Shown here in pieces: positions 1 to 64,000 of a DNA stretch of 64,000 nucleotides. The translations under genes were made by a program, and so were the position numbers. Numbering within the stretch: the stretch's first letter is position 1; every line of letters begins with the position of its first letter. The notes below the pieces were generated by a model, which made no database searches, was not told the DNA's origin, and worked only from the letters and a program-made list of their open reading frames with translations. The DNA is taken from positions 1,240,001 through 1,304,000 of the forward strand of contig NZ_CP041146.1 in the NCBI RefSeq assembly GCF_006494775.1. The letters run 5' to 3'. This DNA is from Nocardioides humi (GTDB taxonomy: Bacteria > Actinomycetota > Actinomycetes > Propionibacteriales > Nocardioidaceae).

Positions 1-429
1 CCGGGCCACCTGGTAGACGGGGTAGTTCCACGGCATGATCCCGAGCAGCGGGCCGACCGGGCCGCGGCGTACGACGGCGCGGCCGGAGCCGCCCAGCAGC
101 TCGATCTCCTCGTCGGCCAGGAACGCGGCGGCGCGCTCGGCGTAGAAGTCGTAGATGGCCGCGGAGAAGAGCACCTCGCCCTCGGCCGCGGCCGGCGCCT
201 TGCCCATCTCGACGTGGATCGCCTCGGCCAGCTCGGCGGCGCGCTCGCGGTGCAGCTCGGCGACCCGGGACAGCAGGGCGGCCCGCTCGGCGACGGTCGA
301 GGTCCGCCCCCACGAGGCGTAGGCCGCCGCGGCGGCGTCGACCGCGGCCGCGACCTCGGCGTCGGTGGCGGTGGGGAAGGTCTCGACCAGGTCCCCGGTC
401 GCGGGGTTGCGGACGGCGTACTCGGTCAT
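1..429 (-). CDS. NAD(P)-dependent aldehyde dehydrogenase, succinate-semialdehyde dehydrogenase type, 3' end cut by window edge
   Basis: The first 143 residues are visible; the rest lies beyond the left edge. The N-terminus (MTEYAVRNPATGDLVETFPT) and the stretch GIMPWNYPVYQVAR are typical of aldehyde dehydrogenases, and the pattern best fits the succinate-semialdehyde dehydrogenase group. The ATG overlaps the stop of the SDR gene upstream (ATGA), so it is the last visible gene of the operon that starts at 7048. Homoprotocatechuate meta-cleavage releases pyruvate and succinic semialdehyde, so this enzyme would pass the product to succinate; that role is inferred from the context. The catalytic Cys and Glu are outside the window. 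Confidence 0.8.
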   Translation of the reverse strand, partial: MTEYAVRNPATGDLVETFPTATDAEVAAAVDAAAAAYASWGRTSTVAERAALLSRVAELHRERAAELAEAIHVEMGKAPAAAEGEVLFSAAIYDFYAERAAAFLADEEIELLGGSGRAVVRRGPVGPLLGIMPWNYPVYQVAR

Positions 430-1246
430 CGGAACTCCTCGGAGAGGTCGACGGACACGCGGGGATCGAGGGCGAGGGTGCCGGGGTCGACGATGCAGGA
501 GCCGCCGTCGACGGGGAGCACCACCCCGTTGACGTACGACGCCGCGTCGGACAGCAGCCAGCCGACCGTCGTGGCGATCTCGTCGGGCCGGGCCGCGCGC
601 CGCTGCGGGACGACGGCGGTGGCGAGGCGGTAGGCGTCGGCGGTGGAGAGCCCGCGCTCGGCGCCGAGCTCGGCCATCTCCATGTCGCCCATCTCGGTGG
701 CGGTCCAACCGGGGCAGATCGCGTTGGCGCGCAGGCCGTCGCGGCCGTGGTCGACGGCGAGCGACTGGGTGAGCAGCAGGAGACCGGCCTTGCTGGCGGA
801 GTAGGCGGCCATGCCGTCGCTGGCGCGCAGGGCGGCGACCGACGACACGGCGACGACGGCGCCGCGCGCGGCGAGCAGGTGTGGGAGCGCGGCCCGGACG
901 AGCAGGAAGGGCGAGGTGAGGTTGACCCGCAGCGTCTCGTCCCACTGCTCGGGGTGACCTCGTCGACCCGGCCGACGTGGATGATGCCGTGGTTGAGGAC
1001 CAGCCCGTCGAGGCGGCCGAAGGCCTGGACCGTCTCGTCCACGACCCGGGCGACCCCGGACGGCTCGCTGACGTCGGCGACCACCACGTGTGCGCCGGTC
1101 TCCTCGGCGACGGTGCGCAGCGGCGCCTCCCGGCGACCGCAGATGACGACCCGGTCGCCGGCCGCGGCGAGCTGCCGGGCGACCGCGGCGCCGATGCCGG
1201 TGCCGCCGCCGGTGACGAGGACGACCTTCCCCGTGGCGCCGGCCAT
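426..1246 (-). pseudogene. SDR-family oxidoreductase, frameshifted as sequenced
   Basis: Short-chain dehydrogenase/reductase of about 273 residues when the frame is restored. The N-terminal part has the Rossmann motif VTGGGTGIG and the NHGI segment (usual NAG). The second part, in another frame, has VSSVAALRASDGMAAYSASK (Ser...YxxxK catalytic residues), CPGW and the C-terminal PVDGG. The frames join at about 950-955, where one base is missing from a C/G run between the codons for VDEVTP and EQWDE. The start ATG overlaps the stop of the amidotransferase gene upstream and the stop overlaps the next ATG, so it is fully embedded in the operon. The same kind of one-base loss occurs in six other genes here, so a sequencing error is as likely as a true pseudogene. 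Substrate unknown. Confidence 0.8.
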
Positions 1247-1950
1247 CAGCTCGTCGCCACGTCGTCGAGGAAGTAGTCGACGAGCGCGGCCGCCCGGACC
1301 CGGATGTCCGCGTCGAGGGAGCCGACGTGCTCCAGCAGCACGTCGGGATCGAGCCCGTGGTCCCGGGCGTCCTGGGCGCCGCCGTCCTCGACCCACCCGC
1401 GGACGCTGTTCGCATCCACCTCGGGATGGAACTGCACGGCGAGGTTGCGGCGGAGCACGAACGCCTGCGGCGCCGCGGCGTTGGCGCCGACGACCGTCGC
1501 GTCCGCCGGCGGCACGAACCTGTCGTGGTGCCACTGCGTCCAGATCCCGGCCACCGCCGGCACTCCCGACACGACGTGCGGACCGATCTCGGGCGCCGGC
1601 GACGCGACGACCTCGCCGCCGTGCGCCTGGGCCAGCATCTGGCCGCCGAAGCAGATCCCGAAGACGGGTACGCCGGCCTCGTCCGCGGTCTGCAGCAGCT
1701 CGAGCTCCGGCTTCACCCACGACGCGACCTGGTCGCTGTAGACGCTCCACCGGGCACCGAGCACGAGGACGGCGTCGTAGTCGCGCGGGTCCGGGAAGTC
1801 GACGTCCACGCCGGGATCGCCGAAACGCTCCGGCGGGATCACCTGGACGCGCTCGACGTCGTAGCCGCGCTCGGCGAAGCGCTCCTCGATCCCGCCGGCG
1901 GCCAGGTAGTCGTGCCCGATGAGCAGCAGCCGCTGGGTGGGCGCGGCCAT
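1246..1950 (-). CDS. Class I glutamine amidotransferase (GATase1) family protein
   Basis: 234 residues with a complete GATase1 active site: the nucleophile elbow GICFGGQML (Cys) and the FHPEVD motif (His, Glu). Such stand-alone domains either release ammonia from glutamine or hydrolyse gamma-glutamyl amides. In the aniline tdn/atd clusters a similar protein accompanies a glutamine-synthetase-like ligase, and a GS-like gene lies at 14557-15909 under the same predicted operator, which fits a role in gamma-glutamyl chemistry. Both ends overlap neighbouring genes (ATGA at 1246-1249 and 1949-1952), showing translational coupling. It is distinct from the PuuD-type hydrolase at 18111-18836. Exact reaction unproven. 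Confidence 0.8.
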   Translation of the reverse strand: MAAPTQRLLLIGHDYLAAGGIEERFAERGYDVERVQVIPPERFGDPGVDVDFPDPRDYDAVLVLGARWSVYSDQVASWVKPELELLQTADEAGVPVFGICFGGQMLAQAHGGEVVASPAPEIGPHVVSGVPAVAGIWTQWHHDRFVPPADATVVGANAAAPQAFVLRRNLAVQFHPEVDANSVRGWVEDGGAQDARDHGLDPDVLLEHVGSLDADIRVRAAALVDYFLDDVATS

Positions 1951-2882
1951 CAGCCCATCGCCTCCGCCCGCTTGACGACCTCCCGGCAGAACGACTCCAT
2001 CTCGGCGGCGGCGTCGATGAACATCGACGGCTTCACGCAGAACGTGGTGAAGCCCTGCTCGAGCTGGGCGGGGATCGAGTCCATCGACTCGGCGATGTCG
2101 GCGCGGGTGCGGTCGTCGGGGAAGCGGACGCTCACGCCGCCGACCATCTCCAGGTCGGCGATGTCGCGGCCGGCGGCGGCCATCGCGTCCCGGATCACCC
2201 GTAGGTCCTCCGCGCTCGGACGGCCGAGCGGGTGGAAGCCGTGCCCGTACCGCACCAGCCGCTCGACGACCGCCCCGTGCGCCTTCTGCCCGCCGAACCA
2301 CATCCTCAGGCCCTCGGGGCGGAACGCCTTCGGCTCGAGGTAGATGTCCTCGAAGTCGAAGTAGTGGCCGTGGTGGGTGGCGGGCGACTGCTGGAAGACC
2401 AGGTCCATCACCTCGAGCTGCTCGTCGAGGATCCGGCCGCGCTCGCGGAAGGGTACGCCGAGCGCGGCGTACTCGTCCTTGCTCCAGCTCACGTTGGGCT
2501 GGACGACCAGGCGGCCCTCCGAGAGCAGGTCGAGGGTGCCGAGCTCGCGGGCGAGCATGAGCGGGTGGCGCAGCGGCGCGAGCACCGCGGCCGCGACCAG
2601 GCGGACCCGGGAGGTGACGCTGGCCATCGCGGAGAACAGCATCAGCGAGTTGGGCCAGGGCATCAGCGGGTCCTGGTTGCCGGGCATCGCATAGTCGCGC
2701 GGGTTGCCCATGACGCCCTGGTCGCTGGCGTCGGGGCCGAGGACGACGTGCTCGGAGATCATCACCGAGTCGAAGCCGGCGTCCTCGGCGATCCGGGCCC
2801 AGGTGACCAGGTCGCCGAGGTTGCGGCCGTCGGTGAGGGTCCAGTTCTCGCTGAGGATCATCAGCATGCGGGGCGTGGGCAC
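1950..2882 (-). CDS. LLM-class flavin-dependent (F420/FMN) oxidoreductase
   Basis: 310 residues from a GTG start; an internal ATG five codons later is a possible alternative. It has the luciferase-like monooxygenase pattern: an early strand (MLMILSENW), then AEDAGFDSVMISEHVV, then SRVRLVAAAVLAPLRHPLML and SEGRLVVQPNVSW. Family members use FMN or F420 and act as monooxygenases or dehydrogenases. It sits inside the meta-cleavage operon, 12 bp after the FAH-family gene and overlapping the amidotransferase gene, so it probably acts on the pathway substrate. Which cofactor it uses cannot be read with confidence. Confidence 0.85.
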   Translation of the reverse strand: MPTPRMLMILSENWTLTDGRNLGDLVTWARIAEDAGFDSVMISEHVVLGPDASDQGVMGNPRDYAMPGNQDPLMPWPNSLMLFSAMASVTSRVRLVAAAVLAPLRHPLMLARELGTLDLLSEGRLVVQPNVSWSKDEYAALGVPFRERGRILDEQLEVMDLVFQQSPATHHGHYFDFEDIYLEPKAFRPEGLRMWFGGQKAHGAVVERLVRYGHGFHPLGRPSAEDLRVIRDAMAAAGRDIADLEMVGGVSVRFPDDRTRADIAESMDSIPAQLEQGFTTFCVKPSMFIDAAAEMESFCREVVKRAEAMG

Positions 2883-2894
2883 AGCGTCCTCCCG

Positions 2895-3755
2895 TCAGTG
2901 CGTGTTCGAGAGGTCGGGCTTGCGGATGCCGCGGAACTCCCAGTCGCCGCCCTGGGCGGTCGAGAGGACCTCCTCGCTCTCGGTCGGCTGCGCGCCGACG
3001 TCGCTGCGGATCGGCGTCGGCCCCTCGACGATGTGGTTGCGCAGCGTGCCGAGGCCCTCCACCTCGACCTCCACGACGTCGCCGGGGTACACGGTGCGCG
3101 AGATGGCCGGCGTACCGGACATGAGCACGTCGCCGGGCTGCAGCGTGATGGTGCGCGCGATGTCGGCGACGAGGTAGTGCATGTCCCACTTCATCTCGCG
3201 GGTGTTGCCGTCCTGGCGGACCTCACCGTTGACGAGGGTGCGGATCCGCTTGTCGCGGAAGTCCCAGCCCTCGACGATGCCGGGGCCGATCGGGCAGAGG
3301 GTGTCGGCGCCCTTGACGCGCAGCATCGAGCCGGAGTCGGTGTCGCGGAAGTCGTGCAGGCCGTAGTCGTTGCCGATCGAGTAGCCGCGGATGTAGTCGC
3401 CGGCCTCCTGCGGCGAGATGTTGCGAGCGGTGCGGCCGATCACGATCGCGATCTCGCCCTCGTAGTTGAGCCACTTGCAGCCCTGCGGCCGGACCACCGC
3501 GGACTCGTGCGCGTTGAGCGCGGAGACCGGCTTGTGGAAGTACGTCGGCGCCGGCGGCAGCGTCGTCATCATCTCCTCGACCCGCGAGGAGTAGTTGAGG
3601 TGGACGCAGACGATCTTGCTCGGCGCGACCGGCGGCAGGTGAGTGGCGTCGGCGATCGCGACCGTGCGGCCGTCGCCGGCGACGAGGGTGTCCCCGTCGC
3701 GGCGTACGTCGACCGCGTTGCCGTCGAGCAGGATCCGGCGGTACTCGGTGGTCAT
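2895..3755 (-). CDS. hpaG: Fumarylacetoacetate hydrolase family protein, HpaG-like isomerase/decarboxylase
   Basis: 286 residues of the FAH fold. Visible motifs are LNYSSRVEEM, PTYFHKPVSAL, the metal-binding stretch NYEGEIAIVIG, and PGDVLMSGTP near the C-terminus. In homoprotocatechuate breakdown HpaG decarboxylates 5-oxo-pent-3-ene-1,2,5-tricarboxylate and isomerises the product. It directly follows an HpaD-like dioxygenase (11 bp gap) and precedes the LLM gene, and that linkage supports the HpaG role over a generic acylpyruvase. E. coli HpaG is a fused two-domain protein, whereas this is a single domain, so only one of the two activities may be present. The symbol is by analogy. Confidence 0.75.
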   Translation of the reverse strand: MTTEYRRILLDGNAVDVRRDGDTLVAGDGRTVAIADATHLPPVAPSKIVCVHLNYSSRVEEMMTTLPPAPTYFHKPVSALNAHESAVVRPQGCKWLNYEGEIAIVIGRTARNISPQEAGDYIRGYSIGNDYGLHDFRDTDSGSMLRVKGADTLCPIGPGIVEGWDFRDKRIRTLVNGEVRQDGNTREMKWDMHYLVADIARTITLQPGDVLMSGTPAISRTVYPGDVVEVEVEGLGTLRNHIVEGPTPIRSDVGAQPTESEEVLSTAQGGDWEFRGIRKPDLSNTH

Positions 3756-3766
3756 TCGGGTTCCTC

Positions 3767-4726
3767 TCACCCGGCAGCCGGTACGTCGGCGCCGGGGCCG
3801 CTCATCTGGCGGACGTAGTCGGGATCGGTCGGGGTGGCGTGGGCGGCGGGGAACCCGTCCTCGGGGCGGTCGAACCACAGGTGCACCTGGCCGGTGCCGA
3901 CGGAGTTCTCGTACTCGCCGTACTGGCGGCCGGGGGCGGTGCAGTCGCCCTCGCCGAGGGCGCCGATCATCATCAGGTAGTGCTGGAAGCGGGCCTCCGG
4001 CTTGAACCGGTGGAACTCGTCCATCGTCTCGAGCACCCGGGCGTGGTCGCCGCGCTTGAACCAGTCGATCCGCTCGGCGTCGGCGGCCGCGGCCTCCGGG
4101 GAGAAGATGTGCTCGACGCCGGCGGCCTCGTGGTCGCGCAGCTTCCGCAGCGGCCAGAAGGTGTGGGACATCGCACCGGAGGCGATCAGCAGCACCTTGC
4201 GGTCGGACTCGGCGATGGCCGTGCCGAGGGCACGGCCGAGGCGCAGCGCGTCCTCGCCGTCGGCGGTCTGGCACACGCCGATCGAGATCCACCTCTTGTC
4301 GGGCAGGCCCTGGCCGAGGTACTCCCACACATTGGTGGTGGCGTAGAAGATCGGCAGGCTGTGGTCGTCGATCGCGGTGATCCAGGTGCTGTTCTCCGCA
4401 CCCTTGCCGGCGATCAGGTGCGCCAGCTCGGGGTCGCCCGGGAAGTCGTACGGCCGCCGGGACATGCCGCGCGGCAGCTCTTCGGACGTGAACAGGCCGC
4501 TGCGGCGGTCCTGCGCGGTGACCACCCACTCGACCGTGGTGGCCCAGTGCGAGTCGAGCACCACGACGGTGTCGTAGTCGAGGACGTCGAACACCTCGCG
4601 CCGCAGCTGCTGCAGCCCGGAGACCAGGGTCGTGTCCTGGCCGTCGTTGAGCTCGCGCCGGATCTCCTCCGGCAGCACGATGGTGGGGACGTGCGCGATC
4701 AGGCCCGCGCCGACGATCTCACCCAT
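3767..4726 (-). CDS. hpaD: Extradiol ring-cleavage dioxygenase, LigB/HpaD type (3,4-dihydroxyphenylacetate 2,3-dioxygenase-like)
   Basis: 319 residues of the class III extradiol dioxygenase family. Motifs line up with enterobacterial HpaD: AHVPT (first iron-binding His), DTVVVLDSHW (second His), LFTSEELP, GDPELAHLIA, ASGAMSHTFW, and the C-terminal SVGTGQVHLWF. The predicted reaction is ring opening of homoprotocatechuate or a close catechol. The ATG at 4726 is chosen over an in-frame GTG at 4735 because a GGGAGG Shine-Dalgarno sequence lies 8 bases before it. The start overlaps the end of the aldehyde dehydrogenase gene by 8 bp, typical of coupled translation. Substrate preference is inferred. 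Confidence 0.8.
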   Translation of the reverse strand: MGEIVGAGLIAHVPTIVLPEEIRRELNDGQDTTLVSGLQQLRREVFDVLDYDTVVVLDSHWATTVEWVVTAQDRRSGLFTSEELPRGMSRRPYDFPGDPELAHLIAGKGAENSTWITAIDDHSLPIFYATTNVWEYLGQGLPDKRWISIGVCQTADGEDALRLGRALGTAIAESDRKVLLIASGAMSHTFWPLRKLRDHEAAGVEHIFSPEAAAADAERIDWFKRGDHARVLETMDEFHRFKPEARFQHYLMMIGALGEGDCTAPGRQYGEYENSVGTGQVHLWFDRPEDGFPAAHATPTDPDYVRQMSGPGADVPAAG

Positions 4727-6224
4727 CGGTCTCACCTCCCTGTCCTGCCTGCTCGGCCCAGCCGGTGGGCGCGAACACGCTGTTCTTGATGTCGGTGTAG
4801 AAGTCGAACGACCAGATGCCGCCCTCCCGGCCGATGCCGGAGCGGCCGCTGCCGCCGAACGGCGCGTTGAGGTCGCGGACGAAGAAGCAGTTGACCCAGA
4901 CGGTGCCGGCGCGCAACTGCTGCGAGACCCGCTCGGCGCGGTCCGGGTCGCCGGTGGCGAGCGTCGCGGCCAGGCCGAACCGGGTGTCGTTGGCCTTCGC
5001 CACCGCCTCCTCCTCGGTCTCGAAGGTCTCGATCGTGACGACCGGGCCGAAGACCTCCTCGGTCATGATCTCCGCGTCCGGCGCGGCGTCGACCAGGATG
5101 GTCGGGCGGAAGTAGAGGCCGCCCAGCTCGGTGTCGGGGCCGCCGCCGAGCAGCGGGCGGGCACCGTCGGCGAGGGCGCGCTCGACGTACCCGGCGATCT
5201 GCTCGAAATGCCGGCGCGAGACGAGCGCGGACACGTCGGTGGCCTCGTCGCGCGGGTCGCCCTGGACCAGGGTCCGCGCCTGGGCGACGACGCGCTCGGT
5301 GAACTCGTCGGCGATCGAGGAGTGCACGATCATCCGGGCCGCCTTGAGGCAGACCTGGCCGGCGTTGTCGAACTGCTCGACCGCGAGGTCGACGGCGAGG
5401 TCGAGGTCGGCGTCCTCGAAGACGAGCAGCGGCGACTTGCCGCCGAGCTCGTAGGACAGCGGGACGATGTTGGCGGCCGCGGCCTTCGAGATCACCCCGG
5501 CGGTCGGGACCGAGCCGGTGAACGCGAGCCGGTTGATGTCGGGGTGCGCGGTCAGCGGTGCCCCCGCGTCGAGGCCGGTGCCCTGGACGACATTGAAGAC
5601 CCCGGCGGGTACGCCGGCCTCGTGCATGATGTCGGCCAGCAGGCTCGCGGTCAGCGGTGCCCACTCCGGCGGCTTGAGGACGACCGTGTTGCCGGCAGCG
5701 AGCGCGGGGCCGATCCGCCAGCTGGCGAGCATCAGCGGTGCGTTCCACGGGGTGATGATCGCGACGACGCCGGCGGGGTCGTAGGTGATCCGCTCGCGGT
5801 GGCCGCGTCCCGGCACCTCCATGTCGGGGTGCCCGAGCTGGTGCTCGGCGAAGTCGGCGAAGGCGCGGAAGTTCATGGCCACGCGTGGCATCACGCCCCG
5901 GCGGTGCGAGCGCAGCAGCGAGCCGTTGTCGCGGGTCTCGACCTGGGCGAGGTCCTCGACCCGGGCCTCGATCCCGTCGGCGACGGCGCGCAGGATTTCG
6001 CTGCGCTCCTTGACCGACAGCGCCGCCCACGCGGGGAAGGCCGCGCGGGCTGCGGCGACCGCGGCGTCGACCTCGGTCGCCGTACCGGCGTGGATCTCGG
6101 CGACCGGCTGCTCGTCGATCGGCGAGACGTCGGTGAAGGTCGTGGCCGAGGCGACCCGCTGGCCGCCGATCCAGTGCCGGGTGTCGACCTCGACGCCGGC
6201 GACGACAGCGATGTGCTCGCTCAT
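4719..6224 (-). CDS. hpaE: Aldehyde dehydrogenase, HpaE-like (5-carboxymethyl-2-hydroxymuconate semialdehyde dehydrogenase)
   Basis: 501 residues, full length for the ALDH superfamily. IITPWNAPLMLASW (oxyanion Asn), FTGSVPTAG (cofactor loop), ELGGKSP (catalytic Glu) and NAGQVCLKAARM (catalytic Cys) are all present. The C-terminal FGGSGRSGIGREGG and SFDFYTDIKN are characteristic of HpaE-type hydroxymuconic semialdehyde dehydrogenases. It lies directly before the HpaD-like gene and overlaps the decarboxylase-family gene at ATGA (6221-6224). It should oxidise the ring-cleavage semialdehyde to the dicarboxylate. Confidence 0.82.
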   Translation of the reverse strand: MSEHIAVVAGVEVDTRHWIGGQRVASATTFTDVSPIDEQPVAEIHAGTATEVDAAVAAARAAFPAWAALSVKERSEILRAVADGIEARVEDLAQVETRDNGSLLRSHRRGVMPRVAMNFRAFADFAEHQLGHPDMEVPGRGHRERITYDPAGVVAIITPWNAPLMLASWRIGPALAAGNTVVLKPPEWAPLTASLLADIMHEAGVPAGVFNVVQGTGLDAGAPLTAHPDINRLAFTGSVPTAGVISKAAAANIVPLSYELGGKSPLLVFEDADLDLAVDLAVEQFDNAGQVCLKAARMIVHSSIADEFTERVVAQARTLVQGDPRDEATDVSALVSRRHFEQIAGYVERALADGARPLLGGGPDTELGGLYFRPTILVDAAPDAEIMTEEVFGPVVTIETFETEEEAVAKANDTRFGLAATLATGDPDRAERVSQQLRAGTVWVNCFFVRDLNAPFGGSGRSGIGREGGIWSFDFYTDIKNSVFAPTGWAEQAGQGGETDG

Positions 6225-7048
6225 CGGGCGGCCTCCTGCTTGTCCGCCCGGCTGGTGAGTGTCGCCAGCGACGTACCGCCGTCCCAGACGACGCCGACCT
6301 GGCGGTAGTAGCCGCCGATGACCTCCTGCACCTCGAGCCGGTGCAGCTCCTCGGTCGGGGACGCGAACAGCTCGAGCTCGACGTCGCCGGTGTACGCCGG
6401 GCCGGCCTCGAACGAGCTGGAGCCGGAGGCGATGAGCTCGGCGTACGCGTCGGGGCTGCCCTTCTCGATGCCCGGGTAGACGCGGTGGTGGGCCATCGGG
6501 TGGCCGTTGACGAAGCCGTTGGTCGGCGACTCCTCGCGCAGCGTCAGCACGGCCTGGGCGAGGCGGCGGTCGCCGGCGGCGAGGGTGGCTCCGAAGACGC
6601 CGCCGGGGGCGACCTGCGGCGCTGCATGGGAGAAGGGGTGCGGGCGGGTCTGCCACATGGAGCCGAGCTTCTTCGGGTAGCCCTGGTGCATGCCGCGGGC
6701 GATCGCGAAGTCCTTGTCGACCCAGATGTAGACGCAGCGGGAGTAGGTCACGCCCTCGAAGGAGCAGCGGACGACGACGAACGCCTCCTTGTACTGCGAG
6801 CGGACCGGGTCGAGCAGCTCCTCGCGGGTGCCCGAGCAGGACTGCCAGTCGGCCCAGATCAGCGCGACCGCACCCGGGTCCTCCGGCGCGAGCTCGAGCG
6901 GCGCGGGCAGCAGCTCGGCGACGCGGGCCGGGTCGGTGCGGTACTCGACGGTCAGCAGGTCGCCGGAGTAGTACCACGGTGGCGACGGGATCAGGGAGGA
7001 CTGGCCGGTCGCGGTGCGGGGGTAGAAGAACCCCTCCATGTTGGTCAT
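6221..7048 (-). CDS. Acetoacetate decarboxylase family protein, first gene of the meta-cleavage operon
   Basis: 275 residues of the acetoacetate decarboxylase (ADC) family. The segment MHQGYPKKLGSM carries the adjacent lysine pair that forms and tunes the Schiff base in true decarboxylases; EYRTDP and LLPAPLEL near the N-terminus and PMAHHRVYPGIE are also family-like. ADC-fold proteins can be decarboxylases, hydratases or aldol-condensing enzymes. Here it heads the hpa-like operon, so it may perform a decarboxylation or hydration step that the single-domain HpaG-like protein cannot; that is speculative. A GAGG sequence 5 bases before the ATG is the likely ribosome binding site. Two copies of the shared palindrome lie just upstream. 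Confidence 0.82.
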   Translation of the reverse strand: MTNMEGFFYPRTATGQSSLIPSPPWYYSGDLLTVEYRTDPARVAELLPAPLELAPEDPGAVALIWADWQSCSGTREELLDPVRSQYKEAFVVVRCSFEGVTYSRCVYIWVDKDFAIARGMHQGYPKKLGSMWQTRPHPFSHAAPQVAPGGVFGATLAAGDRRLAQAVLTLREESPTNGFVNGHPMAHHRVYPGIEKGSPDAYAELIASGSSSFEAGPAYTGDVELELFASPTEELHRLEVQEVIGGYYRQVGVVWDGGTSLATLTSRADKQEAAR

Positions 7049-7078
7049 CGGGCCTCAGCTCCGGTCGAGGATGTGCAG

Positions 7079-7169
7079 GTCGTTCGGATCCGTACGATAG
7101 CCATCCCCGGGACGAAAGACCACCCTTGCGGGCAAACTTCTCACGGGATATTGTTCGGATACAAACGAT
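7079..7169. promoter_or_regulatory. Divergent promoter region with two copies of the shared 20-bp operator
   Basis: Between the meta-cleavage operon (minus) and the P450 gene (plus). Site 1 is 7079-7098 (GTCGTTCGGATCCGTACGAT) and site 2 is 7150-7169 (ATTGTTCGGATACAAACGAT), 71 bp apart. Both fit the near-palindrome ATCGTTYGGATCCRAACGAT, found again at 17461, 17530, 20497 and 20517. The dyad shape suits a homodimeric MarR-type repressor, and a MarR gene lies next to the copies at 17.5 kb. Confidence 0.7.
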
Positions 7170-7194
7170 CTACCTGAACGGATGGAGAACCGCC

Positions 7195-8460
7195 GTGGAG
7201 AAGCCGCCGTACGTCCCGCTGGCCGACGTCGACCTCGCCGACCTCGACCGCTTCGTGGGCAACCATGCCTGGGGCATGTTCGACACCCTCCGCACCGAGG
7301 ACCCGGTCCACTTCCAGCCGGAGCACGACGGCGGCCGCGGCTTCTGGGCCGTCACCCGGCACGCCGACATCTGCGAGGTCGACAAGGACCCCGACACCTT
7401 CACCTCCTCGAAGTTCGTGAACCTCGAGGAGGTCGACGACGACCTGCAGGACATCCGCCGCTCCATCCTCGAGACCGACGGCACCCGGCACCGCGCCCTG
7501 CGCAAGCTGATCGCGCGCGAGTTCAGCCGGCCCAACCTGATGCGCAACTACGAGGACTTCCTGCGCGACCTCACCAAGACCACGGTCGACGCGGCGCTCG
7601 CCCACCCGGAGTTCGACTTCGTGAAGGAGATCAGCGCCGACTTCCCGATCCAGGTGCTGGCCCGCCTGCTCGACGTGCCCCAGGAGAAGACCGGGCAGCT
7701 GATCGACTGGGGCAACGAGATCATCGGCTTCTCCGACCCGGAGTACGCCAAGGTGCTGATCACCGACGCCGAGAGCGAGAAGTACAAGCACCTGCCGTTC
7801 CGCTCCCCCGTCTCCGCCGAGGTGTTCGAGTACGGCCGCAAGCTCGCCGGCGAGCGGCGCGGCGGGTCGGGCAGCGACCTGGTCAGCATGCTGGTCAACA
7901 AGATCCCCGAGGACGGGCAGGCCATGTCGGCCACCGACTACGACAACTACTTCCTGCTCCTCGTCGTCGCCGGCAACGAGACCACCCGGCACACCATCAG
8001 CCACTCGATGCTCGCCCTCCTCGAGCACCCCGAGCAGCTGGCGATCCTGCAGGAGCGGCCGGAGCTGATCCCCAACGCCGTCGAGGAGTTCCTGCGCTGG
8101 GCCTCCCCCGTCTACCACTTCCGCCGCACCGCCACCCGCGACACCGAGCTCGGCGGCAAGGAGATCAGGAAGGACGACAAGGTCGTCATGTGGTTCGCCT
8201 CCGGCAACCGCGACGACGCCGTCTTCGAGCGCCCCTACGACTTCGACGTCACCCGCACCGACATCGACCACGTCACCTTCGGCAAGGGCAGCCCCCACCT
8301 GTGCCTCGGCAACAACCTCGCCCGGATGGAGATCCGGCTCATGTTCGAGGAGCTGATCCCCCGCCTGCGCTCCATCGAGCTCGCCGGCGACGTACGCCGG
8401 GTCCGGAGCAACTTCGTGAACGGGATCAAGACGCTCCCCGTCAAGGTCACCACCCGCTGA
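7195..8460 (+). CDS. Cytochrome P450
   Basis: 421 residues, full length for a soluble bacterial P450. The I-helix oxygen-binding motif is VVAGNETTRH, the K-helix ExxR is AVEEFLRW, and the heme loop is FGKGSPHLCLGNN with the cysteine ligand near residue 370. NRDDAVFERPYDFD is typical of actinobacterial CYP12x/CYP14x-like enzymes, but no substrate can be assigned. The GTG at 7195 is preferred: it has GGAG 7 bases upstream and the protein begins EKPPYVPLADVDL. It is transcribed away from the hpa-like operon across the two operator copies, so it is probably co-induced and may hydroxylate the ring or a side chain before cleavage. No ferredoxin gene is adjacent. Confidence 0.93.
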   Translation: MEKPPYVPLADVDLADLDRFVGNHAWGMFDTLRTEDPVHFQPEHDGGRGFWAVTRHADICEVDKDPDTFTSSKFVNLEEVDDDLQDIRRSILETDGTRHRALRKLIAREFSRPNLMRNYEDFLRDLTKTTVDAALAHPEFDFVKEISADFPIQVLARLLDVPQEKTGQLIDWGNEIIGFSDPEYAKVLITDAESEKYKHLPFRSPVSAEVFEYGRKLAGERRGGSGSDLVSMLVNKIPEDGQAMSATDYDNYFLLLVVAGNETTRHTISHSMLALLEHPEQLAILQERPELIPNAVEEFLRWASPVYHFRRTATRDTELGGKEIRKDDKVVMWFASGNRDDAVFERPYDFDVTRTDIDHVTFGKGSPHLCLGNNLARMEIRLMFEELIPRLRSIELAGDVRRVRSNFVNGIKTLPVKVTTR

Positions 8461-8468
8461 CCCTCCGC

Positions 8469-8528
8469 GAGGTGCGGGGTCTGCACGCGCGAAGTGCGGG
8501 GTCTGCAGGCATGAGGTGCGGGGTCTGC
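8469..8528 (+). repeat. Three direct copies of a 16-bp unit, 22-bp period
   Basis: GA(G/A)GTGCGGGGTCTGC occurs at 8469-8484, 8491-8506 and 8513-8528, separated by 6-bp variable spacers. It lies just after the P450 stop codon and before the small gene at 8578. Only one base differs between copies. No function can be assigned. Confidence 0.75.
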
Positions 8529-8577
8529 GGCAGGCGCGGCGTCGACATTCGGCGGCGCGGGTCCGCAGGCGCGTGCC

Positions 8578-8784
8578 ATGCTCCGGCTCATGGAGCCGAG
8601 GAAGGTCGCGTCGGGTGAGTTCGCCGAGGGCGGCGACCTGACCGCGCTCGCCGCCCTCGCGGCGGTCACGCCGCGCTTCGGAAGGCGGAGCGGCGCACCC
8701 CCGTGGCTCGCGTGCTGGGAGGGCGAGGACACGGTCGTCGTCCTGGCGCACGGGGACGTGCGGTGGGGAGCGGAGCGCCGGTGA
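8578..8784 (+). CDS. Hypothetical protein, 68 aa
   Basis: A short open frame beginning MLRLMEPRKVASGEF, with a possible second start at the ATG four codons on. It has no recognised motif. It ends in a GTGA overlap with the next small gene, which suggests that the two are translated together. The middle (SGAPPWLACWEGEDTVVVLA) looks like a folded beta-rich protein rather than noise. Support is moderate: coupling to the next gene and reasonable composition, without a clear ribosome binding site. Confidence 0.45.
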   Translation: MLRLMEPRKVASGEFAEGGDLTALAALAAVTPRFGRRSGAPPWLACWEGEDTVVVLAHGDVRWGAERR

Positions 8785-9203
8785 GCGACGAGGAGCTGTG
8801 GGTCTCGGAGGTCCCGAAGTACGGCGTGGTCCGCACCGTCGTGCGCGACGGCGATCACGCGGCCCGGTTCGACGACCTCAACGGCGACGGGCGGGAGTAC
8901 TGCCTGACGCTCTTCCGGCGCGAGGGCGCGGCCTGGAGACCGCTGGCCGACGTCGACGACTCCGACCATCCGGGACCCGACGACTCGGCGATCCGGGGCA
9001 CGTGGTCCGGCGGCGTGTGGGCGGTCGGCCGCGCGGCCCCCGGCTCGGTCGTGCGGGTGCGGATCGGGAGCCGTACGCAGGCGGTCGAGGTGGACGCCGA
9101 CGGGTGGTGGCTGCGGGTCACCGAGCTCGAGGAGATCGCTCAGAGCACGGGAAGCATCCCGACGTCGTACCCTCGCCACGTAGCGGCGGACGGGCCGTCC
9201 TGA
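8781..9203 (+). CDS. Hypothetical protein, 140 aa
   Basis: Starts at a GTG that overlaps the stop of the preceding 68-aa frame; GGGGAG lies about 10 bases upstream. The product (VSDEELWVSEVPKYGV...) is acidic, with alternating hydrophobic residues, and looks like a small soluble beta protein. No family was recognised and there is no signal peptide or membrane segment. Its last 64 bp overlap the 3' end of the convergent gene at 9140-9547. Confidence 0.55.
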   Translation: MSDEELWVSEVPKYGVVRTVVRDGDHAARFDDLNGDGREYCLTLFRREGAAWRPLADVDDSDHPGPDDSAIRGTWSGGVWAVGRAAPGSVVRVRIGSRTQAVEVDADGWWLRVTELEEIAQSTGSIPTSYPRHVAADGPS

Positions 9204-9547
9204 CCCCGACCCTCGCCGACGACGGCGTCCACGGGGATCCCGAGCTCCCGACAGAAGTCGAAGACATGCAGGGTGTCGAGGCGCTCCAGCAGGCTGCTCA
9301 CGTGGAGCGTCGCGTCACCGACGGTCGAGTGATCGTAGCCGGCGACCGCCGTGCCGTCGTCGTGACGGACGACGAGGACGTTGCAGCGCCGGCGGGGGTC
9401 GTAGTCGACGAAGGTGAGACCGAGCGTGACGACGCCGAGCAGGACGTGCTTCACGACGTCCCAGGCCGTCTGGCCGCCCGCGTGCTCCTCGTACTCCGCC
9501 CGGACGCCGAACCACCGCGCCGCGACCGAGCGCTCATCGGCCTCCAT
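9140..9547 (-). CDS. Hypothetical protein, 135 aa
   Basis: Begins MEADERSVAARWFGVRAEYE. A TACGCT hexamer ends 7 bases before the ATG, so a leaderless mRNA is likely. The middle HVLLGVVTLGLTFVDYDP is hydrophobic but too short and mixed for a confident membrane helix, and the C-terminal half (VFDFCRELGIPVDAV) looks soluble. No family recognised. Its 3' end overlaps the convergent gene 8781-9203 by 64 bp, so one of the two stop assignments could be wrong, though both frames read like protein. Confidence 0.6.
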   Translation of the reverse strand: MEADERSVAARWFGVRAEYEEHAGGQTAWDVVKHVLLGVVTLGLTFVDYDPRRRCNVLVVRHDDGTAVAGYDHSTVGDATLHVSSLLERLDTLHVFDFCRELGIPVDAVVGEGRGQDGPSAATWRGYDVGMLPVL

Positions 9548-9582
9548 GCCGGCCAGCGTAGGCAGGCGGAGGTCGCCGCTCC

Positions 9583-10659
9583 TCAGGGCCGCACCTCGTA
9601 GACGTTGTTGAACGGCGTCTGCGCCGCGATCCGGAACCTGGTGAACCCGGCGGCGGTGACGACGTCCCGGATCCGGGCGGGGCCGGCCTGGGTGCCGAGG
9701 GCGGCGCCGACCGGCTGGGAGAGCGAGGCGGGGGTGCACAGCAGGGTGGAGAAGCCGTAGTAGGCGCGGCCGATCGGGTTCAGGTTGTCCTCGAGGTGGT
9801 CGCCGGCGGCGGGCTCGACGACCATCCAGGTGCCGTCGGGGGCGATGACGCTGCGGACGTGGCGGGCCGCGCCGAGCGGGTCGCCCATGTCGTGCAGGCA
9901 GTCGAACATGGTGACCAGGTCGTAGCCCTCGCCGGTGAACTCGGTGGCCGCCGCGACCTCGAAGGCGGCGCGGTCGCCGACGCCGGCCTCCTCGGCCCGC
10001 TCGCGGGCGGTGGCGATCGAGTCCGCGTGGTAGTCCGAGCCGGTGAAGGCGGACCGCGGGAAGGCCGTCGCCATCAGCACCGTGGAGGCGCCGTGGCCGC
10101 ACCCGACGTCGGCGGCGGACGCGCCGGTCTCGAGCTTGTCGACGACGCCGTCGAGCGCCGGGAGCCAGGAGGAGACGAGGTTCGCGGCGTACCCGGGGCG
10201 GAAGAACCGCTCGCATCCCGTGTGCACGTCCGCGTTGTGCTCGTGCCAGCCGAGCCCGGCGGCGGTCCGCGCCGCCTCGATGACGCGGTGGGAGTCGCGG
10301 GCCGTGCCGAGGGCGATCTGGAAGAAGCCGGGGAGGTACGCCGGGCTGCTCGCGTCGGTGAGCGCGACCGCGTGCTCGGGGGGCAGGGCGAACCGACCCG
10401 TGGCTGCGTCGTACTCGACGAACCGCCCGGCGGCCTGCGCGCTCAGCCACTCCCGGGCGTAGGGCAGCACGGTGTCGGTGCGGGAGGCGAGCTCCTCGGG
10501 CGTGCTCGGTCCGTGCTCGGCGAGGTCGCGGTAGTAGCCGAGCCGGTCCCCCATCCGCACCAGTGCGCAGTTGAGGGTCGCGCCGACCTCGTCGACGGCG
10601 CGGAGGACGAACGCCATCAGCTTGTCGGCGTCGATCTCGGTGGTCGGTGTGATGCTCAT
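9583..10659 (-). CDS. SAM-dependent methyltransferase with N-terminal winged helix (Rv2258c type)
   Basis: 358 residues. The N-terminal about 100 residues (EVGATLNCALVRMGDRLGYY, then TPEELASRT) form the helix-turn-helix-like dimerisation domain seen in Rv2258c-type enzymes. The class I methyltransferase fold follows, with motif I DVGCGHG, an acidic post-I residue in FTGSDYHADS, and VTMFDCLHDMGDP as motif IV region. The ATG at 10659 has a GAGGGGGAAG purine run just upstream. It faces the LysR gene across a palindromic region, so it is the probable LysR target. The small-molecule substrate is unknown; catechol O-methylation would be sensible beside a ring-cleavage island but is a guess. Confidence 0.85.
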   Translation of the reverse strand: MSITPTTEIDADKLMAFVLRAVDEVGATLNCALVRMGDRLGYYRDLAEHGPSTPEELASRTDTVLPYAREWLSAQAAGRFVEYDAATGRFALPPEHAVALTDASSPAYLPGFFQIALGTARDSHRVIEAARTAAGLGWHEHNADVHTGCERFFRPGYAANLVSSWLPALDGVVDKLETGASAADVGCGHGASTVLMATAFPRSAFTGSDYHADSIATARERAEEAGVGDRAAFEVAAATEFTGEGYDLVTMFDCLHDMGDPLGAARHVRSVIAPDGTWMVVEPAAGDHLEDNLNPIGRAYYGFSTLLCTPASLSQPVGAALGTQAGPARIRDVVTAAGFTRFRIAAQTPFNNVYEVRP

Positions 10660-10714
10660 GGTGCTTCCCCCTCGGTCGGTCGGACAGGTGCCGTGACGGT
10701 AGGAGCGCGGATCA

Positions 10715-10737
10715 TTAGGATCAACGGTGATTCCTAA
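10715..10737. promoter_or_regulatory. LysR-type inverted repeat in the methyltransferase/LysR divergent promoter
   Basis: TTAGGA at 10715-10720 and its complement TCCTAA at 10732-10737 are separated by 11 bases, the geometry of a LysR binding site. It lies 14 bp before the lysR start and 56 bp before the methyltransferase start. The likely binder is the adjacent LysR protein. Confidence 0.6.
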
Positions 10738-10750
10738 CGAGGTATCAGTG

Positions 10751-11692
10751 ATGCTGATAGGTCTGGTGCGGGGCGTCCGCGTGCTGTGCGAGGTCGCGGC
10801 CCAGGGCTCGTTCTCGGCTGCCGCGCGCTCGCTGGGCATGACGCAGTCGGCGGTCAGCCAGCACGTCGCGGCCCTCGAGCGCGAGGCCGGGACCGCGCTG
10901 GTCGACCGCGGCACCCGTCCGATGGAGCTCACCGAGGCCGGGTCGGTCCTGGTCCGGCACGGCCGGGTGATCCTGGCGCAGCTCGACGGCGCGGAGCAGG
11001 CCCTGGCCGCGATCACGGGCCGGCGCGCGGGGCGGCTGCGGCTGGGCAGCTTCCCGACCGCGCTGACGACCTTCGTGCCGGAGGCCGTGCGGACCCTGCG
11101 CGCGACGGCGCCCGAGCTCGTGCTGACCGTCGTGGACGACCACATGCAGGGCCTGGTCCCGCGGCTCACGGCCGGGGAGCTGGACCTGGCGGTCGTGTAC
11201 GAGAACCCGTCGCTCCCCGACGACTCCCTCGCCCGGCTGACGACGGTGCCGCTGTTCGACGACCCCTACCGGGTGCTGCTCCCCGAGGGGCACCGGCTGG
11301 CGCGACGCCGGCGGCCGCTGTCACTGGCCGACCTCACCGGCGAGGTCTGGGTCGGTGGGCGGCCGGGCAGCGCGTGGTTCCGGATCCTGCTGCACGCGTG
11401 CCGGGCGTCCGGGTTCGAGCCGCGCACGCTGCTCACGACCGACGACCACCGGGCGGTGCAGGCGTTCGTGGCCGCGGGGCTCGGCATCGGCGTGGTGCCC
11501 GGACTCGCCGCGTCCTTCCCCTCGCCCGGGGTGGTGGTGCGCGGCCTGGACACCGGCGCTCCGGTACGACGCATCGCCGTCGCCCGCCCGCCCGGCGAGC
11601 CGGTGCCGCCGCCGGTCGTCGCGATGACCGAGGTCCTGCTCGACGTCACCCGGGCGCGCCGCGACCCACGAGGGGCACCACGTCGCGCATGA
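10751..11692 (+). CDS. LysR-family transcriptional regulator
   Basis: 313 residues from the ATG at 10751, which has GAGGT 7 bases upstream. The N-terminal winged helix includes FSAAARSLGMTQSAVSQHVA (recognition helix), and the effector domain starts near residue 90 with GRLRLGSFPTALTTFVPEA. LysR proteins act as tetramers on T-N11-A sites and respond to a pathway metabolite. Such a site lies immediately upstream, and the methyltransferase is divergent. It ends in a 47-bp tail-to-tail overlap with the LLM gene at 11646. Its effector is unknown. Confidence 0.93.
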   Translation: MLIGLVRGVRVLCEVAAQGSFSAAARSLGMTQSAVSQHVAALEREAGTALVDRGTRPMELTEAGSVLVRHGRVILAQLDGAEQALAAITGRRAGRLRLGSFPTALTTFVPEAVRTLRATAPELVLTVVDDHMQGLVPRLTAGELDLAVVYENPSLPDDSLARLTTVPLFDDPYRVLLPEGHRLARRRRPLSLADLTGEVWVGGRPGSAWFRILLHACRASGFEPRTLLTTDDHRAVQAFVAAGLGIGVVPGLAASFPSPGVVVRGLDTGAPVRRIAVARPPGEPVPPPVVAMTEVLLDVTRARRDPRGAPRRA

Positions 11693-12518
11693 CCCGCTCG
11701 AGCTGCTGCTCGTGGTCGGCCACGGGCCAGAGGAACAGCAGCTCCGCGCCGGCGTCGGCGTACGCACGCAGCAGGGCCGCGCACCACTCGGGCGGGCCGA
11801 CCAGGACCCGTCCCGCCAGGTCGTCCTCCGGGCGGTGGAGCAGGGCCGCCAGCCGGCTCAGCCACGCGGCGCGCTCGCCGGCGTCCTCGGTGACGAACGT
11901 CCACATCGTCGCCACCGCGCACGGTACGCCGTGCGCGGCGCGGCCGGCGGCGACCTGCGCAGGCGTGGTGCTGTACGCCGACGCCAGCCAGCCGTCGCCC
12001 AGGCGTGCGACCCGTCGCAGCCCGGCCGGCGAGCCCCAGCTGCCGATCCAGACCGGCGGGCCGCCGGGGCGCACCGGCCGCGGCTCGAGCACCGGCGTCC
12101 CGTCGTCCGCCGACCGGCCGAGATGGGCCCGGAGCGCGCGGACCGCGGCCTCGAACCGCGGCCAGCGCTCGTCGAAGTCCAGCCCGGCCAGGGCGTAGTC
12201 GGCCGGCGAGGACCCGGGACCGACGCCCAGCAGGAGCCGGCCGCCGGACAGCACGTCGAGCGCCGCCGCGGCCTTCGCGAGCACCGCAGGCCCCCGGACC
12301 ACGGGAAGCGCGACGGTGGTGGCCAGGGTCAGGTCGCCGCTCGCCTCGATCACGCTGGACAGCGCCACGATGCCGTCGAGCCACGGACGCCGGAACTGCA
12401 GGTGGTCGTTCACGGCGAGCGCCCGGAAGCCCAGCGCGCCCGCCGTCCGTGCGTACGACGCCAGGTCGCCGACATCCCCCGGCGACCCGAGCAGCGGCAG
12501 GTGCGCGCCGTACTCCAT
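11646..12518 (-). CDS. LLM-class flavin-dependent oxidoreductase, last gene of the permease/GS operon
   Basis: 290 residues beginning MEYGAHLPLLGSPGDV. Luciferase-like features are ALGFRALAVNDHLQF, LTLATTVALPVVRGPAVLAK, SGGRLLLGVGPGSSP and PPVWIGSWG. It starts only 6 bp after the stop of the Rieske-like gene and shares the operon promoter near 17.5 kb. A partner flavin reductase could be the VanB-type protein two genes upstream, but that pairing is speculative. It is not closely similar to the LLM protein at 1950-2882. Confidence 0.85.
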   Translation of the reverse strand: MEYGAHLPLLGSPGDVGDLASYARTAGALGFRALAVNDHLQFRRPWLDGIVALSSVIEASGDLTLATTVALPVVRGPAVLAKAAAALDVLSGGRLLLGVGPGSSPADYALAGLDFDERWPRFEAAVRALRAHLGRSADDGTPVLEPRPVRPGGPPVWIGSWGSPAGLRRVARLGDGWLASAYSTTPAQVAAGRAAHGVPCAVATMWTFVTEDAGERAAWLSRLAALLHRPEDDLAGRVLVGPPEWCAALLRAYADAGAELLFLWPVADHEQQLERVMRDVVPLVGRGAPG

Positions 12519-12524
12519 CCGCAG

Positions 12525-13547
12525 TCAGCCCTCGTCGGCCACCAGTCGCCGCAGGATCTTGCGCACCTGCAGGGCGGCCAGGTCGGCGGCGACGTTGACG
12601 TCCTCGCCGTACCCGTCGCGGTCGATGACGTCCTGCATGGTCTCGAGGATCTCGCGGACCTTGAGGTAGTACGACTCGAAGATCGGCCGCAGTACGTCGG
12701 TCGCCGGAGCCCCCGGAGCGAAGTTGCGGCTGACCCGCCAGATGTGGCGGGTGTGCCGCTCGTCGACGGGCGTGACGGCGTGGGTGAAGCGGAAGGTCTG
12801 CGGACCGCCCTCCGCCTCGGGCAGCAGCACGTCCCAGCGGTCGGCCCACAGGCCGGGGGCGAGGAAGGCGCCCTCCTCGCGCTGGGGGTACGACGCCACC
12901 GCGGAGGAGCCGGAGATCTTGGCCTGCCACTCGGGCATGGGCGCGGCCGGCCAGTCGCGGTGGAAGTGCACGGTCGTCTCGGTGAGCTCGACCTCGAGCG
13001 CGGGCGCGACGCCGGCCAGGGCGGGCGGCGAGATGACGGGGTCGACGACGGCGACATGGGTGATGTCGGCGAAGTTGTCGTGGAGCAGCCCGACGCCGGC
13101 GGCGGTCTCCCACTGCCCGCCGAAGGTCTCCCACGACCCGTCCGTCAGCCACGGCACCGGCACGGGCGGACGGCGGTCGGCCAGCGACGGTTCGCCGAGC
13201 CAGACCCAGACCAGGCCGCCCTCCTCCCGGACCGGGTACGACGGCACCCGGGCGCCATAGGGCACCTGCTCCTGCGAGGGGACGTGCACGCAGGCACCGG
13301 TGCGGTCGTAGGCGAAGCCGGAGTACCCGGACACGATGGTGTCCCCCTCGACCCGGCCCAGGCTGAGCGGGAAGGGCCGGTGGGCGTCGCGGTCCCCGAG
13401 GGCGACGACCGCGCCGTCGCCGACCCGGAACAGCACGACCGGGCGGTCCAGGGCACGCGTGCCGAAGGGGGTCGCGCCGACCTCGGCGGAGGCGGCGAGG
13501 GCGTACCACGCGTTGCGCGGGTAGCCGGCGGTGCTGCGGTCCCTCAT
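12525..13547 (-). CDS. Rieske-oxygenase (VanA-like) homologue lacking most metal ligands
   Basis: 340 residues. The layout is that of a vanillate-demethylase-type oxygenase alpha subunit: RNAWYALA near the N-terminus, a Rieske domain (residues about 20-115) and a catalytic domain. The ligands are changed: where the family has C-x-H it reads D54-A-H56, and where it has C-x2-H it reads S73-G-Y-S76. At the mononuclear iron site the D-x2-D-x2-H-x4-H motif reads DNFADITHVAVVD, so the second His is Asp169. The flanks (PLSLGRVEGDT, FAYDRTG) are well kept, so this is substitution and not a frame error. It probably cannot hold a normal [2Fe-2S] cluster. The adjacent reductase is intact. It may be a scaffold or regulatory paralogue, or an enzyme with a new chemistry. 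Confidence 0.8.
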   Translation of the reverse strand: MRDRSTAGYPRNAWYALAASAEVGATPFGTRALDRPVVLFRVGDGAVVALGDRDAHRPFPLSLGRVEGDTIVSGYSGFAYDRTGACVHVPSQEQVPYGARVPSYPVREEGGLVWVWLGEPSLADRRPPVPVPWLTDGSWETFGGQWETAAGVGLLHDNFADITHVAVVDPVISPPALAGVAPALEVELTETTVHFHRDWPAAPMPEWQAKISGSSAVASYPQREEGAFLAPGLWADRWDVLLPEAEGGPQTFRFTHAVTPVDERHTRHIWRVSRNFAPGAPATDVLRPIFESYYLKVREILETMQDVIDRDGYGEDVNVAADLAALQVRKILRRLVADEG

Positions 13548-13558
13548 GACCACGCTCC

Positions 13559-14527
13559 TCACAAGTCCAGGGTCAGCCGGTCGGAGCGGCACCGGGAGAC
13601 ACAGATCATCATGAACTCGTTGGACTCCTTCTCCTCGTCGTTGAGGATCGAGTCGCGGTGGTCGACGTCGCCGTCGATCACCTCGGTCTCGCAGGTGCCG
13701 CACACGCCCTCGAGGCAGGAGCCGACGACGCTGACGCCGGCGGCCTTGCAGACCTCGAACACGGACTGGTCGGCCGGCACCGACAGGGTCAGCCCCGAGC
13801 GCTGGAGCACCAGCTCGAACCCGGTGTCGCCGCCCGCGGTCTCCGGGGCCGCCTTCGCCGCGAACCGCTCCAGGTGCAGGCTCCCCGCCGGCCAGACGGC
13901 GCACCGCTCCTCGACCGCGTCGAGCAGCCCGGTCGGCCCGCAGGCATAGACCAGGGTGCCGGCAGCAGGCGAACCCAACAGCGCGGCCAGGTCAGGCAGA
14001 CCCGCCTCGTCCTGCGGCAGCAGGCTCACCCGGTCGCCGTACGCCGCCAGCTCGTCGAGGAACGCCATCGACGTCCGCGAGCGGCCGCCGTACACGAGCC
14101 TCCAGTCGGCGCCCGAGGCGGCGGCCTCGGCGATCATCGGCAGCATCGGGGTGATGCCGATGCCGCCGGCGATGAACAGGTAGCGCGGCGAGGCGACCAT
14201 CGGGAAGTGGTTGCGGGGGCCGCGGACCCGCACCCGCGCGCCCTCCCCCAGCTCGGCGTGCACCGCCTTCGAGCCGCCGCGGCTGTCGGGCGTGCGGAGC
14301 ACCCCGATCCGCCACCGGTCGGGGTCGCCGGGACTGCCGCACAGGGAGTACTGGCGGACCAGGTCCTCCCCCAGCACCAGGTCGATGTGGGCGCCGGGCG
14401 TCCACGGCGGCAGCGCCGTGCCGTCCTCGGCGGCCAGCGTCAGGACCGCCACGTCGGTCGCCGCCTCGACGGCGGAGACGACCGTCAGGTCCGCCTCGAA
14501 CTCACGGACGATGGGCTGTGTCGCCAC
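13559..14527 (-). CDS. PDR/VanB-type oxidoreductase (FMN/NAD reductase with C-terminal ferredoxin)
   Basis: 322 residues. The FMN-binding RQYSLCG motif is near residue 75, the NAD-binding domain has AGGIGITPMLPM and ACGPTGLLDAV, and the C-terminal plant-type ferredoxin carries SCLEGVCGTCETEVIDG plus the last cysteine in MMICVSRC. All four cluster cysteines are present. Such proteins pass electrons from NAD(P)H to a Rieske oxygenase. It lies 11 bp before the Rieske-like gene, whose own cluster ligands are missing, so its electron acceptor is unclear; the P450 at 7195 is another candidate. A GTG start is used. Confidence 0.9.
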   Translation of the reverse strand: MATQPIVREFEADLTVVSAVEAATDVAVLTLAAEDGTALPPWTPGAHIDLVLGEDLVRQYSLCGSPGDPDRWRIGVLRTPDSRGGSKAVHAELGEGARVRVRGPRNHFPMVASPRYLFIAGGIGITPMLPMIAEAAASGADWRLVYGGRSRTSMAFLDELAAYGDRVSLLPQDEAGLPDLAALLGSPAAGTLVYACGPTGLLDAVEERCAVWPAGSLHLERFAAKAAPETAGGDTGFELVLQRSGLTLSVPADQSVFEVCKAAGVSVVGSCLEGVCGTCETEVIDGDVDHRDSILNDEEKESNEFMMICVSRCRSDRLTLDL

Positions 14528-14556
14528 GAGATCCTCTTCCCTCCTCGCCGGCCACC

Positions 14557-15909
14557 TCACAGGTGGTAGGCGTACTCCCGGAACTCCCAGTCGGTCACGA
14601 ACTGGCCGAACCGCTCGAGCTCGTTGCGCTTGTAGGCGACGAAGGTCTCGACGAAGGACGGGCCGAGGAGGTCGGCGAGGTCCTTGTCCTCCTCCAGGGC
14701 GTCGATCGCCGTGCCGAGGTCGGCGGGCAGCCGGTCGGCCTTCGTCGGGTCGTAGCCGTAGCCCTCGAGCTTGTGCGGCGGCGTGAGGCCGTCGCGGATG
14801 CCGAGGTACGCCGCGGCGAGGAGCCCGGCGATGGCGAGGTACGGGTTCGCCGAGGCGTCGCCGAGGCGCAGCTCCAGGCGCGAGGCGCGGCCGCGCTCGG
14901 GCGGGATCCGGACCATCGCGCTGCGGTTGTCCAGGCCCCAGTCGACCAGCCACGGCGCGAGCGTGTCGGGCCCGAACCGCTTGTAGGAGTTGATCGTCGG
15001 GTTGCTGATCGCGGCCAGCGCGGGGGCGTGGGCGAGCACGCCGGCGATGGCGGAGCGGGCGATGTCGGAGAGCCCGTCGGTGCCCTGCGGGTCGTCGAAG
15101 AGCGGCTTGCCGTCGGCGTCGAGGGTGCTGAAGTGCACGTGGAAGCCGGAGCCCCCCTCGTCGTTGAACGGCTTGGCCATGAAGGTCGCCATCTTGCCGC
15201 GGCGCCGGGACAGCTCCTGGACGGCGTGCTTGAACCGGAACGCCCGGTCGGCGGCGTCGAGCGCCTCGGAGTGCCACAGGTTGATCTCGAACTGGCCGCT
15301 GGAGAACTCGTGGTTCGCGGCGACCACGTCGAGGCCGTACGCCGCCAGCTCGCGCAGCGACGCGAGCAGGGTGTTCTCCGGGTCGCCCTTGAGGCCCGCG
15401 ACGTACACGTTGCCGGTCGCCTCGCCATACCGGCGCCAGCCGTTGGGGGCGGACTCGTCGGGCTCCAGGACGTAGAACTCCAGCTCGGGGCCGACGATCG
15501 GGCGCATGCCGAGCTCGGTGAACCGGTCGACCACCCGCCGGAGCACCTGTCGCGGGCTCTCCTCCGACGGCGTGCCGTCGGGGTTGTAGACGTCGGCGAT
15601 GACGTGCGCGACACCGGGCTCCCAGGGCACCGCGCGGACCGTGCTCAGGTCCGGGACGGCCACGATGTCGGGCAGCCCGGCCGAGAGGCCGCCGGCGATG
15701 TCGACGACGTCGCCCATCGGGGAGGTCGCGTAGACCGAGCGGCAGAAGGCGACCCCGTCCCCGACGGTGCGGTCGAACCGGTCGGCGAGGACGTCGCGGC
15801 CGCGCTCGGTGCCGATCAGGTCGCTGTAGCCGAGCCGGACGACGTCGATCCCGTCCGCGCCGAGCTGCTCCGCGGCCACGCGCAGGGCGTTCTCGTCGAT
15901 GTGCTCCAC
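14557..15909 (-). CDS. Glutamine synthetase family protein, gamma-glutamyl-amine ligase type
   Basis: 450 residues of the GS fold: the N-terminal domain with GYSDLIGTERGRDV, catalytic Glu motif PELEFYVL, ANHEFSSGQFEINL, HVHFS (His), NPTINSYKRF, and the Arg-rich MVRIPPERGRASRLELRLGD. Length and sequence match the PuuA/GlnA3/GlnA4/TdnQ group, which joins glutamate to amines, more than housekeeping GlnA. It follows an APC permease and is linked through a shared operator to a gamma-glutamyl hydrolase and a GATase1 protein, the set used in gamma-glutamylated amine catabolism. The amine is unknown; a polyamine, ethanolamine or an arylamine are all possible. Confidence 0.88.
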   Translation of the reverse strand: MEHIDENALRVAAEQLGADGIDVVRLGYSDLIGTERGRDVLADRFDRTVGDGVAFCRSVYATSPMGDVVDIAGGLSAGLPDIVAVPDLSTVRAVPWEPGVAHVIADVYNPDGTPSEESPRQVLRRVVDRFTELGMRPIVGPELEFYVLEPDESAPNGWRRYGEATGNVYVAGLKGDPENTLLASLRELAAYGLDVVAANHEFSSGQFEINLWHSEALDAADRAFRFKHAVQELSRRRGKMATFMAKPFNDEGGSGFHVHFSTLDADGKPLFDDPQGTDGLSDIARSAIAGVLAHAPALAAISNPTINSYKRFGPDTLAPWLVDWGLDNRSAMVRIPPERGRASRLELRLGDASANPYLAIAGLLAAAYLGIRDGLTPPHKLEGYGYDPTKADRLPADLGTAIDALEEDKDLADLLGPSFVETFVAYKRNELERFGQFVTDWEFREYAYHL

Positions 15910-15940
15910 GGTCAGTCTCCGTTCGTCTCTCGGTGATCCA

Positions 15941-17401
15941 TCATCGGCCGACGGCCGCGGTGTTGTGGAGTGCTTCGTCGAAGCGCTCCAGGTCGGTCGA
16001 CAGGGCGTCGTACACGACCGGCCGGTTGGAGCGCAGGTAGAGCGCGTAGCCGATGCCGCCGACGAGCCCGACGACCAGCAGCCACGGCAGCAGGTTCACG
16101 GCCCTCGCGTCGGAGCCGGCGACGATGTCGAAGTGCTTGAAGGCGAGCGCGACGGCGAAGCAGAGGCCGAGGAAGCCCAGGCCGGGCGCGATCAGCGTGG
16201 TGCCGAGGCGCGGGTCGTTCTTGCGCCGGAAGTGGACCACGATCGACAGCGCCGCCAGCGCCTGCAGCACGAGGATGGCCAGGGTGCCGAAGCCGAGCAT
16301 GCTCGGGACGACGGTGAGGATCGGGTCCGCGCCGGCGAGCGCGAAGACGATGGCCACGGTGACGGCGAAGCCGGCCTGGACCGTGCTGGCGACGTACGGC
16401 GCGCCGCTCGGCCCCGTCTTCGACAGGATCGACGGCAGGATCCGCGCCCGGCCCAGCGAGAAGACGTAGCGGCTGGCGGAGTTGTGGAAGGCGAGCATCG
16501 CGGCGAACAGGCTGACCAGCAGCAGCCAGGGCATGAGGTCGCTCAGGAAGCCGCCGATGTAGTTGTCGGCGAGGCTGAACACGAGGTCGCCGGTCTCCAG
16601 GTGGGCGAGGGCGGTGTCCTGCGCCCGGGCGACGCCGGTCGCGCTGACGACGGCCCACGTCGTGACGCCGAGGATGACGCCGATCAGGGTGATGGCGACG
16701 TACGTCGCGCGGGGGACGGTCGTGAGAGGGTTCTTCGCCTCCTCGCTGAACAGGGAGGTGGCCTCGAAGCCGAGGAACCCGGTCGCGGCGAGCAGCAGGC
16801 CGATCGACAGGGAGCCGGAGGTGATCGAGTCGAAGGAGAACGCCGAGAGCGAGTAGCCGTCCTTGAAGAGCACGGCGATGTCGAAGACGATGAGGATCGA
16901 GGTCTCCAGGATCAGCGAGACGCCGAGGATCTTGGAGCTGAAGTCCACGCCGCGCAGCGCCATCAGGTAGCAGACGGCGATCGAGGCCAGGCCCCAGAAC
17001 AGCCAGGGCATGTCGAGCCCGGTCTTGTCGGCGATCACGATGCTCATGAAGAAGCCGCTGGTGCCGATCGTGCCGACGACGAAGAAGTTGTAGCCGAGCA
17101 TCGCGATGAAGCCGGCGGCGAGACCGGCCGGCCTCCCGAGGCCCTTGACGACGAAGGCGTAGAAGCCTCCGGCGTTGACCAGCTCGCTCGACATCTTGCC
17201 GTAGCCGATGGCGAAGAGCAGGAGCACGGTGGCGACCGCGAGGAACGCGAACGGCGTGCCGCCGCCGTTGCCGAGGGCGATCGCCAGCGAGGCGACGACC
17301 ACCATGCCCGTCAGCGGCGCGACCGCCGCGAGGACGAGGAACACGATGGCGCCCACCCCGAGGGCGTTCTTGCGGAGAGTGGTGTTGACGGTGTCCGACA
17401 T
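15941..17401 (-). CDS. APC-superfamily amino acid/amine permease
   Basis: 486 residues with about twelve hydrophobic segments. LTGMVVVASLAIALGNGGG and NAGGFYAFVVKGLGRPAGL are the TM1 and TM2-3 region of the APC fold, and ATGFLGFEATSLFSEEAKNP is the family's TM6 motif. The first residues (MSDTVNTTLRKNALGVG) are cytoplasmic. As the first gene of the GS-like operon it probably imports the amine or amino acid that the ligase modifies. The promoter region upstream (17402-17619) contains two copies of the shared operator and is divided with the MarR gene. Confidence 0.92.
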   Translation of the reverse strand: MSDTVNTTLRKNALGVGAIVFLVLAAVAPLTGMVVVASLAIALGNGGGTPFAFLAVATVLLLFAIGYGKMSSELVNAGGFYAFVVKGLGRPAGLAAGFIAMLGYNFFVVGTIGTSGFFMSIVIADKTGLDMPWLFWGLASIAVCYLMALRGVDFSSKILGVSLILETSILIVFDIAVLFKDGYSLSAFSFDSITSGSLSIGLLLAATGFLGFEATSLFSEEAKNPLTTVPRATYVAITLIGVILGVTTWAVVSATGVARAQDTALAHLETGDLVFSLADNYIGGFLSDLMPWLLLVSLFAAMLAFHNSASRYVFSLGRARILPSILSKTGPSGAPYVASTVQAGFAVTVAIVFALAGADPILTVVPSMLGFGTLAILVLQALAALSIVVHFRRKNDPRLGTTLIAPGLGFLGLCFAVALAFKHFDIVAGSDARAVNLLPWLLVVGLVGGIGYALYLRSNRPVVYDALSTDLERFDEALHNTAAVGR

Positions 17402-17460
17402 CGGGACTCCTTCGCTGTCACGCGCGGCCGGAGCCGGCGGTCACCGGCACCTTCCGCCGG

Positions 17461-17549
17461 ATCGTTCGGATCCGTACGATAGCCATATGTGACCCAGGGC
17501 ACCATCCCTCGAGGGGAGGTTTTCCGAAAAATGTTTGTTACCGAACGAT
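17461..17549. promoter_or_regulatory. Divergent permease/MarR promoter with two copies of the shared operator
   Basis: Site 3, ATCGTTCGGATCCGTACGAT at 17461-17480, matches site 1 over at least 19 of 20 bases and both are followed by AGCCAT. Site 4, AATGTTTGTTACCGAACGAT at 17530-17549, is the more diverged half of the pair. They lie 69 bp apart, almost the same spacing as at 7.1 kb. A TACGCT hexamer at 17608-17613 ends 6 bases before the MarR ATG, consistent with a leaderless mRNA. Confidence 0.7.
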
Positions 17550-17619
17550 CACCAGTGACTGCGCGCCGCCGCCCGCCCTCCTCCACGGCAGGGCGGGGCC
17601 TGCTGGCTACGCTGGCCGC

Positions 17620-18126
17620 ATGCCGGACCGCCACACGCTCGAGGAGACCGAGCGCGCGATGAAGGACCACGTGGGCGCACTGCCGCTGGACTTCGCCGCC
17701 GCCAACGCCCTGTCCAACCTCTTCCGCGCCGCCAACGCCGTGCGCAGCGAGCTGACCAACCGGGTGCTGCGCCAGCACGACATGACCTGGACCGGCTTCG
17801 TGGTCCTGTGGGTCGTGTGGATCTGGGACGGCATGGAGACCCGGCACGTCGCCGAGTCCGCCGACATCTCCAAGGCCACCCTGACCGGCGTGGTGAAGAC
17901 CCTCGAGGCCCGCGGCCTGATCGCGCGGGAGGGCGACGAGCAGGACCGGCGCCTGGTCCGGCTGCGGCTCACCACCGAGGGCGTCACGCTGATGGAGAAG
18001 CTCTACCCCGAGTTCAACGCGGTCGAGTCGGAGATCATCGGCCAGCTCTCCGAGCGCAAGGTCAGCACCTTCACCAAGACGCTGCGCGACGTCGTCAACG
18101 CCGTCGAGGGTCAGGACGAGGCGTAG
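17620..18126 (+). CDS. MarR-family transcriptional regulator, probable controller of the island
   Basis: 168 residues. The winged-helix core is clear: ETRHVAESADISKATLTGVVKTLEARGLI (recognition helix and turn) followed by the wing DEQDRRLVRLRLT, the DxRxxR/K signature of MarR proteins. It is flanked by helices for dimerisation. HpaR, the repressor of the enterobacterial homoprotocatechuate operon, is also a MarR protein. It lies beside operator sites 3 and 4, and identical-type sites precede the two other catabolic operons, so it is the leading candidate for binding them; this is inference. Its last codons overlap the convergent hydrolase gene by 16 bp. Confidence 0.92.
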   Translation: MPDRHTLEETERAMKDHVGALPLDFAAANALSNLFRAANAVRSELTNRVLRQHDMTWTGFVVLWVVWIWDGMETRHVAESADISKATLTGVVKTLEARGLIAREGDEQDRRLVRLRLTTEGVTLMEKLYPEFNAVESEIIGQLSERKVSTFTKTLRDVVNAVEGQDEA

Positions 18127-18836
18127 GCGCGCTCCCGCGCCGCCTCGACCAGGGCGCGGAACAGCCCGGCCTGGGCCGGGTCGGTCGCCGCGGTGTCCTC
18201 GGGGTGCCACTGCACGCCGAGGTACCAGCCCTGGGCACCGGCGAGCTCCACGGCCTCGATGACGCCGTCCGCCGCGTGCGCCACCGCGCGCAGGCCGCGG
18301 CCGAGCCGGCCGAGACCCTGGTGGTGGTAGCAGGAGATGCTCGGCGCCGTCCCGACCACGCCAGCGAGGACCGAGTCCGGCCGCACCGCGATCTCCTGGA
18401 CGACGTGGCGGTGCGTGCGATCCCCCAGGTCCTGGACCAGGTCGCCGCCGAGGGCGACGTTGACCACCTGGTTGCCCCGGCAGATCGCCAGCAGCGGCAG
18501 GCCGGAGCCGAGGGCGTGCCGGGCGACCGCGAGGTCGAAGGCGTCCTGCTCCTCGTCGACGTCGTACTCCGTCGCGTGCGTCTCCTGGCCCGCCCACCGG
18601 GCGGCGAGGTCGCCGCCTCCGGGCAGCAGCACGCCGTCGGCGTACCAGAGCCGGGCGGCGACCTCGGCGTCGTCCGCGCCGGTCCCCGGTGCGACCGGGT
18701 GCACGACGAGCGGCTCGCCGCCGGCGGCGTAGACCGCGTCGAGCAGGGCGCGTGCCGCCACGTCGGCGCCGTAGCGCAGCGCCGAGGCCGACGCGGAGAA
18801 CCGCGCCGGGACGGCGATCAGCGGGCGGCGGCTCAT
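18111..18836 (-). CDS. Gamma-glutamyl-gamma-aminobutyrate hydrolase family (PuuD-type, peptidase C26)
   Basis: 241 residues of the class I GATase-like hydrolase family. VLLPGGGDL precedes the nucleophile motif LAICRGNQVVNVALGG (Cys), and the catalytic His and Glu are in GVQWHPED. PuuD removes glutamate from gamma-glutamyl-GABA after GS-like activation and oxidation of putrescine, and a similar release step is expected here. The ATG overlaps the stop of the amidase gene (ATGA at 18833-18836), so the two form an operon driven from the promoter at 20.5 kb. Together with the GS-like ligase it makes a gamma-glutamyl amine route likely. Confidence 0.88.
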   Translation of the reverse strand: MSRRPLIAVPARFSASASALRYGADVAARALLDAVYAAGGEPLVVHPVAPGTGADDAEVAARLWYADGVLLPGGGDLAARWAGQETHATEYDVDEEQDAFDLAVARHALGSGLPLLAICRGNQVVNVALGGDLVQDLGDRTHRHVVQEIAVRPDSVLAGVVGTAPSISCYHHQGLGRLGRGLRAVAHAADGVIEAVELAGAQGWYLGVQWHPEDTAATDPAQAGLFRALVEAARERAYASS

Positions 18837-20466
18837 CGCGCGATCAGCCCGGGCGCGTGGTCCTCCACGAGGCGGGTCGCCCGCTCCCAGGCGGCGGCGA
18901 ACCGGATCACCCCCGCGTCGTCGTGGTTGCGACCGATGACCTGGAGGCCGATCGGCAGGCCGGACCGGCCGAATCCGGCGGGCATGGCCAGCGTCGGCGC
19001 CCCGAGCAGGGTGCCGATCGCGGTCACCTCCATCCAGCGGTGGTACGACGACATCGCGACGCCCTCGATCTCGGCGGGCCACTCGAGATCGGCGGCGAAG
19101 GGCATCGTCTGCGCCGTCGGCAGCAGGACGTGGTCGTAGGTCTCGAAGAGCGTCCGGAACCCGTTGTACATCGCGGTCCGCTTGACCGAGGCGTCCCACA
19201 CGTCGAGCCCGGTGAGCGCGGGATTGCCGTCGGCGCCGGTCAGCAGCCCCTCGATCTCGTAGACGGCCTCGGGCTTCAGGTACGGGCGCCAGGCGGGGTT
19301 GTCGTAGACGGGCTTGTTCAGGCCGCCGCTGATCCAGTGCCGGAAGACGAGCCAGAGGGGCCACAGGTCCTCGTTGCCGCGGAAGGAGCCGAAGGCCGGC
19401 AGCGCGTCGACCTTGTCGACCCGCGCGCCGAGGGCGCGCATCCGGTCGACCGCCGCGCCGGTGACCTCGAGGACCTCCTGCTCCATCGGGAGGTAGCCGC
19501 CGAGGTCCGCCATCCAGGCGATCCGCAGGCCGCGCAGGGTCGTGCGCCGCACCTTGCCGAGCGGCGCGGGATCCTGCTCGATCGCCAGGGGCGCGCGTAC
19601 GTCGTACCCGGACATGGTGCTCAGCAGGAGCGCGAGGTCACGGGCGTCGCGGGCGATCGGGCCCTCGGTGCCGCCCTGCTGGACGAACTGCTCGTTGCCC
19701 GCACCGGGCACCCGCCCGTACGACGGCCGCAGCCCGAGCACGTTGTTCCACCCCGGCGGGTTGCGCAGCGAGCCGAAGAAGTCGCTGCCGTCGGCGACCG
19801 GCAGCATCCGCAGGGCGACGGCGACCGCGGCGCCGCCGCTGCTGCCCCCGCGCTCCGGGTCTGGTCGTAGGCGTTGTAGGTCGTGCCGAACACCTTGTTG
19901 TAGGTGTGCGATCCGAGGCCGAACTCGGGGGTGTTGGTCTTGCCGATGAAGACGGCGCCCGCGGCGCGGACCCGCTCGACGAAGAGCGCGTCGGCGGTGG
20001 CCGGTGGAGCCGCCGGGACGTCGAGCTGCCCGAAGAACCCGGCCGACGTCGGCATCCCCTCGACGTTGGCGAGGTCCTTCACGGCCTGCGGGAAGCCGTG
20101 CATCCAGCCCTGGTACCGGCCCCGGCGGAGCAGGCGGTCCTTCTCCGCCGCCTCGGCGAGCAGCTCCGCACGCGGGCGGAGCGCGACGATCGCGTTGACG
20201 GCGGGGTTCACGGCGTCGATGTGGTCGAGATAGGCGGTCATCACCTCGACGCAGGTCACCTTGCGCTGCCGGATGGCGGCCGACAGCTCGGCCGCGGACC
20301 ACCACACGATGCGGCGCAGGTCGGAGGGTCGCTTCACAGCAGGCCACGCTACGTCGGGCGCGACCGGCGCCGCCGCGGCCTCGGAGGCCGCGGCGGTGAG
20401 CGCGCCCAGCGCGACGCCGGCGGCCGTGGCGCCGGCGACGACGGAGCGGCGAGAGACGGTGGTCAT
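18833..20466 (-). pseudogene. Tat-exported amidase (amidase signature family), frameshifted as sequenced
   Basis: About 544 residues when the frame is repaired. The N-terminus MTTVSRRSVVAGATAAG is a twin-arginine signal with an Ala-rich cleavage region, so the enzyme acts outside the membrane. The Ser-Ser-Lys triad is represented by Lys in QAVKDLANV, the GGSSGG loop, and the nucleophile Ser in DFFGSLRNP. The frame breaks inside the GGSSGG codons, in a run of five C at 19845-19849 where six are needed. Read through, the protein is complete to DHAPGLIAR. It would hydrolyse an amide outside the cell, feeding acid or amine to the importers. The missing base is probably a sequencing error. Confidence 0.85.
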
Positions 20467-20496
20467 CGAGTTCGTCCTTTCGACCCTTCACCAGAG

Positions 20497-20536
20497 ATTG
20501 TTTTGATCCAAACGATCTTGTTCGGACCCGAACGTA
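20497..20536. promoter_or_regulatory. Two abutting copies of the shared operator upstream of the amidase operon
   Basis: Site 5, ATTGTTTTGATCCAAACGAT at 20497-20516, and site 6, CTTGTTCGGACCCGAACGTA at 20517-20536, lie head to tail with a 20-bp period, so two dimers could bind the same face of the helix. They lie 31 bp before the amidase start codon and about 130 bp before the LuxR gene. Confidence 0.68.
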
Positions 20537-20663
20537 AGGTGACCTGCGCGACATCCGCAAGCCCGTGCCGCGTTTTCGGACCACCCGGCCGAGACCCTTG
20601 CCAGCGCCCCGCCCGGTCTCTACCGTGAGGACCCGAACGTCCGCTCGTCACCGTGGGGGCAGC

Positions 20664-21722
20664 ATGGCCGCACCCGTCTCGGATCGCCTGATCGACCTCC
20701 TCGGCGACCTGGCCTCCCTGGCCACCCCCGACGAGGCCACGACGGCCGCGCCCGGCCTGCTGGAGCGCCTCGCCGACGACTGCGGCGCCGCCGCCTGCCA
20801 GCTCGACACCGCGCTCACCCACGCCGACGACCCGCAGGAGCCGGCCTTCCAGACCGTCGCCAGCGTGGGCTACTCCCCCGAGGTCTCCAGCCACCTGTGC
20901 GCCGACCTGGCGCCGTCGCCCCACGGCCGCCGGGTGCTCGCCGCGAGCAGCGGCCTGCGGATCGACGAGGACGACCCGTACGACTTCCGCAGCTCCGAGC
21001 ACTACCTCGACGTCCTCCACCCCGCCGGGTACGACGACGGCATCTCGATCGCGCTGCGCGACTCCGGCGCCCACCTGGTCGGCCTGCTCCACCTCTCGGC
21101 CCGCAGCACCCGCGACTTCGCCCCCGAGCTGGTCGGCGCGCTGCCGCCGCTCGGGCGGGCCTTCGCCCGGCTGACCACCGTCGCCACCTGCTCCACGCCG
21201 GACGTCACCCTGCCGCCGGAGTACGCCGTCGTCCGGCTCGACGCCGCCGGCCGGCCCACCCCGGTGGTCGGGCGGGCTCCCCTGCACCTCGTCGTCGACG
21301 CCGACCTGCTCGGCATCGTCCGCGCCATCCTCGGCACCGGCACCCGGTTCGCCACCTTCCTGCACCAGCAGGCGGGGCAGCTGGTCGAGGTCCGGGTGCA
21401 CTGCCCGTCGGGCCGCGCCGCGACCCGGCAGCCCTGCACGGTCGCGACCCGGCCCGCGGCCTCGACGCTCGGCCTCACCCTGCGCCAGCTCGAGGTGCTC
21501 ACCGCGGTCGCCACCGGCGCCGGCAACCGCGAGATCGCCGACGAGCTGTGCCTGACCCAGCGCACCGTCGCCGCGCACGTCGAGGCGATCCTGGCCCGGC
21601 TGGACAGCCGGTCGCGGGCGGGTGCCGCCGCGAAGGCCACCGCCGCCGGCGTACTGCTGCCGTCCGCGGACCCGGACTCGGTCCGCTCCCTCGCGCGGGT
21701 GCTGCAACAGCCCGTGGCCTGA
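20664..21722 (+). CDS. GAF-domain LuxR-type transcriptional regulator
   Basis: 352 residues. The N-terminal about 170 residues (SDRLIDLLGDLASLATPDEA, then RDSGAHLVGLLHLS) resemble a GAF sensor domain. The C-terminal LuxR helix-turn-helix is clear: LTLRQLEVLTAVATGAGNRE, then IADELCLTQRTVAAHVEAIL. No receiver domain is present, so it is a one-component regulator responding to a small ligand. The ATG at 20664 follows a G-rich ribosome binding site; longer in-frame starts exist upstream but would cover the promoter. It precedes the deacetylase/ABC-transporter genes and may control them. Confidence 0.87.
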   Translation: MAAPVSDRLIDLLGDLASLATPDEATTAAPGLLERLADDCGAAACQLDTALTHADDPQEPAFQTVASVGYSPEVSSHLCADLAPSPHGRRVLAASSGLRIDEDDPYDFRSSEHYLDVLHPAGYDDGISIALRDSGAHLVGLLHLSARSTRDFAPELVGALPPLGRAFARLTTVATCSTPDVTLPPEYAVVRLDAAGRPTPVVGRAPLHLVVDADLLGIVRAILGTGTRFATFLHQQAGQLVEVRVHCPSGRAATRQPCTVATRPAASTLGLTLRQLEVLTAVATGAGNREIADELCLTQRTVAAHVEAILARLDSRSRAGAAAKATAAGVLLPSADPDSVRSLARVLQQPVA

Positions 21723-21755
21723 CCCCGGGGATCCACCAAGGGATCCGCCAAGACT

Positions 21756-21769
21756 GGCAATTCTGCCAA
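21756..21769. promoter_or_regulatory. Palindrome TGGCAATTCTGCCA upstream of the deacetylase/ABC operon
   Basis: TGGCA and TGCCA arms flank ATTC. Just before it, GGGATCC followed by (A/G)CCAAG occurs twice in direct repeat (about 21729-21753). It differs from the MarR-type palindrome, so another regulator, perhaps the LuxR protein, would bind. It lies 76 bp before the deacetylase ATG. Confidence 0.5.
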
Positions 21770-21784
21770 TGACCCAGGTCACAC

Positions 21785-21810
21785 CGCGGTCCCACGATTG
21801 CGGGACCGCG
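21785..21810 (+). terminator. Hairpin between luxR and the deacetylase gene
   Basis: CGCGGTCCC (21785-21793) and GGGACCGCG (21802-21810) form a perfect 9-bp GC-rich stem with an 8-base loop. No T tract follows. It could end the luxR transcript or sit in the leader of the downstream operon. Confidence 0.4.
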
Positions 21811-21845
21811 CCGGGCCCGCCGGCGCCGTACCCCTGGGAGACGCG

Positions 21846-22979
21846 ATGGCGACCGGCTACCTCTACCACGAGCTCTTCGGCTGGCACGACACCGGGACCA
21901 ACGCCGGGCTCTTCCCCGCCGACCACCGCGCGGGCATCCAGCCGTTCCAGCACTTCGAGAACGCCGAGACCAAGCGCCGGATCCACGAGCTCGTCGTCGT
22001 CTCGGGCGTCATCGACCGGCTCACCCGGCTGGAGCCGCGCAAGGCGACCGACGAGGAGATCCTCCTGGTCCACACCGAGGAGCACCTGGCCCGGATCGAG
22101 GCCGGCAGCGAGCAGCCCAAGGGCGGCGACTCCGGCGACGGGCTGAGCCCGTTCGGGCCGGGCGGCATCGAGATCGGCAGGCTCGCCGCCGGCGGCATGA
22201 TCGAGGCGACCGCCGCGGTCGTGGAGGGCCGGGTCGACAACGCCTACGCACTGATCCGCCCGCCGGGCCACCACGCCGAGCCGGACACCGGGATGGGCTT
22301 CTGCATGTTCGGCAACCTGGCGATCGCTGCCCGGGCGGTGCGTCGTACCCACGGCGTCGAGCGGATCGCCGTCCTCGACTGGGACGTCCACCACGGCAAC
22401 GGCACCCAGAAGACGTTCTGGGAGGACCCGGACACGCTGACCATCTCGCTTCACCAGGACCGGGTGTTCCCGCCCGACTCCGGCCACGTCACCGAGCGCG
22501 GCGCGGGCGCCGGCCTCGGGTACGCCGTCAACGTGCCGCTCCCGCCGGGGACCGGCACCGGCGGCTACCTCTCCGCCTTCGACCGGGTGGTCGCACCGGC
22601 GATCGACCGGTTCCGGCCGGACCTGATCCTGGTCGCCAGCGGCTTCGACGCCAACGCGACCGACCCGCTGTCGCGCCAGGCGCTGACCAGCAGCAGCTAC
22701 CGGGCGATGACCGAGCGGCTGCTCGACCTCGCCGCCACCCACTGCGACGGGCGGCTCGCGATGAGCCACGAGGGCGGCTACAACCCGGTGTACGTGCCCT
22801 TCTGCGGGCTCGCCGTGATCGAGGCGCTGGCCGGGGTGACCGACCCGCTGTCCGACCCCTACGAGCCGATCTTCGGCGGCATGGCCGGCCTCGACCTCCA
22901 GCCGCACCAGACCGCGGTCCTCGACCGGGTCGTGCCGCTCCTCGACGACATCCACGCCGGCGTCCCCGCCGGGTCGTGA
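21846..22979 (+). CDS. Histone-deacetylase-fold amidohydrolase (class II HDAC / acetylpolyamine deacetylase-like)
   Basis: 377 residues with the full arginase/deacetylase active site: RPPGHHAEPDTGMGFC (tandem His), VLDWDVHHGNGTQ (zinc Asp and His), SLHQD, and SGFDANATDPL (second zinc Asp region). Bacterial members remove acetyl groups from polyamines or other N-acylated amines. It is the first gene of a run with a ribose-type ABC importer (27 bp gap to the binding-protein gene), so the imported compound is probably an acylated amine or amide; that link is inferred. The ATG follows GGGAGACGCG. Confidence 0.88.
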   Translation: MATGYLYHELFGWHDTGTNAGLFPADHRAGIQPFQHFENAETKRRIHELVVVSGVIDRLTRLEPRKATDEEILLVHTEEHLARIEAGSEQPKGGDSGDGLSPFGPGGIEIGRLAAGGMIEATAAVVEGRVDNAYALIRPPGHHAEPDTGMGFCMFGNLAIAARAVRRTHGVERIAVLDWDVHHGNGTQKTFWEDPDTLTISLHQDRVFPPDSGHVTERGAGAGLGYAVNVPLPPGTGTGGYLSAFDRVVAPAIDRFRPDLILVASGFDANATDPLSRQALTSSSYRAMTERLLDLAATHCDGRLAMSHEGGYNPVYVPFCGLAVIEALAGVTDPLSDPYEPIFGGMAGLDLQPHQTAVLDRVVPLLDDIHAGVPAGS

Positions 22980-23005
22980 CCCCTCCTCCCGATCGGAGCA
23001 CCACC

Positions 23006-24028
23006 ATGTCCACCACCGCACCGCGTGACCTGAGCCGCCGTACCCTCCTCGCCTGGGGCGGCGGCATCGGGGCCGCCGTCCTCGCGTCCGCGTGCAGCGC
23101 GCCCGCCAGCACGAAGTCCTCCGGCGACAAGGTCGCGAAGTCCAGCACGGACGTCGACACCGTCGCCTGGGACTACCCGTTCACCTTCCTCCCCGTCTAC
23201 GCGGGCGTCGCGAAGTTCGCCAAGGCCCGCGCGAAGGAGAAGGGCGTCGCGCTCGAGCAGACCAACGACAACGGCCGGCCCGACGTCCAGGCGTCCAACC
23301 TCGACACGCTCATCGCCAAGAAGGTGCCGGCGATCGTGTCCTTCCCGATGGTCTTCGAGGCGCTCGAGGCGCAGGCCGCCAAGGCGCTGTCCGCCGGCAT
23401 CATCTGGGTGACCTACGGCGGCACGCTGCAGAACCAGAGCGCGTCGATCACCTTCAGCTTCGAGGAGGGCGGCCGCAAGCTCGGCGAGGACGCCGCCGCC
23501 TGGGCGCAGGAGAGCCTCGGCGGCAAGGGCAAGGTCGCATTCCTCGTCGACGACACCATCCAGCTCGGCCGCGAGCGCACCGCCGGCATGATCGACGCCT
23601 TCACGAAGGCCGCGCCCGGCATGGAGGTCGTCGGCCGCGAGCAGGCGATCGACCCCGACACGGCGCTGACGAAGACCAAGGCGATCCTCGCCAAGCACCC
23701 CGACGTCAACGTCGTCCTGGGCATCACCGACGGCGCGGCGTTCGGCGGCTACAAGGCGCTGGTCGAGGCCGGCCGCGCGGAGGACGACGCGGAGACGTAC
23801 GTCGGCGGGCAGGACGGCGACCTCGGCTCGCTCGAGCTGATCAGGAAGGGCACCTTCTACCGGGCCTCGGCCGCCCTGCAGCTGCGCGACATCGGCAACG
23901 CGGTGATCGACGTACCACTGGCGGTGGCGGACGGGAGGAGCGACGCCGAGGCCAGCGCCGACGTGCCGATCGCGCTCGTCAAGCCGGGCGACGCCCTGCT
24001 CGACGAGATCATCGCCCAGTACGGCTGA
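23006..24028 (+). CDS. Sugar-type ABC transporter substrate-binding lipoprotein
   Basis: 340 residues. The N-terminus carries both a Tat motif (SRRTLLAWGGG) and a lipobox (LASAC), so the mature protein is anchored by its cysteine to the outer face of the membrane. The body is a periplasmic-binding-protein fold of the ribose/xylose class: SNLDTLIAKKVPAIVSFP and VVLGITDGAAFGGYKAL. It is followed 5 bp later by a RbsA-type ATPase and then a permease. The ligand is not identifiable; the deacetylase partner makes a simple sugar less likely. Confidence 0.9.
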   Translation: MSTTAPRDLSRRTLLAWGGGIGAAVLASACSAPASTKSSGDKVAKSSTDVDTVAWDYPFTFLPVYAGVAKFAKARAKEKGVALEQTNDNGRPDVQASNLDTLIAKKVPAIVSFPMVFEALEAQAAKALSAGIIWVTYGGTLQNQSASITFSFEEGGRKLGEDAAAWAQESLGGKGKVAFLVDDTIQLGRERTAGMIDAFTKAAPGMEVVGREQAIDPDTALTKTKAILAKHPDVNVVLGITDGAAFGGYKALVEAGRAEDDAETYVGGQDGDLGSLELIRKGTFYRASAALQLRDIGNAVIDVPLAVADGRSDAEASADVPIALVKPGDALLDEIIAQYG

Positions 24029-24033
24029 GCGCC

Positions 24034-25539
24034 ATGACCCTGCAGGTGACCGGCCTCCGGAAGTCGTTCGGCGGCGTCCACGCGCTGCGCGGCGTCGACC
24101 TCACGATCGCGTCCGGCGAGGTCCACGCGCTGCTCGGCCACAACGGCGCCGGCAAGTCCACGCTGATCAAGGCGCTGGGCGGGGCGTTCACGCCCGACGG
24201 CGGCACGATCGAGGTGGCGGGCCGCAGCTACAGCGGTCTCTCGCCGCGCCAGTCGATCGACGCGGGCATCGCGATCATCTTCCAGCACCTCAGCCTGGTC
24301 GAGTCGCTCTCGGTGGTGGACAACGTCTTCCTCGGCCAGGAGCACCGGCGGCTCGGCGTCGTCGACCGCGGCTCCCAGCGGGCGGCGGCACGGGCGCTGC
24401 TGGACCGGCTCGGCGCGACCTGCCGGGTGGACGACCGGGTCGGCGACCTGCCCATGGGCCAGCGGCAGCTGGTCGAGATCGCCAAGGCGCTCTCGCGCGA
24501 CCCGGTGGTGCTGGTCCTCGACGAGCCGACGGCGGCCCTGTCCTCGCACGAGATCGGCGCCCTGGAGCGGACCGTCCGCGCGCTGCAGGAGCAGGGACTG
24601 GCGATCTGCTACGTCACCCACCTGCTCGGCGAGGTGGAGCGCCTGGCCGACCGGATGACGGTGCTGCGCGACGGGCAGGTGCACGTGTCGACCTCGCTGG
24701 AGGGGCGGACCCGGCGGGACATCATCGAGGCGATCGCCGAGCCGCCCACCGACCTGCCGCCGCGCGGGCCGGTGCACGAGGCCGATCCGCCGCAGCTGCA
24801 GGTCAGCGGGCTGAGCGGTCCCGGGATCGGGCCGATCGACCTGTCGGTGCGGCCCGGGGAGATCGTCGGCCTCTACGGTCTGATCGGGTCGGGCCGGACC
24901 CGCACCCTGGAGATGCTGTTCGGGCGGCGTCCCCGCGACGGCGTCGTCACCGTCGGCGGGCGGCGGGTGACGCGGGCGACCCCGCGGGCGGCGCTCGCCG
25001 CCGGGCTCGCGCTGGTGCCGGGCGACCGGGCCGGCCAGGGCCTGTTCAGCTCGCTCTCGGCGCTCGACAACGCGCTCCTGCCCGCCCAGGGCGTGCTCTC
25101 GGCCTTCGGCCTGCGGCGGCGCCGGGCCGAGCAGCAGGCGTTCGAGCGCCTCGCCGAGGCGCTGGCCGTGCACCCGAGCACGCCCGAGGCGCCCGCCCGC
25201 AGCTTCTCCGGCGGCAACCAGCAGAAGCTGCTCCTCGGCCGGTGGGTCAACGGCATCCTGCCCACCACCGTGCTGCTGCTCGACGAGCCCACCCAGGGCG
25301 TCGACGTCCGCGCCCGGCACGAGATCTACCGGGTGGTGCGCACGATCGCGAGCGAGCGTCGTACCGCTGTCGTCTTCGCCTCCACCGATCCGGAGGAGAT
25401 CGTCGCGCTCGCCGACCGGGCGCTGGTCATGCAGGAGGGCCGGGTCGTCGGCGAGCTCGCCGGGGCCGCCCTCGACGAGGACGCCCTCCTGCACGCGGTC
25501 CACCAGTCCGAGTCCGACCTCCAGGAGCACCTGTCATGA
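24034..25539 (+). CDS. Ribose-type ABC transporter ATP-binding protein (two nucleotide-binding domains)
   Basis: 501 residues with two ABC domains, as in RbsA/XylG. Domain 1 has Walker A GHNGAGKST, the linker region DLPMGQRQLVE and Walker B VVLVLDEPTAALS. Domain 2 has the degenerate P-loop LIGSGRTRT, SFSGGNQQK and VLLLDEPTQGVDV, the usual asymmetry of this group. It starts 5 bp after the binding-protein stop and its stop overlaps the permease ATG. It drives uptake together with its neighbours. Confidence 0.94.
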   Translation: MTLQVTGLRKSFGGVHALRGVDLTIASGEVHALLGHNGAGKSTLIKALGGAFTPDGGTIEVAGRSYSGLSPRQSIDAGIAIIFQHLSLVESLSVVDNVFLGQEHRRLGVVDRGSQRAAARALLDRLGATCRVDDRVGDLPMGQRQLVEIAKALSRDPVVLVLDEPTAALSSHEIGALERTVRALQEQGLAICYVTHLLGEVERLADRMTVLRDGQVHVSTSLEGRTRRDIIEAIAEPPTDLPPRGPVHEADPPQLQVSGLSGPGIGPIDLSVRPGEIVGLYGLIGSGRTRTLEMLFGRRPRDGVVTVGGRRVTRATPRAALAAGLALVPGDRAGQGLFSSLSALDNALLPAQGVLSAFGLRRRRAEQQAFERLAEALAVHPSTPEAPARSFSGGNQQKLLLGRWVNGILPTTVLLLDEPTQGVDVRARHEIYRVVRTIASERRTAVVFASTDPEEIVALADRALVMQEGRVVGELAGAALDEDALLHAVHQSESDLQEHLS

Positions 25540-26531
25540 ACGCATCCGTCACCCCGCGCCGGCTCGCGCGCTACCCGCTGATCCCGGTGATCATCGCGAT
25601 GGCGATCGGCTTCGAGCTCGCCACCGGCAGCTTCGTCGGCAGCCAGAACCTGCTCGGCATCGCCACCGACAGCGCCACCCTCGCCATCGTCGCGGTCCCC
25701 TCCGCGCTGCTGGTGATCAGCGGGTACCTCGACCTGTCGGTCGGCTCGACGTACGCCCTCGGCGCCGTCGCCGCCGGCTGGCTGGCCTCCGAGCACGGCG
25801 GCGGCCTGGTCGGCTGCGTCCTGCTGGCGCTGCTCGCCGGGCTCGCGGTCGGGGCCGTCAACGGGTTCCTGTGCTGCGTGGTCGGGCTGTCGCCGTTCAT
25901 CGTCACCCTCGGCACGCTGACCGCCGTCCGCGGCCTCGCCCAGCAGCTCGCGCCGCTGCCGCTGACCAGCTTCGGCGACGGCTTCGCCTGGCTCGGCGGA
26001 GCCAAGGTCGCCGGGCTGCCGTCGCCGGTGGTGATCGCCGTGCTGGTCGTCCTGGTGGCCGGTGCCGTGCTGGCGCTGACCCCGGTCGGCCGGCACATCT
26101 ACGCGATCGGCGTCTCCCGCGAGGCGGCGTACCTCTCCGGCGTGCGGGTGCGGACCGTGCCCTTCGCACTCTTCCTCGCCACCGGCGCCTGCGCCGCGCT
26201 GGCCGGTGCCATCAAGGCGTCGGTGCTCGGCGCGGTCCAGTCCGGTACGGCGGGCACCGGGTTCGAGCTCGCCGTCCTCACCGCCGTGCTGGTCGGCGGC
26301 GTCGCCCTCACCGGCGGCTCCGGCACCCTGTTCGGCGTCGTGCTCGGCGTGGCCTTCCTCGGCATCCTGCAGAACGGCCTGACCCTGGTCGGCGTGCCCA
26401 CCTTCTGGCAGCAGGTCGCCCAGGGACTCGCCCTCGTCGTCGCCGCCGGATTGGCCTACCTCTCCCCGCGGCTGGAGGCGCTCACCGCGGTCCGGCCGGC
26501 GGCGCCACCGCGGCCGGTGCCGGTCACCTGA
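25536..26531 (+). CDS. Ribose-type ABC transporter permease
   Basis: 331 residues with eight to ten membrane segments. LVISGYLDLSVGSTYALGA and NGFLCCVVGLSPFIVTLGTL are hallmark RbsC-type motifs, and GGVALTGGSGTLFGVVLG follows in the second half. The ATG overlaps the end of the ATPase gene by 4 bp. Only one permease is encoded, so a homodimer is expected. Confidence 0.93.
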   Translation: MNASVTPRRLARYPLIPVIIAMAIGFELATGSFVGSQNLLGIATDSATLAIVAVPSALLVISGYLDLSVGSTYALGAVAAGWLASEHGGGLVGCVLLALLAGLAVGAVNGFLCCVVGLSPFIVTLGTLTAVRGLAQQLAPLPLTSFGDGFAWLGGAKVAGLPSPVVIAVLVVLVAGAVLALTPVGRHIYAIGVSREAAYLSGVRVRTVPFALFLATGACAALAGAIKASVLGAVQSGTAGTGFELAVLTAVLVGGVALTGGSGTLFGVVLGVAFLGILQNGLTLVGVPTFWQQVAQGLALVVAAGLAYLSPRLEALTAVRPAAPPRPVPVT

Positions 26532-26563
26532 TGCTCCTCTCTTCCGCCCAGCGATCTCTGTTT

Positions 26564-26569
26564 TAGAAT
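26564..26569 (+). promoter_or_regulatory. Predicted -10 element (TAGAAT) of the SufR-like gene
   Basis: TAGAAT ends 6 bases before the GTG at 26576, which places transcription start at the start codon itself, the usual leaderless arrangement in actinobacteria. No good -35 is visible. Confidence 0.45.
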
Positions 26570-26575
26570 CGGCGG

Positions 26576-27253
26576 GTGGACCTCGACACCGGCGCCGCCG
26601 CCATCGGCGTGCTCGCCGACCCGACCCGGCGCAGCCTCTACGCGTACGTCGCCGGGCGGGCCGCCGCGGTCGGGCGCGACGAGGCGGCGACCGCCCTCGG
26701 CCTGGCCAAGCACACCGTGAGCTTCCACCTCGACCGCCTGGCCGACGAGGGGCTGCTGGAGGTGGAGTTCCGCCGGCTCAGCGGGCGCAGCGGACCGGGC
26801 GCCGGTCGGCCGAGCAAGCTCTACCGGCGGGCGCGGCGCGAGTTCGCGGTGACTCTCCCGCCCCGCCGCTACGACCTGGTCGGCGACATCCTCGCCGCGG
26901 CCGTCGGCCGGACCGGCGCCGGTGCGGACCTCGACACCGCGCTCGCCGACTGCGCCCACGAGGAGGGACGATCCGTGGCCGGGGCCGCCGTCGGCGTACC
27001 TGGCGGGCCGGGGCTCGAGGGCCTCGCCGCGGTGCTGGCCGGCCAGGGCTACGAGCCGGTCGTCGAGGCGACCGCGGTCGCGCTCGCCAACTGCCCGTTC
27101 GACGCGCTCGCGCGCAAGCACACCGCCCTCGTGTGCGGCCTCAACCGCTCCTTCGTCCAGGGCGTCGCCGACGGTCTCGGCTGCGCCGGCGTGACCGCCC
27201 ACCTGGAGCCGGGATCCGGACGATGCTGCGTGAAGGTGCGGTGCCGTGACTGA
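26576..27253 (+). CDS. ArsR/SufR-like HTH regulator with C-terminal cysteine cluster
   Basis: 225 residues. The winged helix spans about residues 8-85 (LADPTRRSLYAYV, LGLAKHTVSFHLDRL, RPSKLYRRA). The C-terminus has cysteines at about 173, 187, 203 and 217/218 within NCPFDALARKH, LVCGLN, GLGCAG and GRCCVKV. This is the spacing pattern of SufR-type regulators that bind an Fe-S cluster. It probably senses iron-sulfur or redox state. The next frame, a 55-residue protein, overlaps its end by 8 bp. Whether it controls the upstream transporter is unknown. Confidence 0.85.
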   Translation: MDLDTGAAAIGVLADPTRRSLYAYVAGRAAAVGRDEAATALGLAKHTVSFHLDRLADEGLLEVEFRRLSGRSGPGAGRPSKLYRRARREFAVTLPPRRYDLVGDILAAAVGRTGAGADLDTALADCAHEEGRSVAGAAVGVPGGPGLEGLAAVLAGQGYEPVVEATAVALANCPFDALARKHTALVCGLNRSFVQGVADGLGCAGVTAHLEPGSGRCCVKVRCRD

Positions 27254-27413
27254 TCCACTGGCAGCTCTCGACCGGTGGATCGCCTCCGGTGGCCACTGGG
27301 AGGTCCTCAGCGAGCGCGGGGGCCTGGCCACGGTGGCGCTGCTGACGTGTGACGGCGGGCAGGAGATGGATCGGGTCGTCGTACCGGTGGACGCGCTGCC
27401 GCAGGAGTCGTGA
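27246..27413 (+). CDS. Small hypothetical protein, 55 aa, coupled to the SufR-like gene
   Basis: Begins GTG inside the last codons of the regulator gene (8-bp overlap) and reads VTDPLAALDRWIASGGHWEV to the stop at 27411-27413. A central segment LATVALLTCDGGQEMDRVVV has one cysteine and looks like a folded beta hairpin. No domain name can be given. The tight overlap suggests that it is made with the regulator and may act with it. Confidence 0.6.
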   Translation: MTDPLAALDRWIASGGHWEVLSERGGLATVALLTCDGGQEMDRVVVPVDALPQES

Positions 27414-27565
27414 CTCCGTCACCGCCGGTCAACCGCGGCCCCAAGATCCTCGTTCGACATGATCGGAGCCGTTGTTCGTCCACACCCTCGGAAGGGACTT
27501 TCGCTTGTCCACAGGCGGGGTCTGCTCGTTTCGTGGTGTCGGGGGTCGGTGGGAGAATCTCTGTC

Positions 27566-28815
27566 ATGGATCTCGGAACCCGGCCCCGTTCGACGGCAGC
27601 ACTGCTGTCGCGGGTCGGTGCGCGGATCCAGGCCCGTGACACCCTGCTGATCGAGGAATGGCAGGACATCGTCACCTGGGCCGGCGACCACGTCGTCGCC
27701 ACACCGGAGGGCGCGGCCACGATCACCGACGGGTACCTCGACACCGGGGTCCCGATCGCGGGGGACGGGGCGCCGTTGGTGTCGGAGTTCGGGTTGATGG
27801 AGCTGGTCGCGGTCCTCGGGCGTTCGCCCGATGGTGGGCGGGCCTATGTGGGGCGGGTCATCGAATGCGCCTGGCGGCTCCCGACCGTCTATGCCGCCGT
27901 GATGGCGGGTCGGCTCACCCCGTGGCGGGCCGAGCGGATCGCGGACCTCACCCACGCGCTGAGTGCTGAGGCGGCTGGGTTCGTGGACCGGCAGCTGTTC
28001 CACGCCTCCGGAGTCGGGTGGGCGCAGTTGGACCGGTTGATCGCCGAAGCGATCCTCCGGTTCGACCCCGAACGCGCCGAAGCCGAACGCGCGACCGCGG
28101 CCGATCAACGCTATGTGGAGGTCGGGACCCCGACACCCACGGCAACACCCACGGGATCGTGCACCTCTCCGGGGTCCTCGACGCCGCTGACGGGCGTGAT
28201 CTGGATGAGGCGATCGCCCGCCGCGCCCGTCTGCTCGGGGACTTGGGCAACGACGCTCCGCTCGATGTGCGGCGCTCGGTCGCGCTCGGCGAGTTGGCCC
28301 GGGCGGACCTCGCGCTCGATCTGGAGGGTTCGCCGGGCCGCAAAGCGATCGTGAACGTCCACATCACCGACACCACCCTGACCGGCGTGAACCCCGTCGG
28401 CAGATGGGAAGACCAGCAGGTCCCCGTGTCGAGTGAGCAGATCCGCGAGTGGCTCGGCTCCGCCTCGACCGTGATCGTGCGACCGGTGATCGATCTGGCC
28501 GACCACGTCCCGATCGACTCCTACGAGATCCCCGACCGCCACCGCGCACGCGTCCAGCTCCGTGACCACACGTGTCGGTTCCCGCACTGCACCAGGCCAG
28601 CCACCCGCTGCGACCTCGACCACGCCCGACCCTACGGCGAGGGCGGGCCTACCTGTCCGTGCAACGAGGTGGCCCTGTGCAGACGCCATCACCGGGCGAA
28701 GACCCACTCCGCGTGGTCCTACGACATCGTGATGCCCGGCTCGTACGAGTGGACCAGCCCGAGCGGCTTCCGATTCCGGGTCGACCACCACGGCACCCAC
28801 CCACCGGACGAGTGA
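27566..28815 (+). pseudogene. DUF222 / HNH endonuclease (13E12-repeat family) protein, frameshifted as sequenced
   Basis: About 416 residues when repaired. The first frame encodes the DUF222 domain (ARDTLLIEEWQDIVTWAGDH, RLTPWRAERIADLTHAL). The second encodes the rest and the HNH nuclease domain RFPHCTRPATRCDLDH followed by EVALCRRHHRAKTH. They meet at 28124-28126, where GGG should be GGGG (GDPDTHGN). Both halves read normally, so a lost base in a G run is the only defect. This family is multicopy in actinobacteria and possibly mobile; its role is unclear. A GAGAAT hexamer ends 7 bases before the ATG, hinting at a leaderless mRNA. Confidence 0.82.
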
Positions 28816-29030
28816 CTCCCCCGCCCGCACCCCGCACACCCCGACGGTTGCGGGGATGCAGGCGTGTCCAGACCCACTCTCAGCGCTGCGATCCCCGTGC
28901 CCCCGCAACCACAGGCCGACGACCACCAGCGACCCGGCCCCCGACAGCGGCGATCAACCAACCACCGTGACCCCAGCGGCCCGCAACCACGTCATCGGTC
29001 ATCAAAGACCCCGCACCGAGCAAACCCGCA

Positions 29031-29072
29031 GGCCGAGCAGACCAGCCCGAGCAGATCAGCCCGAGCAGATCA
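29031..29072 (+). repeat. Three tandem 14-bp repeats at the mazG stop codon
   Basis: GGCCGAGCAGACCA then GCCCGAGCAGATCA twice, at 29031-29044, 29045-29058 and 29059-29072. The last copy contains the mazG stop codon. The rest of the 254-bp gap after the HNH gene shows nothing recognisable. Confidence 0.6.
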
Positions 29073-29705
29073 CCCCAGCCGGCCCCGGACCGCATCCCGC
29101 AGCGCCTGCTCCGGGTCGACCCCGGCGGCGCGGGCCTCGGCGACCAGGGCGAGCAGGCGTTCGCCGAGGTCGGCGGAGTCGGGCGCGAGGCCGGCCGGGC
29201 GGCCGGCCCGCTCGAGCCGCGCGAGCGCCTTGTCGGCGTACAGGAGGGCGGGCAGGGCTGAAGGGAGCTCGGACGGCAGGGCGTCCTGTCCGGACCGGCC
29301 GCCGCGCTCGGCGGCCTTGATCCGCTGCCAGCGCTCGTCGACCTCCTCGGCCGTGAGTTCCGCGGAGAGGTCGCCGGCGGGGTCACCGAAGACGTGCGGG
29401 TTGCGGCGGCGCATCTTGGCGGTGATCCCGCGCGCGACGTCGTCGAGGTCGAAGTCGCCGCGCTCCTCCGCGATCACGGCGTGGAAGACGACCTGCAGCA
29501 GCAGGTCGCCGAGCTCCTCGGCGAGGTTCCCGAAGTCGCCGGTGGCCTCGGCGTCGTCGATGGCGTCGACCGTCTCGTAGGTCTCCTCGACCAGGTAGCG
29601 CACCAGCGACCGGTGGGTCTGCTCCTGCTTCCAGGGGCATTCGGCGCGCAGCCGCCGCATCACCGCGACGAACTCCGCGACCGCGTCCTCCGCCGGGTCG
29701 GCCAC
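29070..29705 (-). CDS. mazG: Nucleoside triphosphate pyrophosphohydrolase MazG
   Basis: 211 residues. The magnesium-binding EExxE motif is EETYETVDAID, followed by NLAEELGDLLLQVVFHA, and ECPWKQEQTHRSL precedes it, all typical of MazG. The enzyme hydrolyses NTPs, including damaged ones, to NMP and pyrophosphate. It has a single MazG domain plus a C-terminal extension. The GTG start lies 3 bp after the stop of the lipoprotein gene. The mfd, SurA-like, mazG order is conserved in actinobacteria. Confidence 0.92.
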   Translation of the reverse strand: MADPAEDAVAEFVAVMRRLRAECPWKQEQTHRSLVRYLVEETYETVDAIDDAEATGDFGNLAEELGDLLLQVVFHAVIAEERGDFDLDDVARGITAKMRRRNPHVFGDPAGDLSAELTAEEVDERWQRIKAAERGGRSGQDALPSELPSALPALLYADKALARLERAGRPAGLAPDSADLGERLLALVAEARAAGVDPEQALRDAVRGRLG

Positions 29706-29708
29706 GGC

Positions 29709-30419
29709 TCAGCCCTGGGGTGCGACCGCCGCCGACGCCGGGTCGGGGCCGCAGCGCTGCTCGGCGGGCAGCTTCGCGACCTGCTCGGGGGTGAGCGCGG
29801 CGGTGTCCTGGGCGTCCTTCGCCTCGCTGCTCACGGGTACGGAGAGCGGGTCGCCGGCGAAGACTCCGGTCTCGGCGTCGTACGCGCCGAAGACGGGGTT
29901 GAAGGTGACGTCATGCTCGTCGAGCCAGTCGGTGATCAGCGCGACGCCGGCCGCGACCGCGGCCTGCTCGTCGCCGCCGGCCTGGGCCCGCCCGAGCTCG
30001 CCGACCGGGTCGGAGAGCCGCTGCTGGATCCAGGTCAGCCACTCGAAGGTGTCGAGGTTGTCGTCGTCGATGGTGCCGAGCTCGCCCCAGGCGTCCATGA
30101 CGGCCGCGCGGTCGACGGTCCCGGACGGGAGCCGGATGTGGTGCTCGGCCGCGAGCGCGTCGACGGCGACCGCCTGGGTCCAGCCGACGACGAACTGGGC
30201 GCGGATCAGCGCGGTGGGCGCGGCCGAGGCCTGCGGGTTGGCGGCCCGGAGCGCGCAGTAGTCCTCGACCGCCTGGTCGACCTTGCTCAGCTCGAGCCGC
30301 TGGCCCTCGACCTCGGCGGCCGCGCCCGGGAGCACGGTGTTGTCGCTGACGCCGCACCCGGCGGCCAGCACGGCGACCACGGCGGCCGCTGCCGCGGCGG
30401 GGAGGATCGGACGACGCAC
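29709..30419 (-). CDS. SurA N-terminal-domain-like lipoprotein
   Basis: 236 residues. The signal peptide ends in a lipobox (VLAAGCG), so the mature protein is lipidated and held on the outer face of the membrane. The rest (EVEGQRLELSKVDQAVEDYC, and helical segments to LPAEQRCG) resembles the chaperone N-domain of SurA/PrsA without a PPIase domain. The GTG at 30419 is preferred: AAGGAG lies 5 bases before it, whereas the GTG at 30425 would overlap that site. It lies between mfd and mazG as in related genomes. Its client is unknown. Confidence 0.78.
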   Translation of the reverse strand: MRRPILPAAAAAAVVAVLAAGCGVSDNTVLPGAAAEVEGQRLELSKVDQAVEDYCALRAANPQASAAPTALIRAQFVVGWTQAVAVDALAAEHHIRLPSGTVDRAAVMDAWGELGTIDDDNLDTFEWLTWIQQRLSDPVGELGRAQAGGDEQAAVAAGVALITDWLDEHDVTFNPVFGAYDAETGVFAGDPLSVPVSSEAKDAQDTAALTPEQVAKLPAEQRCGPDPASAAVAPQG

Positions 30420-30421
30420 AC

Positions 30422-33934
<3,513 letters not shown>

Positions 33935-33969
33935 GGGCGTTCACTTCCGGTCGAGGGACAGCACGAGCG

Positions 33970-33993
33970 CCCCCGGTCGAGAAGGACCGGGGG
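33970..33993 (-). terminator. Terminator-like hairpin after the pst operon
   Basis: CCCCCGGTC (33970-33978) pairs with GACCGGGGG (33985-33993) around a 6-base loop. It lies between the pstB stop and the mfd start, both on the minus strand. There is no T tract, as is common in high-GC actinobacteria. Confidence 0.6.
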
Positions 33994-34039
33994 TGCGGCA
34001 CCAGCCTACGGCGTGCCTCCGACGCCCCAGCCTGAAGGC

Positions 34040-34915
34040 TCAGCCGAACCGGCCGTTGACGTAGTCGTAGGTCCGGGAGTCCTGCGGGCTCTGGAACATC
34101 GCCTCGGTGTCGCCGTGCTCCACGATGACGCCGGGCTGGCCCTGGGAGGCGAGGAAGAAGGCGCACTGGTCGGAGACCCGCGCGGCCTGCTGCATGTTGT
34201 GGGTGACGATCACGATCGTCACCTCGCGGGCGAGCTCGAGCATGGTCTCCTCGATGACCCGGGTGGACGTCGGGTCGAGGGCGGAGCAGGGCTCGTCCAT
34301 GAGCAGCACCCGCGGCCGGATCGCCAGCGACCGGGCGATGCACAGGCGCTGCTGCTGGCCTCCCGACAGGCCGCCGCCGGGGGCGTCGAGGCGGTCCTTG
34401 ACCTCGTTCCAGAGCCCGCCCTTGACGAGGCAGGACTCGACGAGGTCGTCCTTGTCGGACCTCTTCATCCGGGTGCCGGTGAGCTTGAGGCCGGCGAGCA
34501 CGTTCTCCTGGATCGACATCGCGGGGAACGGGTTGGGCTTCTGGAAGACCATGCCGATCGCCCGGCGGGCGTCGATGAGCCGCTTGGCCGGGTCGTAGAT
34601 GTCCTCACCGTCGAGCCGCACCTCGCCGGCGAGCTGCGCCGACGGCACCAGCTCGTGCATCCGGTTGAGGATGCGCAGGAAGGTCGACTTGCCGCAGCCC
34701 GAGGGGCCGATGAGGGCCGTGATCCGGCCGGCGTCCATGGTCAGCGAGACTCGGTCGAGGACCTTGTGGTCGCCGAACCACGCGGTGATGTCGTGCGCCT
34801 CCAGCTCGGCCAGGCCCACGCCCGGGGCGGGATCGACCGGCACGGCGGGATCGAGCCGGGGTACGTCGGCGCGGACCTCCGGGATGACGGTCGTGTGGTC
34901 GGCGTTGGAGTCCAT
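34040..34915 (-). CDS. pstB: Phosphate ABC transporter ATP-binding protein PstB
   Basis: 291 residues. [20 protein letters not shown] is Walker [17 protein letters not shown] the ABC signature, and [13 protein letters not shown]alker [15 protein letters not shown] is the PstB-specific Q-loop. It has about 35 extra N-terminal residues before the ABC domain. The ATG at 34915 is used; an in-frame ATG at 34930 is possible. It is the last gene of the pst operon and is separated from pstS2 by a 17-bp perfect stem-loop, so its level may differ from that of the binding proteins. Confidence 0.96.
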
Positions 34916-34933
34916 CGGTTCTCTTCTCATCGG

Positions 34934-34969
34934 CCGTTGCCGGGCGGCCCGAGGGCCGCCCGGCAACGG
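34934..34969 (-). terminator. Perfect 17-bp stem-loop between pstS2 and pstB
   Basis: CCGTTGCCGGGCGGCCC at 34934-34950 and its exact complement at 34953-34969 leave a two-base GA gap. It is by far the most stable hairpin seen in the window. It starts 18 bp upstream of the pstB start codon. It may end most transcripts after pstS2 or protect the 3' end of the upstream mRNA. Confidence 0.7.
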
Positions 34970-34995
34970 TGGTGCAGGTGCCTGGGAGATGCCGG

Positions 34996-36479
34996 TCAGG
35001 ACGCGGCGGCGACCGCGGCCTTGGCGGTCTTGACCGCCTTCTTGGCCTTCTTCAGCTTCTTCTTGGCCTTGACCTTCTTGGCGCCCGTGGCCTTCTTGAC
35101 CTTCTTCTTCAGCTTGCTCACCTTGGCCTGGGCCTTGTCGAGCTGGGCCTGCGCCGCGACGAGGGCCGCCGACGGGCCGGTCGAGGGAGCGGTCCAGGTC
35201 AGCGTGGCGGTGCCCTCGGAGACCAGGTACTTCGTGTTGCTGGGCGCGAAGACCGCCTTGTAGGTGTGCGGGCCCGCGCTCGGCGACGGCACCAGGAAGG
35301 TGGCCTGGCCGGAGACGAGCGCCACGTCGCCCTTCAGCAGGGTCTCCCCTCGTAGAAGGAGACCGAGCCGGTCGGCTGCGAGGAGCCCGAGACCTTGGCG
35401 GAGAGGCTGATGCCCGTCGCGGTGCTGGTGCCCGCCAGCGTGGTGGTGGTCTCGACCAGGTCGTTGGTCGCGAAGTTCGTGGTGCTCTCGACGTTGGTGC
35501 CGCAGGCACCGCCGTCGGCCGGCGTGGCCAGCTGGGTGAGGCCGCCCTGCGCGATGGCCAGGGTCGCGCCGTCGGAGCACAGGAAGCCGTCGGAGCCGAA
35601 GAACCTCTGGATGTCGGTACGGCTGACGTCGCCGTTGCGGACCACGTTGTAGACGGCGCGCTTGAACGCCACCTCACCGCCGATGAGCCGCAGCGTGCTC
35701 CCGGGGATCAGTCCGGCGCGCCCCTCGGAGATCGGCACGATGGCGTCCGGGTCGTTCTTCACCGGCCCGTCGGTGTGCTCCTGGATCGGGGTCCCGCTCA
35801 CGTTGTCCTTCACGCAGGCGCCGTAGTCGCCCGAGGTGATGACCTTGGACTTGAAGAACTTCTCGGTGCCCGACCCGCTCTGCGGCACGTAGGGCTTGAT
35901 CGTGCCGGCGGTGCCGCCGAGCGCGCTCCAGTTGGTGACCGTGCAGGTGTAGATGCTCTTGAGCTGGTCGAGGGTGAGCGTCGCCGGAGCGTGGGACGCG
36001 GTGCTGTTGGAGACCGCCATGACGACGGTGTCGAGCGCGAACGGGATCGCCACGAGCGACTCCGCCTCGGCACCCGCCTTGAGGGCGTCGGAGGACCGCG
36101 CGAAGTCGAGGTCGGTGTAGTTGGCGTCGGCCCGGAGCTTGTCCTTGCCGTCGCTCGAGCCGTTCGGGCGGTTCTGGGCGCCGTTGGTCGGGAGCGTGAT
36201 GGTGCCGCCGGCCGGCTGGGGGACGGCGGCGAAGCTCGCGACGTCGAAGGTCTGGCCGTAGTCGGCCTTGGCGCCGTCGTTCCACAGCTTGGCGGCGTTG
36301 AAGAGCGAGAGCATGGTGGTGTCGGAGCCGCCGCCGATCAGGTCGGCGGCAACGGGAGTGGCCTTGCTGTCCTCGGGGTGCGGGTTGTAGACGGCGTGCG
36401 CCGGAGAGGCGATCAGCGTCACCGCCGACGTGGCCACCGCGGCCGCGAAGGCGGCCGTGAGGGTCTTGCGTACGGACAT
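34996..36479 (-). CDS. Second PstS-type phosphate-binding protein with Ig-like domain and Lys-rich tail, frameshifted as sequenced
   Basis: About 494 residues when repaired. The signal peptide is [20 protein letters not shown] with AHA cleavage. The binding-protein domain runs to about residue 330, with [27 protein letters not shown] and [11 protein letters not shown]. After that comes a short Ig-like repeat and a tail very rich in lysine ([20 protein letters not shown]). The domain lies in one frame (stop at 35334); the tail is in another. The break is at 35346-35349, CCCC where CCCCC is needed. The basic tail may hold the protein to anionic wall polymers. It follows the sortase-like gene after a 78-bp gap with two hairpins. 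Confidence 0.82.
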
Positions 36480-36509
36480 TGCGTTGTCGACTTTCTGTGA
36501 GTGGCGTAC

Positions 36510-36556
36510 GGCTGCCGGTGCAGCCGCGGTTGTGACGACGCCGCCGGGTGGCGGCG
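36510..36556 (-). other. Two small hairpins between the sortase-like gene and pstS2
   Basis: GGCTGC/GCAGCC around CGGT (36510-36525) and CGCCGCC/GGCGGCG around GGGT (36539-36556) fill the 78-bp gap. They may be RNA processing or pausing sites. Confidence 0.4.
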
Positions 36557-36557
36557 A

Positions 36558-37525
36558 TCAGAGCAGGTTGGGCAGGAGCCGCATCACTCCGTCGGTCGTT
36601 GCCCACGCCAGGGCGAGCGCGAGGGGGGTCGCAACCACCCACACGTGCACCAGCGACCATCTCTGACGAGCGGCGATGACCCCGAGGGTCAGCGCCAGGA
36701 GCAGCGCGAGGTCGAGGGCGAGCAGGGGCAGCACCCCTGCGTCGGTGCCCATCGGCTTCTCCGATTCGGGGACCGTCGGCGGCAGGCCGGACGGTGCGGG
36801 GAACGCCGAGGCGGCCTCGGCATCGACGTACACGACCTCGCCGGGCGCGATCGCGCGCAGCCGGCCCTGGCCCTCGGCGGTGACCAGCGTCAGCCGGGAC
36901 CTCCCGCTCTCCAGCGGCTGGGGCAGCGGGTCGCCGGTGCGCCGGAGGCCGGAGACCGTGAACACCACGCGGCCCTGACCGACCTGGACCTCGATCCGGT
37001 CGCCCCGCTCGAGCTGGTCGAGGTCGCCGAAAGGCCCGCCGTACGTCGCCGCGCGGCCGAACACCACGGAGGTGCCGGCCTGCCCCGGCAGCACCGTGTT
37101 GCGGAGGTGCCCCGGCCCGGCGAGCAGGTCGCCGGAGGCGGTGCCCTCGATCACGACCTGCTGCAGCCCGAGCCGCGGGATCTCGAGCAGCGCGACCGGC
37201 GCTCCGGGCTCGGTCACCGGCCCGACGGTCGCCGTGGCGGCGGCGACCTGGGCGCGGAACTCGTCGTACAGCAGGGACTGGCTGCGCTCCTGGGCGACGC
37301 CCCGAGGACGAGCAGCTGGAGGACCATCCAGGACGCGACCAGCGCGACCATGGTGGTGGCCGTGCTCACCACCGAGCCGGTCGTCTCGACCCGGCCGGGT
37401 GGTCCGGCCGGCCGTGGCGGTCGTGGCGCGCGGCGCTGCGGCGGGCGCCGCCGCAACCGGGAGCGGACCCCCTGCACCGCAGGCATCTCGTCCTGCGCGA
37501 CCTGGGGGGCGTCGAGCGTGGTCAC
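36558..37525 (-). pseudogene. Sortase-fold protein lacking catalytic His and Cys, in the pst operon; frameshifted as sequenced
   Basis: About 322 residues when repaired. It has a cytoplasmic N-terminus (VTTLDAPQVAQDEM and a Pro/Arg-rich stretch), one membrane helix (STATTMVALVASWMVLQLLV), a sortase-like domain with ALLEIPRLGLQQVVIEGTAS and GPGHLRNTVLPGQAG, and a C-terminal membrane region. Active sortases have GHR and TLVTC here. This protein reads VVFGRAATYGGPF (Arg about 158 for His) and LTLVTAEG (Ala about 217 for Cys); the Arg-containing RLRAIA remains. It cannot be a normal transpeptidase. The frame breaks at 37300-37303 (CCCC, one C missing). GTG start overlaps the previous stop. Confidence 0.78.
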
Positions 37526-40094
37526 CGGCGACTCCGCAGCACCACGACCCGGGACACGGCGCTGACCACCGAGAAGACGAGGCCGAGCAGGATCAGCATC
37601 GGCAGCAGGCGCCCGCCCCACTCCGAGGAGACCGCCTGGGTGGGCGGCATCGCCACCACCTCGGCCTTCTCCTCGGCCGCCACCGGTGCGGCCGCGGCGT
37701 CGGGCTCCTCGGCGGGCGCGGCGGCCTCGGGCGGACCGGGCACCACGCTCTCCGGCTCCGCCTCCGCCGGTGCGGCCGGCACGTGCTGCTTCTCGATGGC
37801 GGTCGCCACCCGCTGGGCCGCCGCGTGCAGGGCCTTGGTCGGACCGGACTTGCGGATCGGCACGAAACCGCCGGGCAGCTGCCCGTTGCCGCTGCCGGCG
37901 CGCTGCCCCTCACTGGTGGCGATCCGGATGAACTGCGCGACCTTGGCGGCGTCCTTCTTGTCCAGGTTCTGCAGCCGCGCCGCCGTGTAGACGAGCATCG
38001 TCCCCGGGTAGGCGCCGCCCGCCTTGCGGAGCTTCGCCATGTCCAGCGCGAACGGCCCGCGCTTGCCCTTCTGCTTCGCCAGCCGTACGGCGGCCGTGAG
38101 CGACTCCGTGGTGGGCGTGACATATCGGCCCTTGCGGGTCTCCAGGCCGGCGGTGCGCAGGCCGTAGCGCTGCGCGTCGCCCAGGCTGACGATGCCGAGC
38201 ATGAACCGCTCGCCGTAGTGCTGGCGCGCGACCCGGCCGACCTTGTAGATCGGCGGCGTCACGCTGAGGTCGGTGTCGCAGCGGGTCTGCACGTTCGGCC
38301 AGGCGTCGAGCAGGGCCTCGGCGATCTTGCGCAGCGTGGAGACCGGCGCGGCGAGGTCGTTGAAGTACGTCGACGGGTTGTTCACCTTGCAGTCGGTGCC
38401 GCCCTGGGGGATGAAGTCGTCGAGCAGCGGCCACTCGTCGCGGGGCAGCTCGATCTTCTTGTACGACGGGTTGACCCGCATGCCCCACGGATCCCGCTTG
38501 CCCTTGACGAACTCCATCGCCGCCTTGTCGCTGGCGATGTACTCGGTGACCTGGCGCACGACGTCCGAGGAGTTCGACAGCGACAGCAGCGTGGCACCGG
38601 CCTCCAGCGCGTCGTCGGTCAGGCCGGGGTTGAGCGCGACGAACTCGGGGTCGCGGGTGATGGACCAGGGGTTCTGCTCCATCCCCGGGTGCGCGGCGCC
38701 GAAGCTCGACCCGGTGTAGGACTGGGTGATCAGCTTCGCCAGCAGCCGGCCGTTGAGCCGCAGGCTGGTGTACTCGCCGGCGTTCCCGGGCCGATCGATG
38801 ATGTAGCCGATCCCGAAGCCGGTCAGGGCCACCGGCGCGTAGCCGATCGGGTCGCCCTGGGCCTCGTACTTCGACGACACCAGCGCGGCCGCACCGCCGC
38901 CGGAGGCCATCAGCGAGAAGCCGGCCTTGTCGGGCATCTGGTTGTGCTGGAACTTGAACCGCTTCTTGTTCAGGCAGTACGCCGGCGCCCACTGCAGCGC
39001 CGCCTGCGCCAGCAGCTCCGAGCCGTAGAAGCCCGTCGGCGCGCGCGGGTCGAGGATGTCGCAGGTGTCCGGCGGGTCGCCGAAGGTCACCGGGATCACG
39101 AAGCGGTTGCGCCAGTTCGACTCCGACCACCACAGCGCCGGCGACACCGCCTGGTCGCCGCCGAGGCTCGTGATGTTGTTGGAGCCGGGCGCGAACTGGC
39201 CGGTCCGGCGGCAGGACTTCTCGGCGACCGTCATCTGCTGCGGCACCTGGGTGGAGGCCCGGTCGCAGCTGATCCCGACGATCGGGATGACCACGATCGA
39301 GCACGCCACCTGCTTGTTGCAGCCCAGGGACTCGTTCTCGACGTCGGTGCGGACCTCGAACTGGACCGAGCCGCTGCCGTTGCCGTCGGTGAAGGCGGCG
39401 ATCTCGTTGGCCGGCAGTGCCGCCTCGGCCGCCGCCTCGGGCGGCATGGTCTTGGCGTCGCAGGCGGGGTAGACCTGCCCCTTGGCGCTCACGAACGGGA
39501 CCAGCCGGGTGTAGAACAGGCCGCTCCGGTCCACCGTGGGGCAGACGTCGGCACCCGGTACGTCGCCGCTGCTGCTGGTCACCTTCTCCGTCGCCGCCGC
39601 GGGTGCGTGCAGGTCCTCGGTCCAGGTGGCGTCGCTCTCCGACTTCGAGACCTGCGAGCGCTGGGCGAACGAGGAGGTCCAGCAGGTCTCGGGCCGCACC
39701 GCGTCGCCGGCGCCGCGGCACTGCAGGACGACGACGGGGTACTCCTGGTTCATGCCGCCCGGCCCGAAGGGGTCGTTGGCCCGGCCACCGCTGGGCTGGG
39801 CGCCGCTCCAGGCGATGCCGACCCGCTCGCGGCCGCGCAGGCTCTGGGTGTGGTCGGCGCTGACGGCGACCTGCCAGGCGCTGCCGGTGCTCGGGTCGGA
39901 GATCGCGGTCGTCGTACCGTCCGCGGCGACGAACTCGCGCTGCATCGACTTGGTCTGGCTCCACGCGTCACCGGCCACGGCGGCGCGGGGGTCACCGGCT
40001 GCGGCCGGTCGGCGACGGCGGGCGCCGTCAGGCCGGTGCTCGCGCTCGCCGCGACGACGAGGCCGACGAGGCCGAGGCGCAGGCCGCGCCTCAT
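37522..40094 (-). CDS. Large PstS-like secreted protein with C-terminal membrane anchor, frameshifted near N-terminus
   Basis: About 857 residues when repaired. The signal peptide MRRGLRLGLVGLVVAASAST is in one frame; from AVAGDAWSQTKSM on, the protein is in a second frame. The break is at 39987-39991 (GGGGG, one base missing). The body has several cysteine pairs, and its latter half resembles a type 2 binding protein (LNGRLLAKLITQSYTG, then SEGQRAGSGNGQLPGGFVPI as in PstS C-termini). A Pro/Ala/Glu-rich linker precedes the final helix LLPMLILLGLVFSVVSAVS and a basic end. It would be displayed outside the cell on a flexible stalk. Both ends overlap neighbours. The ligand is presumably phosphate or a phosphorylated compound. 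Confidence 0.75.
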
Positions 40095-41676
40095 CGGGCT
40101 GCCCCCCGGGCCGCCATCCTGCGCCGCAGTCCCGCCGCGAGCAGGCCGGGCAACAGCACCAGCGCGAGCAGCTCGAGGACCACGAGCCAGCCGAACGGCC
40201 GGCGGTCGCCGGCCCGGTCGGCCGACAGGGTGTCGGGCGAGGCGTAGACGTCCTGGGTGCCGCCGGAGACCGGCACGGCGCCGCTCTCCGCGACCGGGAC
40301 GTCCTGCCCGGTCACGGGGTCGACCTCCGCCGCCGGCGCCTCGGCGGCGGGCGCGTCCCCGGCCCCGCGGCGGTGTCCGCGGTGGCCGGCTCGCCGGTGC
40401 CGGTCTCGGAGCCGCACGGTCCGGCGCCCTCCTTGTCGCACTCAGGGGGCTTCGGCGCCTTCTCGGCGAGCAGGTTCCGCTTGAGGTTCTTGCCGTCGAA
40501 GGTCGGGTTGTTGCAGCTCTTGACGTCGCGGTCGGTGAGCTCGACCGCGGGATCCGCGGCCTTCAGCTTGGCGATCTGGTCGAAGCCGGCCTGGACCAGG
40601 TTGAGCGGCAGCGACGAGTAGCCGTAGGCGCCGGCCTTGGTCTGCCCCGTGCACAGCGAGTAGTACATGAAGTCGGCCAGCGTCTGGCGCTTCGCCGTCG
40701 ACATCCGCTGGTCGCTCGCGCCGACGGGCAGCAGCATGTAGGAGTACGACGAGATCGGGTACGCCCGCGGGTCCTTGTGCGTGTAGACGCTGTCGAGGTT
40801 CTGCGTCAGGTAGAGCTGGGACGTCGTGTCCATGTTGATCTTGGCCTGCGTCAGCGCCACCGCGGTGTTGTACTGCGTCGGCTCGACGAAGTAGCCGGCC
40901 GTGTTCTTCACCTTCACCACGGGGTAGTCGGCGTTGATCGCGTAGGAGTACTCGACGTAGCCGATCATCCCGTTGCCCGAGAACCCCTTGATCGTGTTCA
41001 TGACCTGGTCGGAGCCCGCCTGGCTGACCATCCGGCTCCCCGACTTCTTCGGGTAGTACGACGTCAGGCCGGACCGGCCGAAGTAGGCACGCCAGATGCT
41101 GGGGTACTGCTTGTCCATCCAGGTGGTGAACTGCGCCGTCGTACCCGATCCGTCGGAGCGGACGACCGGGATGATCGGCAGCGACGGGAGCTTGCGGCCG
41201 TTGTTGTCCTTGGCGATCGCCGGGTCGTTCCAGTTCGTGATCTGGTTGGTGAAGATCTTGGCGATCGTCTCGCCGGAGAGCCGCAGGTTCTTGACCTGCT
41301 GCTTGCCGATCTTGAGCTGGTAGGTGAACGCCGTGCCGCCCGCGACGATCGGCAGGTAGGCGTACTGGCGGCCCTGGCTGGTGTCGGCCTGGCCCTGCTC
41401 GTCGGTGCCCTGGTAGGGGATCTCGGAGATCGCGAAGTCGACGCTGTTGTTGGCGAAGTCCTTGCGGCCCTTGGTCGACCCGCCGCCGGTGTAGACGACC
41501 TTCATGCCGTTGGCGTTCACGTCGGCGATCCACTGCTGCACGATGAGCTCGGACCAGGTCGACCCGGTGCCCTCGATCTGGGCGTAGGGAACGGCCCCAT
41601 AGGCCGCCAGGGGCAGGCTGACACCGCAGACGAGGGCCAGCAGGGCAGACGCGAGGGTGCGTCCTCGGCGCTTCAC
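40091..41676 (-). CDS. pstS: Phosphate-binding protein PstS with C-terminal membrane anchor, frameshifted as sequenced
   Basis: About 528 residues when repaired. The signal peptide is MKRRGRTLASALLALVCGVS. The binding domain has EGTGSTWSELIVQQW, TGGGSTKGRKDFANNSVDFA and PVVRSDGSGTTAQFT, the phosphate-loop motifs of PstS. After a Pro/Glu/Ala linker the second frame gives GQDVPVAES and a helix (GWLVVLELLALVLLPGLLAA) with an RRRMAAR end, so it is held by a C-terminal helix and not by a lipid. The frame breaks around 40357-40360 (CCCC, one base missing). No LPxTG-like motif is seen. GTG start overlaps the pstA stop. Confidence 0.9.
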
Positions 41677-42815
41677 GAGCTCTCCTTCACGGGGCGGCTC
41701 CGGATCTTCCGGGCCTTCTTGGGGCGGGCCACGAGCCGCGCGACGACGAACAGGAACAGCACGAGGGCCAGCAGCACGGTGGCGGCGGCGAACGCCCGGG
41801 TGATCGCCTGGGGCTCACCGCTGCGGACGGTCGTGTAGATGTAGAGCGGCAGCGAGTTCATGACGCCGTCCGTGGGGCCGACCACCATGAACGCGGCCGC
41901 GCCCGAGGTGAGCAGCACGGGCGAGGTCTCCCCCACGCCGCGGGCGACGCCGAGGATGACGGCCGTGGCGAGGCCGGGACGCGCCGTGGGAAGGACGACG
42001 TGCCACACCGTCCGCCACCGGCTGGCGCCGAGGGCGAGGCCCGCCTCACGCAGGCCGTCCGGGACGACCCGGAGCACGACGTCCGCGGCCCGGGCCACGA
42101 TCGGCAGCATCATCACCGCGAGCGCGAGCGCGGCGGCCAGGCCCGACCGCGGCCAGCCGGCGACCACGATGACGGTGGTGTAGACGAACAGACCCGCGAC
42201 CACCGACGGGAGCGCGGTCATCGCCTCGACGATGGTGCGCACCAGCACCGCGAACCGCCCGCCCACCTCGGTCATGAAGATGGCCGTGCCGATGCCCAGC
42301 GGCAGCACGATCACCAGGGCGATGCCGATCTCGATGATCGAGCCGACGGCGGCGTGGGCGATGCCGCCCATGTCGAACGGGTCCTTCGGCCCGACGCCCG
42401 CCATGTCGTCGAGGAAGAAGTTGCTGTGGAGCAGCGGGCGCCAGCCCCGCAGGACGATGAACACCAGGGTGCTCACCAGGGCCGCTCCGACGACGAGGGC
42501 GCCTCCGGTGACGACGGCCGCCGCCACCCGGTCCCGGACCTCCACCATCGTCACGGTCAGCGCGGACAGGACCGCGGTCACGACGATCCCGAGGACGAAC
42601 CAGACGACGAGGAACCACGCGAGGCCGGGGAGCGGCAGCAGCCGCTGGGTGACGAGCCAGGCCAGCCCCAGGGCCGAGGCCCAGGCGCCCCAGCGCACGA
42701 ACTGCTCGTCGAGGCTGGGCCGGCCCAGGGCCGGGCGGGGCAGCGCGGGCGGCGCGTCGTCGTCGTACGACGGCAGCACGGTCGTGCCGCGCTCCCTGAT
42801 CGGTGCGCTGGTCAC
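41673..42815 (-). CDS. pstA: Phosphate ABC transporter permease PstA
   Basis: 380 residues. Six membrane helices of the MetI fold follow an extended N-terminus with two or three extra helices (WASALGLAWLVT, LAWFLVVWFVLGIVVTAVLS). The coupling-helix EAA loop is LREAGLALGASRWRTVWHVVLPTARPGL, and TALPSVVAGLFVYT and GVGETSPVLLTSG are PstA-like. The N-terminal extension is longer than in E. coli PstA. The start is a GTG 1 bp after the pstC stop, and its stop overlaps the pstS start. Confidence 0.94.
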   Translation of the reverse strand: MTSAPIRERGTTVLPSYDDDAPPALPRPALGRPSLDEQFVRWGAWASALGLAWLVTQRLLPLPGLAWFLVVWFVLGIVVTAVLSALTVTMVEVRDRVAAAVVTGGALVVGAALVSTLVFIVLRGWRPLLHSNFFLDDMAGVGPKDPFDMGGIAHAAVGSIIEIGIALVIVLPLGIGTAIFMTEVGGRFAVLVRTIVEAMTALPSVVAGLFVYTTVIVVAGWPRSGLAAALALAVMMLPIVARAADVVLRVVPDGLREAGLALGASRWRTVWHVVLPTARPGLATAVILGVARGVGETSPVLLTSGAAAFMVVGPTDGVMNSLPLYIYTTVRSGEPQAITRAFAAATVLLALVLFLFVVARLVARPKKARKIRSRPVKESS

Positions 42816-42816
42816 C

Positions 42817-43830
42817 TCAGGCCTCCGTCCCGGCGCCCGAGCGGCTCCGGTTCACGACCACGGCCGCGAGGGTGTTCACGCCGAGCGTGATGACGAAGAG
42901 CACGAAGCCGGCCGCCAGGAGAGCGGACAGCTGGCTCGCGCTGGCGTCGCCGAACCGGCCGGCGATGAGGGCGCTGACGCTGTTGGTGCCGATCTCGAGC
43001 GGACGGAACTTCAGGTCGAACGCCGGCGAGATGATCAGCAGCACCGCGATCGTCTCGCCCAACGCGCGCCCGAGCGCGAGCATGGTGCCGCCGATGATGC
43101 CGCCGCGGCCGAACGGCAGGACGACGGTCCGGATCATGCCCCAGCGGGTCGCGCCGAGCGCCAGGGCCGCCTCCTTCTCGCCCGGAGGGGTCTGGCTGAA
43201 CACCTGGCGCATGACCGCGCAGGCCATCGGCAGCACCATCATCGCCACGGCGATGCCGGCACAGAAGGCGCTGGCGGTGTACCTGCTGGCGTCCCAGATC
43301 GCGGCGTCGGGGTCGGTGTCCTTCACCTCGAAGATCGGGATCCAGCCGAGGTGACGCTGGAGGAAGGTCGCGAACGACGCGGCGTGCGGCATCACCAGGA
43401 AGAAGCCCCACAGCCCGTACACGATGGACGGGATCGCGGCCATCAGGTCGACGAGGGACACCAGGGCCGGGCGCAGCGACGCGGGCGCGTACTCGGCGAT
43501 GTAGAGCGCGGTCAGCAGCGCGAGGGGGAACGCGATGACCATGGCCACGAGCGCGATCTGCACCGTGCCCGCGAGCACCGCCGCGATGCCGAGGACGTCG
43601 GCCTCCGGCAGCCAGTCGGACTCGGTGAAGAACCGCCATCCGTAGCGCTGCAGGGTCGGGAACGCCTGCCAGCCGAGGAAGAGGCCGACGCCGCCGGTGA
43701 TCACCAGCACCGACGCGCCGATCGCCCGGGACACGTTCACGAAGACCGCGTCGGCGCCCACGGCTCGACGGGAGATCCGTCGCGGCCGCGCCTCGGGCGC
43801 GCTCGGATCGGCTAGGGGCAGGCTGGTCAC
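42817..43830 (-). CDS. pstC: Phosphate ABC transporter permease PstC
   Basis: 337 residues from GTG (VTSLPLADPSAPEARP), preceded by GAGGA. Six membrane helices; the EAA loop is EKEAALALGATRWGMIRTVVLPFGR, and AAIPSIVYGLWGFFLV and GRALGETIAVLLI are PstC motifs. It is the first gene of the pst operon, and a PHO-box-like direct repeat lies about 105 bp upstream of its start. Confidence 0.95.
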   Translation of the reverse strand: MTSLPLADPSAPEARPRRISRRAVGADAVFVNVSRAIGASVLVITGGVGLFLGWQAFPTLQRYGWRFFTESDWLPEADVLGIAAVLAGTVQIALVAMVIAFPLALLTALYIAEYAPASLRPALVSLVDLMAAIPSIVYGLWGFFLVMPHAASFATFLQRHLGWIPIFEVKDTDPDAAIWDASRYTASAFCAGIAVAMMVLPMACAVMRQVFSQTPPGEKEAALALGATRWGMIRTVVLPFGRGGIIGGTMLALGRALGETIAVLLIISPAFDLKFRPLEIGTNSVSALIAGRFGDASASQLSALLAAGFVLFVITLGVNTLAAVVVNRSRSGAGTEA

Positions 43831-43934
43831 ACGTCGTCCTCGGTCGTGGCCACCCGAGCAGGGCCGTCTCGCGGCAGCGCGGAGCCGCGCAGCCACACCG
43901 AACGGTGACGGCGGTCCGCGACCAATCGGGGTGA

Positions 43935-43956
43935 CGACGGTGAACGGACGGGGAAC
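43935..43956 (-). promoter_or_regulatory. PHO box-like 11-bp direct repeats upstream of pstC
   Basis: On the minus strand GTTCCCC and GTTCACC start exactly 11 bases apart (plus-strand GGGGAAC at 43950-43956 and GGTGAAC at 43939-43945), the two-unit arrangement bound by PhoP in Streptomyces and relatives. A looser third unit with TCACC follows. This predicts induction of the pst operon by phosphate starvation. Confidence 0.65.
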
Positions 43957-43992
43957 GGCCGGGCTGACTTGGCTGAAATCAGCCGGCGAGGG

Positions 43993-45318
43993 TCAGGCGG
44001 TGGGGTCGCTCACGCGGCCGACGAAGAGCGGCGTGCCGTGCTCGACGTCGTGGATCACGAAGAGGTACGGGCGGTCGACCACGACCTCCTCGGCGACCAC
44101 GGCGCTCTCGGTGCGCATGACGACCGCGGTCGCCGCCGCTGCCTCGGTGCCCTCCTCGTCGACCGCGATGAAGCCCTGGTGCAGGACCGCCGCGATGTAG
44201 AGCAAGAGGTCCTCGTCGGTCATCGGGGAGAAGTCGGCACGGCGGTCGTCGAAGGCGGTGGGCATGCCCAGCGCGGCGAGCAGGTCCCCGAGCGGCGCCT
44301 GGGTGCGGAACCTCCACTTCGGCAGGCTCAGGTCGACCGCGGCCGGCTCCGCCGCCTGCAGGATGCCGGCGAGACCGTCGCCGGCCACCGCGGACTCGAC
44401 CTGCGCGAAGGCGCCCTCGTCGGGGACCACGACCGTCATGGCGAGCCGCTGTCCGGCGTACGGCACGACGACCGCGCGCCATCCCTCGCCACGCGCGAGC
44501 CGGGCGGCGAGGTCGGGGCGGCGCATCAGGTCGACCTCGACGTCCGTGCCGTCGGCGCGGTGGAAGGTGCCCGGCGCGGTCAGGTCCTTCTCGAACGGCT
44601 GCTCCCAGGGCGCCTTGAGGTAGATCGCGTTGACCAGCACGAGCCGGGTCAGCGTGTCGAGCACGCCCTCGGGGATCAGGTCGACGATCCGGTCGTTGGT
44701 CTGCTGCTCGACCCAGTCGTTGATCAGGACGCGCGCGTCCTCGGTCGCGCCCGCGAAGTCGACCGCCCGGATCGGGGCGCCGTACTCCTTGGCGAGCAGG
44801 TCGAGGAAGTCCGCCGACCAGCCGACCTCGCGCTGGCCGAAGAGCTGGTTGGCGGTGGTCAGCACCAGGGTGGCGGCCGAGCCGTCGGCCCGCTGCTGGG
44901 AGCCGGCCAGCCCCTCGACGTACGACGTCAGCGCGTTGACGCCCTTGTGCCAGCGGTCGCCGAGGTCGCCCACGCCGAGCACGCCCCTCATCTCGTCGGC
45001 GGTGGTCCCGGCGGCGCCGACGAGCGTCATGCCGAGGGCGACCAGGACGGAGTAGGGCGAGAGCACCACATTGCCCGGCTGGGCGGCGACGCCGTCGTAG
45101 AGGCCGCTCGCCAGGGTCCGGAGTCCCGCCACCACGTCCGGCAGCACCGTGACGTCGCCGGCGGCGCGCGGGACGTCGGAGGACACGAGCTCGATCTCGC
45201 CGTCGGGTCCGGCCGGCTCCGGGTCGACGATCACGTCGTCGCCGCAGCCGCTCACCGTGCCGACGGCGAGAGCGGCGAGGCCGAGCTGGAGGGCGGTACG
45301 ACGGGCGAGAGGGGTCAT
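43993..45318 (-). CDS. Serpin-family lipoprotein
   Basis: 441 residues. The signal has an RR pair (LARRTALQLGL) and a lipobox VSGC, so the protein is probably Tat-exported and lipid-anchored. The serpin core shows SPYSVLVALGMTLVGAAG, TTANQLFGQ, LVLVNAIYLKAPWEQPF, and FIAVDEEGTEAAAATAVV, the small-residue hinge that inhibitory serpins need for loop insertion. PYLFVIHDVEHGTPLFVGRV closes the fold. Counting from the hinge, P1 falls at or near the Glu-Ser of RTES, so the target protease is hard to guess. It lies upstream of pstC, on the same strand, with the PHO box in the gap after it. Confidence 0.93.
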   Translation of the reverse strand: MTPLARRTALQLGLAALAVGTVSGCGDDVIVDPEPAGPDGEIELVSSDVPRAAGDVTVLPDVVAGLRTLASGLYDGVAAQPGNVVLSPYSVLVALGMTLVGAAGTTADEMRGVLGVGDLGDRWHKGVNALTSYVEGLAGSQQRADGSAATLVLTTANQLFGQREVGWSADFLDLLAKEYGAPIRAVDFAGATEDARVLINDWVEQQTNDRIVDLIPEGVLDTLTRLVLVNAIYLKAPWEQPFEKDLTAPGTFHRADGTDVEVDLMRRPDLAARLARGEGWRAVVVPYAGQRLAMTVVVPDEGAFAQVESAVAGDGLAGILQAAEPAAVDLSLPKWRFRTQAPLGDLLAALGMPTAFDDRRADFSPMTDEDLLLYIAAVLHQGFIAVDEEGTEAAAATAVVMRTESAVVAEEVVVDRPYLFVIHDVEHGTPLFVGRVSDPTA

Positions 45319-45375
45319 GGCCGTACGACGCGCTCCGTCCCCGGCGGGTTCCCTCGAGCCCTGCCCGCGGTCGAT

Positions 45376-45542
45376 CTCAGCCTCGATCCGTGGTTAGGCG
45401 CCGTAGCGAGCGGCACCGGAGGGGTGTGATGGCAAGGCGCGGCCGCGAGGGCGGTCTGGTTGCACCGTCGAGCGTCCGCAACGCCGCCAGCGCGCCGCTC
45501 CGGGGCCGCGTAGTAGGTGGCTATCCACGGATCGAGGCTCAG
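45376..45542. repeat. Inverted repeat, 22-bp arms with 2 mismatches, about 120 bp apart
   Basis: The arm at 45376-45397 (core CAGCCTCGATCCGTGG) is repeated in inverse at 45521-45542. Similarity continues more weakly inward for 30 to 40 bp (GGC/CCGGAG segments), so the whole 167-bp block could fold on itself. The right arm includes the stop codon of the DUF3817 gene, and the block lies before the serpin start. It may be a palindromic mobile repeat or a large terminator. Confidence 0.6.
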
Positions 45543-45985
45543 GAGGTCGGGGGCCCGACGACGAGCGCGAGACCGGTCAGCGCGGCGACGGCGACGAGGC
45601 CGACGCCGAGCCCGCGCAGCGGGTTGGCCAGCAGCCAGCCGACGACGCGGTCGGGGAGCGACCGGGTCGCGCCGGCCGGCAGCCGCCACGCGTCGCCCAG
45701 CCAGCCCCGGCGGACCGCCCACCACTCCAGGGGCAGCGTCGCCAGCGGCGGGATCGCCGCCGCGAGGGCGAGCACGCCGCGGCCGGCCGACCAGCGCCGG
45801 TCCACCCACACGACGGCGGTCGTGACGACGTACGCGACGAACACCACGCCGTGCAGCATCCCGAAGACCCGGACGCCGGCCTCGGTGGTCTCGGTGACGT
45901 ACTTGAGGAACATCCCGAGCAGCAGCCCGGTCCAGGTGACGGCCTCGGCGATCGCGACGGTGCGGAACAGGCGGGTGGGGCTCAC
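45539..45985 (-). CDS. DUF3817 domain-containing membrane protein
   Basis: 148 residues. Three hydrophobic helices in the first 100 residues (AIAEAVTWTGLLLGMFLKYV, VFGMLHGVVFVAYVVTTAVV, VLALAAAIPPLATLPLEWW) match the DUF3817 family, and EWWAVRRGW is characteristic. A C-terminal extra helix (LGVGLVAVAALTGLALVV) follows. The family has no known function; it is common in actinobacteria. It lies 15 bp after the isoprenyl transferase gene. Confidence 0.8.
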   Translation of the reverse strand: MSPTRLFRTVAIAEAVTWTGLLLGMFLKYVTETTEAGVRVFGMLHGVVFVAYVVTTAVVWVDRRWSAGRGVLALAAAIPPLATLPLEWWAVRRGWLGDAWRLPAGATRSLPDRVVGWLLANPLRGLGVGLVAVAALTGLALVVGPPTS

Positions 45986-46000
45986 GGTGCCCCAGGATAT

Positions 46001-46774
46001 CTACGCGCCGAAGCGGCGCTCGCGCTGGGCGTAGGCGCGGATCGCGCGCAGGAAGTCGACGCGACGGAAGTCCGGCCAGTAGGCCTCGCAGAAGTAGAAC
46101 TCCGACTTCGCGCTCTGCCACAGCAGGAACCCGCCGAGCCGCTGCTCCCCCGACGTCCGGATCACCAGGTCGGGATCGGGCTGACCCTTGGTGTAGAGGT
46201 GCTCCTCGATGTGCTCGATGTCGATCTGCTGGGCGAGCTCCTCGAGCGAGGTGCCGCGGGCGGCGTGCTCGGTGAGCAGCGACCGGACGGCGTCGGCGAT
46301 CTCGCGGCGGCCGCCGTAGGCCACCGCCACGTTGACGATCATCCCGTCGACGTCGGCGGTCGCCTCGGCCGCGGCCTTGAGCCGCTTCGCGGTCGCGGCG
46401 GGCAGCAGGTCGAGCGCGCCCACGGGATGCAGCCGCCAGCGGCGCTGGTCGGCGAGGGAGTCGACGGCGTCGGCGATGATCTCCAGCAGCGGCTCCAGCT
46501 CGCCGGCCGGGCGGTTGAGGTTGTCGGTGGAGAGCAGCCACAGGGTGACGACCTCGATCCCGACGTCGTCGCACCAGCCGAGCAGCGGCTCGATGTTGGC
46601 CGCGCCGGCCCGGTGCCCGTGAGCAGTGTCACGGCCGACCGCCTTCGCCCAGCGCCGGTTGCCGTCGAGCATCACGCCGATGTGCTTGGGCAGGTTGCCG
46701 GGCATCCTGCGAAGCATGCGTGCCTCGTAGGCGGGGTAGAGCACCCTGCGCACACCGCGCTTCCAGTCCGCCAC
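46001..46774 (-). CDS. uppS: Isoprenyl transferase (cis-prenyl diphosphate synthase, UppS family)
   Basis: 257 residues. LPKHIGVMLDGNRRWAK carries the catalytic Asp and the diphosphate-binding residues, HGHRAGAANI and TLWLLSTDNLNRP follow, and IRTSGEQRLGGFLLWQ is the conserved C-terminal motif. Family members build cis-polyprenyl diphosphates for cell-wall lipid carriers; chain length (short Z,E-farnesyl or long decaprenyl) cannot be told. The GTG at 46774 is chosen over longer frames because TACGAT ends 6 bases before it, giving a leaderless mRNA. Confidence 0.93.
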   Translation of the reverse strand: MADWKRGVRRVLYPAYEARMLRRMPGNLPKHIGVMLDGNRRWAKAVGRDTAHGHRAGAANIEPLLGWCDDVGIEVVTLWLLSTDNLNRPAGELEPLLEIIADAVDSLADQRRWRLHPVGALDLLPAATAKRLKAAAEATADVDGMIVNVAVAYGGRREIADAVRSLLTEHAARGTSLEELAQQIDIEHIEEHLYTKGQPDPDLVIRTSGEQRLGGFLLWQSAKSEFYFCEAYWPDFRRVDFLRAIRAYAQRERRFGA

Positions 46775-46877
46775 AGAGTGATCGTAGCCGGGGTTCCGGC
46801 CTACCCACCCGACTGACACGATGGGCACCTGCACGTACCCCCGGCCTCTCCCCCGAGACCAGACAGATAGGACGACC

Positions 46878-48050
46878 ATGACTGCAGCCGCCTGGCACCC
46901 GGACCCGACCGGCCGCCACGAGCTCCGCTACTGGGACGGCGCCCAGTGGACCGACCACGTGTCCGACCAGGGCGTCCAGTCGACCTCCCCGCTCTATCCC
47001 GCGGCCGACGCGGGCGCCGGGGCCGCCGACAGCGGGGCGTCCGGCGACGCGTGGGTGGGCAGCCAGGAGGCCGAGCAGGCCGCCGAGGCCGAGGCGGCCG
47101 GGCCTGCGGAGTCGGCGGAGTCGGGCGGGCAGTCGGGCGAGGCCGACCCGGAGCCGGCGTTCTCCTTCGACGCCGTGACGGCGGTCGCGCCGCGGGCGGC
47201 GGAGCCGGCCAGCCAGCCGGCACCCGAGCAGCCGATGGAGCAGGCTCCCGAGCAGCAGCCGGCCCAGCCGTGGACCCCGGCGCCGGCGTACCCGCCCCAG
47301 GCCCCCGCTCAGGCCCAGCCCCAGCCCGCCGCCCAGCCGATGGCGGCGTACGGCGACCAGCAGGTCCCCGCCAACGCCTTCGCGGGCATCACCGGCGATC
47401 TCATCGACGGCCGCTTCAGCGAGAAGGACGGCGTGGGCGCGAGCCTGCAGAACAGCCGGCTGCTGCGGGTCCGGATCGCCGAGCCGTTCATGGCGCGGCA
47501 GGGCGCGATGGTGGCGTACCAGGGCAATGTGAACTTCGCCTACCAGGGGGGCGGCGCGGCGAAGTTCCTGAAGAAGGCGTTCACCGGCGAGGGCCTGTCG
47601 CTGATGCGGGTCGAGGGCCAGGGCGACGTGTTCCTCGCCGACGAGGCCCACCACGTCCACGTGCTCCACCTCAACAACAGCGGGATCTCCGTCAACGGCA
47701 AGAACGTGCTGGCGTTCTCCGCCGCGCTGGACTGGAACATCGAGCGGGTCAAGGGCGGCAGCATCGCGGCCGGCGGCCTGTTCAACACCACGCTGCGCGG
47801 CACCGGCTGGGTGGCGATCACCACCCACGGCGAGCCGGTCGTCCTCAACCCCGCGGAGGCGGCGACCTTCGCCGACTCCGACGCGCTGGTCGCGTGGTCG
47901 GTGCACCTGCAGACCTCGATCCGCTCCACGGTCTCCGCGGGCGCCCTGATCGGCCGCGGCTCCGGGGAGGCCTTCCAGGTCGCGTTCCAGGGAGCCGGCT
48001 TCGTGATCGTGCAGCCCTCCGAGGGACCCCGGATCCCGACCGCGGGCTGA
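46878..48050 (+). CDS. AIM24 family protein with N-terminal DUF2510 domain
   Basis: 390 residues. Residues 1-35 (AAWHPDPTGRHELRYWDGAQ, WTDHV) form a DUF2510 domain. A low-complexity Ala/Glu/Pro/Gln-rich linker of about 120 residues follows. The rest is an AIM24-like beta domain: LLRVRIAEPFMARQGAMVAY, GEGLSLMRVEGQGDVFLAD and RGTGWVAITTHGEP. AIM24 proteins in other bacteria have been linked to membrane or stress responses, but no activity is known. The linker suggests tethered, possibly surface- or membrane-associated display. No signal peptide is seen. Confidence 0.87.
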   Translation: MTAAAWHPDPTGRHELRYWDGAQWTDHVSDQGVQSTSPLYPAADAGAGAADSGASGDAWVGSQEAEQAAEAEAAGPAESAESGGQSGEADPEPAFSFDAVTAVAPRAAEPASQPAPEQPMEQAPEQQPAQPWTPAPAYPPQAPAQAQPQPAAQPMAAYGDQQVPANAFAGITGDLIDGRFSEKDGVGASLQNSRLLRVRIAEPFMARQGAMVAYQGNVNFAYQGGGAAKFLKKAFTGEGLSLMRVEGQGDVFLADEAHHVHVLHLNNSGISVNGKNVLAFSAALDWNIERVKGGSIAAGGLFNTTLRGTGWVAITTHGEPVVLNPAEAATFADSDALVAWSVHLQTSIRSTVSAGALIGRGSGEAFQVAFQGAGFVIVQPSEGPRIPTAG

Positions 48051-48074
48051 CACCGGGACGGTATCCTCGGCCCC

Positions 48075-48815
48075 ATGAACCAGGCCCTCCACCACGCGAA
48101 CGACAAGGTCCGCGCCCGGCTGGACGACCTCGGGGAGCAGATCAGCGAGAAGGTCGCGGAGATCAAGCCCAAGCTCCGCGGCTGGATCCATCTCGTGTCG
48201 ACCCCACTCGTCCTGGCCGCAGGCGTCGTCCTCATCGCCCTGTCCCCGACCGCCACGACGAAGGTGGGCTCGGCACTGTACGCCGGCTCCGCGCTGCTGC
48301 TCTTCGGCATCTCCGCGCTCTACCACCGCGGGACCTGGTCACCGAAGGTCTGGCAGGTGCTCAACCGGTTCGACCACTCCAACATCTTCCTGTTCATCGC
48401 CGGCTCCTACACACCGTTCGCGCTGATCCTGCTCGACGGCGCCTCGCGGGTCGTGATGCTCTCCGTCGTGTGGACGGGCGCGCTGCTCGGCATCGGGTTC
48501 AAGCTGTTCTGGCCCACTGCCCCGCGCTGGCTGTCGGCGCCGATCTACATCGCCCTCGGCTGGGCCGCGATCTTCTTCATCCCGGCGTTCTTCCACGGCG
48601 CCACCGCCCTCGGGCTCGGCATCGGGATCGCGATCTTCGTGCTGATCGCCGTGGGCGGCGCGCTGTACACCGTCGGCGGCCTGGTCTACGGCTTCAAGTG
48701 GCCCAACCCGTCACCGCGGGTGTTCGGGTTCCACGAGATCTTCCACGGCTTCACCATCGCCGCGTTCGCCACGCACTACGTCGGCGTCTCGCTGGCGACG
48801 TACTCCCTGCGCTGA
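48075..48815 (+). CDS. Hemolysin III / PAQR-family membrane protein
   Basis: 246 residues with seven membrane helices. Conserved motifs are RGWIHLVSTPLVLAAG (His), SALYHRGTW (His), RFDHSNIFLFIAGSYTPF (Asp-His) and the C-terminal HEIFHGFTIAAFATHY (His), the zinc-site residues of PAQR/YqfA proteins. A 35-residue amphipathic N-terminus precedes the first helix. TATCCT ends 7 bases before the ATG, so the mRNA is probably leaderless. The stop region overlaps the convergent rlmC gene by 40 bp. Function in bacteria is unresolved. Confidence 0.9.
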   Translation: MNQALHHANDKVRARLDDLGEQISEKVAEIKPKLRGWIHLVSTPLVLAAGVVLIALSPTATTKVGSALYAGSALLLFGISALYHRGTWSPKVWQVLNRFDHSNIFLFIAGSYTPFALILLDGASRVVMLSVVWTGALLGIGFKLFWPTAPRWLSAPIYIALGWAAIFFIPAFFHGATALGLGIGIAIFVLIAVGGALYTVGGLVYGFKWPNPSPRVFGFHEIFHGFTIAAFATHYVGVSLATYSLR

Positions 48816-49972
48816 GCGTCGCGCTCCAGCAGCACCAGCACCTCCGCGTGGGGCGTCTGCGGGAACATGTCGAGCAGCCGTCCCCGCACCGGCCGGTACG
48901 ACGCCAGGTCGGCCAGGTCGCGGGCCAGGGTCTCCGGGTTGCAGCTGGAGTAGAGCACGTGCGCCGCGCCCGACTCCTCCAGCCGCTGGGAGAGGTCGTG
49001 CCCGAGGCCGCGGCGGGGCGGGTTGACCACGACCAGGTCGGCGGCGCGCAGCAGGCCGGTGTGCGCGGGGGCGGTGGCGTCGCCGACGGCGAAGTCGATG
49101 GTGCCGGGCAGCCCCGCCTCGTCGCGGGAGCGCTCGGCGCTGGCGATCGCGTCGGCGCTGATCTCGATGCCGGTCACCCGCCGGCCGGGCGCGGCCAGGT
49201 GGAGGGCGAAGCCGCCGACGCCGCAGTAGAGGTCGACCACCCGCCGCGGCGCCAGGTCGGCGACCCAGGCGGCGGCCTCGGTGTAGAGGGCCGCGGCGAC
49301 CGCGGTGTTGGTCTGGAAGAAGCTGCGCGGGCGCAGGTGCAGGCTGATCGCGCCGAGCCGCATCGGCAGGGTCTCGGCCCGGGTCAGCACGATCTCGCGG
49401 TCGCCCTCGAGCACCGCCCGGTGCTCGGGCTGGACGTTGAGGGTGAGCACGCGCAGCCCCGGAAGGACGTCGCGCAGCCAGGGCAGGTACTTGCGCACCC
49501 GTGCCTCGGTCGCGGTCGAGCGCACCACCAGCCGCACCATCAGCTCGCCGTCGGGCGACTCCGTGACGAGCACGTGCTTGAGCTCGCCGCGCCGGGCCAC
49601 CGGCGCCGCCGACCGGACGTCGTACGGCGTCAGGTCGGCGCGCCGCACCAGCTCCGCGAGCACCGGCAGCGCCGCCACGATGCCCGGCGTGTGCAGGGCG
49701 CAGTCGCGCAGGTCGACCCCGGCGCCGTCCGCGCCGAGGATCCCGAGCGTCGGCGCGTCCGCCGTGCCGCCGGCGACCATCTTCGCCTTGTTGCGGAAGC
49801 CGGCGTCCGGGCTGGTGACCGGCTGCTCCCACCGCAGGCCGGGGGCGTCGACCAGTGCCCGGGTCGCGGTCTGCTTGGCGGCCAGCTGGTCGTCGTACCC
49901 GCGCCCGAGCCAGGCGCAGGACCGGCACTCCCCCACCGTGAAGTGGGTGCAGTCGAGCACGGCGAGAGCCAT
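48776..49972 (-). CDS. rlmC: 23S rRNA (uracil-C5)-methyltransferase, RlmC/TrmA type
   Basis: 398 residues. Cysteines for a [4Fe-4S] cluster are in DCTHFTVGECRSCAWLG and DLRDCALH. SFFQTNTAVAAALYTEAAAW and VDLYCGVGGFALHLA are the SAM-binding region, NPPRRGL the motif IV and YSSCNPETLARDLADL the catalytic Cys region. The pattern is closest to RlmC (U747), but RlmD-type specificity cannot be excluded. The ATG at 49972 is used: TACGAT ends 7 bases upstream, suggesting a leaderless mRNA; an in-frame ATG at 49981 overlaps that -10. Confidence 0.88.
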   Translation of the reverse strand: MALAVLDCTHFTVGECRSCAWLGRGYDDQLAAKQTATRALVDAPGLRWEQPVTSPDAGFRNKAKMVAGGTADAPTLGILGADGAGVDLRDCALHTPGIVAALPVLAELVRRADLTPYDVRSAAPVARRGELKHVLVTESPDGELMVRLVVRSTATEARVRKYLPWLRDVLPGLRVLTLNVQPEHRAVLEGDREIVLTRAETLPMRLGAISLHLRPRSFFQTNTAVAAALYTEAAAWVADLAPRRVVDLYCGVGGFALHLAAPGRRVTGIEISADAIASAERSRDEAGLPGTIDFAVGDATAPAHTGLLRAADLVVVNPPRRGLGHDLSQRLEESGAAHVLYSSCNPETLARDLADLASYRPVRGRLLDMFPQTPHAEVLVLLERDAQRREYVASETPT

Positions 49973-50005
49973 GAGATCCATCGTAGGCGGCAGCATCTCG
50001 GCGAC

Positions 50006-50657
<652 letters not shown>

Positions 50658-50680
50658 GCACATCCTCGTAGGCTGCCGCC

Positions 50681-51412
50681 GTGTCCTCCCCGCTCGAGAA
50701 GGTGCAGGCCGCACCGGTCCTCGCCACCGTCCGCCGCCTGGAGCAGCGGATCGGGGCGCGGTTCCCCGGGCGCGGGCTGCATCGGGTCGTCGGCGAGCTG
50801 GCGGCGCTGGTGCAGACGGTGGACTCCTCGACGGCGTCCGCACGCGGCCGGCGGTCCTGGCTGCGGCCGCTGTCCCGCTTCGGGATCATCGCGGTCCTGG
50901 TCGTCACCGGGACCGTGATGGCGCTGGCGCTCCGCTCGGCGATCGCCGACGCCCCCGACGACGGCCTGGAATGGATCCCACTGCTGGAGAGCGCGGTCAA
51001 CGACCTGGTGTTCGCGGCGCTGGCCATCTGGTTCCTCTACTCCGTCCCGGAGCGGCTGCAGCGCTCGAGCCTGCTCGAGCTGCTCCACCGGCTGCGGTCG
51101 CTGGCCCACATCGTCGACATGCACCAGCTCACCAAGGATCCCGAGCGGTTCCGCGCCTCGTTCCGGCCGACGACCGCCAGCGTCGAGGTGGACCTGACGC
51201 CCCAGCAGCTGGAGTACTACCTCGACTACTGCTCCGAGCTGCTCAGCCTGGTCGGCAAGACGGCCGCCCTGTGCGCCGAGGCCTCCCGGGACCCGGTCGT
51301 GCTCGACACGGTCAGCACGATCGAGACGCTGACGGTCTCGCTGGAGCGCAAGATCTGGCAGAAGATCGCGGTGCTCAACGCCGAGCGCGGCTCGTCGCCG
51401 GCGGCGAAGTAG
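50681..51412 (+). CDS. Hypothetical membrane protein with two helices
   Basis: 243 residues from GTG. Two membrane helices (FGIIAVLVVTGTVMALALRS and LVFAALAIWFLYSV) lie between an N-terminal arm and a C-terminal domain with alpha-helical pattern (TPQQLEYYLDYCSELLSLVG). TAGGCT ends 6 bases before the start, so the mRNA may be leaderless. No family recognised. It precedes the STAND regulator by 10 bp and the two could be expressed together. Confidence 0.8.
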   Translation: MSSPLEKVQAAPVLATVRRLEQRIGARFPGRGLHRVVGELAALVQTVDSSTASARGRRSWLRPLSRFGIIAVLVVTGTVMALALRSAIADAPDDGLEWIPLLESAVNDLVFAALAIWFLYSVPERLQRSSLLELLHRLRSLAHIVDMHQLTKDPERFRASFRPTTASVEVDLTPQQLEYYLDYCSELLSLVGKTAALCAEASRDPVVLDTVSTIETLTVSLERKIWQKIAVLNAERGSSPAAK

Positions 51413-51422
51413 CCTGACCGCC

Positions 51423-53948
51423 ATGGGTCGCGTCGCTCGTCCCCGCGCGCCGGCCGGCGCGTCGGGCTTCGATGCGATCGCAGTCGCCCTCCAGGAGCTG
51501 CGCGGGCGAGCCGGGCACCCGTCGTACGCCGAGATCGCCCGCCTGGTCTCCGACGCCCGGGCGGCGTCCGGGGTGCCGCCCGGCGAGGCCCGGGTGGCGA
51601 AGTCGACGGTCTACGACATCTTCCGGACCGGCCGCCAGCGCCTCGACTCCGACCTCGTGGCCGAGGTGGTCGCGGTGCTGGGGGCCGACGCGGCAGAGGC
51701 GGCTCGCTGGGCCGAGGAGTGCCGGCGGGCGCAGCAGGCCCACGCGGCGCAGGAGTCGGCCGGCGTGCGCGCCGATCTGCCACCCGAGGAGCACTTCGTC
51801 GGGCGGGACGACCACGTGGCGCGGATCGCCGCGGCCGAGCCCGGCGCGGTGTTCGCGATCACCGGGCTGGCCGGCGCCGGCAAGACGACGCTGGCCGTCG
51901 AGGCGGCTCGGCGCCTGCTGGCCGACGGCCGCTCCGACGGAGTGTTGCTGGCCGACCTGCGCGGCTTCGACGCCGACCTGCCACCGGCGGCGCCGCGCGC
52001 GGTCGCCGCCGGCCTGCTGCGGCTGCTCGGCGACAGCTCGCGGGTGCCCGGTGATCCGGCCGAGGCCGTCGCCGCGCTCGCGGGCGAGCTGGCAGCCGAC
52101 GATCCCCGGGTGCTGGTCCTCGACGACGCGGCCGACACCGAGCAGGTCGTCGCCCTCGCCGGCTGCAACCCCTCGGGGATCACGCTGGTGACCAGTCGCC
52201 GCCGCCTGGAGCTGTCGGACACCGATACGATCGAGCTCGGCGATCTCGACGCCGCCGACGCAGCCCGTCTGCTGAGCGAGATCGCCGGCCACTCCGATGA
52301 CGCCACGGATCCGGCCGCGCTCCAGATCGTGACCGCGACGGGACTGTTGCCGCTGACCGTCTCGCTCACCGCGGGACGGATGGCCCAGCGCGTCGGCTGG
52401 TCGATGGCGGACCACCTCGCGGCCCTCGCCGAACGGCCCGCGCGGCTCGGTGACGACCTGCACGCGGGTCTCGAGGCGTCGTACCAGCTCCTGGCGCCCG
52501 CGAGCCGCGCGGTGCTTCGCCAGCTGGCCGACCAGCCCTGCGCCGACCTGACGCTCGTCCAGGTGGCCGCGCTGACCGGCCGTGCCGAGAGCGAGGCCGC
52601 CTCCGTCCTGGCCGAGCTCCGCGAGCTCCACCTGGTCGGCATGAGCGGTCCCAGGCGGTTCGCGCTGCACGACGCGGTGCGGATGTTCGCCCGTGACCAG
52701 GCGATCGAGCTGGACCGGCCCAGCGACCGGGTCGCCGCGCTCGGCCGGCTGGCGCGACACCTCCTCGTGATGGCGTGGTCGGCGCACCGGGCTCGCTTCG
52801 ACGGCGTCCCGTGGGAGTACCAGCCGCCGGACGATCTCGACCTGGTCGCCCTCGACGACGACGAGGGCCGGGCCTGGCTGGCCGACAACGTCGACAGCGT
52901 GCTCGCCATCGCGCAGTCCGGTGCCCGGATCGGGCGGCCGCTGCTGGGCTGCGAGCTCTCCGGAGCGACCACCTGGTGGCTGAACCACACCTTGCGCCTC
53001 CACGATGCCGAGCAGCTGCATCGCCAGGCGATCGCGGCGGCCGAGGCCGGCGGGACCGACCGGCCGGGCACGTCGATGCTGCTGGCCCGCGCCCGGCTCG
53101 GTCTGGGGCAGACCCTCGCCTTTCTCGCCCGGTTCGAGGAGGCCGCGACCGTCCTGGAGACCGCGCGCTCCGAGCTCGTCGCCGCCGACGACGCCGGCGG
53201 CGAGCGCAAGGCCGTCAACGCGCTGTCCGTCATCGCGACCATGCAGGGGCGTCACGACGACGCCATCGCCGGCTTCCAGCGGGCGGCGGAGCTGGCGAGC
53301 CGGATCGGAGACCTGTTCGGCGAGTCCCAGGCCGTCGACAACCTCTCCGTGGTCCACCACCGCTCCGGACGGCCCGAGCTCGCCGTGGCCGCCAGTCGTC
53401 GCGCGCAGGCGCTCGCAGAGCAGCTGGGCGACCTCGACCAGCTGACCGACTACGTGCTCAACATGGTCGACCCCCTCCTCGCGATGGGGGATGCGACGGC
53501 GGCCCGCGACGCGGCCCGCCGCGGCGTCGATCTCGCCCGTCGCCGCGGCCACCCGTCGCTGCCTCGCGGCCTCGCCAACCTCGCGCTCGCCTCCGAGGCT
53601 CTGGGCGAGTACGGCGAGACCCGCGCCCACCTGCTCGAAGCACTCGACAACTCGGTGCAGACCGGCCTTCGCAGCGGGCAGATCGAGATCCTCACCGAGC
53701 TCGGACGCCTCGACCTCCGGCTCGGCGAGACCGAGACCGCGCGCGGGCACTACGCGGCCGCGGCGCAGGTGGCCGAGGAGTCGGACATCCCGCTCGGGGT
53801 GGCCCGCGCCACCGAGGGCCTCGGCTCAGTGGCCGAGGCCTCGGGCGACTCCGCGCTCGCCCACCGCCACTGGCGGCGGGCGCTCGAGCTCTTCGAGCAG
53901 GTGGGCTCCGAGGAGGCGGCGCCGCTGCGCGAACGGCTTCGCAGCTGA
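51423..53948 (+). CDS. STAND-type regulator: HTH, NB-ARC-like ATPase and TPR repeats
   Basis: 841 residues. The N-terminal 90 residues (PSYAEIARLVSDARAAS, VAKSTVYDIFRTGR) look like a DNA-binding helix-turn-helix. The ATPase domain starts near 120: VGRDDHV, Walker A ITGLAGAGKTTLA (148-157), Walker B VLVLDDAAD, TLVTSRR as sensor and LPLTVSLTAGRMA. From about 540 on there are repeated TPR-like helices (ERKAVNALSVIATMQGRHDD, then SGRPELAVAASRRAQ). This layout is that of AfsR/SARP-like or XRE-STAND switches, which sense a ligand by the TPR part. TAGCCT ends 7 bases before the ATG. Target genes are unknown. Confidence 0.9.
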   Translation: MGRVARPRAPAGASGFDAIAVALQELRGRAGHPSYAEIARLVSDARAASGVPPGEARVAKSTVYDIFRTGRQRLDSDLVAEVVAVLGADAAEAARWAEECRRAQQAHAAQESAGVRADLPPEEHFVGRDDHVARIAAAEPGAVFAITGLAGAGKTTLAVEAARRLLADGRSDGVLLADLRGFDADLPPAAPRAVAAGLLRLLGDSSRVPGDPAEAVAALAGELAADDPRVLVLDDAADTEQVVALAGCNPSGITLVTSRRRLELSDTDTIELGDLDAADAARLLSEIAGHSDDATDPAALQIVTATGLLPLTVSLTAGRMAQRVGWSMADHLAALAERPARLGDDLHAGLEASYQLLAPASRAVLRQLADQPCADLTLVQVAALTGRAESEAASVLAELRELHLVGMSGPRRFALHDAVRMFARDQAIELDRPSDRVAALGRLARHLLVMAWSAHRARFDGVPWEYQPPDDLDLVALDDDEGRAWLADNVDSVLAIAQSGARIGRPLLGCELSGATTWWLNHTLRLHDAEQLHRQAIAAAEAGGTDRPGTSMLLARARLGLGQTLAFLARFEEAATVLETARSELVAADDAGGERKAVNALSVIATMQGRHDDAIAGFQRAAELASRIGDLFGESQAVDNLSVVHHRSGRPELAVAASRRAQALAEQLGDLDQLTDYVLNMVDPLLAMGDATAARDAARRGVDLARRRGHPSLPRGLANLALASEALGEYGETRAHLLEALDNSVQTGLRSGQIEILTELGRLDLRLGETETARGHYAAAAQVAEESDIPLGVARATEGLGSVAEASGDSALAHRHWRRALELFEQVGSEEAAPLRERLRS

Positions 53949-53978
53949 CCTGCTGCCGGTGGCGCGAGCGTCAGGCCC

Positions 53979-55247
53979 TCAGCGTCGGACCTTGATCTTC
54001 TTGCTGCTGCCCGTGACGGTGACGACGGCCTTGGTCACCCGCTTCTTGCGCACGGTCTTGAGGCCCTTCTTCGTGAGCTTGACCTTGACCTTCTTCTTGG
54101 CGCCCGCGGGAATCGCGTAGGCCTTGGGCTTGGCCAGCGGCTTGCCCTTCTTCGTCCTCACGGTCACCGTGCCCGAGCACGGCGTCGCGCTGATGCACTT
54201 CACCGTGATCTTGAGCTTCTTCTTCGCGACCCGGACGCCCTTCTTGGGCGCCTTCACCTTGGCGATCCCGGCGCCCGCACCTGCCAAGACATACTTGACG
54301 ACCCCGTTCTGGAAGGGGGCCGGGGAGCCGCTGAGGTAGAGCTCCCGCCCCGGGCCGAACGCCAGTCCCGTCTTCTCGCTCATGGTCCCGGCGCTCTTGG
54401 TGGTGGCGGTGACGCTCCCGAGATACACGCCGGCCAGGGTGAAGGCCTTCACCTGGTCGGACAGGTCCACGACGAGGACGACGCCGTCGTCACGGACCTC
54501 GACCTCCTGCGGTTCCCCGACGAAGGCCTCGGGGCCGCCGTTCAGCCCTCCCCAGCTGGTCACATAGTCGCCGTCCGCGGTGAAGACCTCGATGCGGTGG
54601 TTGCGCCTGTCGGCCACGACGACGCTGCCGTCGGGCGCGATGCCGAGTCCCCAGGGCGCGTTCAACTTCCCCGGAGCGGAGCCGGAGCCGCCGAAGGTGC
54701 CCTGCCGATTGTTGGCGACGTCGAAGACCACGACCTGGTCGGCGGTCGGGCTCGCGGCGTAGATCCACCCGTTGGGACCGATCCCGATACCGGCCAGTGA
54801 CGTCGTGTGATCCCCGTCGTCATTCATCCGGTAGGACCGCAGGAACTGGCCGGTCTTCGAGTACACATCGATGCTGGCCCCGATGTAGTCGGAGACATAC
54901 ACATTCCCCGCCGGGTCCACGGCCATCCCTCCGACCGTGGAGGCTGCTGTGAAGGGCATCTCCCAGGTCGCCCGCGGAGCGCCGTCGGCGTCGTAGACAT
55001 GCACCACCTTCGCACTCGTCCCCGGTCCGCCCGCGGCTGGTCCGCCCAGGTACACCCGACCGGCGGCGTCGGTCGCCACGGCCTCGACGGTCTCCGAGGC
55101 GTCCGTCGAGTAGATCCATTCCGTCGCATAGGCGTACCCGACCGGCCCCGGACCGGCAGCGGCCCCCGCCGCCCCGACCGAGCCTGACGGCACCAGGGCC
55201 ACCGCGAGCAGGCCCACCGAGACCACCGCCGACACCATCCGCTTCAT
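53979..55247 (-). CDS. Secreted NHL-repeat beta-propeller protein with basic Ig-like tail
   Basis: 422 residues. The signal peptide is MKRMVSAVVSVGLLAVALVP, followed by GAAGAA. The body has repeated NHL/beta-propeller blades (GGMAVDPAGNVYVSDY, GIGIGPNGWIYAAS, GLGIAPDGSVVVADRRNHRI). The last about 110 residues are an Ig-like fold rich in lysine (APKKGVRVAKKKLKITVKC and AGAKKKVKVKLTKKG), a tail common in secreted proteins of this group. The ATG overlaps the MocR gene stop (ATGA). Its ligand is unknown. Confidence 0.85.
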   Translation of the reverse strand: MKRMVSAVVSVGLLAVALVPSGSVGAAGAAAGPGPVGYAYATEWIYSTDASETVEAVATDAAGRVYLGGPAAGGPGTSAKVVHVYDADGAPRATWEMPFTAASTVGGMAVDPAGNVYVSDYIGASIDVYSKTGQFLRSYRMNDDGDHTTSLAGIGIGPNGWIYAASPTADQVVVFDVANNRQGTFGGSGSAPGKLNAPWGLGIAPDGSVVVADRRNHRIEVFTADGDYVTSWGGLNGGPEAFVGEPQEVEVRDDGVVLVVDLSDQVKAFTLAGVYLGSVTATTKSAGTMSEKTGLAFGPGRELYLSGSPAPFQNGVVKYVLAGAGAGIAKVKAPKKGVRVAKKKLKITVKCISATPCSGTVTVRTKKGKPLAKPKAYAIPAGAKKKVKVKLTKKGLKTVRKKRVTKAVVTVTGSSKKIKVRR

Positions 55248-56758
55248 GACTTCCCTTCCGTGGCGGGAGCCCCCGCGGCTCCGTCCGGGCCGATCCAACC
55301 CGGGCCGCCTGCCGATGGCACGTCGTCCGCACGATGCCGGACGATGCGCTCGCTCGCACGACCGACCGCCCGCTCGATCACCCCCGCGGCGTCGGGATAG
55401 CCCGCCGGCTCGGGACCGATGAACGCCAGCCGCAGGTACGGCGCCGCCGGCTCCGCCGGGAACCACTCGTCGCCGGCGGCGACCCACACCCCCTCGGCCG
55501 CGCAGTCGCGGACCAGCCGGCCGGCGTCGATGCCGTCGGGCAGGCGGGTCCACAGGTGCAGTCCACCGGGAGGCACCACGCCGACATCCAGCGACGGCGC
55601 ATGGTCGCGGACCGCCGCGACGAGCAGGTCCCGGCGCTCGCGGAGCTGGACCCGCAGCCGGCGCAGGTGGGTGCGCCAGCCGGGGTCGCTGACGACCTCG
55701 AGCGCCGCCTGCTGGAGCAGCCCGCTGACGTACATCGACTCCGCGGCGCGGTCGCCGAGGATCCGCTCCCGCGCGGGCCCGCGGGCGATGACGGCGGCCA
55801 CCCGCAGCGCCGGGGACACGCTCTTGGTGAGGGAGCGGAGGTACACGACATGCCCGGCGTCGTCGTGAGCGGCGAGGGGTCGGGGCTCGGCGTCGATGCC
55901 GAAGTCGTGCGCCCAGTCGTCCTCGACCAGGAAGGCCCCGTGCGCGCGGACGACGTCGAGCACCTGCTCGGCGCGCTCCACGCTCCACTGCGCGCCGGTC
56001 GGGTTGGCGAAGCTGGGCTGCGCGTAGAGCGCCCGGGCGCCGGTCTCCCGGAACGACCGGTCGACCTCGGCCGGGTCCGGCCCGTGCGCGTCGCTCGGCA
56101 CCGGCACCAGCGCGACGCCCGCCTGCCGGGCGGCCTGGATGGCGCCCCAGTACGTCGGCGACTCGATGAGCAGCGGCCGGCCGGGCGCGACGAGCGCACG
56201 GAAGATCGAGGCCAGCGCGCTCTGCGACCCGGGCGCCACGACCACGTCGTTCGCCGTCACCGCGGAGAGCTGGGCCGGCGTCGCGTCCGCGAGCTCGGTC
56301 GCGAACCAGGCCCGCAGCTCCGGCAGCCCCGCCGCCGGCGGGCGCGAGGTGGCCGCCGCGCCCCGGGCCGCCCGGCCGAGCGCGGTGCGGACCAGCCGCT
56401 CGGGCAGCAGGTCCGGTCCGGGGTACCCCGCATGCAGCGCCTGTGCGTCGGGAGGCGGCGTCTGCAGCGGACCCGCGACCGTCGACAGGTCGGCCCGCGG
56501 CGTGCGCAGTGCGGCGGTCTGCCAGCCGAAGTCGGGTCCCCGCGCGGGGCGGACCGCGCGGACGAAGCTGCCGACGCCCGGACGGCTCTCGACCAGCCCC
56601 TCGGCCACCAGCCGACGCAGCGCCTTCTGCACGGTGACCGGGCCGGCGCCGTACTCGGTGACGAGCCGGCGGGTCGCCGGCAGTTGCGCGCCCGCGGGCG
56701 CGTCCCGGATCCAGGCGCGCAGCCCGGCGACGATCCGCGCGCTGCTATCGTTGTCCAT
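55244..56758 (-). CDS. MocR-type GntR/aminotransferase transcriptional regulator
   Basis: 504 residues from the ATG at 56758. The N-terminal GntR winged helix is PATRRLVTEYGAGPVTVQKA followed by LVESRPGVGSF. The rest is a type I aminotransferase fold: ELRAWFATEL, VVAPGSQSAL, SPTYWGAIQ, AQPSFANPTG and the PLP lysine in LRSLTKSVSPALRVA. MocR proteins bind PLP and usually sense an amino compound. The EamA transporter gene is divergent and its start codon overlaps this one, so it is the probable target. GCTATCG repeats lie in the junction. Confidence 0.92.
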   Translation of the reverse strand: MDNDSSARIVAGLRAWIRDAPAGAQLPATRRLVTEYGAGPVTVQKALRRLVAEGLVESRPGVGSFVRAVRPARGPDFGWQTAALRTPRADLSTVAGPLQTPPPDAQALHAGYPGPDLLPERLVRTALGRAARGAAATSRPPAAGLPELRAWFATELADATPAQLSAVTANDVVVAPGSQSALASIFRALVAPGRPLLIESPTYWGAIQAARQAGVALVPVPSDAHGPDPAEVDRSFRETGARALYAQPSFANPTGAQWSVERAEQVLDVVRAHGAFLVEDDWAHDFGIDAEPRPLAAHDDAGHVVYLRSLTKSVSPALRVAAVIARGPARERILGDRAAESMYVSGLLQQAALEVVSDPGWRTHLRRLRVQLRERRDLLVAAVRDHAPSLDVGVVPPGGLHLWTRLPDGIDAGRLVRDCAAEGVWVAAGDEWFPAEPAAPYLRLAFIGPEPAGYPDAAGVIERAVGRASERIVRHRADDVPSAGGPGWIGPDGAAGAPATEGKS

Positions 56759-56805
56759 GTCAGCACAGAGTAGCGCTATCGCATCGCGCCCCGATCCGCT
56801 ATCGA
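56744..56805. promoter_or_regulatory. MocR/EamA junction: overlapping start codons and GCTATCG direct repeats
   Basis: The two start codons share CATG at 56756-56759. GCTATCG occurs in direct orientation at 56744-56750, 56776-56782 and 56799-56805. A TATCGT hexamer at 56746-56751 (plus) and TACTCT on the minus strand (complement of 56768-56773) could serve as -10 elements that lie inside the opposite gene. Binding at the repeats would control both promoters. Confidence 0.6.
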
Positions 56806-57710
56806 CGCACGCCGGGCTCGGCTGGGGACTGCTCGGCGTCGCGGCCTTCTCGTTCACCGTCCCGCTCACCCGGGTGGCGGTCGGTGGGCTGGACCCGCTG
56901 TTCGCCGGCGCCGGCCGGGCGGTGGTCGCGGCCGCCCTTGCCGCGGCCGCACTCGCGCTGACCCGCCAGCGGCCGCCCCGCGGCGGTCAGTGGCTCCGGC
57001 TCGCGGTGGTGGCCGGCGGGGTCGTGGCCGGGTTCCCGCTGCTGACGTCGTACGCGCTGACGGAGGTGCCTGCGAGCCACGGCGCCGTGGTGATCGCGAT
57101 GCTGCCCGCGACCACCGCGGTGATCGCCGTGCTGCGCACCGGCGAGCGCCCGGTGCGGGCGTTCTGGGCGTACGCCGCGCTGGGGGCGGTCGCCGCGGTC
57201 GGGTTCGCGGTGGTGCAGGGCGGCGGCCCGGGCCACCTCCAGCGCGCCGACGCCCTGCTGGTGCTGGCGGTGCTGGCCTGCGCGACCGGGTACGCCGAGG
57301 GCGGCGTGATCTCCCGCGAGCTCGGCTCGTGGCAGACCATCTCCTGGGCGCTCGTGCTCGCGGCTCCGGTGATGACAGCACTCACCGCCGCCAGCGTCGC
57401 CGCCCGTCCGCCCTCGGCGACATCCGCGCAGTGGCTGTGCTTCGCCTACCTCGCGTGCGTGAGCATGTTCCTCGGCTTCGTCGCGTGGTACCGCGGCCTC
57501 GCGATCGGCCCGATGGCGCAGGTCAGCCAGGTCCAGCTCGCCCAGCCGGTGCTGAGCATCGCGTGGGCGGGCCTGCTGCTCGGCGAGCGGGTGACCTGGC
57601 TGACCGTGATGGGCGGGTCGGCCGTCGTGGCCTGCGCGGCGGGCGCCAGCTCCTCCCGACGGCGGGCGCCCGTCGTACCGGACAGAACGGCTGTGAAATC
57701 ACCGATTTGA
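56757..57710 (+). CDS. EamA/DMT-family transporter
   Basis: 317 residues with ten hydrophobic helices in two EamA halves. LLGVAAFSFTVPLTRVAVGG opens the first half, and LASYRG-type features appear as YALTEVPASHGAVVIAMLPA; the second half has PMAQVSQVQLAQPVLSIAWA and LLLGERVTWLTVMGG. DMT exporters carry amino acids or metabolites outward. It is divergent from and probably controlled by the MocR gene. The ATG at 56757 is the only plausible start and overlaps the MocR ATG by two bases. Its 3' end lies in a long palindrome. Confidence 0.9.
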   Translation: MSAQSSAIASRPDPLSTHAGLGWGLLGVAAFSFTVPLTRVAVGGLDPLFAGAGRAVVAAALAAAALALTRQRPPRGGQWLRLAVVAGGVVAGFPLLTSYALTEVPASHGAVVIAMLPATTAVIAVLRTGERPVRAFWAYAALGAVAAVGFAVVQGGGPGHLQRADALLVLAVLACATGYAEGGVISRELGSWQTISWALVLAAPVMTALTAASVAARPPSATSAQWLCFAYLACVSMFLGFVAWYRGLAIGPMAQVSQVQLAQPVLSIAWAGLLLGERVTWLTVMGGSAVVACAAGASSSRRRAPVVPDRTAVKSPI

Positions 57711-57735
57711 CGACCGTTTTGTCCGGTACGACGGG
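57669..57735. terminator. Long near-perfect palindrome between convergent genes (bidirectional terminator-like)
   Basis: A 22-base arm at 57669-57690 (core CGTCGTACCGGACA) is repeated in inverse at 57714-57735 with one mismatch, and GTGAAATC/GATTTGAC extend the pairing inward. The left arm contains the end of the EamA gene. It sits between converging genes, fitting a two-way terminator, but its length and precision are also those of a dispersed palindromic repeat. Confidence 0.65.
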
Positions 57736-57753
57736 AAGACGGTGCCCCGCTGG

Positions 57754-59232
57754 CTAGCTCTTCCCGCGTCCGTACAGGCCGCGCACCACCTTGGTGAGCT
57801 GCTTCTCCTCCTTGGCGGTGCGCCGGAAGGTGGTGAGCGCGATGGCCGGCCTGAACCGCTGCCGGGCGATGGCGTGCGGGTAGGTGAACTCGCGCAGCCC
57901 GTCGGGCCCGTGGATCCGGCCGAAGCCGGAGTCGCCGACGCCGCCGAACGGCAGGGTCGGGATGCCGGCGAAGGAGATGACGCCGTTGATCGCGGTCATC
58001 CCGGCGCGCAGCCGCTCCGCGATCTCCATGCCGTGGTCCTTGGAGAACACCGTCGACCCGAGCGCGTACCGGGTGCCGTTGGCCCGCTCGACCGCCTCGT
58101 CCATGCTGGTCACCCGGGTCAGGGTCACCGTGGGGCCGAAGGTCTCCTCCTGCACCGCCGCCGAGTCCTCGGGTACGTCGACCAGCACGGTCGGCTGCAC
58201 GAAGCGGGCGCCCTCGGGCACCGGACCCCCGACCAGCGCCCGGCCGCCGCGGGCGAGGGCGTCGTCGACGTGGCGCCGGATGATGTCGACCTGCGAGGGC
58301 ATGGTGATCGGGCCGACCTGGCCGCCCGGGCGGGCCTCCAGCTGCTTCGCCTGGGCGACGAGCTCGTCGAGGAACTCGTCGTAGACCCGGTCGTGGACGT
58401 AGACCCGCTCGACGCCGGCGCAGGTCTGGCCGGCGTTCGCGGCGGCGCCCCACAGCGCGGCCTCGGCGGCCTCGGCGACGTCGGCGTCCTCGGCGACGAT
58501 GAGCGCGTCCTTGCCGCCGGCCTCGATCACGACGGGGGTCAGGGTCTCGGCGCAGGCGGCCATCACCCGCTTGCCGGTGGCGGTCGAGCCGGTGAAGGCC
58601 ACCTTGTCGACGCCTGCGGCGGTGAGCGCGGCCCCGGTCTCGCCGTACCCGGTGACGACCTGGAGCACCGGCCGCCCGACGGCCTCCTGGAAGGTCGCGG
58701 CGAGCCACTCGCCGACGCCGGGGGTGTACTCCGAGGGCTTGAAGACGACCGCGTTGCCGGCCGCGAGGGCGTAGGCGATCGAGCCCATCGGGGTGAAGAC
58801 GGGGTAGTTCCAGGGGCCGATGACGCCGACCACGCCGAGCGGGCGGTACTCCACGCTCGCGGCCTGGTTGACCATCAGCAGGCCCGGCGAGACGCTGCGC
58901 CGCTTGAGCACCTTCTCGGCGTGACCGGCCGCCCAGGCGAGGTGGTCGATCGCGAGGGCGGTCTCGAGCAGCGCGTCGCCGTCGGGCTTGCCGGTCTCGC
59001 GGGCCATCAGGGCGGCGAGCTCCTCCATCCGCCGGGCGATCACCTTGCGCCAGCGGACCAGCGCCTTCTTGCGGCCGTCGAACCCGAGCGCGCGCCACCA
59101 TTCGGCCTGCTTGCGGGCGGTGGCGACCGCGTGGCGGACCTGGTCGGCGTCGTGGAGGGGGTGCGTACCGACGACCGCGCCGGTGGCGGGGTCGAGCGAG
59201 TCGAAGGTGGCTGCGGCGTCGATGGTGGTCAC
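57754..59232 (-). CDS. Aldehyde dehydrogenase family protein
   Basis: 492 residues. VGVIGPWNYPVFTPM (oxyanion Asn), FKPSEYTPG, FTGSTATGKRV, IEAGGKDALI (Glu), NAGQTCAGVERV (Cys) and LPFGGVGDSGFGR are present, so it is catalytically complete. A basic C-terminus (FRPAIALTTFRRTAKEEKQL) is similar to membrane-associated fatty-aldehyde dehydrogenases, so a long-chain substrate is possible. TAGGTT ends 6 bases before the GTG start, implying a leaderless transcript. Confidence 0.92.
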   Translation of the reverse strand: MTTIDAAATFDSLDPATGAVVGTHPLHDADQVRHAVATARKQAEWWRALGFDGRKKALVRWRKVIARRMEELAALMARETGKPDGDALLETALAIDHLAWAAGHAEKVLKRRSVSPGLLMVNQAASVEYRPLGVVGVIGPWNYPVFTPMGSIAYALAAGNAVVFKPSEYTPGVGEWLAATFQEAVGRPVLQVVTGYGETGAALTAAGVDKVAFTGSTATGKRVMAACAETLTPVVIEAGGKDALIVAEDADVAEAAEAALWGAAANAGQTCAGVERVYVHDRVYDEFLDELVAQAKQLEARPGGQVGPITMPSQVDIIRRHVDDALARGGRALVGGPVPEGARFVQPTVLVDVPEDSAAVQEETFGPTVTLTRVTSMDEAVERANGTRYALGSTVFSKDHGMEIAERLRAGMTAINGVISFAGIPTLPFGGVGDSGFGRIHGPDGLREFTYPHAIARQRFRPAIALTTFRRTAKEEKQLTKVVRGLYGRGKS

Positions 59233-59252
59233 GCTCCGAACCTACTCGCCGG

Positions 59253-60146
59253 TCACCTCGAGCGGAACGGTCCGATGAACAAAACCACCAGCGCCACATG
59301 GGCCGTGATCACAACGCCGGCGATGGTCACGGCGGCGAGCGGGCGCCGTCGCGCCACCCACTCGGTCGCCTGGTAGCCGAGGGTGATCAGCGCGAGCACG
59401 ACGGTCACGTGGAGCAGCACCGCGAGCGCGACGCCGGTGATCACGCCCGCGACGGCGAACCGGCCCCAGGTCAGGCCGAGCAGGAGGGGTACGACGACCG
59501 CGCCGGCCAGCCCGCCCACGAGCTCCATCGCGAACGACCGGTCGCCCATCCACGGCACGCCGTCGATGACGTCGAAGAGGTCGAGCGTGGCCAGCACGCC
59601 GAGCACCGCGACCACCAGCACGGTCATCACGGCCGCCGCGCGGTAGCGCAGGTGCCGGGCCGGGCTCCACGTCGTCGAGCCGGACCAGATCGTCCCGAGC
59701 GTCACCGCCGACCAGATCAGCCAGCTGCGGACCGGGCCGGTGTCGGTGTCCCGCATCGCGGCGCGGAACACCCGGTCCGCGGCCACCCGGTCGAGCACGT
59801 GGCCCTCGGTCGAGAGATAGCTCGCGGGCTCGTCGGGCGCGTGCACGAGGCCGTCGTGGAGCAGCGCCGGCGGGAGATGCCGGCCGGTGCGCGGCACGAG
59901 CCAGGTGAAGATGGTGGGGACCGAGGTCAGGTCGGTCTCGAAGACGTCGAGGTCGGCCGGCACCAGCAGGTCGCCGTACTCCCGGTCGCGGTAGGCGATC
60001 CGGTGCAGCATCCGGAACCGCTCGGTGCGGCGGTGGACGTCGCCGGACTCGACCCGCTCCAGCACGATCCGGGGCGGGTCGCCGGAGCCCTCGTCGTGGA
60101 ACCGCTCGGGCTCCGGACGGACCGGTGTCCACGACGTCAGCTGCAT
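59253..60146 (-). CDS. DUF1353 domain protein with C-terminal membrane helices
   Basis: 297 residues. The N-terminal half matches DUF1353: YGDLLVPADLDVFETDLTSV, RHLPPALLHDGLVHAP. The C-terminal half has four to five hydrophobic helices (LIWSAVTLGTIWSG, AAVMTVLVVAVLGVLATLDL, LAGAVVVPLLLGLTWG, LLHVTVVLALITLGY). DUF1353 is known mainly from phage and mobile contexts; the fusion to membrane helices is unusual. It overlaps the metalloprotease gene by 10 bp, so the two are probably coupled. Function unknown. Confidence 0.8.
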   Translation of the reverse strand: MQLTSWTPVRPEPERFHDEGSGDPPRIVLERVESGDVHRRTERFRMLHRIAYRDREYGDLLVPADLDVFETDLTSVPTIFTWLVPRTGRHLPPALLHDGLVHAPDEPASYLSTEGHVLDRVAADRVFRAAMRDTDTGPVRSWLIWSAVTLGTIWSGSTTWSPARHLRYRAAAVMTVLVVAVLGVLATLDLFDVIDGVPWMGDRSFAMELVGGLAGAVVVPLLLGLTWGRFAVAGVITGVALAVLLHVTVVLALITLGYQATEWVARRRPLAAVTIAGVVITAHVALVVLFIGPFRSR

Positions 60147-60807
60147 GCCTGCGTCCCCTTCCCGAGACGGGCGAGGCCCTCCAGGTCGCCCGGACCGAAG
60201 TCTTCCTGACCGGCGCTCTGGGCGTGCATCAGCTCGCGGCGCGAGTCGACGTGGTCGAGCCCCAGCACGTGGCCGAGCTCGTGGAGCAGCGTCGCCCGCT
60301 CGTCGTCCGCATCGTCGACGGCGTCCGCGTCGAGGACGACGCGGCCGGTGACGTACCAGGACCAGCGGTCCTGCTCGCGCGACACCGATCCGCCGATCCC
60401 GGCGACCTCCCCGGCCAGGTCCTCGACCTCGTCCGCCCGCGCCCAGGCGACGAGGACCGGCGGCGCAGGCCCCGGGGCGAGCTGGTCGGCGTCCGCGGGC
60501 CGCCGCGCGGTCGTGCCGACGTACCGGAACCGGAAGCCGCTGGCCTCCGCGACCTCGGCCACCGCGTCCTGCACCCTCGCGACGGCCTCGTCGTCGCTGC
60601 CGGAAGCGTGCGCGGGGTTGACCTCGTAGCGGATCGGCTCGCACGGCCGCCAGGTGACCGGCTCGCCGGCGGCGTACGGCTGCTCCTGGAGGAAGGCGTA
60701 CGCCGGGTCGGGCACCGCGCGACCGAAGCCGGTCGCGGACACCGCGACGACGCCGGCGAAGAGCGCCGCGCTCAGCAGGAGCACGGCCGCCCAGAGCCGG
60801 CGACTCC

Positions 60808-60811
<4 letters not shown>
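60137..60811 (-). CDS. Matrixin-like zinc metalloprotease with N-terminal membrane anchor
   Basis: 224 residues from GTG at 60811, which overlaps the stop of the YyaL-like gene (GTGA). One N-terminal helix ([19 protein letters not shown]) anchors or exports it. The catalytic zinc site is [11 protein letters not shown], followed by the Met-turn region [21 protein letters not shown] and FRFRYVGTT match the upstream part of the matrixin fold. The Cys-switch prodomain of animal enzymes is absent. It acts outside the membrane; the target is unknown. An in-frame GTG farther upstream (60847) is rejected. Confidence 0.88.
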
Positions 60812-62790
<1,979 letters not shown>

Positions 62791-63409
62791 ATGCCCATCC
62801 TCCCCCACGCCACGAGCTGTTGTTCACCATCCACAACTCGGGCACCGCCTGATACACGAGAGTGATACACGATCGCCCTCAAGATCGCCGCCGCCACTGC
62901 CCCACGAATCGCACGTGTGTCGATAAAGTGCCTGCCACTCGTCGCCAGTGACAGGAACCGAGGGCTCCACCTGACGACCGCAGCAACGGACCTGCTGACA
63001 TGACGGAGAAGGTCACTCGCGGCGGTTTGACGCGGTGGCCACTCCGCCTTATCGAGCGGGGCTGGCAGGGAGAACAGCGGTGGAACCATTCGCAACCCGA
63101 ATGAACTGAGCCAGTCGCTCGGCCTGGCTTCTGACCTCACCCGACACGTCCTCCATCGGCCAGTTTGACACCGCAACTCGGGCGATCCGGACCTTGTCTG
63201 GGCTGACCCGCGCTGGCTCCTCGAGGGTCCCGCTACTACCCGAGCGACGGCGACGGGTTGGCGACGTGATGTGGAGTGGTTCTGACCATTTGTCGGTTGG
63301 CGGTGCGTAGGTACTGCGACTGTGTGCCTGCGCGACCGCCGCCGACAGGGTGGCAACAGGAACGGACAGAGCCCCGCGGGGTGGTGGGCTTTGAGGTGAT
63401 CCTCGGTGC
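62791..63409. other. Intergenic region of 619 bp next to the insertion sequence
   Basis: No convincing gene. The region contains the upstream sequence of the YyaL gene and is visibly less GC-rich in places. A minus-strand frame ending at 63049-63051 reads like protein for about 85 residues (EEPARVSPDKVRIARVAVSN, WPMEDVSGEVRSQAERLAQF) but has no clear start, so it may be a gene remnant interrupted near the IS element. The IS end was not located; no inverted repeat could be confirmed because the other end is outside the window. Confidence 0.4.
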
Positions 63410-64000
63410 CTACGAGTCGCTGCCCTCGATGGCGGCGACGGGGTCAGTATCGCTGGTCTCGTAGAGCTTCGCCATCGAGCCTTCAGACAGGTAGCGGCGA
63501 TCGGCGGCGATCCACTCGTCGTGCATGTCGATCAGCACGGCTCCGACCAGCCTGATGACCGCAGCGGGGTTGGGGAAGATCCCCACGACGCGGGAGCGGC
63601 GCTTGATCTCCTTGTTGACCCGCTCGAGCGGGTTGGTCGACCAGATCTTGCGCCAGTGCTCGCGCGGGAACGCGGTGAAGGCGAGGACCTCGGTCTTCGC
63701 GTCGTCCATGTAGGGACCGATCTTGGGCCACCTGAGGGCGAACTCCTCACGGGTGCGGTCCCAGGCCGCGTCGATGTCGGCTGGCTTGGCTTGGGCGAAG
63801 ATCATCCGGAACGCTGCGGCGACGTAGTCGGCCTGACCCTTGGGGACGTGGGCGAGGAGGTTGCGGGCGAAGTGGACACGACACCGTTGGTGCGCGACGC
63901 CCTGGAACGCTCGGGACAGGGCTGCGACTAGCCCGGAGTGCTGGTCGCTGATCACCAGTTGTACCCCGCCCAGACCTCGCTGCTTGAGGCTGAGCAGGAA
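63410..64000 (-). mobile_element. IS256-family (mutator-type) transposase, 5' part beyond window edge
   Basis: The last 196 residues are visible. FLLSLKQRGLGGVQLVISDQ is followed by HSGL (second catalytic Asp), CRVHFARNLLAHVPKGQ and NPLERVNKEIKRR (catalytic Glu), the pattern of IS256 DDE transposases. It ends ...EGSDS. The frame is open to the window edge. Whether the element is intact depends on sequence outside the window. Confidence 0.93.

Follow-up and report, generated by a model that had tools for sequence, protein, structure and literature searches.

The DNA analysed here (the window) is a stretch of 64,000 nucleotides from Nocardioides humi, and it raises the question of whether three catabolic operons and a cytochrome P450 gene, which would otherwise look unrelated, answer to one regulator. 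A preliminary description had proposed that they do, on the basis of a 20-bp palindrome with the consensus ATCGTTYGGATCCRAACGAT that marks three promoter regions and a MarR gene beside the middle pair of sites. We found the six 20-mers in the window exactly where they had been placed, and the spacings within the three pairs (71, 69 and 20 bp) were as claimed.

7079..7098: operator 1, on the side of the decarboxylase-like gene; GTCGTTCGGATCCGTACGAT, 2 mismatches; a site is present here in 12/12 aligned ADC-P450 regions
7150..7169: operator 2, P450 side; 2 mismatches; 71 bp from operator 1
17461..17480: operator 3, permease side; 1 mismatch
17530..17549: operator 4, marR side; 5 mismatches; 69 bp from operator 3
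20497..20516: operator 5, amidase side; 2 mismatches; in tandem in relatives having the amidase
20517..20536: operator 6, directly adjoining operator 5; 5 mismatches; second site of the tandem in relatives

The sites at 7079 and 17461 are identical in 25 of 26 bases when the AGCCAT tail is included. Agreement with ATCGTTYGGATCCRAACGAT is good for four sites (two mismatches at most) and loose for 17530-17549 and 20517-20536, the mismatches in site order being 2, 2, 1, 5, 2 and 5. A search with ATCGTTYGGATCCRAACGAT allowing three mismatches returned only four sites, against 0.01 expected, because the 17530 and 20517 sites carry five each. When the window was scanned with a matrix, the six sites scored 21.9-34.5 bits and the next best place 10.8, scores that are not independent for the six sites since the matrix was built from them. 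Both weak sites were found again in Nocardioides/Pimelobacter relatives, one beside marR and the other in the amidase tandem. In seven of seven aligned relatives of this group, the same 20-mer as operator 3 occupies the same place, and the counterpart of operator 4 lies 70 bp from it. The spacing between operators 1 and 2 is 71 in 11 of the 12 aligned ADC-P450 regions and 72 in L082. At the level of sequence, this recurrence is independent evidence for the six sites. Finally, the whole genome (6.2 Mb) was searched with a wider pattern, WTYGTTYGGNNCCRAACRAW, with up to two mismatches allowed. The pattern matched at exactly these six places and its reversed control at none, so that this genome does not hold many sites beside unrelated genes.

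Several frames and starts of the surrounding genes were set with family searches; some starts are given as not fixed.

1246..1962, minus strand: class-I glutamine-amidotransferase-like hydrolase (PF00117)
1950..2882, minus strand: F420/LLM-class oxidoreductase (TIGR03619, above cut-off)
2895..3662, minus strand: FAA-hydrolase-family protein, HpaG-like (HpaG 200 bits, cut-off 276; PF01557 in a longer frame)
3767..4735, minus strand: LigB-type extradiol dioxygenase, HpaD-like (PF02900; HpaD_Fe 130 bits, cut-off 316)
4719..6227, minus strand: aldehyde dehydrogenase, HpaE-like (PF00171; HpaE 500 bits, cut-off 638); frame, start not fixed
6221..7048, minus strand: MppR-like member of the acetoacetate decarboxylase family, opening operon 1 (PF06314; MppR 180.7 bits, cut-off 380)
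7195..8460, plus strand: cytochrome P450 (PF00067)
12525..13580, minus strand: Rieske oxygenase, VanA-type (PF00355 and PF19112 in frame 12525-13904); start not fixed
13559..14560, minus strand: 2Fe-2S/NAD reductase (PF00111, PF00175); frame, start not fixed
14557..15909, minus strand: glutamine-synthetase-like ligase (PF00120, 338 bits; below the GlnA, type III and GGputSyn cut-offs)
15941..17401, minus strand: amino-acid/amine permease, first gene of operon 2 (PF13520)
17620..18126, plus strand: MarR-family regulator (PF01047, 47.3 bits, cut-off 24.6), with orthologues in relatives
18111..18860, minus strand: peptidase C26/gamma-glutamyl hydrolase-like protein (PF07722 in frame 18111-19364)
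18833..19849, minus strand: C-terminal part of the amidase, read in another frame (PF01425 positions 128-444 in frame 18833-20584)
19846..20466, minus strand: N-terminal part of the amidase, opening operon 3 (PF01425 positions 1-129 in frame 19621-20466)
20664..26531, plus strand: LuxR-type regulator, HDAC-family amidohydrolase and ABC importer, divergent from the amidase; a probable further target

The sites do lie in the three promoter regions, and the MarR gene (17620-18126) adjoins the middle pair; however, the earlier wording, which tied them to minus-strand operons only, was too narrow, since the pairs also face the plus-strand P450, marR and LuxR genes. The amidase and an SDR gene are each read in two frames in the window, which may mean either that the pathway is partly disrupted here or that the assembly contains indels.

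We then compared sites and genes in 19 genomes picked by their MarR orthologue. A site was present upstream of 95/97 leading genes vs 4/128 internal genes. A gene was scored as leading when the 200 bp upstream of it contained no same-strand member of the set, whatever other genes lay there, and the amidase C-terminal piece counts as a set gene; with that piece taken out of the set, the figures were 95/104 and 4/114. The 95/97 count drops C26 and amidase rows lying less than 500 bases from a locus edge with the upstream gene outside the fetched piece, genes under the per-family identity limits (34-55%), and genes whose start is no more than 60 bases from the end of a locus. It also leaves out L084 and L085 (25-33% MarR identity), L071, L075 and L080 (matching G034, G052 and G042) and L087 (odd G056 site). 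The C26 gene of G010, counted as leading and lacking a site, may not be a leader at all, because a 37%-identical dehydrogenase just upstream of it fell under the identity limit. The stretches of the 19 genomes contain 111 sites, 107 of them before core genes of the set. The others are:

L039:7461: before LuxR
L044:19842: 57 bp before an amidohydrolase gene
L051:9013: non-core site
L078:11946: before a second MarR gene

In Root240 the LuxR orthologue is thus preceded by a separate site (L039:7461; L080:15944), and the LuxR/amidohydrolase/ABC-importer operon probably also belongs to the regulon, as judged from these sequences. The distribution bears on the idea that the palindromes arose by chance or are mobile-element repeats whose position in promoters is a coincidence. 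The six sites do depart from the consensus by up to five bases, but only about 0.033 sites per 20 kb are expected at 15 bits and nearly all those in the 19-genome stretches precede genes of the set. This idea is already contradicted and hardly tenable.

Within the genus, 9 of 59 genomes possess the MarR orthologue, an HpaD-like gene and at least four sites, all in the same nine; the HpaD-like gene was searched for independently. The nine genomes with a MarR orthologue (152.8 bits or more) each have at least four sites and 57 in total. At least four sites were found in 1 of the 50 genomes without it, which has four (Fisher p 8e-10, a value that overstates independence, as the genomes counted are kin). 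Together these 50 hold 14 sites, spread across 10 genomes. Four of the 57 sites in MarR-bearing genomes sit outside the stretches that were fetched for the pathway:

G056 C1:991803: neighbours are cytochrome bd and metallo-beta-lactamase-fold genes
G042 C2:371533, G042 C16:161791 and G049 C1:274667: further sites outside those stretches

At each of the 13 loci whose MarR is 54-95% identical, sites scoring at least 15 bits adjoin genes that belong to this set. Genes that have moved to distant places or other contigs keep their own sites, as seen in G049 and G020 for LLM genes that lie outside the cluster, and in G049 also for separate reductase and GATase-like genes. The motif ISK[AG]TLTGV of the MarR recognition helix is present in 20/21 aligned MarR sequences; in one paralogue its first residue is V. 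G056 has a MarR paralogue of 71% identity with nearly the same helix, and no site of at least 12 bits was found in the 32 kb around it.

MarR and the gene set co-occur in the genus sample, so that co-occurrence alone cannot separate MarR from another regulator. The sites could instead be bound by the LuxR-type (20664) or LysR-type (10703) protein, with marR merely a target. Both genes lie inside the cluster, the LuxR gene faces the tandem pair, and the loci of relatives were chosen by MarR, which makes its presence there no test. Against this, the fetched stretches L034, L036, L044, L072 and L076 yielded no LysR gene and L034/L035, L041, L044 and L076 no LuxR gene, and all carry sites. Moreover, the genus genomes found by the HpaD-like gene alone carry the MarR in nine of nine cases. 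A palindrome beside the regulator's own gene is also the usual MarR arrangement. We consider control by either of the other two proteins improbable.

Comparative genomics (co-occurrence, leading genes, moved genes and the near-invariant helix) thus supports the proposal that a MarR regulon joins the three operons and the P450. We put at about 0.86 the probability that all six palindromes serve as operators in a single local regulon under the MarR protein of 17620-18126, a regulon that seems to take in the P450 and marR itself. Binding by this protein is what we infer from co-occurrence; repression rather than activation, and a pathway metabolite as inducer, are likewise predictions.

Putative promoter elements coincide with the sites.

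7094..7099, minus strand: ADC operon, putative -10 TATCGT; overlaps operator 1
7126..7131, plus strand: putative -35 TTGCGG of the P450 promoter; TTGC here in 12/12 aligned regions
7149..7154, plus strand: P450 promoter, putative -10 TATTGT after a 17-nt spacer; overlaps operator 2
17476..17481, minus strand: permease operon, putative -10 TATCGT; overlaps operator 3
20531..20560, minus strand: putative amidase promoter; TTGCGG 20560-20555, 18-nt spacer, TACGTT 20536-20531 inside operator 6

The AGCCAT tail (reverse complement ATGGC-T) follows the site because of the overlapping putative -10 box TATCGT. In the alignment of relatives, the arrangement TTGC-n17-TATYGT is kept before the P450. In 24% of 95 leading genes, a TTG precedes the -10 hexamer that overlaps the operator by exactly 17 nt; no other offset from 5 to 25 exceeds 4%. 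A simple sigma-70 consensus scan of the three promoter regions found no promoter, and the proposed -10 hexamers agree with TATAAT in just 3-4 of 6 bases. Palindromic sites lie near or over the putative promoters of marR and other leading genes, and MarR binding is predicted there. A MarR dimer would bind each 20-bp site and, because the sites overlap likely -10 boxes, would block RNA polymerase at the decarboxylase/HPC-type, P450, permease/ligase and amidase promoters. One of the two sites between the permease gene and marR would serve autoregulation, and the repressor would come off the DNA in response to a pathway intermediate, aromatic or amine. MarR might instead bind and chiefly activate, or work both ways; HpaR of Yersinia pseudotuberculosis is reported to repress hpa genes and to activate a different operon from a far-upstream site (PMC7180172). 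The operators here overlap the likely -10 box rather than lying upstream of the -35, which suits occlusion, and we regard mainly activating or dual action as unlikely.

What the proposed MarR targets accomplish together is a further matter. From their predicted products, they seem to break down an aromatic amine. The amidase, with its export-like N-terminus, and other amidohydrolases would free the amine, which would be imported and gamma-glutamylated by the ligase. The latter has the glutamine synthetase catalytic domain but is not a true GlnA by profile (GlnA 310.5 bits, cut-off 429; GGputSyn 273.9, cut-off 650), and gamma-glutamylation of an amine is its proposed role. The P450 and the Rieske monooxygenase would oxidise the gamma-glutamylated amine, C26/GATase-like hydrolases would release the oxidised product, and an HpaD/E/G-like meta route would cleave it to succinic semialdehyde, perhaps with the acetoacetate-decarboxylase-family protein in place of the usual hydratase or aldolase. 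Taken jointly, an undescribed aromatic-amine catabolic regulon under one MarR repressor, extending from Nocardioides to Mycolicibacterium and Actinomadura with the steps as proposed, is a tentative reading to which we give slightly less than even odds. Control by a MarR repressor is in itself ordinary. The value of the site array is that it shows, free of experiment, which scattered genes probably form one pathway, including the P450, Rieske oxygenase, ligase and amidase, and an unnamed actinobacterial amine-degradation pathway thereby becomes directly testable. Once the inducer is known, MarR and its 20-bp operator would be a candidate biosensor pair.

In terms of known systems, titles and the opening lines of abstracts revealed no paper that we could recognise as dealing with the cluster, with its MarR or with its operator, in a search whose coverage mostly lay outside subscription journals, nor did the literature searched contain a pathway combining gamma-glutamyl ligase, Rieske oxygenase, P450 and homoprotocatechuate-type meta-cleavage. 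The preliminary description had drawn a link to HpaR. The MarR family is indeed shared, but the protein is not an HpaR orthologue (TIGR02337): it scores 57.4 bits against a cut-off of 121.2, and the published 15-bp TTAA-N4-TTAA operator (PMC7180172) does not appear in a frequency matrix of 88 distinct sites. The canonical hpa pathway was also rejected, as HpaD (130/316 bits), HpaE (500/638) and HpaG (200/276) are related and not equivalogs; the best HpaH hydratase match in the genome reached 170 bits (cut-off 351.5), away from the cluster. For HpaR/hpa-meta of E. coli W and Y. pseudotuberculosis there is, as here, a MarR-family regulator of a homoprotocatechuate meta-cleavage operon and two operators at one promoter, one near the transcription start (PMC7180172); the present set of genes is larger, with a ligase, a Rieske oxygenase, a P450, an amidase and a permease. 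AesR of Corynebacterium glutamicum is an actinobacterial MarR repressor that controls two divergent operons through paired inverted repeats over promoter signatures, but its operator is ACTATG-N3-CATAGT plus a second repeat, and it is metal-responsive with other targets (PMC13413800). GoaS-type glutamylation pathways, listed for aniline (AtdA1), 1-naphthylamine (NpaA1), isopropylamine (IpuA) and putrescine (PuuA), share the glutamine-synthetase-like ligase; the aniline pathway has in common, in addition, an amidotransferase-like protein and a Rieske oxygenase (PMC11335346). Unlike in those pathways, the ligase here is joined to a VanA-type Rieske oxygenase, a P450, an amidase and HpaD/E/G-like enzymes.

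We confirmed the positions of the six 20-mers described earlier in the three divergent promoter regions (starting at 7079, 7150, 17461, 17530, 20497 and 20517), together with their spacings of 71, 69 and 20 bp. The consensus proposed for them fitted four sites with at most two mismatches, but was loose for 17530 and 20517, which each deviate at five positions. Allowing up to three mismatches, it matched four times in the window versus 0.01 expected. When all 6,220,618 bases of the single-contig genome were searched with a wider pattern, WTYGTTYGGNNCCRAACRAW, allowing up to two mismatches, exactly these six sites were recovered, and the same search with the reversed control pattern gave no match. 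The genes around the sites are listed below, with operons designated from strand and spacing only.

Start 7048, minus strand: operon 1, headed by an acetoacetate-decarboxylase-family gene (ADC), followed by an HpaE-like dehydrogenase, an HpaD-like LigB dioxygenase and an HpaG-like protein, then an LLM oxidoreductase, a GATase-like protein and an SDR gene in two frames
Start 429, minus strand, extending beyond the window: SSADH-like dehydrogenase of operon 1 (434 bits, short of the cut-off of 730)
Divergent from operon 1: P450
Start 17401: operon 2, permease, GS-like ligase, reductase, Rieske protein and LLM-class protein
11646-12518: the LLM-class member of operon 2
Divergent from operon 2: marR
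Start 20466: operon 3, frame-shifted amidase and C26 hydrolase
Divergent from operon 3: LuxR-type regulator, HDAC-family protein and ABC importer

A LysR/methyltransferase/LLM block between the P450 and Rieske genes (8900-12520) also occurs in the relative YR527 (L040); no such block was found in N. daeguensis, SLBN-35 or P. simplex 3E. The amidase (18833-20466) consists of two frames meeting at a single conserved point near 19,840, and the stretch is one open frame in the loci of six relatives; the break is a sequencing error or a recent inactivation. The SDR gene (426-1231) likewise occupies two frames, broken at about 914-950, and is a single frame in three fetched loci (L034, L036 and L040). 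Because two such shifts fall in one cluster, assembly indels or decay are suggested.

Within the genus sample, a MarR orthologue of at least 50% identity was present in nine of 59 genomes. These nine carried 4-9 sites apiece, 57 in total, while the other 50 held 14 sites spread over 10 genomes, including four of different appearance in the MarR-less G057; the reversed control matched four times across all 59. The HpaD-like gene (E 1e-60) was found in the same nine genomes and no others. G018, G036 and G057, which are without a MarR orthologue, contain 1-4 copies each of another almost perfect palindrome, GTCGTTTGGGACCAAACGAC or its complement, perhaps the operator of another regulator. One good site (G056:C1:991803, L087:3304; 24.9 bits) is flanked by a metallo-beta-lactamase-fold gene on one side and by cytochrome bd genes on the other, neighbours unrelated to the pathway.

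The sites followed the genes that lead transcription units. In an interval running from 260 bp before the start to 40 bp into the gene, we found a site at 95 of 97 unit-leading genes and at 4 of 128 internal genes in 19 genomes (Fisher p 9e-56, with related rows and genomes picked by MarR). Two leading genes had none, namely a C26 gene of G010 and marR of G024, and each of the four internal genes was preceded by a gap of 61-107 bp. Genes that have moved carry sites: the LLM gene has its own both in G049, where it is on a separate contig, and in G020, where about 45 kb of the same contig part it from the cluster. The reductase and GATase-like genes of G049, which share a contig with marR at a distance of about 44 kb, have sites as well. 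In G042, marR and the ADC/P450 pair lie on different contigs. Together, these displaced genes argue most strongly for action of the sites in trans and for a tie to the pathway rather than to one chromosomal spot.

A scan of genome contigs provided 15 loci. In all 13 with a MarR identity of 54-95% (five Nocardioides, Pimelobacter simplex 3E, four Mycobacterium/Mycolicibacterium genomes, a Mycolicibacterium MAG, a Micrococcales MAG and Actinomadura kijaniata), sites of at least 15 bits adjoined genes of the same set, against a null rate of about 0.033 sites per 20 kb at this score. The remaining two (L084 and L085) had one match each, neither adjoined by a gene of the set, and one weak match (15.6 bits) turned up in control loci totalling 69 kb, which surround 21 less closely related MarR genes. 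In L042/L043 (G056:C1:2253000-2284900), a MarR paralogue, 71% identical, has distant relatives of the GS-like, permease and C26 genes nearby; no operators of the six-site type were found around it, and the DNA upstream presumably resembles a glycine-riboswitch region.

Site spacing between ADC and P450 was 71 bp in 11 of 12 aligned regions and 72 bp in the other, alike in Nocardioides and Mycolicibacterium. At the marR promoter it was 69-70 bp in the Nocardioides group and 23-24 bp in the four Mycobacterium/Mycolicibacterium genomes. By eye, the ADC/P450 spacer of a Mycobacterium locus (L076:3457-3547) seems to contain a third, weaker palindrome copy, below the 15-bit listing. In 51 of the 95 leading promoters, the first five bases of the gene-nearest site and the preceding T read TATCGT or TATTGT, and 24% of the 95 have TTG at exactly 17 nt upstream of this position (other offsets, at most 4%). 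The operator therefore overlaps a probable -10 box, and the AGCCAT noted earlier as conserved is the opposite-strand flank of this putative box. A simple sigma-70 scan missed these putative promoters.

Profile searches placed the regulator in the MarR family, under the cut-off in all 12 NCBIfam families matched, HpaR among them. The recognition helix hardly varies across 21 sequences, 19 of them from regulon loci and two from paralogues. Relatives with an E value of 1e-30 or better numbered 1,416; among the 120 listed, names were absent or MarR-family, three adding 'organic hydroperoxide resistance regulator'. Judging from family knowledge, MarR would repress the operons and be released by an aromatic or amine ligand. 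The results lend good support to the MarR regulon proposed in the preliminary description. Regulation of this type is ordinary, and the more interesting part is the gene set that the sites delimit.

The HpaD-, HpaE- and HpaG-like enzymes and the SSADH-like gene, each product under its own equivalog cut-off, suggest a homoprotocatechuate-type ring cleavage; no HpaH above cut-off was found in the genome. The GS-like protein had no name more telling than glutamine synthetase among 120 relatives listed. We take the permease, ligase and C26 hydrolase to resemble the Puu pathway, and our guess for the substrate is an arylethylamine or its amide. The GS-like ligase, the C26 and GATase-like hydrolases, and the Rieske protein with the reductase are like those of the aniline-type glutamylation pathway (PMC11335346).
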